Shown here: one piece after another, positions 1-43,236 of the stretch
Layout of the letters: the number at the start of each line of letters is the position of its first letter
How positions within the stretch are numbered: position 1 is the first letter of the stretch
Assembly (NCBI RefSeq): GCF_001499735.1
Contig: NZ_LN848257.1
Span: 4,420,340 to 4,463,575, forward strand
Length of the DNA stretch: 43,236 nucleotides
From: Thiocapsa sp. KS1
Lineage (GTDB): Bacteria; Pseudomonadota; Gammaproteobacteria; Chromatiales; Chromatiaceae
Direction of reading: 5' to 3'
Made by a program: the position numbers and the translations under genes
Notes under the pieces: generated by a model
Told to the model about the DNA's origin: nothing
Databases searched by the model: none
What the model saw: the letters and a program-made list of their open reading frames with translations, nothing else

Positions 1-2259
1 GTCGATGCTCGCGATCGGATAGATCGCGAACCGGCCCTGCGCGACCGCCTCGCGCACGTCGGCGCGCAGCATCAGATGCTTGACGTTGGACACCGGGATC
101 AGAACACCCTGGCCCTCGACCGGTCCACGTGCCGTGCAGGTGTCGAAGAAGCCCTCGATCTTCTCGTTGACCCCGCCGATCGCCTGGACCTCGCCGAGCT
201 GATTGACCGAGCCGGTGACGGCGAGCGACTGGCGGATCGGCAGATCGGCAAGCGCGGAGAGCAGGGCATAGAGCTCGGCCGAGGAGGCGCTGTCGCCCTC
301 GATGCCGCCGTAGGACTGCTCGAACACCAGGCTGGCCGAGAGCGACAGCGGATGGTCCAGGGCATAGCGCCCGGCGATGAAGCCCTGGAGGATGAGCACG
401 CCCTTGGAATGAATGGGACCGCCGAGCTTCACCTCGCGCTCGATGTCGATCAGCTCGCCCTTGCCCAGTCGCACCCGCGCGGTGATCCGGCTGGGATGTC
501 CGAACGCGAAGCCTCCGAGGCTCATGACCGCGAGCCCGTTGACCTGACCGACTCGTGCCCCGTCGGTTTCGATCAGGATGGTCCCCCGGGTGGTCTCTTC
601 ACGCAGCCGTCGGCTGATGCGGTCGGCGCGCGCGATCTTCGCATCGATGGCCTGTTGGACATGGGCCGCGCCGACGGTCTCGCATCCGTCCGCTCCGGCC
701 CAGTAATCGCTTTCGCGCACCAGATCGCCGATGGAGCGCATGTGACTGGTGAGCCGCTCGTTGTCGTCGGCCAGGCGCGCGCTCTGCTCGATCACCCGAG
801 CGACCGCGGCGCGGTCGAAGTGACGCAGCCCGGCACGCCGCACCTCGGAGGCGATGAAGCGCGCATAGACGAGATGGCTCTCCGGACCGCGCACGAGCTG
901 GTCTTCGAAATCCACGGCGACCTTGAAGAGCTCGCTGAATTCCGGGTCAAGCTCGCACAGCAGATAATAGATGTGCCGCTCGCCGAGCATCACGACCTTC
1001 ACGTCCAGCGGGATCGGCTCGGGCTCCAGCGACAGGGTGCTGATGAGACTGGTGATCTGGGCGAGCGACTCGATGCGGATCTCGGCGGCCTGCAGAAGAC
1101 GCTTCAAGGTCTCCCAGGCGAAGGGCTGCATCAGCAGCTTGAGTGCGTCGACGATCAGATAGCCGCCGTTGGCTTGGTGCAGCGCGCCGGCGCGGATCAT
1201 CGTGAAGTCCGTCTCCAACGCGCCGAGATGGGCGCGGTGCTCGATGCGACCGACCAACTGATGATGTGCCGGCAGATCGGCATAGACGACCGGGGCGCCG
1301 CCGTTCTTGTCGTGCCCCAAGAGCACGTTGATCCGGTAGCGTTGATGCCAGGGCGGACCATCCGGGTTCGGCGGGATCCAGATGCCGAGCAGCGGAGGTT
1401 GTTTGTCGTTCTCCGGCAGAAACTGGCGGAAGTTCTCCACCACGTCCGCCTGCACCTGGTGCAGATAGGCGATCACGGCCGGAAGATCGCCGTATGTCTC
1501 GCAGAGTGCCTCGACCAGGCCTTGCGTGGCGGCAGCGGCCATCTCGCGATTGAGCGCTTCGATATGCTCGTCGGAGCGCTTCTTCCAGAGCGGCATCTGG
1601 TGCAGGGCCTTGCGCATCTCGGCCTGCAGGCTGTTGATGTCCTCCTCGATCCGGGCACGGTCCTCGTCGGAGAGGGCGTGAAACTCGTTCGGACCGAGCG
1701 GTTTGCCGTCGCGCACCGGCGCGAGGGTAAAGCCGGTCGGGGTTTGCAGAAGGATGACATCCTTGTCTTTCGCCAGCTCGCGGATCTCGCCCATGGCCCG
1801 CTCTTGGCGCTCTTCCAACTCTTCTTCGAGCGCCTGGGTGCGGGTGCGGTACTCGTCGCTCTCGAAGACACCCTGGATCGCGCGGTGCAGATCCTCCACC
1901 AGCTGGTCCATGTCGCGCTTGAGCTCCGTCCCCTTGCCGGGCGGCAGACGCAGCGCGCGCGGGCGATGCGCGTCTTCGAAGTTGAAGACATAGCACCAAT
2001 CGGGGGGTACGGCCTCATGCTTTGCACGCTCTTGGAGTGCGCTGCGGATCAGGGCGTATTTACCCGTCCCGGACGGCCCCAGCGCGAAGAGGTTGTAGCC
2101 GGCGTGACGGATGCCGATCCCGAAACGGACGGCCTGAATCGCCCGATCCTGGGCGATCAGACCGTCGCGGACATCCAGATCGGCGGTGGTCTCGAGCGCG
2201 AGCTGTGCGGGGTCGCACTGCCGATAGAGTGCCGAGGGTTCCAGTGGCGTGACGCTCAT
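1..2259 (-). CDS. Lon-type AAA+ protease (LonB/YcbZ-like), C-terminus cut by window edge
   Basis: The minus strand is open for 753 codons from an ATG at 2259 to base 1. Residues 61-67 (GPSGTGK) form a Walker A motif. A long helical insertion follows, and a Lon protease domain lies at the C-terminal end. The catalytic dyad is visible: Ser657 in GDSASSA and Lys700 in VNEKIEG, 43 residues apart as in Lon Ser679/Lys722. This is the Lon family lacking the classical N-terminal LAN domain, predicted to be an ATP-dependent soluble protease. Its ATG overlaps the stop codon of the AMMECR1 gene (ATGA), so translation is probably coupled to the amrB-amrA unit. Substrates are unknown. A 743-codon reading frame on the opposite strand is only a shadow of this gene. 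Confidence 0.93.
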   Translation of the reverse strand, partial: MSVTPLEPSALYRQCDPAQLALETTADLDVRDGLIAQDRAIQAVRFGIGIRHAGYNLFALGPSGTGKYALIRSALQERAKHEAVPPDWCYVFNFEDAHRPRALRLPPGKGTELKRDMDQLVEDLHRAIQGVFESDEYRTRTQALEEELEERQERAMGEIRELAKDKDVILLQTPTGFTLAPVRDGKPLGPNEFHALSDEDRARIEEDINSLQAEMRKALHQMPLWKKRSDEHIEALNREMAAAATQGLVEALCETYGDLPAVIAYLHQVQADVVENFRQFLPENDKQPPLLGIWIPPNPDGPPWHQRYRINVLLGHDKNGGAPVVYADLPAHHQLVGRIEHRAHLGALETDFTMIRAGALHQANGGYLIVDALKLLMQPFAWETLKRLLQAAEIRIESLAQITSLISTLSLEPEPIPLDVKVVMLGERHIYYLLCELDPEFSELFKVAVDFEDQLVRGPESHLVYARFIASEVRRAGLRHFDRAAVARVIEQSARLADDNERLTSHMRSIGDLVRESDYWAGADGCETVGAAHVQQAIDAKIARADRISRRLREETTRGTILIETDGARVGQVNGLAVMSLGGFAFGHPSRITARVRLGKGELIDIEREVKLGGPIHSKGVLILQGFIAGRYALDHPLSLSASLVFEQSYGGIEGDSASSAELYALLSALADLPIRQSLAVTGSVNQLGEVQAIGGVNEKIEGFFDTCTARGPVEGQGVLIPVSNVKHLMLRADVREAVAQGRFAIYPIASID

Positions 2260-2861
2260 CCGCTGAAGGTCTCCGCGATCGGGGCGCCGAAGGATTCCGT
2301 GCTGTAGCGCGAGACCTCGAGGGTCTCGGACCAGTACCGCGAGGGCAGGCCCGCCTTGTGGCGCAGATGCTCGAAGAAAGCCGCGGGTTCGGGCACCTGC
2401 TCCCAGACCGAAGGCAGGAAGGTTCCCCGCCGGCCGCGATCTTCGAGGATCAGACCGTCGATGCCGGGCCGGATCTGTTCGAGCAGATCGGACTCCGACC
2501 GGAAGTGCATCGGCTCGGACGGACTCAGCACCGAGATGTGGATGTCCAGCCGCGGCAGCTCCGGGCGAGTCAGCGGCGGGAACCGCGGATCCTCGAAGGC
2601 CGCGGCGTAGGCGTTGCGGGCGACATCGACCACCAGCGGCCGGATCGCCTCCAGCACGCCGATGCAGCCGCGCAGCTCCCCGTCGATCTGCAGCGTGACG
2701 AAGGTCGCGCGCTCGGCTTGGAGCGCGGCCGGATAGTCGCGCGGATCCGGCTCCAGGGGAGCGCCCTGGTTCAACCCGTGCTCGATCGATTGGGCCGCAA
2801 CGGCCAACAACATCCGCCGCTCTTCGGCTCGGTAGACGCCTTCGGTTTCAGTGGAAGACAT
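2256..2861 (-). CDS. amrA: AmmeMemoRadiSam system protein A (AMMECR1 domain)
   Basis: This is a 201-residue protein that is almost entirely an AMMECR1 domain. The family signature LRGCIG is at residues 63-68, and the later stretch AAFEDPRFPPL is typical of the family. AMMECR1 proteins are conserved from archaea to humans but have no established biochemical role. In bacteria they are found with a Memo protein and a radical SAM enzyme, as here. I chose the ATG at 2861, which overlaps the 3' end of amrB by 14 bases; longer readings of this frame only extend into amrB. The stop codon overlaps the start of the Lon-like gene by ATGA. The arrangement indicates one transcript, amrB-amrA-lon. Confidence 0.93.
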   Translation of the reverse strand: MSSTETEGVYRAEERRMLLAVAAQSIEHGLNQGAPLEPDPRDYPAALQAERATFVTLQIDGELRGCIGVLEAIRPLVVDVARNAYAAAFEDPRFPPLTRPELPRLDIHISVLSPSEPMHFRSESDLLEQIRPGIDGLILEDRGRRGTFLPSVWEQVPEPAAFFEHLRHKAGLPSRYWSETLEVSRYSTESFGAPIAETFSG

Positions 2862-3633
2862 AGGCACCGTACCCCACCACCTGGTCTCGCGAGCCGGCGG
2901 TGTCGCCCGAGTTGCGCAGGTCGAGCGTGCGGGCCTGCATCCCGCGGCGTCGTGCCGTCTCGAGCAGTCCGTTGACCGGGATCCGCCCGCACGCCTGGTC
3001 GTATCCGATGTCTTGGGGGCGGAGCGCCTCGATGGCCTCCGAGGTCGCTGTATCCATCGCTCGCGCGGTTGCGTAGGTGTGATAGTGGCTGAGGTCAGAG
3101 CTGATGACGATGAGGGTCTCGGGACCGCCCCAGAGCAGATCGAGCACCTCGGCGACCTCGTCCGGACCGGCGTCGCCGACCACGAAGGGCACCAGGCTGA
3201 ACCGCTCCAACACCTCCTGCAGGAAGGGCAATTGCACCTCGAGGCTGTGCTCCTGTGCGTGCGCCGCATCCATCAGTCTGACCTGCGGCAGGGTCAGCGC
3301 CAGGTCGATCGCGTCACGGTCCAGCTCCACAGGGCCGAGCGGCGTGACGAACCGGTCCGCGCTGCTCGCGGCAAGGCCGCGCAGCGGTACGCGATGCGCC
3401 GGACCCAGCAGGACGACCCGGCGCACGCTCGCGCGGGCCGCGGCCAAGGTGGCATAGGCACTGGCGGCGACGGGACCGGAGTAGATCAAGCCGGCGTGCG
3501 GGACGATCAGGGCCTTGGGTGGCTCGCCGTCCGGACTCGCCTCGGCGAGGAGCTCGTCCACCGTCCGTTTGAGCACGCGGGGGTCGCCCGGATAGAAGAG
3601 ACCGGCCACCGCCGGGCTGCGAGAGAGTGACAT
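2848..3633 (-). CDS. amrB: AmmeMemoRadiSam system protein B (Memo family)
   Basis: The product is a 261-residue Memo-family protein, related to LigB-type dioxygenases and to human MEMO1. Residues matching the MEMO1 metal site can be placed: His46 in PHAGLIYSG, His80 in GPAHRVP and Cys215 in ACGRIPV, corresponding to MEMO1 His49, His81 and Cys244. The stretches EHSLEVQLPF and SSDLSHY are also family hallmarks. The start is the ATG at 3633, preceded by AGGAGG seven bases upstream, so longer in-frame starts were rejected. It is the first gene of the leftward unit and overlaps amrA. The family assignment is firm. The reaction is unknown, although metal or redox chemistry is likely from the conserved ligands. 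Confidence 0.93.
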   Translation of the reverse strand: MSLSRSPAVAGLFYPGDPRVLKRTVDELLAEASPDGEPPKALIVPHAGLIYSGPVAASAYATLAAARASVRRVVLLGPAHRVPLRGLAASSADRFVTPLGPVELDRDAIDLALTLPQVRLMDAAHAQEHSLEVQLPFLQEVLERFSLVPFVVGDAGPDEVAEVLDLLWGGPETLIVISSDLSHYHTYATARAMDTATSEAIEALRPQDIGYDQACGRIPVNGLLETARRRGMQARTLDLRNSGDTAGSRDQVVGYGAYVFH

Positions 3634-3835
3634 GGCTGTTTCCTCCTGACGGATGAGGGCCGTGAGGACCGGCTCGGGACAGGACCCGGGGGAGCGCGGC
3701 CTCATACGCAAAGTATAGACCGCAGGGGTAATGCGTCCTGCGAACGGGCAACCACGCCCGAGACCATACCGTCATCCGGGGTTGCAATCGGCCCCGGGTC
3801 TTCCACACTGAAGATATACAGAGCAGGAGGTTGCG
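3634..3835. promoter_or_regulatory. Divergent control region between amrB and amrS
   Basis: These 202 bases separate the two arms of the AmmeMemoRadiSam cassette and must hold promoters for both. On the minus strand, TATACT (3712-3717) is a good match to a -10 box, 79 bases before the amrB ATG, but I see no convincing -35 box. On the plus strand, the AT-rich stretch AAGATATACA (3811-3820) sits just before the amrS ribosome binding site. No clear operator palindrome was found. Confidence 0.35.
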
Positions 3836-4933
3836 ATGAACGGCGAGCGAATCGATCGCGTCGTCCCGACGCGCTACTGGCATGCCTTGGATGACGGTCG
3901 CGTCCAGTGCGACCTCTGTCCGCGTTTCTGCCGCATCAAGGAAGGACAGCGCGGCATGTGCTTCGTGCGGGCCTGTCAAGGCGGGGAGATCGTCCTGACG
4001 ACCTACGGACGATCATCCGGTTTCTGCATCGATCCGATCGAGAAGAAGCCACTCGATCATTTCCTGCCCGGCACCCCGGTGCTCTCCTTCGGGACCGCCG
4101 GCTGTAATCTGACCTGCAAGTTTTGCCAGAACTGGGACATGAGCAAGTCGCGCGAGATGGACACGCTCGCCGATGCCGCGGAGCCGGAGACGATCGCGCT
4201 GGCGGCCGAGTCGCTCGGTTGTCGCAGCGTCGCCTACACCTACAACGACCCGGTGATCTTCCACGAATACGCCATCGACGTGGCCCGGGCGTGCCGCGAG
4301 CGCGGCATCAAGTCGGTCGCCGTGACCGCCGGCTACATCTGTCCGGAGCCGCGGGTCGAATTCTTCCAATGGATGGATGCCGCCAACGTCGATCTGAAGG
4401 GTTTCACCGAGGATTTCTATCACCGACTCTGCAGCGGCCATCTGCAACCCGTCCTGGAGACCTTGGAGTATCTCGTCCGAGAGACCAAGGTCTGGGTCGA
4501 GCTGACGACCCTGCTGATCCCCGGTGAGAACGACTCGGAGGCCGAGCTGGAGTCCATGACCGCGTGGGTGGTCGAGCATCTCGGTCCCGATGTCCCGATG
4601 CATTTCACCGCCTTCCATCCGGACTACAAGATGCTCGAGCATCCGCGGACCCCGCTCTCGACCCTGACGCGCGCACGTGCGATTGCGATCAAGAACGGCG
4701 TCCGCTATGCCTACACCGGCAACGTGCACGACGAGGACGGCGAGAGCACATACTGTCACGGCTGCGGGCAGAAGCTCATCGGCCGGAACTGGTATCGGCT
4801 CTCGGATTGGAATCTGACCGCGGACGGTCGTTGCAACCGCTGCGGGACGGTCTGCGCAGGCGTCTTCGAGGCGGCGCCGGGCCAGTGGGGCGATCGGCGT
4901 CAGCCGGTTCGTCTGCGCGACTTCGCTGCCTGA
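3836..4933 (+). CDS. amrS: AmmeMemoRadiSam system radical SAM enzyme
   Basis: The 365-residue product has the radical SAM cluster motif C90-x3-C94-x2-C97 in AGCNLTCKFCQNW. It is preceded by a Cys-rich N-terminal segment (Cys25, Cys28, Cys32, Cys42). It ends with a zinc-ribbon-like C-terminus (CHGCG, then CNRCGTVC), which could carry zinc or an auxiliary cluster. AGGAGG lies directly before the ATG at 3836. The family is related to pyruvate-formate-lyase activating enzymes (COG1180), but within AmmeMemoRadiSam loci its substrate is unknown. It is divergent from amrB-amrA and leads a rightward group that continues with the gene at 5048 after 114 bases. The family assignment is firm; the reaction is not known. 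Confidence 0.94.
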   Translation: MNGERIDRVVPTRYWHALDDGRVQCDLCPRFCRIKEGQRGMCFVRACQGGEIVLTTYGRSSGFCIDPIEKKPLDHFLPGTPVLSFGTAGCNLTCKFCQNWDMSKSREMDTLADAAEPETIALAAESLGCRSVAYTYNDPVIFHEYAIDVARACRERGIKSVAVTAGYICPEPRVEFFQWMDAANVDLKGFTEDFYHRLCSGHLQPVLETLEYLVRETKVWVELTTLLIPGENDSEAELESMTAWVVEHLGPDVPMHFTAFHPDYKMLEHPRTPLSTLTRARAIAIKNGVRYAYTGNVHDEDGESTYCHGCGQKLIGRNWYRLSDWNLTADGRCNRCGTVCAGVFEAAPGQWGDRRQPVRLRDFAA

Positions 4934-5047
4934 CCGGAGGTCGGGCAGGAAGGAGCCCTCGAGCGCACGGATGGAGACCAGGTCGAGTCGCAACCAGGAC
5001 GCCGGTTCGGCGGGCAATCGGATTGCCGTGCCGAGCAGCAGGTCACG

Positions 5048-6265
5048 ATGATCAAGATCACCGGATTCATCCATCGCGAGGCACTGCACGACCTGATCGG
5101 GCGCTGGATGCTCGACCGATTCGAGCCGTCGGACCCGACGGCCCTGCTGGAGCTGGTCCACTTCAACTCCGTCTATGTCGCCCGTTACCTCCCGCTGTTT
5201 GCGGAGGGTTTGCTGCAGGGCGTGCACGGCGGACGGATCAGGCGTCGGACCTGCTTCACCAAGGGCGATCTCAAGGACCAGCTCGTCGCCTATCTGCCGG
5301 ACGCATCCGAGCGGGCGACCCGGTTGGTCGCCGACTACCGGGCCGACCCCGGACGTTTCTATCGCGAGACCCCGTTTCGGGGCACAGCCTATTTCACCGG
5401 CTCCGAAGGACAACGCCGTTATGTCGGGTCGAGCCGAATCAAGCGCATCCGGCGACTCGCCGAGAAGTCCGCGCGCAAGGTCGTCGATTGGCTGTACGAA
5501 GAGATCCTGCGTCGGGCTCGATCCGATCCGCGGCTTCCGGAATCCGGCGCGAGGATCGGCGGCCTCGTCGGACCGACCCGACCCGATCTTGCTCACGACC
5601 CCGCCCGCGCCATCGACAGCCTCGAAGCGCACGGGCGCGCGCTCCTGCATCGTCTGCGCGCGATGCCTGCGCCGGGATGGCTTCATGATGTCGAGATCAA
5701 CGACGTCGCCGGGATCAAGGTCGTCATTGCACCCGACGCGGAGGCGCGTCTGGCCGAGGTTCTCGGCGGGCTGGGGTGTTGGCCGGTGGAGCGCGAGGTC
5801 CATCGGGGCGATTACAGCGCAGTGAATCTGCTCGTCGATTTTCACCCGGACAAGGACCGGATCCTGGCGCAGGGGCTCCCCGAGAAGGTCCTGCGGGTCT
5901 TCGAGGTCCATGGCATCCCGCCATGCGAAACCCGCCGCCGTTTCGAGACCTTCGTGCGCAGCGGCGAGCCGGCTGTGCGCGTGGAGATCATCTGCTCGGA
6001 CGCTGCCGAGACCTTGGAGAGCGAGATCGGCCGCTGCATGCACGAGGACCGTATCATCCGCCAGCGTCTGGGTCGGGCCTACCAAGGGCACCTGTCGCAA
6101 AATGTGGAGTTCCTGCTTGAGTACCTTTTCGCGCTGCCGGCGGCACCCGAGGCTCGACTCGATCGATTGCCCGTGCGACTCTGGGAGCGGTACCTCCCGG
6201 ACTACTTCGACGAGGTCAAGCGCGCGCTTTTCCGCGTGCCGTCCGTGGAGCTGGATCCGGATTGA
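5048..6265 (+). CDS. Unrecognised protein with RelA/SpoT-like motifs
   Basis: The product has 405 residues, no signal peptide and no membrane segment, and I do not recognise it as a named family. Its middle and C-terminal parts show three motifs in the order found in RelA/SpoT nucleotidyltransferases. INDVAGIKVVI resembles the D(I/L)xGxR strand. HRGDYSAVNLLVDF resembles the DYI..PK.NGYxSLH region. VRVEIICSD followed by an ESEIG..MHED helix resembles the vEiQiRT/aE segment. This similarity is by eye and weak, and the K/R-rich GSSRIKRIRRLAEKSARK stretch would take the place of the usual KSxxSIxxK motif. The ATG has only a poor ribosome binding site, and no alternative GTG lies just upstream. 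A link to amrS is inferred from position only. Confidence 0.7.
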   Translation: MIKITGFIHREALHDLIGRWMLDRFEPSDPTALLELVHFNSVYVARYLPLFAEGLLQGVHGGRIRRRTCFTKGDLKDQLVAYLPDASERATRLVADYRADPGRFYRETPFRGTAYFTGSEGQRRYVGSSRIKRIRRLAEKSARKVVDWLYEEILRRARSDPRLPESGARIGGLVGPTRPDLAHDPARAIDSLEAHGRALLHRLRAMPAPGWLHDVEINDVAGIKVVIAPDAEARLAEVLGGLGCWPVEREVHRGDYSAVNLLVDFHPDKDRILAQGLPEKVLRVFEVHGIPPCETRRRFETFVRSGEPAVRVEIICSDAAETLESEIGRCMHEDRIIRQRLGRAYQGHLSQNVEFLLEYLFALPAAPEARLDRLPVRLWERYLPDYFDEVKRALFRVPSVELDPD

Positions 6266-6298
6266 CCCCGTCGAGACACGAGGACCAAGGAGACAAGC

Positions 6299-7663
6299 AT
6301 GCCGGCCAAAGCGTTCGACGTCGTCATCATCGGGGCGGGACCCGCCGGGCTGTTCGCGGCCATGCGGCTCGCGGACAGGATGAAGATCCTGGTCATCGAC
6401 CGCCGCCCGCGGCCTGGCGGGGCCGGCGGCTACACGGACGGCAAGCTCAACCTTTCTCCCCACATCGGACTGGATCTCGCGGAGCTCGGGCTGTCGGAGG
6501 AGGAGGCGACCCGTCGGATCCAGGAGGTGGATCGGATCTTTCTCGACCACGGGGCGGACCCGACGCTGCACGGTCTGGACGAGGCGCGCATTCAATGGTG
6601 GCTCGACCGCGTCTCCTGGGTCCGCCGGCCGGCCTCGAAGGGTCGCTGGGACATCCAGCTGGTTCCGGTGGTGCAGCGGCACATGGGGACCGACTTCGCG
6701 CACCGGGTCACCAAGGCGATGGCCGACACGGTCGAGCGCCGCGGCGGCACCTTGATGCTGGGGACCGCGGTGACCGAGATTCGCCGCGAGGCCGACGGCG
6801 GTTTCCTCATCGAGACCGCCGCAAGCGCCTTTCGCGCCCCCTATCTGGTCTGCTCGCCGGGCCGCGAGGGCGCCTACTGGTTCCGCGAGAAGGCACGCGC
6901 GCTCGGGGTGCGCACCGGCCATGGTGCAATCGACATCGGCTGCCGGGTCGAGATTGCCTCCGCCGTCTACGAGGAGATCACCGACGTTCTCTACGACCCC
7001 AAGTTCATCTTCTGCACACCGACCCATCAGGATCGCACCCGCACCTTCTGCACCAATCCGGGCGGACATGTCCGGATCGAGGAGCATCGCGACTTTCGTC
7101 TGGTCAACGGCGACGCGCTGAAGGCATCCAAGACGGCCAACACCAACTTCGCGATCCTGAATACGGTAAGCATGACCGAGCCGCTGCAGGACACCACCGA
7201 GATGGGTCAGCAGGTCGCGCGCTTCGCCAACTTTTGGGGCGGCGGCAACAGCCTGGTCATGCAGCGCTGGGGCGATCTCATGGCCGGGCGACGCTCCAAG
7301 GCGCAGAGCTTCTTCTCGGCCGAGCTGGGCTTCGACAAGTTGATGCCGACCCTGCCGCCAGGCCCCGGCGTCACGCCCGGCGACATCTCCTTCGCCTATC
7401 CGGGTCGGATCGTGCGCAACCTCCAGGAGAGCCTCGAGCTGCTCGCTCGCGTCATCCCGGGCGTCGCCCATCCCTCCACCATCATCTATGTGCCCGAGAT
7501 CAAGTTCTACGATGTCCGCTACCCGACCAGCCGCGAGCTGGAAACGGATGTGCCCGGACTCTTTGTCGCGGGCGACGGGGCCGGGAAGTCCCGCGGCATC
7601 GTAGGCGCGGCGGTCAACGGGCTGATGGCGGCGGAGGGGATCCTGCGGCGGGTCGGACTCTGA
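6299..7663 (+). CDS. FAD-dependent dehydrogenase (COG2509-like)
   Basis: The product is a 454-residue flavoprotein. The N-terminus carries the Rossmann dinucleotide motif GAGPAG (residues 12-17). The C-terminus carries the second FAD-contacting segment, VPGLFVAGDGAGKSRGIVG followed by AAVNGLMAAEGI. The overall pattern matches the uncharacterised NAD(P)/FAD-dependent dehydrogenase group typified by COG2509. There is no signal peptide, so the protein is cytoplasmic. AAGGAG precedes the ATG, and the gene starts 33 bases after the RelA/SpoT-like gene, so the two are probably co-transcribed with amrS. The substrate is unknown. A 1152-codon reading frame on the opposite strand over this region is a shadow. 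Confidence 0.88.
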   Translation: MPAKAFDVVIIGAGPAGLFAAMRLADRMKILVIDRRPRPGGAGGYTDGKLNLSPHIGLDLAELGLSEEEATRRIQEVDRIFLDHGADPTLHGLDEARIQWWLDRVSWVRRPASKGRWDIQLVPVVQRHMGTDFAHRVTKAMADTVERRGGTLMLGTAVTEIRREADGGFLIETAASAFRAPYLVCSPGREGAYWFREKARALGVRTGHGAIDIGCRVEIASAVYEEITDVLYDPKFIFCTPTHQDRTRTFCTNPGGHVRIEEHRDFRLVNGDALKASKTANTNFAILNTVSMTEPLQDTTEMGQQVARFANFWGGGNSLVMQRWGDLMAGRRSKAQSFFSAELGFDKLMPTLPPGPGVTPGDISFAYPGRIVRNLQESLELLARVIPGVAHPSTIIYVPEIKFYDVRYPTSRELETDVPGLFVAGDGAGKSRGIVGAAVNGLMAAEGILRRVGL

Positions 7664-7719
7664 ACCCTACAGGCACAAAGAGCGCGAACCGAGGAAGTTG
7701 AGATCAAATGATCCGCCTG

Positions 7720-7734
7720 CCTCATCCCATGAGG
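7720..7734. terminator. Small hairpin in convergent spacer
   Basis: CCTCAT-CCC-ATGAGG forms a six-pair stem with a three-base loop, 57 bases after the flavoprotein stop and in the spacer shared with the convergent RlpA-like gene. There is no clear T tract, so a terminator role is only plausible. Confidence 0.3.
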
Positions 7735-7817
7735 GTCTCGGGTCGGCAGCACACGCAACGGTTGTGCGAACGGGTTTTGCGCGATAGACAATTTGTTGCA
7801 CCGGACTATTTCACTAT

Positions 7818-8270
7818 CTATCGAGAGGTGTTGCCGGAGTCCGTACGCGGTTGCGGCTGAGGCTCGATGCTGACCTGGGAGGTTCCGTCGTCTTCCATAT
7901 CCAGCCTACTGGCCGCTGCGCGTGAAAGATCGATGACCCGATCCCCCACGTAAGGCCCACGATCATTGATCCTGACCTCGACCTTTTTGTCGTTCTCGAG
8001 GTTGGTCACTTCAGCCGTGGTCCCCATCGGCAACGTTGGATGGGCAGCCGTCATCTTGTTCTGATCGAAGGTCTCGCCACTCGCGGTTTCGTTGCCTTGA
8101 AATCCGGGGCCGTACCAGGACGCTTCGCCGACCTCGTTCCGGCCCGGTTTGGTGGCCCCCGCACCCCCTTTGCCGTGCTCGACCGACTCCTCCGAGTTAC
8201 ATCCGGTTAGCGCAAAGGCGGCAATCAGAACAAGTCGCGAGAATTGGGCAAGACGGTCGCGTTGTGACAT
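7818..8270 (-). CDS. RlpA-like double-psi beta-barrel lipoprotein
   Basis: The predicted 150-residue protein starts at the ATG at 8270. A signal sequence ends in the lipobox LTGC, with Cys24 as the lipidated residue. The mature part is mostly a double-psi beta-barrel of RlpA type: GEASWYGPGFQGNETASGE, then TAAHPTLPMGT, then VRINDRGPYVGDRVIDLS. The Asp in NDRGP is the conserved catalytic-site-like residue. RlpA proteins bind or cleave peptidoglycan glycan strands lacking stem peptides. This one has no SPOR domain, so it is a short RlpA-like protein, not the septal full-length type. The frame extends upstream to another possible start, but the lipobox fixes the start given here. Confidence 0.88.
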   Translation of the reverse strand: MSQRDRLAQFSRLVLIAAFALTGCNSEESVEHGKGGAGATKPGRNEVGEASWYGPGFQGNETASGETFDQNKMTAAHPTLPMGTTAEVTNLENDKKVEVRINDRGPYVGDRVIDLSRAAASRLDMEDDGTSQVSIEPQPQPRTDSGNTSR

Positions 8271-8394
8271 TGAAGTTCCAGCTCTCAGTGATGAGGCCTC
8301 ACCCCTCGTTTGGCGGGGTACCAGGCATGAAAGCAATTATCCCCTTGCGGTTCCGCAGGCTCTGTGCGGCAGCGTACCGTGGCAGAATCCTCGC

Positions 8395-8460
8395 CCGACG
8401 GGAAGAGTCGGGAATGGCTTGAGTCTAGCGAAGCTCAGAACCTTCGCGCCTTCCCGTCGG
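8395..8460. repeat. Inverted repeat before the exchanger gene
   Basis: CCGACGGGAAG (8395-8405) is repeated as its exact reverse complement, CTTCCCGTCGG (8450-8460). An alternative local hairpin, CCCGAC/GTCGGG (8394-8399 with 8407-8412), shares the left arm. The two structures are mutually exclusive, which could matter in a leader RNA for the gene at 8520, but no function is shown. It lies in a 249-base spacer between divergent genes, where I see no other feature. Confidence 0.35.
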
Positions 8461-8519
8461 CGCTGTAGACTCCGCAGCCTGCCAAGTCCAACCCCTATCC
8501 TGAGGCGTTTCGGCTCACT

Positions 8520-9488
8520 ATGGTTTTAGCTTCACTCTCCGTCGCCTTCGGTCTGGCACTGCTGCTGTGGAGCGCCGATCGCTTCGTCGAAGGCTCCGCC
8601 GTGACCGCCCGACATCTGGGCATGCCGCCCTTGCTGATCGGCATGGTGATCGTCGGCTTCGGAACCTCGGCTCCGGAGATGGTCGTCTCCGCCTTGGCGG
8701 CCATGCAGGGGAATCCCGGTCTCGCGCTCGGGAATGCCTACGGCTCGAACATCACCAATATCGCGCTGATCCTGGGGCTGACCGCAATCATCAGCCCCAT
8801 CGCGGTTCATTCGAGCGTGCTCCGCAAGGAGCTTCCGATCCTCGCGGCTGTCACGGTCTTCGCCGTCGTCATGTTGATGGACGGCGACTTGACTCGCACG
8901 GACGCCTGGGCCTTCTTAGGCGTTTTCGCGGCGCTGATGGCCTGGAGCGTTCGCGAAGGTCTGCATCATCGCTCCGATGCCTTGGCCGGCGAGATGACGC
9001 AGGAGCTCGATGCGGCCGAGATGCCTTTGCGCCGGGCGCTGCTGTGGGTGGTTGTCGGTCTCGTCTTCCTGATCGTCAGCTCGCGACTCTTGGTCTGGGG
9101 TGCGGTGGAGATCGCGCATGCACTGGGTGTGAGCGACCTCATCATCGGTTTGACGATCGTCGCCGTGGGAACCTCGCTGCCCGAGCTGGCCTCCTCGATC
9201 ATCGCCGCGCGCAAGGGCGAGCACGACATTGCCCTGGGCAACATCATCGGGTCGAATCTGTTCAATACGCTTGCGGTGGTCGGGATCGCGGGGGCGATCC
9301 ATCCGATGGTCGTGCCCCCGGAGGTCATCTCGCGGGACATGATGGTAATGGGCCTGTTGACGCTGTCCTTGTTCGTGCTCGGTTACGGGTTTCGCGGACC
9401 GGGTCGCATCAATCGCATCGAGGGGCTGCTGCTTCTGGCCTGCTACGTCGGCTACACCGCCTACCTGATCAGCACCCTCTTCAAATAG
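8520..9488 (+). CDS. yrbG: Calcium/sodium antiporter, YrbG-type (CaCA family)
   Basis: The product is a 322-residue inner-membrane protein with the two inverted alpha-repeats of the Ca2+/cation antiporter family. Repeat 1 has GFGTSAPEMVVS and later GNAYGSNITNI. Repeat 2 has AVGTSLPELASSI and later GNIIGSNLFNT. The acidic residues in the TSAPE and TSLPE motifs are the ion ligands in this family. About ten hydrophobic segments are separated by a central acidic cytoplasmic loop near residues 155-165. The start matches the known YrbG N-terminus (LLLWSADRFVEGS near residue 20), although no good ribosome binding site precedes the ATG. A strong hairpin follows the gene. The exact ion specificity cannot be read from sequence. 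Confidence 0.93.
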   Translation: MVLASLSVAFGLALLLWSADRFVEGSAVTARHLGMPPLLIGMVIVGFGTSAPEMVVSALAAMQGNPGLALGNAYGSNITNIALILGLTAIISPIAVHSSVLRKELPILAAVTVFAVVMLMDGDLTRTDAWAFLGVFAALMAWSVREGLHHRSDALAGEMTQELDAAEMPLRRALLWVVVGLVFLIVSSRLLVWGAVEIAHALGVSDLIIGLTIVAVGTSLPELASSIIAARKGEHDIALGNIIGSNLFNTLAVVGIAGAIHPMVVPPEVISRDMMVMGLLTLSLFVLGYGFRGPGRINRIEGLLLLACYVGYTAYLISTLFK

Positions 9489-9583
9489 AAGGGCAGGGCA
9501 TCGACCCCGGGTCGGGATGTTGCCGACGCAATCCCCGGCCGTGATTCCGGATGGCGATGCCGAGCCCTCGACACCCCATACAC

Positions 9584-9617
9584 ACACCGGGGACCGGCCG
9601 ATCCGGATCCCCGGTGT
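9584..9617. terminator. Bidirectional hairpin between convergent yrbG and phoX
   Basis: ACACCGGGGA (9584-9593) pairs perfectly with TCCCCGGTGT (9608-9617). CCGG/CCGG pairs extend the stem inside, leaving a five-base loop and one bulged A. A moderately T-rich run follows on the plus strand. It lies between the 3' ends of two convergent genes, the position expected for a shared terminator. Confidence 0.65.
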
Positions 9618-9642
9618 CGTGTCTTCTTGCTGCTCGATCGGA

Positions 9643-11982
9643 TCAAGTGCCGATCATTCCCCCGTCCTCGCGCGTAATGACCACGACGGACGCCCGCGGG
9701 CGGCTGAGTCCGGGTGTGTTCGGAAGGCGTGCGCCGGAGGAGTTGCGGACAAACTGGCTTTGAGGCCAGTTGCTGTATTTCGTCGGATCATCCGCCGGGG
9801 CGTCTTCCCCCGGATGCTGGATGCCGACGAACATCGCCCTCCCGTCCGGGGTGGTGACGACCCCGGTGACCTCGCACTTCGGCGGACTCGTCAGAAAACG
9901 CCGGACCTCTTTGGTGCTCGGATCCGCGCAGACCATGCAATTGGAGCCGATGTTCACCCAATCGCCCCCGGCATCCCCCTGCTGATCCGTCTGGACCCAC
10001 ATCCGACCGAAGTGATCGAACCAGAGTCCGTCCGGTGCACCGAAGTCGGCACTGCCTGCGGGATCGGCGACGATCGTGCCCTCGTAGGCCGGTCCCGAGG
10101 CGGGGACGCCGTCGACCAAGTTGTCCGGCGTGTAACTCGCCCCGAGGGTCTTGGTCGTGGCGGCGTCGCCGCAGAGCACGAAGATGTCCCACTCGAATCC
10201 GCTCGCCGTGACCAGGTTGCCGTCCTCGCGCCAGCGGATGATGTGCCCGAAGTCGTTGTCGGGTCGCGGATTGGCCACGTCCACCGGCGGATTGGCGGAG
10301 CCGGCATTGGTCGAGCCATCCGGCTGATTCGACGAGACCGGCCCGTTTCCGCGCCGACTGTTGTTGGTCAGGGTGCAGTAGACCTCGAGCGGGCGTGCAT
10401 CGTCGTAGGTCGGGAATCCCTTGATCGGGGCTTGGGAATCGCGATAGGTTCGCAGCGCTGTCCATTCCGGGCGATCCATCATGGTGGCGCCGACAGCATC
10501 GGCCGCTTGGCGCGTGAAGACGAGGATCTTCGCCTGCACCTCGTTGTCGTCCGCACCCGAGAATCGCGGGAGATCCCGCAGCTTGAGCTTGCCGCCGCTC
10601 GCCGGGTCGTCGATGACCGTCTCGGTGTCGGGCGCGAGCGCGATCCAGGCGCCGCGATAAGTGTCCGCGGCGAGACCCGGCTCGTCCGTGAAGCGGGCGA
10701 CATAGAGGGTCCCCTCGTCGAGCAGATCGCGATTCGCCGCGCGGTCGGTCGGATCGAACGCACGGGCGCAGACGAATTTGTAGATGTACTCGTTGCGCTC
10801 GTCGTCGCCCATGTAATAGGCCACGCGGTTAGGCGTGCCGTCGGCATCGGCGCTGACGGCAACCTGGGCGCTTTCGTGCTTGAGGCGCCCCATGGCGGTG
10901 CGCTTGACCGGCGTGCTCCGCGGGTCGAACGGATCGATCTCGACGACCCAACCGTAGAGATGCGGCTCCAAGGGATTGTTGTCCGCGTCGAACCGCGGAT
11001 CCACCTCGGGCCAACGATAGAAGGGCGCTGCCGTGCCGATGCCGTAACGCGACTGGCCTGCGATGATCTCGGGCTTTTGGTCGAACTCGTTTTCGTCGAT
11101 GACGGCGCCGCTGGTCGGGGCCGCAAAGTAGTTGTTCCAGTTCTCCTCGCAGGTCAGATAGGTGCCCCAGGGCGTGTAACCGTGTGCGCAATTGTTGTGG
11201 GTGCCGTAAGCGGTGTAGCCGTTGTTGAGACCGATCTCGCGTGACTCGCCGTCCGTGATCCTGAATCGCTTGGATTTGAGCAAGGCGCTGCCTGCGGCCG
11301 GGCCCGAGACCCGCATTTCGGTGTTTGCGGTGATCCGACGTCCGAAGTGCGAATGCCTTTCCACGGTCCAGTTCTCGCCCACCTTGCGCAGCTCGACGAC
11401 CGAAACGCCGTGGGCGGCTTGCGACTTCCGCGCTTTCGCGATGGTCATCGGATCCAGACCCGCACTGCCGTGCAGGATGTCCTCGTGGGTGTACTCGTGG
11501 TTGACGCAGAGCAGTCCACGGGTGGCGTCCAAACGGGAGCGGATGATTCCGGATCGGAGGGGAAAGAAGTGCATCCCGTCGTTGTGCATGCCGAACTGGC
11601 GCGCTTGTGCCGCGGCGTCCTGGGTGGCGCCTTCGGTCCAGTTTCGGCCGCCCGGCATGATGGGGTCGCCCCACGAGGCGAGCACCTGAACCCGATAACC
11701 CGGCGGCACCTCGACACGATCGGCGACGGGTGCCGTGCTCGGCGGGATACTCTCGAATCCGATGCCGGCAAAGCCGTCGGCCGGCGGGATCGGAGCGGCT
11801 TGGACGGCGCGGATGATCCCGTTCATGCTCAGCCCGCCGATGCCGGCCAAGACGGAGGCGCTCAGTGCGGTCTTGATGAAGGTCCGCCGCCCGAGATCGG
11901 TGCGGGCGATCACCTCGTGGATGGATGCGTTGTCGGACGGATTGAGCGAGACGTCGTTCGTCGGGTGCTGGGAGCCTTTCAT
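9643..11982 (-). CDS. phoX: PhoX-family alkaline phosphatase, Tat-exported
   Basis: The product has 779 residues. A twin-arginine signal (GRRTFIK, Arg32-Arg33) is followed by a hydrophobic stretch and a cleavage region around AVQAAP. The rest matches the PhoX/DUF839 family, with WTEGATQD, GMHNDGMHFFPL, LLCVNHEYTHEDIL, CAHGYTPWGTYLTCEENW and, near the C-terminus, FVGIQHPGE. PhoX enzymes are periplasmic phosphomonoesterases that use Fe3+ and Ca2+ and are usually induced by phosphate starvation. I did not find a convincing Pho box upstream. The ATG at 11982 has a GAGAG-like site. The gene stands alone, convergent with yrbG and divergent from the B12 riboswitch operon. Confidence 0.92.
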   Translation of the reverse strand: MKGSQHPTNDVSLNPSDNASIHEVIARTDLGRRTFIKTALSASVLAGIGGLSMNGIIRAVQAAPIPPADGFAGIGFESIPPSTAPVADRVEVPPGYRVQVLASWGDPIMPGGRNWTEGATQDAAAQARQFGMHNDGMHFFPLRSGIIRSRLDATRGLLCVNHEYTHEDILHGSAGLDPMTIAKARKSQAAHGVSVVELRKVGENWTVERHSHFGRRITANTEMRVSGPAAGSALLKSKRFRITDGESREIGLNNGYTAYGTHNNCAHGYTPWGTYLTCEENWNNYFAAPTSGAVIDENEFDQKPEIIAGQSRYGIGTAAPFYRWPEVDPRFDADNNPLEPHLYGWVVEIDPFDPRSTPVKRTAMGRLKHESAQVAVSADADGTPNRVAYYMGDDERNEYIYKFVCARAFDPTDRAANRDLLDEGTLYVARFTDEPGLAADTYRGAWIALAPDTETVIDDPASGGKLKLRDLPRFSGADDNEVQAKILVFTRQAADAVGATMMDRPEWTALRTYRDSQAPIKGFPTYDDARPLEVYCTLTNNSRRGNGPVSSNQPDGSTNAGSANPPVDVANPRPDNDFGHIIRWREDGNLVTASGFEWDIFVLCGDAATTKTLGASYTPDNLVDGVPASGPAYEGTIVADPAGSADFGAPDGLWFDHFGRMWVQTDQQGDAGGDWVNIGSNCMVCADPSTKEVRRFLTSPPKCEVTGVVTTPDGRAMFVGIQHPGEDAPADDPTKYSNWPQSQFVRNSSGARLPNTPGLSRPRASVVVITREDGGMIGT

Positions 11983-12200
11983 GGTGCATCTCTCGGCTGG
12001 GATGGGATTGACCTGGCGCCCTGATGCTAGTCGCCGTCCGTTGCGAGGACGTGACGGGAGGCATGCCGATTCACGCTTAAAAAACAGGGTTTTTGATTCT
12101 CGGCGACTCGAGGTATCGATTGATCCACGTCAGGCATTCGGCTCGACCCGCCTGTCGTCGCATTGACGCGCCGGTCGTGAAAACCCTAAAGTCCGCGGCT

Positions 12201-12402
12201 GATCTTCCGGTGCCTCGAAGGCGTTGCCTTCGGGGTTAAACGGGAAGTCGGTGCGCGGCCCTCTCTGGTGCCGCAACGCCGACGCTGCCCCCGCAACGGT
12301 AGACGAGTCAAGACGCGGCAAGATGCCACTGTGAGTCATCACGGGAAGGCGCCGCGTCGGGGTCCAACCCCGCTCGTGAGCCCGGAGACCGGCCGGATGA
12401 TC
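12201..12402 (+). promoter_or_regulatory. Cobalamin (AdoCbl) riboswitch
   Basis: The conserved core of the B12 riboswitch is present in order: CGGTGCC near 12208, TTAAACGGGAAGTCGGTG around 12231, GCTGCCCCCGCAACGGTA (the B12-box region) around 12285, CCACTG, ACGGGAAGG, and the closing GAGCCCGGAGACCGGCC near 12378-12394. The ends pair as a P1 helix (TTCCGG with CCGGAT). It lies upstream of btuB and the cob genes and should reduce their expression when adenosylcobalamin is abundant. Confidence 0.93.
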
Positions 12403-12437
12403 GGGGACCGTTTCGCTGTGTTTCGCGTGCGCGCAAG

Positions 12438-12526
12438 GGCCGATCCGTCGGCCGTCGCCGGATGCGAGACCCGCGGGCGGAGCCTCGAACCGGGGTCGCG
12501 CGGGGCGACCGGCCGGGATGCCGGCC
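12438..12526 (+). promoter_or_regulatory. Candidate expression-platform hairpins downstream of the riboswitch
   Basis: Two stem-loops lie between the aptamer and btuB: GGCCGA-TCCG-TCGGCC (12438-12453) and GGCCGG-GATG-CCGGCC (12511-12526). The second is followed by a weakly T-rich run. One could act as the terminator or as a pairing partner in the riboswitch switch. The leader from the aptamer to the btuB ATG is unusually long, about 226 bases, and I saw no convincing gene in it. Confidence 0.35.
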
Positions 12527-12628
12527 CCGTCGTCTGTCTGCGGCTCCGCTCTCGTCCGTTCTCCATCTCTCGACCCCTTCTTCTGCTGGCCCATGCGGGT
12601 GCGCTCGGGCCTCTGTCGGAGCTTGTCG

Positions 12629-14479
12629 ATGAGATTTCCTCTTATGGCGGCGGCCTTGTCGCTGCCGTTCGGTCTGCCGGTCCACGCGGACACGCAGACC
12701 GTGACCCTTGATCCCTTGGTCGTCACGGCGACACGAACGCCTGAGACCGAAGACAAAACCCTGGCCTCCGTGAGCGTGATCGATCGCGAAGAGATCGAGC
12801 GCCGCCAGTTTCGCTCGGTTCCGGATGCGCTGCGCGGTCTGCCGGGCGTCTCCGTTTCGGGCAGCGGCGGGGCCGGGCAGCCTGCGTCGCTTTTTCTGCG
12901 CGGCACCAATGCCGGCCATGTCCTGGTCCTGATCGACGGCGTGAAGGTAGGCTCGGCAACCCTCGGGACCGCGCCTTTGCAGGATCTACCGATCGCTCAG
13001 ATCGAGCGCATCGAGGTCGTGCGCGGCCCGCGCTCGAGCCTCTACGGCTCCGAGGCGATCGGCGGCGTGATCCAGATCTTCACGCGTCGCGGCGGCGGTC
13101 CGTTGCGACCCCGTTTCAGCGTGGGCGCCGGGAGCTTCGACACCGCGAGTGTCGCGGGCGGCATCTCGGGCGGCGGCGAGCGTGGCTGGTTCGACGTCGG
13201 CGCCAACCTTGAGTACACCGACGGGATCAATGCCTGCGACGGCCGCGCCTTCCCCTTCGCCGGTTGCGGCGTGGACGAGCCGGATCGCGACGGCTACCGC
13301 AATCTGGGCGTGAGTGCGCGCGCCGGTTATGAATTCAGCGACAGGGCAAAGGTCGACTTCAGTCTCCTCACCTCCGACAACCGGACCGATTTCGACGGCT
13401 CCATCTTCTCGGGCAACCTCTCGCGCTCCGATCAGCAGGTGCTCGGCGTGGAGGGCACCTTGCGTCCGCTCGACCCCTGGACCCTGATCCTCTCGGCCGG
13501 TCGCAGTCAGGACAGCTATCGGGCGTTTTACGCGGATACCTTTGTCCCCGAGCGTTTCGTCGACAGCTTCGAGACCGAGCGCGACAGCTTCGGCATCCAG
13601 AACGATCTCGCCTTGATCCCGGACCAGCTCTTCACCTTGGGTCTGGACTACCAGGTCGACCGGATCTCGGGCACCGTGGACTACACGGACGATTCGCGCA
13701 GCAACACGGGTGTCTACGGACAGTATCTCGGCACCATCGGGGCGAACGAGATTGCCGCAAGCCTCAGATACGACGACTACCAGCAATTCGGCGGACAGAC
13801 CACCGGCAACGCGGCCTGGGGTTATCTCTTCGAGCAGGGGATTCGCGTCTCCCTGTCCTACGGCACCGCCTTCAAGGCGCCGACCTTCAACGATCTTTAC
13901 TATCCGGGGTTCGGCAACCCGAATCTATCCCCGGAGGAATCCGCCAGCCTGGAGCTGGGCCTGACCGGCGTGTTGCCGTTGGGCCGCTGGGAGCTGAGTC
14001 TCTACGAGACCGACATCGACGACCTGATCGCCTTCGATTCGGTCACCTACGCCCCGGCCAACATCGCCTCGGCCCGCATCCGCGGCTTCGAGGCGTCCGG
14101 CATGCTCCAGGTTCAGGAGTGGAACCTCGGCGCGAGCCTCACCATGCTGGATCCCGAAAACCGCTCGGACGGCCCGAATCAGGGTAACCTCTTGCCCCGC
14201 CGTCCCGAGCAGATGGTCCAGCTCGACCTCGATCGCCAATTCGAGCGCTGGTCGGCCGGTCTGAGTGTCTATGTCGCCGGGCGGAGCTTCGACGATCTGG
14301 CCAACAACGAGCGTCTGGACGGCTACACACTGTTGGGTCTGCGCGCCGAGTATGCCCTCACGCCTGCGGTGTCGATTCAGGGCCGGCTCGAGAACGCACT
14401 CGACGAGGACTACCAGACCGCGTATCTGTTCAACCAGCCGGGGAGGGCGTTTTACCTGACCTTGAGATACGAGCCTTGA
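12629..14479 (+). CDS. btuB: TonB-dependent vitamin B12 receptor BtuB
   Basis: The product has 616 residues. A signal peptide ends near VHA-DT (residue 20), followed by a TonB-box-like segment (TLDPLVVTATR). A plug domain follows with LRGTNAGHVLVLIDGVK and IERIEVVRGPRSSLYGSEAIGG, and then a 22-strand-type barrel ending in an aromatic residue-containing strand (FYLTLRYEP). Two cysteines around residues 205-217 (CDGRAFPFAGC) could form an extracellular-loop disulfide. BtuB moves corrinoids across the outer membrane using TonB energy. The start at 12629 follows GGAG by seven bases. An upstream in-frame ATG (12593) lacks a good site and would mask the signal peptide. The riboswitch upstream and cob genes downstream support the substrate. 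Confidence 0.93.
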   Translation: MRFPLMAAALSLPFGLPVHADTQTVTLDPLVVTATRTPETEDKTLASVSVIDREEIERRQFRSVPDALRGLPGVSVSGSGGAGQPASLFLRGTNAGHVLVLIDGVKVGSATLGTAPLQDLPIAQIERIEVVRGPRSSLYGSEAIGGVIQIFTRRGGGPLRPRFSVGAGSFDTASVAGGISGGGERGWFDVGANLEYTDGINACDGRAFPFAGCGVDEPDRDGYRNLGVSARAGYEFSDRAKVDFSLLTSDNRTDFDGSIFSGNLSRSDQQVLGVEGTLRPLDPWTLILSAGRSQDSYRAFYADTFVPERFVDSFETERDSFGIQNDLALIPDQLFTLGLDYQVDRISGTVDYTDDSRSNTGVYGQYLGTIGANEIAASLRYDDYQQFGGQTTGNAAWGYLFEQGIRVSLSYGTAFKAPTFNDLYYPGFGNPNLSPEESASLELGLTGVLPLGRWELSLYETDIDDLIAFDSVTYAPANIASARIRGFEASGMLQVQEWNLGASLTMLDPENRSDGPNQGNLLPRRPEQMVQLDLDRQFERWSAGLSVYVAGRSFDDLANNERLDGYTLLGLRAEYALTPAVSIQGRLENALDEDYQTAYLFNQPGRAFYLTLRYEP

Positions 14480-14492
14480 GATTGCCGCCGGC

Positions 14493-14507
14493 CGCTGGCC
14501 ACCAGCG
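14493..14507 (+). terminator. Short hairpin after btuB
   Basis: CGCTGG-CCA-CCAGCG forms a six-pair stem 14 bases after the btuB stop. There is no T tract, so it may be an mRNA-stability or processing structure inside the operon and not a true terminator. Confidence 0.3.
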
Positions 14508-14521
14508 AATGGGTGGATGAA

Positions 14522-14542
14522 GGCAGGCGGCAGGCGGCAGGA
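14522..14542. repeat. Three tandem 7-base repeats
   Basis: GGCAGGC, GGCAGGC and GGCAGGA follow one another directly in the btuB to membrane-protein spacer (14480-14656). The last copy differs at its final base. Nothing else is recognised in this spacer. Confidence 0.5.
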
Positions 14543-14656
14543 TGCTTCCCATAACCCAACCGCTTTCGACACCCCGTGCGACCACCTACAATGGCCGCAC
14601 GACACTTGCTTTTCACCACATTGTCGCCCCGGCGACGCGACCAGGAGACCGACCTC

Positions 14657-15244
14657 ATGACCCCCATCACCGACTCTCGCAGCCGTATCCTGATCGGCCT
14701 TGCCTTGGCCGCCCTCATGGCGGCGACGCGCGGCCAACAGTTCGCCCCGCTGGCGCACCATCTTCCGGATGCCTCGCTGGCCGTCTTCTTCCTGGCCGGT
14801 TTGTATCTGCGCTCGATTTGGGGCTTTCCTGCCCTCTTCGGTCTTGCGACCGTCATCGATCTGACCGCCATCGGTTGGGGCGGCGTGAGCGGCTACTGCA
14901 TGACCCCTGCCTACTGGATGTTGGTTCCGGCCTACGGCGTGGTCTGGGGGATGGGTCGCTGGTCCGGCGGTCGTCTCGAAATGACCAAGGACAGCCTGCC
15001 TCTGCTCTTCGGCGTCCTGCTTGCCGGCGGTGTCCTGTCCGAGGTCTTCGCCAGTGGCGGCTTCTATCTCTTCTCCGGTCGCTTTGCCGACCTGAGCGCG
15101 GTCGAGCTGCTCGGGCGCTTCGCGACCTACATGCCGGCGACCCTGCTTCATCTGATGGTTTATGTGGGCCTGGCCGCGGTCGTTCATCTGACCCTGGCGC
15201 GCGCCCTGCCGGGGACGCGTTCCGAGCGTGCCCGCCCGCAATGA
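14657..15244 (+). CDS. S-component-like membrane protein, candidate corrinoid or cobalt transporter
   Basis: The product is a 195-residue integral membrane protein with about five to six hydrophobic segments and no recognised catalytic motif. The N-terminal pattern (an amphipathic start, then a segment ending in FAPLAHHLPDASLAVFF, then FLAGLYLR) resembles small ECF-transporter S components and related families of unknown transport proteins. I could not assign it to one family. AGGAGA precedes the ATG at 14657, and longer in-frame starts lack a site. Its stop overlaps the cobO start (ATGA). Sitting between btuB and cobO under a B12 riboswitch, it is a candidate inner-membrane permease for a corrinoid or cobalt. 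That role is inferred from context only. Confidence 0.85.
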   Translation: MTPITDSRSRILIGLALAALMAATRGQQFAPLAHHLPDASLAVFFLAGLYLRSIWGFPALFGLATVIDLTAIGWGGVSGYCMTPAYWMLVPAYGVVWGMGRWSGGRLEMTKDSLPLLFGVLLAGGVLSEVFASGGFYLFSGRFADLSAVELLGRFATYMPATLLHLMVYVGLAAVVHLTLARALPGTRSERARPQ

Positions 15245-15846
15245 CCGACGACAGCGCACAGGAGCGCCATCGCCGGCGCATGCAGCGCCAGAAGGAGCTC
15301 GTGGATGCCCGTATCGCGCGGGCCGACCAGGACTGCGGTGTCCTGGTCGTCAACACCGGCAACGGCAAGGGCAAGAGCTCCTCGGCCTTCGGGATGGTCG
15401 CCCGTGCGATGGGCCACGGCATGAAGGTCGCCGTGGTCCAGTTCATCAAGGGTAGCTTCGCGACCGGGGAGGAGGCCTTCTTCAGGCGCTTTCCCGAGCT
15501 CGAGTATCACGTGATGGGCGAGGGTTTCACCTGGGAGACGCAGGATGCCGAGGCGGATCGGCGCGCGGCGATGGCGGCCTGGGAGAAGGCCGCCGCCTTC
15601 CTCGCCGATCCCGCCTTCGGCATGGTGGTGATGGACGAGCTCAACATCGCACTCAAGCTCCGCCTGGTTCCGCTCGATGTGGTTCTCGATGCCTTGCAGA
15701 ACCGTCCCATCCATCAGCATGCGGTCGTCACCGGCCGTGCGGCGCCCGCGGAGTTGATCGAGATCGCCGACACGGTCACCGAGATGCGCCCGCTCAAGCA
15801 TGCCTTCGATGCCGGCATCATGGCGCAGAAAGGGGTCGAGCTCTGA
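15241..15846 (+). CDS. cobO: Cob(I)yrinic acid a,c-diamide adenosyltransferase
   Basis: The product is a 201-residue CobO/BtuR/CobA-type corrinoid adenosyltransferase. The nucleotide-binding loop NTGNGKGKSS lies at residues 38-47. Other hallmarks follow: VAVVQFIKG, VVMDELNIAL and the C-terminal LKHAFDAGIMAQKGVE. The enzyme transfers the adenosyl group of ATP to cob(I)alamin-type corrinoids in the cytoplasm. Its ATG overlaps the stop of the preceding membrane protein (ATGA), and cobU starts two bases after its stop, so all are coupled. A longer reading frame upstream in the same frame runs through the neighbouring gene and was not used. Confidence 0.95.
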   Translation: MTDDSAQERHRRRMQRQKELVDARIARADQDCGVLVVNTGNGKGKSSSAFGMVARAMGHGMKVAVVQFIKGSFATGEEAFFRRFPELEYHVMGEGFTWETQDAEADRRAAMAAWEKAAAFLADPAFGMVVMDELNIALKLRLVPLDVVLDALQNRPIHQHAVVTGRAAPAELIEIADTVTEMRPLKHAFDAGIMAQKGVEL

Positions 15847-15848
15847 GC

Positions 15849-16406
15849 ATGGATGATCTGCTCCGTCCCCGCTCCGACGGGGGCGGACGCACCCTGATCC
15901 TCGGCGGGGTGCGCTCGGGCAAGAGTCGCCTGGCCGAGCGTCTGGCCATCGAAAGCGCACTTCCGGTCGTTTATGTGGCGACCGCACACGCGGGGGACGC
16001 CGAGATGACCCGGCGGATTGCCGGGCATCGCGAGCGTCGCCCGCACGACTGGGGCCTCATTGAAGAACCGCTCTTGTTGGCCGAGGTGCTGGCGCGCGAA
16101 TGTGCGCCCGATCGCTGCATCCTGGTCGACTGTCTGACACTTTGGTTGACGAATTGGCTTATGAAAACGGATGAATCGGGTCTGCACGATCAGACCCGGG
16201 CACTGCTCGATGTCGTTTCACGGGCGCCCGGGCGCCTCATCATGGTCGGCAACGAGACGAGCATGGGCGTGGTTCCGCTCGGTGCGCTCTCGCGTCGGTT
16301 TTGCGACCTGGCCGGTGTGCTGCACCAGGATTTGGCGGCGCGCTGCGACCGGGTCGTGCTGACCGTGGCCGGCCTGCCCCTCGTGCTCAAAGGAGAACCG
16401 ACATGA
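15849..16406 (+). CDS. cobU: Adenosylcobinamide kinase / adenosylcobinamide-phosphate guanylyltransferase
   Basis: The product is a 185-residue CobU/CobP enzyme. The P-loop GGVRSGKS is at residues 19-26. His60, in the GHRERRP motif, corresponds to the guanylylated His46 of Salmonella CobU. VDCLTLWLTNW and GNETSMGVVP are also typical. The enzyme phosphorylates adenosylcobinamide and then attaches GMP, giving AdoCbi-GDP. It starts two bases after cobO, and its stop overlaps the cobT start (ATGA). The kinase activity also allows salvage of imported cobinamide, consistent with the BtuB receptor in the same operon. Confidence 0.95.
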   Translation: MDDLLRPRSDGGGRTLILGGVRSGKSRLAERLAIESALPVVYVATAHAGDAEMTRRIAGHRERRPHDWGLIEEPLLLAEVLARECAPDRCILVDCLTLWLTNWLMKTDESGLHDQTRALLDVVSRAPGRLIMVGNETSMGVVPLGALSRRFCDLAGVLHQDLAARCDRVVLTVAGLPLVLKGEPT

Positions 16407-17458
16407 TCGAAGGTCTGCGCTGGATCAGCCAACCCTGCCTGCCGATCGATGCCATGGCCGCCGATGCGGCGCGGCGCCGGCAGGATCAGCTCACCAAACC
16501 TCGTGGATCGCTGGGCCGACTCGAAGAGATTGCGATCCGGCTCGCCGGCTTGCAGGGCACGCCGACACCCTCGCCCGATCCCGTGCAGATCCTGCTCTTC
16601 GCAGCCGACCACGGGGTTGCCGCCGAGGGCGTCTCGGCCTTCCCGCAGGCCGTGACCAACCAGATGGTGCGCAACATCGCCGGCGGCGGTGCCGCGATCT
16701 CGGTGCTCGCACGCGCACTGGATGCGCGCATGGAGATCACGGATCTCGGGACGGTCGAGGATCCGGGGCCGATCCCGAACCTGCGCTCCGAGCGCATCGG
16801 CCCGGGAACCGGCAACATCGCGCGTGAGCCGGCGATGAGCGACGAGCAGCTCGCCGCGGCCATGAATGCCGGTCGCGCCGCAGTCGAGCGCGCGGTCGAC
16901 AGCGGGGCGCGGCTGCTGATCTGCGGCGAGATGGGCATCGCCAACACCACCCCGGCGACGGCCTTGGCCTGTGCGCTGCTGGATCTGCCGGCCGGAGCGC
17001 TCGTCGGCCCCGGCACCGGGTTGGATCAGCCGGGGGTCATGCGCAAGGCCGAGGTCATCACCAAGGCGCTGGCGCGGCACGTCACCTCCGGTCGCACCCC
17101 GTTGGAGCTGCTGGCTCGACTCTCCGGGTTCGAGCTTGCCGCCATGACCGGTACCTTCATCACGGCCGCCCAGCGCGGACTCCCGGTGTTGGTCGACGGC
17201 TTCATCGTGAGTGCGTCGGCGCTCGCCGCCGTGCGCCTCCAGCCCGAGGTCCGCAATTGGCTATTGTTCGCCCACGGCTCCGCGGAGCCCGGGCATCGCC
17301 GCATCATGACCGCCCTGGCTGCCGACCCGCTGCTCGATCTGGGTCTGCGCCTCGGTGAAGCCAGCGGCGCCGCCGTCGCCGTGCCCCTGTTGCGGTTGGC
17401 CTGCACGCTGCACCAGCAGATGGCGACCTTCGGCGAGGCCGGGGTGAGCGAAGCCTGA
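16403..17458 (+). CDS. cobT: Nicotinate-nucleotide--dimethylbenzimidazole phosphoribosyltransferase
   Basis: The product is a 351-residue CobT protein. Signature segments include LTKPRGSLGRLEEIA (residues 30-44), AADHGVAAEGVSAFP, GEMGIANTTPA and the C-terminal RLGEASGAA. Glu319 in that last motif matches the catalytic glutamate (Glu317) of Salmonella CobT. The enzyme activates the lower-ligand base, usually dimethylbenzimidazole, to alpha-ribazole phosphate. AGGAG lies before the ATG, which overlaps the cobU stop. The cobT stop in turn overlaps the cobC start (TGATG). Confidence 0.96.
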   Translation: MIEGLRWISQPCLPIDAMAADAARRRQDQLTKPRGSLGRLEEIAIRLAGLQGTPTPSPDPVQILLFAADHGVAAEGVSAFPQAVTNQMVRNIAGGGAAISVLARALDARMEITDLGTVEDPGPIPNLRSERIGPGTGNIAREPAMSDEQLAAAMNAGRAAVERAVDSGARLLICGEMGIANTTPATALACALLDLPAGALVGPGTGLDQPGVMRKAEVITKALARHVTSGRTPLELLARLSGFELAAMTGTFITAAQRGLPVLVDGFIVSASALAAVRLQPEVRNWLLFAHGSAEPGHRRIMTALAADPLLDLGLRLGEASGAAVAVPLLRLACTLHQQMATFGEAGVSEA

Positions 17459-18039
17459 TGCAGGACCGCTTTGTCGATCTGCTGCGCCATGGCGAGGCGC
17501 AGGGCGGTGCGCGTTTTCGGGGTGGACATGATGACCCGCTGAGCGCGGAAGGCTGGGATCAGATGACGCGTGCGACCGGCGTGAATCCGGGTTGGACGCG
17601 GGTGGTCTGCTCGCCGTCGCTGCGTTGCAGTGCGTTCGCCCACCGCCTTGCCGAGACCTTCAATCTCCCCGTATCGATCATGCCCGGGCTGCGCGAACGC
17701 AGCTTCGGCGCCTGGGAGGGACTGGCTGCGCATCAGATCCCCGCAGCGGAGCTGACCCGGTTTTGGGATGATCCGGTCGGCTACGCGCCGCCCGACGGCG
17801 AGCCGTTCGAGGTCTTTCGGGAGCGCGTCAAGGCGGCCTGGTCTCGGGTGTGCGACGAGGACGAGCCCTTCACCCTGGCCGTGACCCACGGCGGCGTGAT
17901 CCGGGTCGTCCTTGCCGAGGTGTTGCGGATGCCGCCCGAGGCATCGCTCCTGATCGAGGTTCCGCCGGCCTGCCTGTCCCGACTGCGCGTTCCGGAGTCG
18001 CTCGGGCGACCCAGTCTCATGCGCCACGGGTCTCCCTGA
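17458..18039 (+). CDS. cobC: Alpha-ribazole phosphatase-type histidine phosphatase
   Basis: The product is a 193-residue histidine phosphatase. The phospho-acceptor motif LLRHGEA contains His11. GGHDDPLS, the conserved Glu80 region ERSFGAWEG and the second histidine, His144 in THGGVIRV, complete the active site. Many enzymes share this fold, but the position between cobT and cobS argues for CobC, which removes the phosphate in late cobalamin assembly. The start codon overlaps the cobT stop and the next gene begins directly after its stop, so it is an integral operon member. Confidence 0.87.
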   Translation: MQDRFVDLLRHGEAQGGARFRGGHDDPLSAEGWDQMTRATGVNPGWTRVVCSPSLRCSAFAHRLAETFNLPVSIMPGLRERSFGAWEGLAAHQIPAAELTRFWDDPVGYAPPDGEPFEVFRERVKAAWSRVCDEDEPFTLAVTHGGVIRVVLAEVLRMPPEASLLIEVPPACLSRLRVPESLGRPSLMRHGSP

Positions 18040-18795
18040 GTGGACCTGCGTCCGCTTTGGCTTGCCGGACGTCTCCTGACGCGTCTGCCGTTTCCCGAGC
18101 CGCGCGAGATCGAGCCCGGACTCTTGGGCTTGTCGGTGCCTTGGTATCCCGCGATCGGTGTGCTGCTGGGCGTGTTGATTGCCTCGGCCGGGACCGCGCT
18201 CGCGCCCGTGGATCCGGGCGTCGCCGCGGCCTTGGTCCTGATCCTCTGGGTCTGGTCCACCGGGGCGCTGCATCTGGACGGTTTGGCCGACAGCGCGGAC
18301 GCCTGGGTCGGCGGGATCGCGAGCCGCGAGCGGACCCTGGAGATCATGAAGGATCCGCGCAGCGGACCGGCTGCGGTGACCACGATCGGGCTCGTCCTGA
18401 TCGCGAAATGGGCCGGGATTCAGGCGCTGATCGCGAGCGGCTCGGCTTGGATCTTCGTCTTGATTCCGCTGCTCGCGCGGGCGCAGTTGCCGCTCCTGAT
18501 GCTGACCACACCCTATGCCCGTGCGCAGGGCATGGCCTCCGAGCAGGTGGCCCGACTGCCGCGTCGTGCGGCTTGGGCGGTAACCCTGAGCGCCGGGATC
18601 GTCTGCATCTTGATCGCCGGCTGGATCGGGCTTGCGCTCTCGGCAATGACCCTTCTGGTCTTTTGGCTATCGCGCCGAACCATGATCCGCCGAATCGCCG
18701 GGTTTACCGGAGATACCGCCGGTGCCCTCGTCGAGATCACGGAGACATCACTCCTGCTCCTCGCCGTTGTCCTCGCCACAACCCTCAACCCGTAG
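18040..18795 (+). CDS. cobS: Adenosylcobinamide-GDP ribazoletransferase (cobalamin synthase)
   Basis: The product is a 251-residue multi-pass inner-membrane protein. It carries the CobS signature HLDGLADSADAW (near residues 78-89) and the next loop ERTLEIMKDPRSGPAA, both in the conserved cytoplasmic face. CobS joins AdoCbi-GDP to alpha-ribazole (or its phosphate), the last major step of the pathway. Translation starts with GTG directly after the cobC stop. The TAG stop lies inside the left terminal arm of a REP-like inverted repeat, so the last codons may have been set by insertion of that element. Confidence 0.94.
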   Translation: MDLRPLWLAGRLLTRLPFPEPREIEPGLLGLSVPWYPAIGVLLGVLIASAGTALAPVDPGVAAALVLILWVWSTGALHLDGLADSADAWVGGIASRERTLEIMKDPRSGPAAVTTIGLVLIAKWAGIQALIASGSAWIFVLIPLLARAQLPLLMLTTPYARAQGMASEQVARLPRRAAWAVTLSAGIVCILIAGWIGLALSAMTLLVFWLSRRTMIRRIAGFTGDTAGALVEITETSLLLLAVVLATTLNP

Positions 18796-18902
18796 GTTGT
18801 GCCGAGCGGTAGCGAGGCACAACTCGCCAGCAGCACAGGTCCTGCGCCCGATCCTTCACCGTCGGCGGTGTTGTGCTTCCTATCGTCAGCACAACCTACG
18901 GG
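18789..18902. repeat. REP-like element with 14-base terminal inverted repeats
   Basis: CCCGTAGGTTGTGC (18789-18802) and GCACAACCTACGGG (18889-18902) are perfect inverted repeats. Inside, each end folds as its own hairpin: GTTGTGCC/GGCACAAC (18796-18822) on the left and GTTGTGC/GCACAAC (18870-18895) on the right. The arrangement is like a paired REP/BIME element. Both convergent neighbours, cobS and the DUF294 gene, take their TAG stop from the CCCGTAG of the terminal arms. No second copy was noticed in this window. Confidence 0.75.
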
Positions 18903-20368
18903 GCGAACTCCTGTTTCAGCCTCGCCTGGAGTTTCTTGGCCTGCTTGAAGGCTTCCTTGAGCATCAATCGGTGCAGCTCGTTGAGGTCGTCGGGATCGAC
19001 GCGGTTGACGGCGTCCGGGTCCTTGGTCGTGAGCTGTTGGTGGATGCGAAACCGCTGGATCAAGTGGAAGGACTCGATCTCGGCGGCGACCTCCTCGGGG
19101 TCGCGTCGCTTCGCCGCACCGGCGAGGCGCAGACGTTCGGCCGTGCTGGTCGCCCAGATGCCGTGCTTGAGTGCCCAGAGCCGGCCGGCGTCCATGAAGA
19201 AGCGTGCGCCCTGGGTCTTGAGATCGATGGTGTGCGGGAAGTCGCGATTGCGATCGAAGGCGAATTGCCCGGCCCAGCCGAGCGGCGGGGCGACGCCGAG
19301 CGCCTGTTCGGCGAGACAGTGGAAGAATCGCGTCTGCTCCGGCGCGGTGCGGCTCAGCCAGTCGCGCAGGCGGTCGACCGGCTCGTCGCTGCCGTAAACC
19401 GGGCGAAAGTCGAAGAAGATGACGGCGTTGAGCAGGGCCTCGGGCTGTGGATTCTGCATCCAGTCTCTGAAACCCTTGCGCCATTCATCGGCACTCAGGC
19501 ACCACTGCGGGTTGCCGGCCATGATGTTGCCGCGGCAGCGCTCGAAGCCGCAGAAATGCAGCGCCTGGTTGACCGCTTGGGCGAACGGCAGGAACGCCTC
19601 GCGGACCGACTCGGTGCTCTCGGGATCCGGCGGCACGAACAGCAGTCCGTTGTCCTGATCGGTCGAGAAGGTCTGCTCCAGGCGACCCTCCGATCCGAAG
19701 GCCATCCAGCACCAGGGTACGGCAGGCAGGTCGAACTCGTCCTCGATCAGCTCGATGACCCGCATGGCGATCAGGTCGTTGAGCCCGGACATCCAGTAGC
19801 AGAGTGCCTCCACGCCCATGCCGGAGTGGAAGAGCTCCGCGCCGCGCCGCCGCACCCGATCGGCGGCGAGCGCCATGGCCTCGACGTCGCGAGCGGTCTT
19901 GATGTCCGCAATCAGCACCTCCGCCCCGCCGGCGCGCAGCCCCAGCAAGTCGGCCTGGTTGACCAGACCGAAGAGACGCCCGTCGTGCTCGGTCAGGAGC
20001 AGATGCTCGACCCCGCGCTTGGCCATCATGACCCTGGCGCGATGCGCGGGCGCATCCGCGGTGAGCGTGAGTGGTGCGCCGATCATGTGCATGGCGACCG
20101 GGTCGTCGAGCCCGCCGCCTTCGAAGCCGATCACGTGGAGCATGTCGCGCAGCCGGATCAGACCCAAGGGTAGGCCACTTGCGGGATCGCAGACGACGGC
20201 GGCGTCCAGGTGATCCTGACTGAAATGATAGAGGGTCTCGCGCAGGCTGGTCGCCGGGCCGACGATCAATGGCTGCCGCCGCGCCAAGCTGCGCAGCAGG
20301 CTTTGGTCGGTTCCTCCGACGGCCACGAGATCCGACGCTTCGCTTCCCGGGTGATCGGTATCGGGCAT
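18896..20368 (-). CDS. CBS-domain protein with DUF294 nucleotidyltransferase-like domain
   Basis: The product has 490 residues. A pair of CBS motifs spans roughly residues 30-145. A DUF294 putative nucleotidyltransferase core follows, with MAFGSEGRLEQT (GS at 225-226) and TDQDN (Asp237 and Asp239 as probable metal ligands). A helical DUF294 C-terminal domain runs to the end. The protein is soluble and cytoplasmic. Families of this type resemble GlnD/PII-uridylyltransferase cores and often sit beside sodium/solute symporter-type sensors, but their substrate is unknown. GGAG precedes the ATG. It is the last gene of a four-gene leftward unit, 18 bases after the receiver. The stop codon lies inside a REP-like arm. 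Confidence 0.9.
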   Translation of the reverse strand: MPDTDHPGSEASDLVAVGGTDQSLLRSLARRQPLIVGPATSLRETLYHFSQDHLDAAVVCDPASGLPLGLIRLRDMLHVIGFEGGGLDDPVAMHMIGAPLTLTADAPAHRARVMMAKRGVEHLLLTEHDGRLFGLVNQADLLGLRAGGAEVLIADIKTARDVEAMALAADRVRRRGAELFHSGMGVEALCYWMSGLNDLIAMRVIELIEDEFDLPAVPWCWMAFGSEGRLEQTFSTDQDNGLLFVPPDPESTESVREAFLPFAQAVNQALHFCGFERCRGNIMAGNPQWCLSADEWRKGFRDWMQNPQPEALLNAVIFFDFRPVYGSDEPVDRLRDWLSRTAPEQTRFFHCLAEQALGVAPPLGWAGQFAFDRNRDFPHTIDLKTQGARFFMDAGRLWALKHGIWATSTAERLRLAGAAKRRDPEEVAAEIESFHLIQRFRIHQQLTTKDPDAVNRVDPDDLNELHRLMLKEAFKQAKKLQARLKQEFAP

Positions 20369-20386
20369 GTCGTTGCTCCGTCCTCG

Positions 20387-20758
20387 TCAGGTGCGATCGA
20401 GCAGTTCCTTGACCTTGTCGACCAGGTCGCGGGTCGAGAAGGGTTTGGACATGTAGGCGTCGGCGCCGAGGGCGAGGCCCTTGTTCTGCTCCGCCTCGCG
20501 CCCCTTTGCGGTCAGCATCAGGATCCGCGTCCCGGCCAGCCCGGGATCGGCGCGCACCGCCTCCAGGACGGCGAATCCGTCCAGCTTGGGCATCATGACA
20601 TCCAGTACAACCAGGTCCGGGCGATGGGTCCGCACGGCGGCAAGGCCGGCCTCGCCGTCGCGCGCGACGCGGACCTCGTGACCTTCGCGCATCATCAGAA
20701 ACTCGAGCGAGATGACGATGTTGGGCTCGTCGTCGACGATCAGGATCCGTTTACTCAT
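20387..20758 (-). CDS. Stand-alone response regulator receiver
   Basis: The product is a 123-residue CheY-like receiver. It has the acidic pair Asp9-Asp10, phospho-acceptor Asp53 in VVLDVMMPK, the Thr of MLTAKG and the Lys of MSKPFS. No output domain is attached. Its start lies eight bases inside the end of the histidine kinase gene, so the two are translationally coupled and almost certainly partners. CbrA-like kinases elsewhere usually signal to an NtrC-type or LuxR-type regulator. A bare receiver implies a protein-protein output or a phosphorelay. Confidence 0.93.
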   Translation of the reverse strand: MSKRILIVDDEPNIVISLEFLMMREGHEVRVARDGEAGLAAVRTHRPDLVVLDVMMPKLDGFAVLEAVRADPGLAGTRILMLTAKGREAEQNKGLALGADAYMSKPFSTRDLVDKVKELLDRT

Positions 20759-23498
20759 GGTCAGGCCTTCGGTCCGTTGGGTTCCCCGGATGGGCGGGCA
20801 GCTCGAAACAGAGGGTAGCACCTTTTTCGGGCGGGCTTTCCGCCCAGATGCGACCGCCGAGATTGTCGATGATTCGGCGGCTGATGGGCAAACCCAGTCC
20901 GGTCCCGCCGGGTTTGGCGCCGCCGCGCGCGGTCTGGTGGAACTTCTCGAAGACGAGCTCCAGGTCGCTCTCGGGGATGCCGTAGCCGTTGTCCTCGACA
21001 CAGACCCGCCAGGCCGCGTCCGCGGGCGCGAGTCGGATCCAGACCTCGCCCGATCCGGTCGGGGCGAATTTGGCGGCGTTGGACAGCAGGTTCACCAGCA
21101 CCTGCACGATGCGGTCGCGGTCGCCCCAGACCATGGCGGATTCGTCGGGCAGATCGAGATGGACGCGGCAGCCGCGCTCCTCGACATATTGCTCGGTGGC
21201 CGACACGGCTTGGTGGATGACCGTCTGAAGCTCCACCACCTCGGTGCGCCAATCGGCATGGCCGGACTCGATCTTGGCGAGGTCGAGCACCTGATTGACC
21301 AAGCGCGAGAGCCGCTCGGTCTCGCTGACCAAGATGCCGAGGAAACGGCGGCGCTGCTCGATATCGATCTCGGGATCGTCGAAGAGGATCTCGGAGAAGG
21401 CGCGAATGGAGGCCAGCGGCGTACGCAGCTCGTGGGTGACGGAGGAGATGAAGTCGTCCTTCATGCGGTCGAGCTCCTGGAGTCTGACATTGGCCGCGCG
21501 AAGCTCCGCGGTGGCGGCTTCCAGCGCCTGCGACTTCTGCTCGAGCTGGCGGCTGTAGGCGCGGATCTGGGACGCCTCGTCGAGGATGTTCAGGACCTCG
21601 TCCAGCCCGAGCGGCTCCTCGTCCGTCACCGACGCGACCATCACCCGGGCCGAGGCGCCGCCGATCGCCCCGGAAAGCAGTGTCTCGGCGAAATAGACGG
21701 TTTCCGCATCGGCCGGCAGTGCGTCGGGCGAGTCCAGCCCGCGCGATCGGGCGTACTGCATGAAGGCCGCGCGGGTTCGCACCGATCCGAGAAAGCGCTC
21801 GGCCAGTGTTATCAACTCCGCGATCTCGGCGCTGCCGCGCCACAGCGGTGCACTTGCAAGCGCGGTGCGCCGCGAGGCATCGACAAAGATCCCGGCCTGG
21901 GATGCCTCCGCGGCGTTGGGTGCGCGCAGCGAGGAGACGAATAGAAAGGCGCCGATATTTGCGGTCAGACTCCAGAAGAGACCATGCGTAATCTCGTTCC
22001 ATCCGCTCAATCCGAACAGCGCCATCGGGGCCAGGATGTCGAGCCCGCCGAGACCCGTCTCCATGAAGGCGCGAGGGAGCCAACCGGACTTGGCGAAGGA
22101 AGGCAGAAGCAGGGTGTAGATCCAGACCAGGAAGCCGGCCGACAAGCCGGCGAGCGCGCCCTCGCGCGTCCCGCCGCGCCAATACAGCCCGCCGATCACG
22201 GCGGGCGCGAATTGGGCGACGGCCACGAAGCTGATCAGGCCGATGCCGACCAGCGCATAGGCCTCGCCGGCGAGCCAGTAATAGAGATAGCCGAGCAGCA
22301 GGATGACGACGATGGCACCGCGTCGGATGGTGAGCAGCATCCGCCCCAGGTCCGCCGCCGGCGGGCGGCGACGCCAACGGCGCAGCAAGACCGGCAGAAC
22401 GAGGTCGTTGCTGACCATGGTCGAGAGCGCGATGGTCTCGACGATCACCATCCCGGTGGCGGCCGAGAGTCCGCCGATGTAGACCAGGAGTGCGAGCCAG
22501 GGCTGCTCGAAGATGATCGGCAGGGTCAGCATAAAGGTATCGGCGTTCACCGTGCCGTCCGGGAATGTCAGGAGTCCCGCGATGGCGATCGGCACCACGA
22601 AGAGGTTGATGAGCAGCAGATAGAGCGGAAAAAGCCAGATGGCGCGGCGCAGATGGCGCTCGTCGCTGTTTTCCACGACTGCAACCTGGAACTGCCGCGG
22701 CAGCAGCATGACGGCCAGACCGGCCAGCAGGGAGATGGCGAACCAGTCGGCGAAGGGCGCGATGCTCGGCTCGAGCAGGGGTTTGAGCTGAGCGCTGCCC
22801 TCGATCGGCGGCAGCGCCGGCCCGCCGAGTCCGAGGAGACCGAAGGTGATGAAGAGACCCATCGCGAGAAAGGCGACGAGCTTGACGATGGATTCGAAGG
22901 CAATGGCCGCGACCAGTCCCTCGTGGCGCTCGCTCGCATCCAGATGCCGAGTGCCGAACAGGATGGTGAAGGCGGCGAGCAGGAGTGCGACGACGAAGGC
23001 GGTGTCGCCCCAGAAGGGTCGATCGCCGTGCACCGGCATCCGTACCTCGGGGTAGTGCGAGAGGATGGTGAAGCTCCAGGCGATCGCCTTGAGCTGCAAC
23101 GCGATGTAGGGGATGACGCCGATCACGGCGATGATGGTCACCAGACCGCCGAGGAGCTGACTCTTGCCGTAACGCGAGGCGATGAAGTCGGCGATGGAGG
23201 TGATGCGCTCGGCCTTGCTGACCCGCACCATCTTGAGCAGGAGGGCGCCCCACAGGAAGGTCATCAGCGTGGGGCCGAGGTAGATGGGCAGAAATCCCAG
23301 ACCGTTTTGAGTGGCGCGGCCGACGCTGCCGTAGAAGGTCCATGCCGTGCAATAGACGGCGAGCGAGAGTGCGTAGACGGTCGGACGGGCGATAACCGAG
23401 CGGCCCTGCTCGGCGCGTCGATCGGCCCAGTAGGCGACCGCAAAGAGGAGCCCCAGATAGGCGAAGGAGATGCCGATGATCAGCGGGCCGTTGATCAT
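20751..23498 (-). CDS. CbrA-like sensor kinase with sodium/solute symporter domain (SSS-STAC-HK)
   Basis: The product has 915 residues. Residues 1 to about 510 form a sodium:solute symporter (SLC5-type) domain with 12-13 membrane segments. A STAC-type linker domain follows, with RTRAAFMQYAR, ETLLSGAIGGASARVMVAS and VLNILDEASQ. A coiled coil then leads into a histidine kinase with phospho-acceptor His689 in SVTHELRTPLAS. The N box (LVNLLSNAAKF) and G boxes (EDNGYGIPE, GGTGLGLPI) are intact. The protein should sense a solute at or through its transporter domain and phosphorylate the receiver encoded next. It starts 19 bases after the small membrane protein. CbrA and CrbS are the closest characterised architectures. 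Confidence 0.95.
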   Translation of the reverse strand: MINGPLIIGISFAYLGLLFAVAYWADRRAEQGRSVIARPTVYALSLAVYCTAWTFYGSVGRATQNGLGFLPIYLGPTLMTFLWGALLLKMVRVSKAERITSIADFIASRYGKSQLLGGLVTIIAVIGVIPYIALQLKAIAWSFTILSHYPEVRMPVHGDRPFWGDTAFVVALLLAAFTILFGTRHLDASERHEGLVAAIAFESIVKLVAFLAMGLFITFGLLGLGGPALPPIEGSAQLKPLLEPSIAPFADWFAISLLAGLAVMLLPRQFQVAVVENSDERHLRRAIWLFPLYLLLINLFVVPIAIAGLLTFPDGTVNADTFMLTLPIIFEQPWLALLVYIGGLSAATGMVIVETIALSTMVSNDLVLPVLLRRWRRRPPAADLGRMLLTIRRGAIVVILLLGYLYYWLAGEAYALVGIGLISFVAVAQFAPAVIGGLYWRGGTREGALAGLSAGFLVWIYTLLLPSFAKSGWLPRAFMETGLGGLDILAPMALFGLSGWNEITHGLFWSLTANIGAFLFVSSLRAPNAAEASQAGIFVDASRRTALASAPLWRGSAEIAELITLAERFLGSVRTRAAFMQYARSRGLDSPDALPADAETVYFAETLLSGAIGGASARVMVASVTDEEPLGLDEVLNILDEASQIRAYSRQLEQKSQALEAATAELRAANVRLQELDRMKDDFISSVTHELRTPLASIRAFSEILFDDPEIDIEQRRRFLGILVSETERLSRLVNQVLDLAKIESGHADWRTEVVELQTVIHQAVSATEQYVEERGCRVHLDLPDESAMVWGDRDRIVQVLVNLLSNAAKFAPTGSGEVWIRLAPADAAWRVCVEDNGYGIPESDLELVFEKFHQTARGGAKPGGTGLGLPISRRIIDNLGGRIWAESPPEKGATLCFELPAHPGNPTDRRPDHE

Positions 23499-23517
23499 GC
23501 GTCGATTGCCGTGCGGG

Positions 23518-23718
23518 TCAATCGCGTGTCCGCGACACGATCCAAGCCGCGATGCCGATCAAGGCGGCCCAGGACAGGAAGAGATAGACAAACAGTGCAG
23601 GGACCCCGAGCCAGCGCCCGGAGGTCTCGAATTGCACCACCAGCGGCGAGAAGAGCAGCAGCATCCCGGCCAGGAAGAGGAGCAGCAGGCGTTGTCTCAG
23701 CAAGGTTGCGCGGGGCAT
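23518..23718 (-). CDS. Small two-helix membrane protein preceding the sensor kinase
   Basis: The product has 66 residues with two hydrophobic helices (about 9-27 and 38-60), ending in a basic tail (SRTRD). It is not a recognised named family. By position it resembles the small membrane proteins that accompany sodium/solute symporter-type transporters and sensors, and it may be a subunit of the downstream SSS-STAC-kinase. I chose the ATG at 23718. The frame continues upstream to a TTG at 23784, but that region lacks protein-like composition. No strong ribosome binding site precedes the ATG. Confidence 0.7.
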   Translation of the reverse strand: MPRATLLRQRLLLLFLAGMLLLFSPLVVQFETSGRWLGVPALFVYLFLSWAALIGIAAWIVSRTRD

Positions 23719-23801
23719 GGGCCGGTACCGGAGGTTGTGGCATGCTCGAGCAGTATAGACCGAGTGCACATGGGTCTTATCCAATCCCGGAGGATAGTTG
23801 A
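23719..23801. promoter_or_regulatory. Divergent spacer with a candidate minus-strand -10 box
   Basis: TATACT on the minus strand (23752-23757) is a good -10 match, 34 bases before the small membrane protein ATG. The same 11-mer, AGTATAGACCG, lies in the amrB leader at 3712. No clear -35 box was seen. On the plus strand GGAGGA (23789-23794) is the ribosome binding site for the dipeptidase gene. Confidence 0.3.
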
Positions 23802-24581
23802 ATGCGCAGGACGTTCTTTCAATTTCTGGTCAAGGGGTTGCTGCCGGCTACGGTCGGCGCTTTGCTGTCGTGCTCGGTGGTTGCCGAGTCGTCGCTGCTC
23901 GTCGAGCCCGACTTGGTCGACATCCGCGATGTGGTTCCGGATGTCGTGCTCGATATCCGCTATGCCACGGAGCACAACTTCGTCGGTCGCCCGATCGAGG
24001 GCTACGAGGCGCCGCTCTGCCTCTTGACCCACCGGGCGGCAGCGGCCTTGGCCGGGGTGCAGACGACGCTGCGCAAGCTGGACCTGTCACTGAAGATCTA
24101 CGACTGCTATCGGCCGCAGCGCGCCGTCGACCGGTTCGTTGCCTGGGCCGCGGACCTCGACGACCAACGCATGCAGATCGAATTTTATCCGCATGTCGAG
24201 AAGGCCAGGTTGTTCGACGACGGTTATATCGCGGCACGCTCCGGACATTCGCGAGGCAGTACGGTCGATCTGACCATCGTTCCCGTACCGACGCCCGCTC
24301 AACCGGCGTTCGATCCCGCCGCCCCCGGGCGTTCGTGCGAAAACCCGGCCTCGGAGCGTTTCGCGGACAACAGTGTCGACATGGGCACGGGTTTCGATTG
24401 CTTCAGTCCGCTCTCACATACTTTGAATCCGAGGATCACGGGCGAGGCGATGGCGAATCGTCTGTTGCTGAAATCCTCCATGAGCGAGCAGGGTTTTCGC
24501 AACCTCTCCGAGGAGTGGTGGCATTACACCCTGGTCGACGAGCCCTATCCAGACACCTATTTCGATGTCCCCGTGCAATGA
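23802..24581 (+). CDS. D-alanyl-D-alanine dipeptidase, VanX/DdpX type (M15D)
   Basis: The product has 259 residues with an N-terminal export signal. LLSC at residues 21-24 could serve as a lipobox, and VVA-ES near residue 29 as an alternative signal peptidase I site. The zinc ligands of M15D peptidases are present: His149 and Asp156 in SGHSRGSTVDLT, and His241 in EEWWHY with catalytic Glu238. Arg104 (CYRPQRA) matches the conserved substrate-stabilising arginine. Such enzymes hydrolyse D-Ala-D-Ala. In Gram-negative bacteria they are linked with peptidoglycan turnover and use of the dipeptide, not vancomycin resistance. GGAGGA precedes the ATG. The next gene starts nine bases downstream, so the two are probably co-transcribed. 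Confidence 0.92.
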   Translation: MRRTFFQFLVKGLLPATVGALLSCSVVAESSLLVEPDLVDIRDVVPDVVLDIRYATEHNFVGRPIEGYEAPLCLLTHRAAAALAGVQTTLRKLDLSLKIYDCYRPQRAVDRFVAWAADLDDQRMQIEFYPHVEKARLFDDGYIAARSGHSRGSTVDLTIVPVPTPAQPAFDPAAPGRSCENPASERFADNSVDMGTGFDCFSPLSHTLNPRITGEAMANRLLLKSSMSEQGFRNLSEEWWHYTLVDEPYPDTYFDVPVQ

Positions 24582-24590
24582 GGAGCGAGC

Positions 24591-25391
24591 ATGTTGCGAC
24601 CCATGACACCGACCACGACTCCGATCGTCGAATCTCGGATCCGCGAGCCTGCTCGTTGGTCCGTGCTGTCGCGCTGCTGTTTCGTGATTCTGCTCGGGGC
24701 ACTGGCGGCGGGTTTCACGTTCGCCGAAGACGCACCCGCCGAGGTCGGGTTCCCGGATGAAGAGGACTGGCCCGAGATGGACCTCGAGGCCCGTGTCGCG
24801 GCGGTCAGCGACGGCGAGCTTCGCTTCGTCGGGCCCGAGCGTGCCGCCGAGACCCATCGGCACGTCAATCGCATCCGCATCGGAGCAGAGAGTCTCCGCG
24901 AGGGCTGGGTCGAGCTGACCCAATGCCACGAGAACCTCGATGCGGTCGGCGCGGCGCAGATCCTCTTCAGCGCCGAGCGGATCCGCGGGTTGGAGGTGGT
25001 CAGTGCGCAGGGGATCGGGCGTGCCTGGGTCGAGGGTCCGTCGGTCCAGCTCACGGACATCGCGCCCGGCGCGAGGCTGTGTATCCGCGCGGAGAGTCGA
25101 GCCATGTACGCCCTCGGCGACGGGCGTTACCGGCTGCGCAACGGGCCTTACATGCGCCGCTTTCTCGACGGTTACTACCCCATGCAGGTGGTCTTGGACG
25201 TGTCCTACCCGGCCGATCGGCTCGCGCTCATGCAACACCAACCGGCCGCGCAGCCCGGATTCGAGGTGCGTGCCGAATCCGGGCATGTCGCGGTCGATGC
25301 CGCCTTCGAAGGGCGGCTCTTCACCTGCTTGGATTTCTGCGAGACCGGCTCCTCGGACTGCGAGCTGGCGGTGAGCGACTGCTCGCAGTAA
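24591..25391 (+). CDS. Secreted or membrane-anchored protein of unknown function
   Basis: The product has 266 residues and I do not recognise it. A long N-terminal region (about 24 residues) precedes a hydrophobic segment near residues 27-46, which is followed by an acidic stretch (FAEDAPAEVGFPDEED). It may be a signal peptide with an extended n-region or an inner-membrane anchor. The C-terminus carries four cysteines within about 25 residues (FTCLDFCETGSSDCELAVSDC), which could form disulfides in the periplasm. GGAG precedes the ATG. It lies nine bases after the dipeptidase, so a cell-envelope role is a reasonable inference from context only. Confidence 0.75.
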   Translation: MLRPMTPTTTPIVESRIREPARWSVLSRCCFVILLGALAAGFTFAEDAPAEVGFPDEEDWPEMDLEARVAAVSDGELRFVGPERAAETHRHVNRIRIGAESLREGWVELTQCHENLDAVGAAQILFSAERIRGLEVVSAQGIGRAWVEGPSVQLTDIAPGARLCIRAESRAMYALGDGRYRLRNGPYMRRFLDGYYPMQVVLDVSYPADRLALMQHQPAAQPGFEVRAESGHVAVDAAFEGRLFTCLDFCETGSSDCELAVSDCSQ

Positions 25392-25462
25392 AGGCCGTCG
25401 GGCCCTTCGGCTGCGGGGATCCGGCCTCGCTCGGTGTGTCGGCCGTTTTGACCTCGAGGCAG

Positions 25463-25885
25463 CTAGGCGATGGACTGGATGAACTCCTCGGGTGCCTGAA
25501 CGGTGACCGACGGATGGTCGAAATCGAGGCCGTTGAGCGTGACGAGGCGGTCGAGTCCGATGCGGCGTGCGCTCTCGAAGGTGAGGGCATCATCGAGATA
25601 CCGCCAGCCGAGGCCGATGGCGCCGTCAATCACTGCGGCATCGACCGGAGCGATCCTCAGGATGGCACAGACGCGCTGAATCGCCGAGCGCGCGTGGGCC
25701 TGACCGCGGTTGCGCGCAAGCGCGTCGTGGAGCGGATCGATGGCCGCAGCGCAGACATAGGCTTGAATACGTCCCTTGGCGGCAAGCGAGAGGATGGCGT
25801 TCGATGCGTTGTCGGGCTCCTGCTCGTTGTTGAGTGCGTCCATCAAGACCGTGATATCGACGAGTGTCTTGGGTGTTGCGGTCAT
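25463..25885 (-). CDS. PIN-domain protein (VapC-like), no partner antitoxin seen
   Basis: The product is a 140-residue protein covering a single PIN domain. Conserved acidic positions are near the start (LVDITVLMDAL) and in the C-terminal half (YLDDALTFESA, then DRLVTLNGLDF). The ending APEEF is typical of the PIN group annotated as toxin components. The middle glutamate usually found in this group is not obvious; the segment reads AAIDPLHDAL. AAGGAGG lies before the ATG. PIN toxins are RNases whose antitoxin is normally encoded just upstream, but no credible antitoxin frame occurs there. It may be an orphan, a domesticated protein or a remnant. Confidence 0.82.
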   Translation of the reverse strand: MTATPKTLVDITVLMDALNNEQEPDNASNAILSLAAKGRIQAYVCAAAIDPLHDALARNRGQAHARSAIQRVCAILRIAPVDAAVIDGAIGLGWRYLDDALTFESARRIGLDRLVTLNGLDFDHPSVTVQAPEEFIQSIA

Positions 25886-26574
25886 CGCCTTCCTCCTTGC
25901 TTCGTTGGTGGTTGGAATCCTTAGGGTTTGCGAATCATGCGCCCTCTACGGGCGGCGTACGAAATGTCTTCGCGCGCGGTCGGATCCGGCGCAGCGGCCG
26001 CTGCTCTATCGGCGGGGTGCCGTCGTCTCGGGAGTCGGGTGTGCTGCGGTGTGCGCCGAAGTGGCTGCAAGTCGAGATGGAGCGGGGGTGATTCACACGG
26101 GCGTCTTCTCCGGCGTCGGCTGCGCCGGTCGGCAGTCGGGCATCGAACACGTTCCGCCGAGCCGGATTGTCGGCGGCCGTTCCGCGTAGACGAGCTCGAT
26201 TCGAGCAAGACGGCGCCGAGAACGCGAGTGCCGATCGGAACGACCTGCCGCGACGCGGCGAGACGTCTGTCGTGCAGAGACGCATTCCATGCGGGCTGTC
26301 CGCGACCTTGTCGATCGTCTCCATGATCTCTGCTCGTCGTCCTCAACCTAGACTGTTTGTGTCTGGATCAGTATGCGGAGGTGTCCGAATCATTACTATC
26401 GGCGAATCCGGCTGTTCCGACTTTTTTTGTCCTGGATCAATCAGAGACGATAAGAGACGCAGCGATACCCGGATTCCCGATGCGGAACGCCACAGTAAAC
26501 AAAGCGTTCTCCGTTTCAGTTGAATGGGGCGTCATGGCGTCGGGAGCCATATCCTCGAGCGCGAAGGATAAGGA
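25886..26574. other. 689-base stretch without a recognisable gene
   Basis: This segment separates the PIN gene from glgP on the same strand. Short reading frames on both strands have Arg/Ser-rich, low-complexity translations typical of non-coding high-GC sequence. The part from about 26340 to 26520 is visibly more AT-rich, with a run of seven T near 26423, and may contain a promoter or a decayed gene. It holds the place where a PIN antitoxin would be expected. No repeat ends or insertion-sequence motifs were found. Confidence 0.5.
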
Positions 26575-29103
26575 TCAGGCCCCGATCGGCTTCGGCTCGA
26601 TGCTCCAGATCCGCTCTGCGTACTCGCGCACGGATCGGTCCGAGGAGAACTTACCCATCCGTGCGACATTCAGGATCGACATGCGGTCCCACTGCGCGGG
26701 CCGGTCGTAGACCTCGCTGATCCTGTCCTGGCATTCCAGATAGGCGCGATAGTCGGCCAGCACCATGAAGGGATCATTGTTGATCAGGTGATCCGTCAAG
26801 GGGCGGAAAAGAGTGGTGTCGCCGTGCGAGAAGAGCCCCGAGACGATGAGGTCGAGATCCGATTTCAGCTCATGGTCGCCGTGGTAATAGTCCCAAGGCC
26901 GATACCCCTCGGTCTGTTTGCGGCGGACCTCTTCGGCGGTCATGCCGAACAGGAAGAAATTCTCCGCGCCGACCTCCTCGCGGATCTCGATATTCGCACC
27001 GTCGAGCGTGCCGACCGTGAGCGCTCCGTTCATCGAGAATTTCATGTTCCCGGTGCCGGATGCCTCTTTGCCGGCGAGCGAGATCTGCTCGGAGAGATCC
27101 GCGGCCGGATAGAGCCGCTGCCCGTTCTTGACATTGAAGTCGGGCATGAAGGCGACCCGGATGTAACCGTTGATCTGGGGGTCGTTGTTGATGACCTCGG
27201 CGACCGAGTTGATGAGCTTGATCATCAGCTTGGCCATGTAGTAGCCGGGGGCTGCCTTGCCGCCGAAGATGAAGGCGCGCGGGACCATGCCGAGATTCGG
27301 GTTCTGCTTCAGCCGCTGATAGACGCGGATGATGTGCAGCACGTTGAGATGTTGGCGCTTGTATTCGTGCATGCGCTTGGCCTGGATATCGAACATCATG
27401 GTCTGCGGATCGAGGAGCACGCCGGCATGGCGTTTCAGCCAGACCGCCAGATCGCGCTTGGCGGCGGTTTTGACCTCGCGCCAGCGCGTCTGGAGTGCGG
27501 GGTCATCGGCGTGCGCCTCCAGGTCGTGCAGACAATCGAGATCCCTGATCCAGCGGTCATTCCCGCAGACTTCGGTGATCAGGCCTGTCAGACGTGGGTT
27601 GCTGACCACGATGAAGCGACGCGGCGTCACACCGTTGGTGACGTTGTGAAAGCGCTCAGGCGCCATCTCGTAGAAGTCTTTGAGCAGCGTCGTCTTGATG
27701 AGCTCCGAATGCAGCGCGGCGACCCCGTTGACCGCGCGACTGCCGACCACGGCCAGGTGGGCCATCCGGATGCGCCGCCCGCCGGCCTCGTCGATCAGCG
27801 ACATGCGCGCGACACGCTCCTCGTCGCCGAGATAGCGCACCCGCACCTCGTCGAGAAAGCGCCGGTTGATCTCGTAGATGATCTCCAGATGGCGGGGCAG
27901 CAATCGCTCGAAGAGGCCGACGGACCAGGTCTCCAGCGCCTCGGGCAACAGGGTGTGATTGGTGTAGCAGAAGGTCGCGCGGGTGATGGTCCAGGCGGTA
28001 TCCCAGGGCATCTCGTGCTCGTCCATGAGCAGGCGCATCAGCTCGGCCACGGCGATCGCCGGATGGGTGTCGTTGAGCTGGGCGACGAACTTTTCGTGGA
28101 AGGTTTCGAGTGGACCGACGGTGTTCAGATGCAGCCGGATCATGTCCTGGATCGAGCAGGATACGAAGAAATACTGTTGCTTCAGACGCAGCTCCTTGCC
28201 GACCTCGGGCTCGTCGTTCGGGTAGAGGACCTTCGAGATGGTCTCGGCCTCGATCTTGGCGTGGACCGCACCGTAATAGTCCCCGCCGTTGAAGACCTGG
28301 AAGTCGAACGATTCGGGTGCCTCCGCCTTCCACAGGCGCAGCAGATTGACGTTGTCGACCCCGTAGCCCAGGACGGGGGTGTCGAAGGCGACGCCGCTGA
28401 TGACCATGTCCGGAACCCAGCGCACCCGCGGGCGTTCCGCATGATCGCGATAGTGCTCCGTGTGGCCGCCGTACATTATCGGGAAGCTGATCTTGGGTCG
28501 CGGGATCTCCCAGGGGTTGCCGTTGCGCAACCAGGTGTCGCTGCGCTCGACCTGCCAACCGTCCTGAATGATCTGGTCGAAGATCCCGAACTCGTAGCGG
28601 ATCCCGTAGCCGATCGCCGGGATCTGGACCGTCGCCAGCGAATCCATATAACAGGCGGCCAGCCGGCCGAGGCCGCCGTTGCCCAGGCCCGGCTCTTCCT
28701 CCTCTTCGAGGATGGCGTTGAAGTCGAGGTCCAACTCCTCGCCCGCGCGCTTGGCGACCTCGGCGATCCCGAGGTTTACCAGATTGTTGGCCAGATGCGG
28801 TCCGAGCAGATACTCGGCCGAGAGATAACAGACCGTGCGCGCATGGGAGGTCTTGTAGATCTGGGCGGATTTCACCCAGCGCTCCAGCATGCGATCGCGC
28901 ACCGTGAAGGCGGCGGCCATGTAGAGGTCGTGGGGCGTGGCGACCTCGCGGAAACGCCCTTGGATATAAAAGAGATTATCGATATAGGCCTGCTTAAGAG
29001 ACGCCTTCGACATGCCCGTGCGGGTATGCTCGTGAGTCGTCGGCGGGGCCTCGGTCTGGGGCTCGGCCGGGGCCTCGGGGTCGTGGGCGACTGCGGTGTT
29101 CAT
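26575..29103 (-). CDS. glgP: Glycogen/starch phosphorylase
   Basis: The product is an 842-residue GT35-family phosphorylase. The pyridoxal-phosphate lysine is Lys688 in EASGTGNMKFSMNGA, with ALTVGTLDGANIEIR directly after it. GLGNGGLGRLAACYMDS and IAVAELMRLLMDE are also typical. An extra 30-residue N-terminal tail is rich in Pro, Glu and Thr. The enzyme releases glucose-1-phosphate from glycogen in the cytoplasm. I chose the ATG at 29103, 34 bases after the phosphoketolase stop. An ATG at 29166 lies inside the phosphoketolase gene and is less likely. Placement after xfp suggests that glycogen breakdown and the phosphoketolase pathway are expressed together. Confidence 0.95.
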   Translation of the reverse strand: MNTAVAHDPEAPAEPQTEAPPTTHEHTRTGMSKASLKQAYIDNLFYIQGRFREVATPHDLYMAAAFTVRDRMLERWVKSAQIYKTSHARTVCYLSAEYLLGPHLANNLVNLGIAEVAKRAGEELDLDFNAILEEEEEPGLGNGGLGRLAACYMDSLATVQIPAIGYGIRYEFGIFDQIIQDGWQVERSDTWLRNGNPWEIPRPKISFPIMYGGHTEHYRDHAERPRVRWVPDMVISGVAFDTPVLGYGVDNVNLLRLWKAEAPESFDFQVFNGGDYYGAVHAKIEAETISKVLYPNDEPEVGKELRLKQQYFFVSCSIQDMIRLHLNTVGPLETFHEKFVAQLNDTHPAIAVAELMRLLMDEHEMPWDTAWTITRATFCYTNHTLLPEALETWSVGLFERLLPRHLEIIYEINRRFLDEVRVRYLGDEERVARMSLIDEAGGRRIRMAHLAVVGSRAVNGVAALHSELIKTTLLKDFYEMAPERFHNVTNGVTPRRFIVVSNPRLTGLITEVCGNDRWIRDLDCLHDLEAHADDPALQTRWREVKTAAKRDLAVWLKRHAGVLLDPQTMMFDIQAKRMHEYKRQHLNVLHIIRVYQRLKQNPNLGMVPRAFIFGGKAAPGYYMAKLMIKLINSVAEVINNDPQINGYIRVAFMPDFNVKNGQRLYPAADLSEQISLAGKEASGTGNMKFSMNGALTVGTLDGANIEIREEVGAENFFLFGMTAEEVRRKQTEGYRPWDYYHGDHELKSDLDLIVSGLFSHGDTTLFRPLTDHLINNDPFMVLADYRAYLECQDRISEVYDRPAQWDRMSILNVARMGKFSSDRSVREYAERIWSIEPKPIGA

Positions 29104-29137
29104 GGCGGCGTCTCTTCGGCAGGGCAGCGGTTGGATG

Positions 29138-31534
29138 TCAGAATGGCCAGATCCACTCATCGACATCGGGTTTGTCGATCCCGTGCTCGTGCGCGTAGTT
29201 CCTGCAGTCGATCTGCATGTCGCGCAACTTTTCCTTCACATGCGCGCCCGCGACCTGCAGGCGCGGGACCCGATTGATCACGTCGATGGCCAGGCTGAAG
29301 CGGTCGATCTCGTTCTCGATCGCAAGCTCCAGCGGCGTGTTGATATTGCCCTTTTCCTTGTAGCCGCGCACGTGCAGGTTCTTGTGGTTGGTGCGGCGAT
29401 AGGCGAGGCGATGGATCAGCCAGGGATAGCCGTGGAAGTTGAAGATCACCGGCCGGTCTTTGGTGAAGAGGCTGTCGAAGTCGTGATCGCTCAGCCCGTG
29501 CGGATGCTCCCCCGCGGGCTGCATCCGGAAGAGATCCACGACGTTGATGAAGCGCAGTCGGATGTCCGGGAAGTGCTCGCGCAGCAGGGCGGTGGCGGCC
29601 AGTGCCTCCTTGGTCGGGATGTCTCCGCAGCCGACCATCACCGCGTCGGGCTCCACACCCTGGTCGTTGCTCGCCCAATCCCAGATGCCGATACCCTTGG
29701 TGCAGTGCTTGATGGCGGCGTCCATGTCCAGATACTGGAGATGGTTCTGCTTGTCGGCCACGATCACGTTGATGTCGTCGCGGCTCTGCAGACAGTGGTC
29801 GACCGTCGAGAGCAGGGTGTTGACGTCCGGCGGCAGATAGATGCGGGTGACCTCCGGATTCTTGTTGACCACGACATCCAGAAAGCCCGGGTCCTGATGG
29901 GTGAAGCCGTTGTGGTCCTGGCGCCAGACGGTCGAGGTGATCAAGAGGTTCAGAGAGGAGATGCGCGCCCGCCAGGGGATCTCCTCGCAGATCGCCAGCC
30001 ACTTGGCGTGCTGGTTGTACATGCTGTCGATGACATGGACGAAGGCCTCGTAGGTCGCGAAGAAGCCGTGCCGACCGGTCAGGACATAGCCTTCGTACCA
30101 GCCCTCCAAGGTGTGCTCGGAGAGCATCTCGAGGACGCGCCCGTCGGGCGCGAGCTCGCCGCCTTGCGCGTCTTCCTCTTTGTATTCGCAAAGCCAGAGC
30201 TTCTTGGAGACCTCGTAGATGGCGTCGAGCTTGTTGGACGTGTTCTCGTCCGGGCCGAACACCCGGAAGTTGTCCATGTTCTTGGCCATGACGTCGCGCA
30301 GCAGCTCGCCCGTCGGCTTGGTGTTCATGGCGCGGATCTTCCCCGGCTCGACGACATCCAGGGCGTAGTTGCGGAAGTCGGGCATCCGCAGGGCACGACG
30401 CAGCAGACCGCCGTTCGCGTGCGGATTGGCACTCATGCGCAGCGTCCCCTCCGGGGCCAGCGCGCGCAGCTCCGGGATCAGCCGACCCGCGCCGTCGAAC
30501 AGCTCGTCGGGCTTGTAGCTGCGCAGCCACGCTTCGAGCTGTTTGAGATGCGCCGGGTTGTCGTGCATGCCCGAGAGCGGCACCTGATGGGCGCGCCAGA
30601 AGCCCTCGACCTTCTTGCCGTCGACCTCGGCGGGGCCGGTCCAACCCTTGGGGGTGCGCAGCACGATCATCGGCCAATGGCAGCGCTCCGCCTTGCCGCT
30701 GGTGCGGGCCTCCTGCTGAAAGGCGCGGATCCGGGCGAGACAGGCATCCAGGGTGGCCGCCATGGTTTGGTGCATCGTCATGGGGTCGTCGCCCTCGACG
30801 AAGTAGGGCGTCCAGCCGTAGCCGCGCATCAGCTCGGCAAGCTCCTCGCGCGGGATGCGTGCGAGCAGGGTGGGGTTGTTGATCTTGTAGCCGTTCAGAT
30901 GGAGGATCGGCAGCACCGCGCCGTCGCGGATGGGGTTGAGAAACTTGCTTGAATGCCAGGAGGTCGCGAGCGGGCCGGTCTCGGCCTCGCCGTCGCCGAC
31001 TGCCACGGCGACCAAGAGGTCCGGATTGTCGAAGGCGGCACCGAAGGCATGCGAGATCGAGTAACCCAGCTCGCCGCCCTCGTGAATGGATCCCGGCGTC
31101 TCCGGGGTGCAGTGCGAGCCGATGCCGCCCGGGAAGGAGAACTGTTTGAAGAAGGCGCGCATCCCTTCTTCATCCTCGCTCTTGTTGGGGTAGATCTCGG
31201 AGTAGGTGCCCTCCAGATACACCGGAGCAAGCACGCCCGGGGCGCCGTGTCCGGGGCCGGCGAGGAAGATCGCCTCCTGTGCATGTTCTCGGATGACGCG
31301 GTTGAGGTGCACATACATGAAGGACAGGCCGGGACTCGCGCCCCAATGACCGAGCAGGCGCTTTTTCAGATGGCTCTCGGCGAGCGGCTCGCGCAGCAGC
31401 GGGTTGTCCCGAAGATAGATCATGCCGGCGGCGAGGTAGTTGCAGGCGCGCCAGTAGGCATCGATCTTGATCAGAAGCTCGTGGGACAGCGGATTGGCGT
31501 CGATCTCGGTCGTGGAGAGGCTGCTCGTCGTCAT
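29138..31534 (-). CDS. xfp: Xylulose-5-phosphate/fructose-6-phosphate phosphoketolase
   Basis: The product is a 798-residue thiamine-diphosphate enzyme of the phosphoketolase family. [38 protein letters not shown] and the cofactor-binding [19 protein letters not shown] are present. Later TWRQDHNG-like ([16 protein letters not shown]) and [11 protein letters not shown] motifs are typical of the family. The enzyme splits xylulose-5-phosphate or fructose-6-phosphate to acetyl phosphate plus glyceraldehyde-3-phosphate or erythrose-4-phosphate. GGAG lies before the ATG at 31534. The in-frame extension to 31621 is upstream sequence. It heads an operon with glgP. Confidence 0.96.
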
Positions 31535-31698
31535 AGGGTGCTCCGTTGTGTCCTTCGGCGGTCGCCTGAGGATAGTAAAAGACTCGGATGAAGGCGAGGT
31601 GACGGGAAAAGATGGAATCACGGCAAACCACGGGGTTGCACGGGTGCGGTTCCCGCACCCCTCAACCGCCTTTCGGCACGCTGATCGGAGCCTATCGG

Positions 31699-31881
31699 AT
31701 GGACGGAAATTCGCTTAAGGCAATCGAGTTTTACGGTTTCATGGCGCTCGCCGCCTGGCTGGTCTACTCCCAATTCATCGCCTCGCGACGCGATCGGGGG
31801 CAAGATCGAGATCGGGATCGTCCCGACGACACCCCGTTGAACGATTCGACACGCGACGACGACGCGCCGCCGCGCGGCTGA
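31699..31881 (+). CDS. Small single-pass membrane protein of unknown function
   Basis: The product has 60 residues. One hydrophobic helix (about residues 12-28, [17 protein letters not shown]) is followed by a strongly charged Arg/Asp tail (residues 32-60). GGAG lies at 31686-31689, nine bases before the ATG. A longer in-frame start at 31612 was rejected because the added residues are not protein-like. The shape resembles small assembly or regulatory subunits of respiratory complexes, but no family is recognised. It is divergent from xfp and convergent with the receiver gene. Confidence 0.55.
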
Positions 31882-31931
31882 TCCGTCGCCCATCCGTTGC
31901 CGACGGCTCGGCTCGGCTCGGCGGGGCAGGG

Positions 31932-32897
31932 TCAGCGATCCTGGCGCTTGATGGCCGCGCGCAGGGATTGGATCGCGGTCGTCGCCATCTCGCGCAGTCG
32001 GTTCGCCGCGTCGACGACCTCCGTGTCGGCGGCGGGGGTGCGAGACCCGACGCGATGGGCTGCGGGCAGGTCCTCATCGGATGCCGCCGCGTTGCCGGCT
32101 TTGCTCGGCGGTGATGTCGCGGCGGGGAGCGAGTGCTCAAGCTCATCGACGATCGCGGAGCGCTGCCGTGCGAGCGCCGCGGCGACGCGATCCCCGATCA
32201 GGTCCGGAAGGATCTCGTGGATCAGGCGTGCCTCGAGATCGCGGAGATCCTGCCGGTTCGGCGGGGGCGGCGCGGCGGCGCTTGCGGCGTGCTCCTCGGC
32301 GAGTCGGGAGTCGACGATGTGCTGTACCTCGGCAATCAGGATCTCGGTGAGGTCGCGTCGCAGCGACTCGACGAGGATCGTCAAGCGCTTGTTGATGCCG
32401 GCCTCCAGGCGCTCGTCGATCAATGCGGACAGATCGGCCTCGTTCGGAGGTCCGGGCGGGGTCGATGAGGCAGCGACGGCGGCAGACTCGGCGGCCTGCG
32501 GCACCTGCGCGAGCGGGGCCGGGGTGTTGCTGTCGATGGCCGCATGCAGGCAGGCGATAACCTCGGGGAGCCGCTCGGCCGCGAGCGATTTCGGCAGGAC
32601 GGTGAGGACGCCCCTCTTTTGCGCCGCGGCGGCGAAGTCGCTGTCCTCCTGCGAGGTGCAGAGCACGATCGGCACGTGCGCCGTGCGCGGGTCCGCGCGG
32701 ATGATCTCCAGGGCTTCCAAGCCGTTCAAACCCGGCATGATATGATCCATGAGGATCGCATCCGGGACCCGGCTTTTGAGGATCTCCAAGGCCGCCTCCG
32801 CGGAGTCGGCCGTATCCACATCGATACCGCGATTTTTCAGCTCGATGCGCAAGGCGTATCGCGTGACTTTGGAGTCGTCGATCAAGAGGATCTTCAT
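31932..32897 (-). CDS. Response regulator with receiver and long Ala/Pro-rich helical tail
   Basis: The product has 321 residues. Residues 1-120 form a receiver with Asp7-Asp8, phospho-acceptor Asp51 (LMDHIMPGLNG), the Thr/Ser of LCTSQED and the Lys of VLPKS. About 200 residues follow with no known output domain: Pro/Ala-rich linkers alternate with charged helices (for example NKRLTILVESLRRDLTEILI and EARLIHEILPDLIG), suggesting coiled-coil or oligomerisation segments. FimV/PilH-type or polar-localisation systems use comparable proteins, but I cannot assign one. The ATG at 32897 has no strong ribosome binding site; the longer upstream frame is antisense to pgl and was rejected. No cognate kinase is adjacent. 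Confidence 0.82.
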   Translation of the reverse strand: MKILLIDDSKVTRYALRIELKNRGIDVDTADSAEAALEILKSRVPDAILMDHIMPGLNGLEALEIIRADPRTAHVPIVLCTSQEDSDFAAAAQKRGVLTVLPKSLAAERLPEVIACLHAAIDSNTPAPLAQVPQAAESAAVAASSTPPGPPNEADLSALIDERLEAGINKRLTILVESLRRDLTEILIAEVQHIVDSRLAEEHAASAAAPPPPNRQDLRDLEARLIHEILPDLIGDRVAAALARQRSAIVDELEHSLPAATSPPSKAGNAAASDEDLPAAHRVGSRTPAADTEVVDAANRLREMATTAIQSLRAAIKRQDR

Positions 32898-32969
32898 AGG
32901 GTCGTGACGGGCGGTGTCGATCAGGTGAGGAAACGCCGTCAGTTTACTGGTCGGAGGGGGCAGAGTGCC

Positions 32970-33656
32970 ATGGGCGAGCAGGTCATCCACTTCATTCGTC
33001 TTGAATCGGCGGAGGCGGTCGCCGCGGAAACGGCACGCCGAATGAGTGCTGCGGCGCGCCGTGCAATCGAGGCGAGGGGGCGATTTCGATGCGTCCTGGC
33101 TGGCGGGCGGACCCCGTTGGCCGCTTACGGTCGACTGGTCCATCAGCCCGAGGACTGGGCGCATTGGCACCTCTTTCTCGGCGACGAGCGCTGTCTCCCG
33201 CCCCATGATCCCGAGCGCAACAGTCGGGCGATCGCACTGGCGCTGACCGAGCGCGTGCCGATCTCGTCGGACAATCTGCATTGGATCCCCGCGGAGTCGG
33301 GTGCGGAGTTGGCGGCGCGCCGCTACGACGCGCTGATCGCCGCCCATATGCCCTTCGACCTGATCCTGCTCGGTATGGGCGAGGACGGTCACACCGCAAG
33401 CCTCTTCCCCGATCGGGCGATCCCAACTGACGTGCGGGCGGCACCCGTGCACGAGGCGCCGAAACCGCCGCCCGACCGCGTGACCCTAACCCCCTTGGCT
33501 CTTGCCGCGGCTCCCGAGCGTTTGATCCTGGTGACGGGTGGGGGCAAGCGCGAAGCCCTCGCGGCTTGGCGTCGCGGTGCGGACCTGCCGGTCGCGCGGG
33601 TCGCGGCACTGGGTCGGACCGATGTGCTGATGGACCTCGATGCCTCGGGGGATTGA
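32970..33656 (+). CDS. pgl: 6-phosphogluconolactonase
   Basis: The product is a 228-residue DevB-type lactonase. Diagnostic motifs are LAGGRTPLAAY, WHLFLGDERCLPPHDPERN and LLGMGEDGHTASLFP; the last two carry the conserved active-site and substrate-phosphate-binding residues. It hydrolyses 6-phosphogluconolactone to 6-phosphogluconate in the oxidative pentose-phosphate branch. GGAGG lies upstream of the ATG at 32970, with somewhat long spacing. The gene is divergent from the receiver gene. zwf or gnd are not in the window. Confidence 0.94.
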   Translation: MGEQVIHFIRLESAEAVAAETARRMSAAARRAIEARGRFRCVLAGGRTPLAAYGRLVHQPEDWAHWHLFLGDERCLPPHDPERNSRAIALALTERVPISSDNLHWIPAESGAELAARRYDALIAAHMPFDLILLGMGEDGHTASLFPDRAIPTDVRAAPVHEAPKPPPDRVTLTPLALAAAPERLILVTGGGKREALAAWRRGADLPVARVAALGRTDVLMDLDASGD

Positions 33657-33662
33657 CCCTAA

Positions 33663-33686
33663 AGGTCAAGTCGGCCGGCTTGACCT
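33663..33686 (+). terminator. Hairpin directly after pgl
   Basis: AGGTCAAG (33663-33670) pairs perfectly with CTTGACCT (33679-33686) around an eight-base GC loop, six bases after the pgl stop. The position suits a terminator, but no T tract follows. The symmetric sequence could also be a protein-binding site for the next gene. Confidence 0.45.
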
Positions 33687-33802
33687 GCGATCGTCGCTTT
33701 GCTCCCATCGAGCCCGTCACGCCGCTGCGGCGACGTGACACCTTTGTCGGGCGCCCGACGCCGACGTTGTTGCCGTGACGAAATACCACCAGGATACCGA
33801 TC

Positions 33803-34273
33803 ATGTCTCTCCAAATCGCCATCCCGATCGCTTTGCATCAAACCGCCGGTCTTATCTGGGTCGGCGGGATGTTCTTTGCGCATTTCGCGCTGCGACCGAC
33901 ACTCAAAGAGGCGTTGGATCCGCAGCCCCGCTTGCGCGTCGCACTCGGCGTCTTTCAGCGCTTCTTTCCGTGGGTCTGGGGCTCGATCGCGGTGCTGTGG
34001 CTCAGCGGCCTCTGGGTATTCCTCGGGGTGTCGGGCGGCAAGGCCGGTCTCCATGTCCACGCCATGATGGGCATCGCCCTGGTCATGACGCTGATCTTTA
34101 CCCTGATCTATTTCATCCCGTTCCGCCGGATGCAGCGCCGCGTCGCTGCGGCCGACTGGCCGAAAGCCGCGTCCGCATTCGGGTGGATCCGCGGATTGAT
34201 GGCCGTCAATCTCGGCTTGGGTCTGGCGACCGTCGTCATCGCCGCCGCGGGACCGGCCTTGAGCGGTCTCTGA
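33803..34273 (+). CDS. CopD-like four-helix membrane protein
   Basis: The product is a 156-residue protein with four hydrophobic helices (about 5-29, 52-76, 83-106 and 128-153). The N-terminus has LHQTAGLIWVGGMFF, where the His and the WVGG motif match the CopD/DUF2269-like group of inner-membrane proteins. A second histidine pair, LHVHAMMG, lies near residue 84 and could bind haem or a metal. The CopD family is linked with copper handling, but many members have unknown roles. AGGA precedes the ATG. It stands alone between pgl and the polysaccharide locus. Confidence 0.78.
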   Translation: MSLQIAIPIALHQTAGLIWVGGMFFAHFALRPTLKEALDPQPRLRVALGVFQRFFPWVWGSIAVLWLSGLWVFLGVSGGKAGLHVHAMMGIALVMTLIFTLIYFIPFRRMQRRVAAADWPKAASAFGWIRGLMAVNLGLGLATVVIAAAGPALSGL

Positions 34274-34551
34274 GGGGCAATTCAGTCGTCGCGAGGAAGC
34301 GTCCCTAATCGATTAATCCACGGGTGCTTGCACGATAATGCCGCGCGCAAGCGGGCAGGTCCGGCTTGCATAGCTTCGCGCCCGGGGTTTGGCCGCAGAT
34401 CGCCGATGCGGTGTTTCCGGGTCAAGAGCGCAGGCGACGCGCTCGACTCAACCGAGATTCAACCAAAACGGAGGATGCGAGTCAGGTAGCCCGACCGCGC
34501 TCTGCGCTCTACCTCCCGGCCTTGATGGCGGGTTTTCTCGCGCAACGATCG

Positions 34552-36087
34552 ATGACAACACGCCGCGGCGCCAAACCCGCCACAACCGCAATCCCGATCG
34601 AGCCGGGTCTTGTCCCGAATGCCTTGGCCTGGCTGCAGGTCTGGGTGATCGGCTCGGTCGCGGCGATCTTGATGATCATGATGGGAGGGGTGTACCCGTT
34701 GCCGCGCGCCTTGGCTGGTGCAGCGATCGCCGGACTCTTCTTCTTGACCTGGTCCTGGCGCCTCGCTCGCGGCGCGGGAGCGGATGCTCGGGACCTCGGT
34801 TGGTTGTGGGTCTGGCTGGCAGTATCCGGGTGGATCGGGTTACAGCTTCTGCCTTTGCCGCGGGAGGTCTTCGAATGGATCGGGGCTTATCCGCCCGACC
34901 TACTTGCGCAGTATCCCGAGCTGCCGATCACCCGCCTTTCACCCAACATCGCCGCCACCCTTGGTTACTGGGGGATGTTTACGACCTATTGGGCAGCGGC
35001 CTCCTTGGTGGCGGCACTGCCGCGGAGACAGTTGGCCGTTCTGGTCGGGATTCTGGTCGCGCTGGTCTTCGCCGAGGCCCTCTACGGATTCATCGCACAC
35101 ATGGGTCGGTTCGAGACGGTCCTGGGTCTTTGGCCGGCGCCTGCCGATCATGGTGTTGTGGTCGGCACTTTTTGGAACCGTAATCACCTGGCGGGACTCT
35201 TGGCGCTCGGCTGGCCCCTCGGGATCGCTTACCTCTTGTTCGGCGCTCGGATGCGCCCGGTGCGCGTTCATGAGGTGCGCTACCTGCTGGTCCTCGTCTT
35301 CAGCCTGGCCATGGCCTTGGCTTTGTTCAATTCCTTGTCGCGATTGGGGACGGCCTCGGCACTTTTCGGGCTGCTCGTGTTCGTGCTGCTGGCGCGAGCG
35401 AATCGGGTCGGGCGGGCGTCCGGATTGGAGCGGCTGTGGCTATTCTCGGCAGGCCTGGTGGCCTTGGGATTGGCGATTGCCTTCGGGCTCGCGCCCTTGT
35501 TGCTGAGATACTCGGCGGTCGTCACCGATACGGGCCGTTTGGAGGCATTGCTTCCCCTTGCGCATCTGCCGGCGAAGACCTGGATTGCCGGGGCGGGCGC
35601 CGGCGGGTTCGAGGACATCTTCAAGTTGGTTCAGCCGGCTTCGCTCCCACCGACCTTCGACTATCTACACAACGACTGGGTGCAGTTCGTGCTCGAATTC
35701 GGCGTGCTCGGGACCGTACCGGTGACGGTGGCGTTGGCCGTTTGGTGGCGGCGGGCGGGGCCAAGTCAGCTCAGCCGGCTGCGTGCCGGTGCGGCCGGCG
35801 GGATCGCCGCCATCGCGCTGCACAGTTTGGGCGATTTCAACCTGCAGATCCCGGGTACCGCCTTCGCGTTCTGGCTGGTTGTCGGGGTCTTGTGCAATCG
35901 CGCGCTGGAGCGCGACGCTATCGAGCTCGGCGCCGCCAGGGTAGGAAACCGAGCCAACGTCCCCGCATTCGGATCCTTCGCGGGTTCGCATGAGGAGCCA
36001 GTGCCAACAAGTCCGCTCCATCGAGAAGGCGTCGAGGATTATCGCAGACCAACAGGCTTGCGGCTTGGTCGCCCAGCCATTCGGTGA
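34552..36087 (+). CDS. O-antigen ligase / Wzy polymerase family membrane protein
   Basis: The product is a predicted 511-residue polytopic inner-membrane protein with about 11-12 helices. A Wzy_C/O-antigen-ligase core contains GTFWNRNHLAGLLALGWPL, NSLSRLGTASALFG and a large periplasmic loop with GAGAGGFEDIF and YLHNDWVQFVLEFG. The HNDWVQ and RNH motifs are typical of the family. It should polymerise or transfer lipid-linked glycan. The start is uncertain: ATGs at 34525 and 34552 are both possible, without strong ribosome sites, and the frame runs back to 34366. The last 56 codons overlap the end of the convergent CpsB-type gene. Confidence 0.85.
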   Translation: MTTRRGAKPATTAIPIEPGLVPNALAWLQVWVIGSVAAILMIMMGGVYPLPRALAGAAIAGLFFLTWSWRLARGAGADARDLGWLWVWLAVSGWIGLQLLPLPREVFEWIGAYPPDLLAQYPELPITRLSPNIAATLGYWGMFTTYWAAASLVAALPRRQLAVLVGILVALVFAEALYGFIAHMGRFETVLGLWPAPADHGVVVGTFWNRNHLAGLLALGWPLGIAYLLFGARMRPVRVHEVRYLLVLVFSLAMALALFNSLSRLGTASALFGLLVFVLLARANRVGRASGLERLWLFSAGLVALGLAIAFGLAPLLLRYSAVVTDTGRLEALLPLAHLPAKTWIAGAGAGGFEDIFKLVQPASLPPTFDYLHNDWVQFVLEFGVLGTVPVTVALAVWWRRAGPSQLSRLRAGAAGGIAAIALHSLGDFNLQIPGTAFAFWLVVGVLCNRALERDAIELGAARVGNRANVPAFGSFAGSHEEPVPTSPLHREGVEDYRRPTGLRLGRPAIR

Positions 36088-36727
36088 CGACGGCACGACC
36101 CGCTGCCAGAGTGGTCGGGCTCCGTCCGGTCGGGCGATGTGCGTCGGAGGCGATCAGGTGCACCCATCCCAGCTCCAGCCAGTGTCGGCTGATGTGCTGT
36201 ATGCGCTCGCCGAAATCCCCGCTGCAGCTCTGTGCCGTGAGCTGGACCTTGCAACCCCGGGCGACCCACTCGGCAAGACGTTCGGGGTTTCGCACCAGCA
36301 CCAGGTTGCGCTCGGGGTGGGCGATCACCGGCGTGATGCCGCGATAGAGGAGTTGCTCGAGAATGGTCTCCGCGCCCATCGGGACGGCCGCCTTGGGCAG
36401 CTCGACCAGTGCGGCCTTGCCGAGGTCGTTGTAGGTCAGCGCGGTGCCGTCGAGCACCTGGCTCGGCAGCTCGGGCACCAGATGGAGCTCCGCACCGGGA
36501 TGGATGCGCAGCGGGACCCCTGCGCCCGCAAGGCGCTCCCGTAAGTCCTGCAACGCATGCCGAACGACACTGCCGGGGTTGCTGTAGACGCCGTTCAGGT
36601 GATGCGGGGTGCAGACAAGGTCCTGAATCCCTGCCGCGGCGGCTGCGCGCGCCATATCCAGTGCGGTTTCGAACGTGTGTGCGCCGTCGTCGATGCCGGG
36701 CAGAATGTGACAGTGGCAGTCGATCAT
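35918..36727 (-). CDS. CpsB/YwqE-type tyrosine-protein phosphatase (PHP family)
   Basis: The product is a 269-residue PHP-fold protein. Metal-binding motifs are DCHCHILPGIDDGA (residues 3-16), CTPHHLNGVY, GAELHL, AHPERN and ASDAHR. CpsB-type enzymes remove phosphate from the tyrosine cluster of bacterial BY-kinases and so control capsule or exopolysaccharide export. The Wzc-like kinase at 38978 is the natural substrate. AGGAA precedes the ATG at 36727; the upstream in-frame extension was rejected. The C-terminus has a basic tail (RRIRMRGRWLGFLPWRRRAR) that runs antisense to the end of the Wzy-like gene. Confidence 0.9.
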   Translation of the reverse strand: MIDCHCHILPGIDDGAHTFETALDMARAAAAAGIQDLVCTPHHLNGVYSNPGSVVRHALQDLRERLAGAGVPLRIHPGAELHLVPELPSQVLDGTALTYNDLGKAALVELPKAAVPMGAETILEQLLYRGITPVIAHPERNLVLVRNPERLAEWVARGCKVQLTAQSCSGDFGERIQHISRHWLELGWVHLIASDAHRPTGRSPTTLAAGRAVVTEWLGDQAASLLVCDNPRRLLDGADLLALAPHANPRRIRMRGRWLGFLPWRRRAR

Positions 36728-36985
36728 GATGGGTTCCTGACAAGCACCCTTGCGGGGGACTATCGGCTGTATCGGACACCGGTTTGGCGCCGAAGGGCTC
36801 GAATGACTGTCGATCGGTCGTCGAGACCGGGCGTTGCGGCAAATGTGGCGTGACGCGAGTATCGGCGAACAGCATCTCGACACACGCGCCGCCGGATAAG
36901 CTCGGACGTTCGTCGGCTATACTTGGAGCACAGCCGGTCTTCCAGTAAGCTCGGGATCATCAAAACACGGAAAGGAGAGATGTCC

Positions 36986-37723
36986 ATGCGCAAGCTCAGC
37001 GGTATTCCTGCTCTCGCGTTCGTCGTATCTTTCGGCCTGACGACCAATGTCGGGGCGGCCGAGATCATCGGCAACCTGTCGACGGATCATGCTGCGACGG
37101 TGACCGGCCAGGGTCTCGAGGTCAATCTGCAACCCGGCCAGGATTACATGGTGTTCTCCGGTGACCGCATCCAATCCGGCGCCGACGAGGGTTCGACCGT
37201 CCTCGCCATTCCCGAAACCGGGATCATCAAGCTCTCGCCGGATTCGGCTGCCGGCGTCGAGCGCACGGATGGCCGTTATCTACTGACGGTTACGCGCGGC
37301 GAGGTCGGGTTCGAGCTCAATCCAGGCGCGAAGGTTTTCTTGGTCAACGGCGACGAGCGTGTCGACTTGGGGCAAGGCACGGGCAAGGGCGGCGTGGCCG
37401 TCTCCGCCGACGGCAAAGATGCATATCTGGTGCTGGTCGACGCCTCCGGCAGTGTCCGAGTCACTTACCTGACCACGAATGCCTTGGTTTACGAGGGACA
37501 GCCGAAGGCGGAATTGATCGAGGCTCAACTCGGCGTTGGTCCCGGCGGTGTGGGCAGTCTCGGGGCTCCGGGCGCCTTCGTAGGTCTCGGCGCCGCAGGT
37601 GCAGCCGGTGTCCCGTTGGCCCTGGCTGCCACCTTTACGGCGCTTGCAGCGATCGACGTAAACTCGACCGCCTTCCGCAGGACCACGGACGACAGAAGGC
37701 CGGCGAGTCCGGCGAGCCCGTGA
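36986..37723 (+). CDS. Secreted FecR-like domain protein of the exopolysaccharide locus
   Basis: The product has 245 residues. A signal peptide ends at VGAA-EI (about residue 22). A FecR-like beta domain spans about residues 45-130: VFSGDRIQSGADEGSTVLA, GIIKLSPDSA and YLLTVTRGEVGFEL. A Gly/Ala-rich segment at about 185-225 becomes hydrophobic (PLALAATFTALAAI) and is followed by an Arg/Asp-rich tail, resembling a C-terminal membrane anchor. AAGGAG is best spaced for the ATG at 36986; an ATG six bases earlier is also possible. FecR-domain proteins without a sigma factor occur in several polysaccharide clusters with unclear roles. A 258-base spacer separates it from the divergent phosphatase. 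Confidence 0.82.
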   Translation: MRKLSGIPALAFVVSFGLTTNVGAAEIIGNLSTDHAATVTGQGLEVNLQPGQDYMVFSGDRIQSGADEGSTVLAIPETGIIKLSPDSAAGVERTDGRYLLTVTRGEVGFELNPGAKVFLVNGDERVDLGQGTGKGGVAVSADGKDAYLVLVDASGSVRVTYLTTNALVYEGQPKAELIEAQLGVGPGGVGSLGAPGAFVGLGAAGAAGVPLALAATFTALAAIDVNSTAFRRTTDDRRPASPASP

Positions 37724-37910
37724 TGAATTGACCCTTAGGACGGGATGCGGGGCAAGCAGACGGCCGCAAGATCATGTCTGTGGATGCCCCGCGGCTTTAA
37801 CTCGACAGGCAGCTCCTCTCCCCCGACCTAAAATGCCGCGCCCGGGCCCGGCTCCTTCCCTGTGGCCAGCATATTCCGTGCAGGCAGTTAGATATGACGG
37901 TTTCCGAATC

Positions 37911-38954
37911 ATGAGTCGAACGATCCGTGCCCGGTGGCTCGCCCTTCTGGTTGTTTCCCTCGCAGCGCTTGCGGGTTGTGCGAGCCCCGGCGGTGAAAGG
38001 TCGGATGCCGCCACCGCCGGGTCGATTGCCGCGGAAGCGCAGGCCCGAGCGGAGCAATCGCGGGTCATGGAGCTCAATCGACAGCTCACGATGGCGGCCT
38101 CGACGCAATCCTCGAACCTCTCCACCCACGATTATCGTCTGGGTCCGGGCGATGTGATCAAGATCGAGGCACCTCAAGCGCCGGAGATCAACAGTCTCAG
38201 CGTGCGCATCACGGGTCCGGGCACCGTCAATCTGCCCCTGGTCGAGGAGCTTCGCCTGGGTGGTCTCACCACGGCACAGGCCGAGCAGCTCCTGATGCAG
38301 CGCTTGAGCAAATACATTCATTCGCCCCAGGTTGCGATCTTCATCACCGAATACGCCTCGCAGGAGGTGACGGTAACGGGTGCGGTCGCAAATCCCGGTG
38401 TTTACCCGATGCAGCGTCCACGGACCCTCTTCGAGGTGCTCTCCTTGGCCGGAGGCTTGGCGCCCAATGCCGGGTCGACGGTCAGCGTGCGCACCGGGGT
38501 GCTCGATCCGGAAACCGGCCAGGTCGCGACCCATAATCTCATCGTCGACCTGCGCGATCTGGTAAAGGATCCGAGCGCGCAGGCATTGGCGCTGCGCGGC
38601 GGCGACAGCGTCTACGTCCCCGAGGCCGGCGTGTTCTTCGTCGAAGGCGCGGTCGGCAAACCAGGCTCTTACCCGCTCCGCCCGGACATGACTGTCCTCA
38701 AGGCAATCGCCGTAGCCGGGGGGACGGATTGGACTTCGGTCGAGAAGAATGTCCGGGTCATCCGGCACGACGGGACCGGGTCCCCCCGCGAGCTTCCGGT
38801 CGATCTGGTGGCCGTCCGCGACCTCGGGGCGGAGGACATGAGCCTCCAAGACGGCGATGTCGTGGTTGTCGATACCAACTACGCCAAGAAGGGTGCCGTC
38901 GTCATGTGGAACCAAGCCCTCAGAGTGCTCTCGTTGGGCATTCTTTATCAGTAG
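37911..38954 (+). CDS. Wza-type polysaccharide export lipoprotein
   Basis: The product has 347 residues. A lipoprotein signal ends in LAGC (Cys23). A Poly_export domain starts at YRLGPGDVIKIE. Two SLBB repeats follow, VTGAVANPGVYPM and VEGAVGKPGSYPL, and the C-terminus ends in an amphipathic helix (MWNQALRVLSLGILY) as in outer-membrane Wza. It should form the outer-membrane pore for the exopolysaccharide. I chose the ATG at 37911 from the lipobox; the ribosome site is weak. A 24-base gap leads to the Wzc-like gene. Confidence 0.92.
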   Translation: MSRTIRARWLALLVVSLAALAGCASPGGERSDAATAGSIAAEAQARAEQSRVMELNRQLTMAASTQSSNLSTHDYRLGPGDVIKIEAPQAPEINSLSVRITGPGTVNLPLVEELRLGGLTTAQAEQLLMQRLSKYIHSPQVAIFITEYASQEVTVTGAVANPGVYPMQRPRTLFEVLSLAGGLAPNAGSTVSVRTGVLDPETGQVATHNLIVDLRDLVKDPSAQALALRGGDSVYVPEAGVFFVEGAVGKPGSYPLRPDMTVLKAIAVAGGTDWTSVEKNVRVIRHDGTGSPRELPVDLVAVRDLGAEDMSLQDGDVVVVDTNYAKKGAVVMWNQALRVLSLGILYQ

Positions 38955-38977
38955 GCCACTCGAAACAGGATGATCGC

Positions 38978-41302
38978 GTGAAACCTTTGCCTCCGCCCGG
39001 TTCAACCGCCTCCGCGCGGGTCCCTCAGTTGCGCCAGCCCGATCGTTTGGCGACCTACGAGCCGCCGCATTACCCGGAGTCGGTCGACGACGACGGCCTC
39101 GATCTGCGCGAGCTGTGGCGGATCGCCCTTAAGTATCGGCGCACGATCTTGCTGTTCGCCGCGATCGTCATCGTTACGGTCGCCTCCGCAACCCTCATCA
39201 TGCGCCCCGTGTATCGCGCGACCACCGTGCTCGAGGTCTCGCCGCAGAACCAGAGCATCGTCCAATTCCAAAACGTCCAGAACGCCCAGCAGGACTCGGC
39301 GACCTTTCAACGGACTCAAATCGAGATCATCAAGAGCCGGGTCGTGGCCGAGGCGGTGGTCAAGCGTTTGAGCCTCGCCGATCACCCTGCGTTCAACGGC
39401 GAGCTTCGGCAACGCGATCTTGCGGCCGGGCTGCGCGAGATCGCCGGGATGCTGCTTAGTCCGCTCGTAAACGGCGTCCGTCAACTCTTTCGGGGCGACT
39501 CGGAGGTGCAGGGTACGGACGGCGATGCGTCTGACGGCGACGCCGCGGAAGATGCCGGTCTGCGTGCCCTTGTCGGTCAGGTTCAGCATGGCCTCACGGT
39601 CAATCCGATCCGTGCATCCAACCTGATCGAGATCAGTTTCGAGAGTCTCGACCGCCAGCTCGCGGCGAAAGTGACCAATGCGGTTGCCGACGAGTATCTT
39701 GCGCTCAGTGCCCGCAAGCGATTCGAGTTGTCGAGCGGCGCCGAGTCCTACCTCAAACGCGAGATCGAGGACCTTCAAGGCAAGCTCGAAACCTCCGAGA
39801 AGGATCTGTACGCTTTCGCGCGTCAGAATCAGGTGGTGGATCTGGAGGACCGCAACAACATCATCTCGACACGCCTGACCGAGCTCAACATCAATCTCTC
39901 CAAGGTCAAGGCGGAGCGCATTGCCGCCGAGTCGCTTTACCAGCAGTTGGCGAAGGCGAATGTCGACAGTCTCCCGACCGTTCTGCAGGATGCCCGCATC
40001 ACGGATCTCAAGGGGCAACTTTCCAGCCTGCGCGGCGAGTACGCGCGCCTGGGCCAGACCTACACCTCCGAATATCCGCGTATGCAGGAGCTGCAACGCC
40101 AGATGGACGACATCCGTCGGACGCTGGAGAAGGAGTTGGGGAATCTCGTCGAGAGCCTCGAGGTCAATTTCCGGCAGCTCACCGATCGGGAGGAGCGGCT
40201 CACCCAGGCGGTCGAGCAGCAGAAGCAGGACCTCCTCGAGCTTCAGGATCGCGCCGTCCAATACAATATCCTCAAGCGCGAATGGGAGACGAACAGCGAG
40301 CTTTACAGCGGCCTCCTCGAGCGGATGAAGGAGGTCGGCGTCGCCGCTGGGATGGAGCGCGATACGGCCTCGGTGATCGACCGTGCCCTCGTTCCCAAAG
40401 CACCCTTTGCGCCGAGCCTCAGTCGGAATCTGGCGATCGCGGGCGTTCTGGGCCTGATGGGCGGTATCGGTCTGGCGCTGCTCCTGAATCTCCTCGACAA
40501 CAGCGTTCGCGACCCGGAGGAGGTCGAGCGACTGGTGCATCTGGCCAGTCTCGGGTTGGTTCCGAAGGTCGATTCCAAGGTCTTGGTGTCCGCCGTGCCG
40601 ATCGAGCTGATGCCCCATCTCCAGCGCGAGCAGGGTATCTCCGAAGCCTACCGATCCATCCGCACCAGCCTCATGTTTGCCACCCCCGGCGGTGCACCAA
40701 AGGTTCTGATGGTTACCAGCGCGGGGCCCGGCGAAGGGAAAAGCACCACGACGATCAGTCTCGGTATCGTCCTCGCCCAGACCGGTGCGACGGTCCTTTT
40801 GATCGACGGGGATCTGCGCAAACCGCGACTCCATAAGGTCTTCAACGTACCGCGCGGGCCGGGGTTGACCGAGTATCTGGTGCAGGGCGAGTCGGATGCC
40901 TTTTACTCGACATCCATCGAGAACCTCACCCTCATGGTCTCGGGAACACCGCCGCCCAATCCGGCCGAGCTGCTGAGCTCGGGCGCAACCGATCGCATGC
41001 TCGAGGAGATGTCCCGCAAATTCGACTACGTGATCGTCGACAGCAGTCCCGTCATGGGTCTCGCCGACCCGATCGTGCTCGCGACCAAGGTGAAGGGCGT
41101 TCTCCTGGTCACCGCTGCAGGTCTCGTGAGTCGCGGCGCGCTACGCGAGGCTGTGAAGCGACTTCGCGCGGTCGATGCGCCCTTGGTCGGCTCGGTGCTC
41201 AACATGGTCGAGCCGCACAGCAGCGAGTACAGCTACTACAACCGCTATTACTACAACTACGGCGCGTCGTCCGAGACCGCCCTGCACCGCGAGGCGGCCT
41301 GA
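38978..41302 (+). CDS. Wzc-type tyrosine kinase and chain-length determinant (BY-kinase)
   Basis: The product has 774 residues. A Wzz domain has a first membrane helix near residues 46-66 and a long coiled-coil periplasmic region. A GNVR-type segment leads to a second membrane helix near 485-510. A cytoplasmic BY-kinase domain follows with Walker A (SAGPGEGKST, Lys588), Walker A' (LLIDGDLRKPR, Asp610 and Asp612) and Walker B (VIVDSSPV). A Tyr cluster has seven tyrosines in residues 751-761, the autophosphorylation tail. It starts with GTG after ACAGGA. It should work with the Wza-like pore and the CpsB-like phosphatase to control export and chain length. Confidence 0.95.
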   Translation: MKPLPPPGSTASARVPQLRQPDRLATYEPPHYPESVDDDGLDLRELWRIALKYRRTILLFAAIVIVTVASATLIMRPVYRATTVLEVSPQNQSIVQFQNVQNAQQDSATFQRTQIEIIKSRVVAEAVVKRLSLADHPAFNGELRQRDLAAGLREIAGMLLSPLVNGVRQLFRGDSEVQGTDGDASDGDAAEDAGLRALVGQVQHGLTVNPIRASNLIEISFESLDRQLAAKVTNAVADEYLALSARKRFELSSGAESYLKREIEDLQGKLETSEKDLYAFARQNQVVDLEDRNNIISTRLTELNINLSKVKAERIAAESLYQQLAKANVDSLPTVLQDARITDLKGQLSSLRGEYARLGQTYTSEYPRMQELQRQMDDIRRTLEKELGNLVESLEVNFRQLTDREERLTQAVEQQKQDLLELQDRAVQYNILKREWETNSELYSGLLERMKEVGVAAGMERDTASVIDRALVPKAPFAPSLSRNLAIAGVLGLMGGIGLALLLNLLDNSVRDPEEVERLVHLASLGLVPKVDSKVLVSAVPIELMPHLQREQGISEAYRSIRTSLMFATPGGAPKVLMVTSAGPGEGKSTTTISLGIVLAQTGATVLLIDGDLRKPRLHKVFNVPRGPGLTEYLVQGESDAFYSTSIENLTLMVSGTPPPNPAELLSSGATDRMLEEMSRKFDYVIVDSSPVMGLADPIVLATKVKGVLLVTAAGLVSRGALREAVKRLRAVDAPLVGSVLNMVEPHSSEYSYYNRYYYNYGASSETALHREAA

Positions 41303-41355
41303 GCGCAGGGGTTGCCGGATTTCCGCTGCTTGTGCCCGATGGCTGCTCTGCGCCC

Positions 41356-42675
41356 ATGACCACCGCACCCGTTGCTGTGACTCGCCTTCTCGCCTTCCTT
41401 GCCTTGCTCTGCGCCTGCATGCTCTGGGCGGGCGCATCGGTTCAGGGCTGGTGGGTTGGTCGTTTGGTGCCGGAGCCGTCGGATGGTGCTCAGCGCATGG
41501 ATGCACCGCAGGGCCGGGCGGCGATGCCGACCCCGCCGAATCTGCCTTGGAGTGGCGGCGATGTCGCCCGCGAATGGGCGCGACGCCTCCTACCTCTGTC
41601 CGCAGACCAGTCCGAGGTCTCGGCCTTATTGGAGATGAGTCTGCGCGAGCGACCGCTCTATGCCCCGACCTGGCTCGATCAGGCCGAGCTGCTTGCGTCC
41701 TCGGGCGAGCGGGAGGGCGCCTCGCGCAGGATTCGGATCGCCCGTGCGTTGTGGCCCGAGCGGGCGAGCTTGCTGCAGCGTGCGGCTTGGATGCAGGTCG
41801 CTGTGGGGCCGCCGGATGTTGCCCTGAGCGCGCTCATGGACTACTGGGCAATTGCGCCGCAAGACGGGCTTCGGACCTTGGGGCTCGCGCGTCGGCTTGC
41901 CGCGGATCCCGAGGCCTTGGTCGAGGCCGCGGCCCCGGTCTGGGAGAGGGGGAAGAATCCGGCATTGGACTATCAACGGGGAGTCCTGGACCTGGCTCGC
42001 CGAGCCGGCGATCTCCCCTTGGCCCGAGCACTCTGGAATCGCTTGGACGACGAGAGTCGAGCCTCGGAGGTTCTGCTGTTTCCCTATCTCCGGATGCTTG
42101 CGGCCCAAGGGCGCCACGCGGAGGCCGATGCGGTCTGGGAGCAGGTGCTCGGGGATCCTCCGGGCCTCGTCAACGGCCGCTTCGAGGAGGCGCTCATACC
42201 GATCGGTCCCGACTTCAAGCCCGATTGGGCTACGCCCGGTTGGCGCTATCAAGCCACCGGCGAGGGTTTCAGGATCGGCGTCGAAGGGCCGCAGGGCGAT
42301 GCGCAATACCGTAGCCTGCGCATCGATTTCCTCGGGACCGCGAATGTCGATCTCGTTCAACCCAGCCAGATCATGCGCGTGCGGCCGGGCACTGCCTACC
42401 GTCTCCGCGGCTATTGGTCGGGCGAGGGCGTTTCGACGCGCTCGGGGGTCTTCGTGGAGCTTTATACGGTCGAGACACGCCCGGTGGTCCGGGTGCAGAC
42501 CCCGCCGCGCCGGGGAAGCTGGGCTCGGGAACACTTCGAGCTCGAGATCCAGGTTCCGGATGACGGTCTGCTCGTCGGCGTTCGGATTCGGCGGGCCGCG
42601 ACCAGCGCCTTGGACCGCCTGCTGAGCGGCACGGTCCGGCTCGACTCACTTGAATTTCAGCCCCTAAACCAATGA
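41356..42675 (+). CDS. TPR-like envelope protein of the exopolysaccharide locus
   Basis: The product has 439 residues. An N-terminal hydrophobic segment (about residues 8-28) is a signal anchor. Helical repeats with TPR-like spacing follow in about residues 70-270 (for example LYAPTWLDQAELLAS, LALARALW-type helices and EADAVWEQVLG). The C-terminal 170 residues look like a beta-sandwich carbohydrate-binding-like domain (FEEALIPIGPDFKPDWAT, then YRLRGYWSGEG). Such proteins occur in exopolysaccharide loci, where they may bind the glycan or scaffold the export complex. The start is uncertain: the ATG at 41356 and a GTG at 41332 are both possible, and neither has a good ribosome site. Confidence 0.78.
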   Translation: MTTAPVAVTRLLAFLALLCACMLWAGASVQGWWVGRLVPEPSDGAQRMDAPQGRAAMPTPPNLPWSGGDVAREWARRLLPLSADQSEVSALLEMSLRERPLYAPTWLDQAELLASSGEREGASRRIRIARALWPERASLLQRAAWMQVAVGPPDVALSALMDYWAIAPQDGLRTLGLARRLAADPEALVEAAAPVWERGKNPALDYQRGVLDLARRAGDLPLARALWNRLDDESRASEVLLFPYLRMLAAQGRHAEADAVWEQVLGDPPGLVNGRFEEALIPIGPDFKPDWATPGWRYQATGEGFRIGVEGPQGDAQYRSLRIDFLGTANVDLVQPSQIMRVRPGTAYRLRGYWSGEGVSTRSGVFVELYTVETRPVVRVQTPPRRGSWAREHFELEIQVPDDGLLVGVRIRRAATSALDRLLSGTVRLDSLEFQPLNQ

Positions 42676-42682
42676 TCTTGGA

Positions 42683-43236
42683 ATGATCGACGACTGGCCA
42701 AGACATCTGGCACGGACCCTGGAGTCCGGTATGGCCACAGCCACGCTCGAGCAGCAGCTCGATGCGCTCCTCATCTGGCTGGGCAATCCGGACAATCCGA
42801 ACGTCGCTGTCCTCGACGAGGCGATCGCACGCACGGGGCTCACGCGTTTGGACGCCGCGGGCCGTGCCTACGACATCCTGGATCGTCTGCTCTTCGCCTG
42901 GCCGTCGGGGTCGCCCGAACAGATCCTCGGCCTGCGCGCCACGGCCGACGTCGCGGCCGCGAAGCAGCGCTACCGATGTCTGATCCAGGCTTACCACCCC
43001 GATCGTCATCCGGCGCGGGGCCTCGTGCACAACGAGCGCACCGAGCAGATCAACATCGCCTATGCCGCTTTCGAACGCCGCGCGCGCGAATCGGCATCGC
43101 GGGTTGCCGCTGTGTCCGACGCCGTGTCGACGCGAAAAACGGCCCGTGGTCGTCGGCATCGACCACCGAAACAGGTCGATCCACACCCTTTGGCTGCCGC
43201 ACGGTCGCGCGTGTCTCTCGGGGCGCGGCTGCGTCG
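42683..43236 (+). CDS. J-domain (DnaJ-like) protein, C-terminus cut by window edge
   Basis: A frame open for 184 codons runs off the right end. A helical N-terminal part of about 78 residues precedes a J domain: QILGLRATADVAAAKQRYR, then the HPD motif at residues 105-107 (AYHPDRHP), then QINIAYAAFERR. A basic linker follows. The J domain would stimulate an Hsp70 ATPase. The domain is internal, not N-terminal as in DnaJ, so this is a specialised co-chaperone. It begins seven bases after the TPR-like gene, but its ribosome site is weak. Role unknown. Confidence 0.83.
   Translation, partial: MIDDWPRHLARTLESGMATATLEQQLDALLIWLGNPDNPNVAVLDEAIARTGLTRLDAAGRAYDILDRLLFAWPSGSPEQILGLRATADVAAAKQRYRCLIQAYHPDRHPARGLVHNERTEQINIAYAAFERRARESASRVAAVSDAVSTRKTARGRRHRPPKQVDPHPLAAARSRVSLGARLR

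What the first reader, a model, noticed from the sequence alone, without database searches (positions are those of the whole stretch)
1..7663. AmmeMemoRadiSam cassette with a Lon-like protease, a possible alarmone-synthetase relative and a flavoprotein
Seen: two divergent units, amrB-amrA-lon (14-base and ATGA overlaps) and amrS-orf5048-flavoprotein (gaps of 114 and 33 bases). Known: AMMECR1, Memo and this radical SAM enzyme form a conserved trio without a known function. Inferred: the translationally coupled Lon-like protease and the two extra genes may belong to the same pathway, perhaps a radical-SAM protein modification controlled by proteolysis. This is the window's best candidate for an undescribed system.
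Basis: partly seen in the sequence, partly recalled or inferred. Interest (0 to 1): 0.72.

Follow-up and report, generated by a model that had tools for sequence, protein, structure and literature searches.

The report
Thiocapsa cassette around a radical-SAM trio
A widespread but unexplained three-gene set (a radical-SAM enzyme plus the bacterial relatives of human AMMECR1 and MEMO1) carries extra neighbours in purple sulfur bacteria of the genus Thiocapsa: a Lon-type protease that usually partners another gene, and an unrecognised protein that may be a distant cousin of the enzymes that make bacterial alarm signals.

Summary
The genes, overlaps and gaps are as described. AmrA, AmrB and AmrS exceed their NCBIfam cut-offs. 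The window's genome shares its genus with named Thiocapsa genomes.

The divergent amrAB/amrS core is common: 47 of 60 class loci I chose. The extras are lineage-specific.

The protease is a LonC type. A universal-stress-protein gene follows it at 12 of 18 loci away from amr. It lies beside amr in 10 of 11 Thiocapsa genomes, two related genera and a few others; one Thiocapsa lost it there but keeps amrABS.

orf5048 lies directly behind amrS in 9 of 9 Thiocapsa genomes with both on one contig. Outside the genus: 0 of 320 class genomes. No Pfam family matches. A low-confidence model ranks Rel/SpoT/small alarmone synthetases first; the motif signal is weak. 'Alarmone-synthetase relative' is thus plausible at fold level; activity unknown. 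A flavoprotein follows in 9 of 10.

Most likely: an ordinary AmmeMemoRadiSam core, a stress-protease pair joined by position, and a Thiocapsa-specific Rel-like protein plus flavoprotein. 'Proteolysis-controlled radical-SAM modification' is not supported. The Rel-like protein is the part worth testing.

The parts
1..2259 (-). LonC-type protease gene (753 aa in the window; continues past the window's left edge, 829 aa by my gene caller)
   Evidence: Pfam AAA_32, LonB_AAA-LID, LonC_helical, Lon_C; GPSGTGKY, GGYLIVDA, GDSAS, GVNEKIEG and CTARGPVE motifs; full length
2256..2861 (-). amrA (AMMECR1 family)
   Evidence: PF01871 166.7 bits; TIGR04335 205.8 vs cut-off 99
2848..3633 (-). amrB (Memo family); likely start ATG at 3633, read by eye
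   Evidence: PF01875 183.6 bits; TIGR04336 259.8 vs 26; start read
3634..3835 (.). intergenic region between the divergent amrB and amrS (about 200 bases; 188-332 in the genus), presumed to hold both promoters
   Evidence: no promoter scan was run
3836..4933 (+). amrS (AmmeMemoRadiSam radical SAM enzyme; CNLTCKFC motif)
   Evidence: TIGR04337 666.1 vs 220
5048..6265 (+). orf5048: 405-aa orphan, candidate divergent Rel/SpoT-like nucleotidyltransferase
   Evidence: no Pfam/NCBIfam/PHROG/PADLOC match; low-confidence model ranks Rel/SAS first; dN/dS 0.19-0.36
6299..7663 (+). FAD-dependent oxidoreductase (distantly COG2509-like)
   Evidence: PF01266 51.5 bits, PF21688 27.6 vs 27; best solved chain 3nlc_A, E 1.8e-8

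Best explanation
An ordinary AmmeMemoRadiSam core (amrB-amrA divergent from amrS) that gained neighbours in two steps. Step 1: before Thiocapsa and two related genera (G557, G546) separated, a LonC protease - universal stress protein pair came to lie behind amrA; it works as a general, probably ATP-independent protease and is most likely tied to amr by position only. Step 2: in the Thiocapsa stem, orf5048 and a flavoprotein were inserted behind amrS, where G557 and G546 have genes that look like fmdB-aspS-nudB. orf5048 is most likely a divergent Rel/SpoT-fold nucleotidyltransferase with proposed counterparts of the metal-binding acid pair (D219, E313), the basic ATP-binding residues (R130, K132, K140) and the stacking tyrosine (Y256). 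It would transfer pyrophosphate or a nucleotidyl group from ATP to a small metabolite or RNA end, and act with the substrate or product of AmrS. Shown: gene order, distribution in the samples, purifying selection, LonC motifs, the LonC-USP pair. Inferred: the order of the two steps (identities only, no tree), the fold, catalytic competence, and any functional link to AmrS.
Confidence: 0.55

Rival explanations
1. All six genes form one pathway: AmrS with AmrA/AmrB modifies a protein, the LonC protease removes modified or unmodified forms, orf5048 sets the level by an alarmone-like nucleotide, and the flavoprotein supplies electrons to the radical SAM cluster.
For: All six genes lie on one contig in 7 of 11 Thiocapsa genomes while the right flank is broken or expanded; LonC also lies within 10 kb of amrS in 5 of 31 other family genomes with LonC and in G366.
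Against: LonC and USP lost from the locus in G200 and lon interrupted in G546 (which could be sequencing error) while amrABS stay; flavoprotein not behind orf5048 in G205; 0 of 60 chosen class amr loci carry any of the extras; LonC is followed by USP at 12 of 18 loci away from amr.
Confidence: 0.12
2. orf5048 and the flavoprotein are passengers: a genus-specific insertion kept in place only because nothing disrupted it, with no link to AmrS.
For: Found only in Thiocapsa in the samples searched; orf5048 evolves faster (dN/dS 0.19-0.36) than amrS (0.06-0.16); the orf5048-flavoprotein gap varies from 24 to 228 bases.
Against: Adjacency to amrS kept in 9 of 9 checkable genomes at amrS dS up to 1.14 while the next gap to the right changes by up to tens of kilobases.
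Confidence: 0.3
3. orf5048 is a toxic small-alarmone-synthetase-type effector (tRNA or nucleotide pyrophosphokinase) of a toxin-antitoxin or defence unit.
Against: No antitoxin family among the neighbours, though a fused antitoxin part is not excluded; the gene stays in one place across the genus; no match in plasmids, phages or viral contigs or PADLOC.
Confidence: 0.08
4. orf5048 is not Rel-like at all; the fold match and motif spacing are coincidence from a poor model.
For: Mean pLDDT 47, with the basic block and D219 in blocks at 29-34; no PF04607 hit at E up to 1 in 9 orthologs; weak single-sequence motif scores.
Against: The 13 best rows are named members of one enzyme family (with repeats of the same proteins), followed mostly by other nucleotidyltransferases; the profile's motif order is reached by only 15 of 3000 column shuffles.
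Confidence: 0.25

Closest known systems
AmmeMemoRadiSam system (TIGR04335/TIGR04336/TIGR04337)
   Same: All three proteins over the NCBIfam cut-offs and adjacent; divergent amrBA/amrS order as in 47 of 60 class loci surveyed
   Different: Further genes (LonC, USP, orf5048, flavoprotein) sit around it in Thiocapsa
LonC proteases (Meiothermus taiwanensis MtaLonC, PMC3391209, passages seen)
   Same: Ser-Lys dyad, Walker B-like motif without Glu, CX3G-type insertion, LonC_helical domain
   Different: Insertion has P for L in the window copy; followed by a USP-like gene and, here, next to amrA
RelA/SpoT and small alarmone synthetases (PF04607)
   Same: Best structural matches; R-x-K...K, D-x-x-G-x-K, Y-x-x-x-N, E...E-x-G...H pattern in order
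   Different: No sequence-profile match; about 79 residues lie between K140 and D219; His of the G-loop replaced by Asn; extra C-terminal region
CapRel/toxSAS tRNA pyrophosphokinases
   Different: No antitoxin partner seen; stable chromosomal place
VP0956-type FAD-dependent protein (3nlc; COG2509 by recall)
   Same: Weak sequence similarity (E 1.8e-8 over 329 residues)
   Different: 95 residues shorter, not shown to be orthologous

Membership tests
AmmeMemoRadiSam system | AMMECR1, Memo and the specific radical SAM enzyme over their NCBIfam cut-offs | tested here: met
   205.8/99, 259.8/26, 666.1/220 bits
AmmeMemoRadiSam system | the three genes lie together | tested here: met
   2256-4933; same divergent order in 47 of 60 chosen class loci
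LonC protease | Ser-Lys dyad | tested here: met
   GDSAS and GVNEKIEG; that these hold the dyad is from recalled Lon motifs
LonC protease | Walker B glutamate missing | tested here: met
   GGYLIVDA against GYLILDA quoted in PMC3391209
LonC protease | CX3GLX(G/E) insertion | tested here: inconclusive
   CTARGPVE in the window, P in place of L; CX3GLX(G/E) in most of the more distant homologues
LonC protease | no ATPase activity | not testable with these tools
   needs purified protein
RelA/SpoT synthetase family (PF04607) | profile match over the gathering score | tested here: not met
   no Pfam match for the window protein; in 9 orthologs no PF04607 at E up to 1
RelA/SpoT synthetase family (PF04607) | Rel synthetase fold | tested here: inconclusive
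RelA/SpoT synthetase family (PF04607) | metal-binding Asp and Glu, basic ATP-binding residues, G-loop Tyr and His | tested here: inconclusive
   R130, K132, K140, D219, Y256, E313 invariant in 9 orthologs; G-loop His is N260; residue roles recalled, not from a call; R130-K140 and D219 in low-confidence parts of the model
COG2509 / FAD-depend_C (PF21688) | PF21688 over its gathering score | tested here: met
   27.6 vs 27 bits, marginal
toxSAS toxin-antitoxin | cognate antitoxin next to or fused to the synthetase | tested here: inconclusive
   neighbours are amrS and a flavoprotein, and G205 has no flavoprotein there; a fused antitoxin part was not tested

The most novel reading that the evidence does not exclude
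orf5048 founds an undescribed family of Rel-fold nucleotidyltransferases that works with AmrS: the AmmeMemoRadiSam product (or its precursor) is pyrophosphorylated or nucleotidylated, with the flavoprotein as redox partner. If so, Thiocapsa holds a biochemical handle on what the AMMECR1-Memo-radical SAM trio makes.
Probability: 0.13. Interest if true: 0.78.

Novelty: new variant of a known kind. Interest (0 to 1): 0.4.

Why it matters
AMMECR1 and MEMO1 are conserved from archaea to humans (recalled), and an archaeal survey lists the AMMECR1 family among top-priority uncharacterised proteins (PMC6393860, passage). My searches of an open-licence library found no paper that settles what the bacterial trio does (listings). 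A lineage in which a possible nucleotidyltransferase gene stays locked behind amrS gives a concrete partner to test. The survey also suggests that the Lon-type protease belongs with a universal stress protein gene rather than with amr, which removes a misleading clue.

Tried and rejected
Selenocysteine in a second AmrS paralogue: 11 family genomes showed paralogues with 1-3 in-frame TGA, plus G218 as a partial match. Reading the 11 loci showed TGA directly after a conserved G-(V/I)-W-(Q/K), followed by unconserved sequence, in 11 of 11, so it is the normal stop.

orf5048 homologue in G103 (E 5.8e-4): the frame I read there is low-complexity and blastp gives only chance pieces.

hhalign of orf5048 against Rel and hmmsearch with a Rel HMM did not support a relation, but both used some wrong-frame rows because minus-strand loci were not turned. 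I replaced them with a four-block test. Its first version: 25 of 2000 shuffles reached the window protein's score, and 7 of 723 proteins beat it, 3 of them its own orthologues. The second version (shorter last block, softer weights, locus L206 left out): 15 of 3000 column shuffles reach the profile score, but at least 11 unrelated proteins among 723 outscore the single window sequence, and the last block falls elsewhere in 6 of 9 single orthologues. So the sequence signal alone is weak and the test was not blind.

PADLOC matches to LonC, AmrS and the flavoprotein are weak partial hits and were dismissed. Paper searches: seen as listings with starts of abstracts; none of the listings was a study of the trio's bacterial function, and no paper held both 'small alarmone synthetase' and 'Thiocapsa'. 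Passages were seen of PMC7159879, PMC6393860, PMC3391209 and PMC11559606; a word search of PMC3153485 found none of the residue names. A recalled 2019 paper on Memo relatives is not held under the DOI I tried.

Not obtained: a domain-only model of orf5048 and a plain Foldseek PDB search.

Full report
What is there. The window's first 7.7 kb holds lon (1-2259, minus, cut by the window edge), amrA, amrB, and on the other strand amrS, orf5048 and a flavoprotein gene. The overlaps and gaps are exactly those reported. NCBIfam puts AmrA, AmrB and AmrS far over their cut-offs. The genome is held as 10.4 Mb in 43 contigs. A scan of named genomes with the orf5048 alignment, which reaches close relatives only, found 6 loci: 5 in records named Thiocapsa and one MAG that matches a genome of the same genus (T. 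roseopersicina DSM 217 at 94% identity).

The core is ordinary. I chose 60 class loci from the strong amrS matches (not at random: contigs long enough to show flanks; most stretches 14 kb, the shortest 7.9 kb). amrB lies divergently right before amrS in 47; 11 have no amrA or amrB called in the stretch. Hits to lon, orf5048, flavoprotein or the USP-like gene: 0 of 60 (tblastn E up to 1e-6).

How far the extras go. In the genus (11 genomes including the window's): lon behind amrA in 10 of 11 (in G200 only fragments remain there); orf5048 in 10 of 11 (not seen in G202, whose contig ends inside amrS); amrS-orf5048 adjacency in 9 of 9 genomes with both on one contig (in G207 one contig ends just behind amrS and another cuts orf5048); flavoprotein behind orf5048 in 9 of 10 (not in G205). 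Seven genomes show all six genes on one contig. A comparison of the window's first 20 kb with the genus shows the block kept while the next gene to the right lies 0.9 to about 28 kb away or, in G203, elsewhere in the chromosome. Gaps inside the block vary: the ATGA overlap of amrA and lon holds in 4 genomes, the orf5048-flavoprotein gap is 24-228. Outside the genus orf5048 was found in 0 of 27 relatives and 0 of 320 class genomes with the 9-row profile, and not in plasmids, phages or, with short exact peptide patterns, viral contigs; one hit among 200 phylum genomes is spurious. The flavoprotein has no full-length match in the 320 other class genomes (the best are partial, 25-33% identity).

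Lon. The protein carries AAA_32, LonB LID, LonC helical and Lon protease domains. It has the Ser-Lys dyad motifs, a Walker A-like GPSGTGK, and a Walker B-like GGYLIVDA without the glutamate. PMC3391209 (passages) describes these features for LonC, with no ATPase activity. Of 18 LonC loci away from amr that I fetched (15 picked from high-scoring rows, plus G473, G552 and G216), 12 have a USP-like gene directly behind; so do 9 of the 10 Thiocapsa genomes with lon. LonC near amrS outside Thiocapsa: G557 and G546 (same order as Thiocapsa, with genes that by eye look like fmdB, aspS and nudB behind amrS instead of orf5048), G214, G541 and G587 in the family (5 of 31 non-Thiocapsa genomes with LonC; read), and G366 in another family. 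For the class I compared by eye the listed best places of amrS and LonC in 71 other genomes; only G366 had them within 10 kb. Three genomes had unlisted amrS places, and weaker amrS paralogues and contig breaks were not resolved. The lon of G546 carries stops and frame breaks, which could be sequencing error. On identities alone, lon joined the locus before Thiocapsa arose, and it is dispensable there in at least G200. The number of separate proximities is higher than I would expect by chance, and I cannot explain it fully.

Reading. The best-supported picture is a known trio with two lineage-specific additions: a LonC-USP stress pair most likely joined by position, and a Thiocapsa-specific, probably Rel-like nucleotidyltransferase with a flavoprotein. 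The second is the only part with a case for a functional link to AmrS. I give that link a modest probability; co-transcription, biochemistry and gene removals would decide.

Noticed in passing
L165-L176 and L073 (for example L165:4968-12094): A second Amr-type cluster in the family and in one Thiocapsa (G208): a roughly 1210-aa protein, a small protein (73-95 aa), an AmrS paralogue and Memo plus AMMECR1 parts (not every part was called in every locus). Pfam was run on L165 only: the large protein has spermine-synthase, FMN_bind and 4Fe-4S domains, Memo and AMMECR1 are fused, and an Hsp20 gene lies next. The fusion starts like a signal peptide (by eye). It suggests an exported, electron-transfer-linked version of the trio.
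   Followed up: partly
L111, L113, L114, L117, L118, L120-L123, L126, L163, L164: LonC-type protease followed directly by a universal-stress-protein-like gene at 12 of 18 loci away from amr.
   Followed up: yes
window 12191-12411 and 12644-18795: Cobalamin riboswitch (108.7 bits) ahead of a run of genes that by eye look like cobalamin uptake and synthesis.
   Followed up: no
window 18858-18902: A dispersed repeat of about 45 bases with many copies in several Thiocapsa genomes.
   Followed up: no
window 7664-8520: Rearrangement-prone junction right of the flavoprotein: 0.9 to about 28 kb of DNA between the same two genes, or a move elsewhere, in relatives; the small gene at 7818-8336 lies elsewhere in G200, G205 and G209.
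   Followed up: partly
G000: The assembly is 10.4 Mb while the other genomes of the genus are 3.3-6.1 Mb, so it may hold more than one organism's DNA.
   Followed up: no
window 4013-7471 minus: A 1152-aa open frame antisense to amrS, orf5048 and the flavoprotein; my codon-usage gene caller prefers the plus-strand genes.
   Followed up: partly
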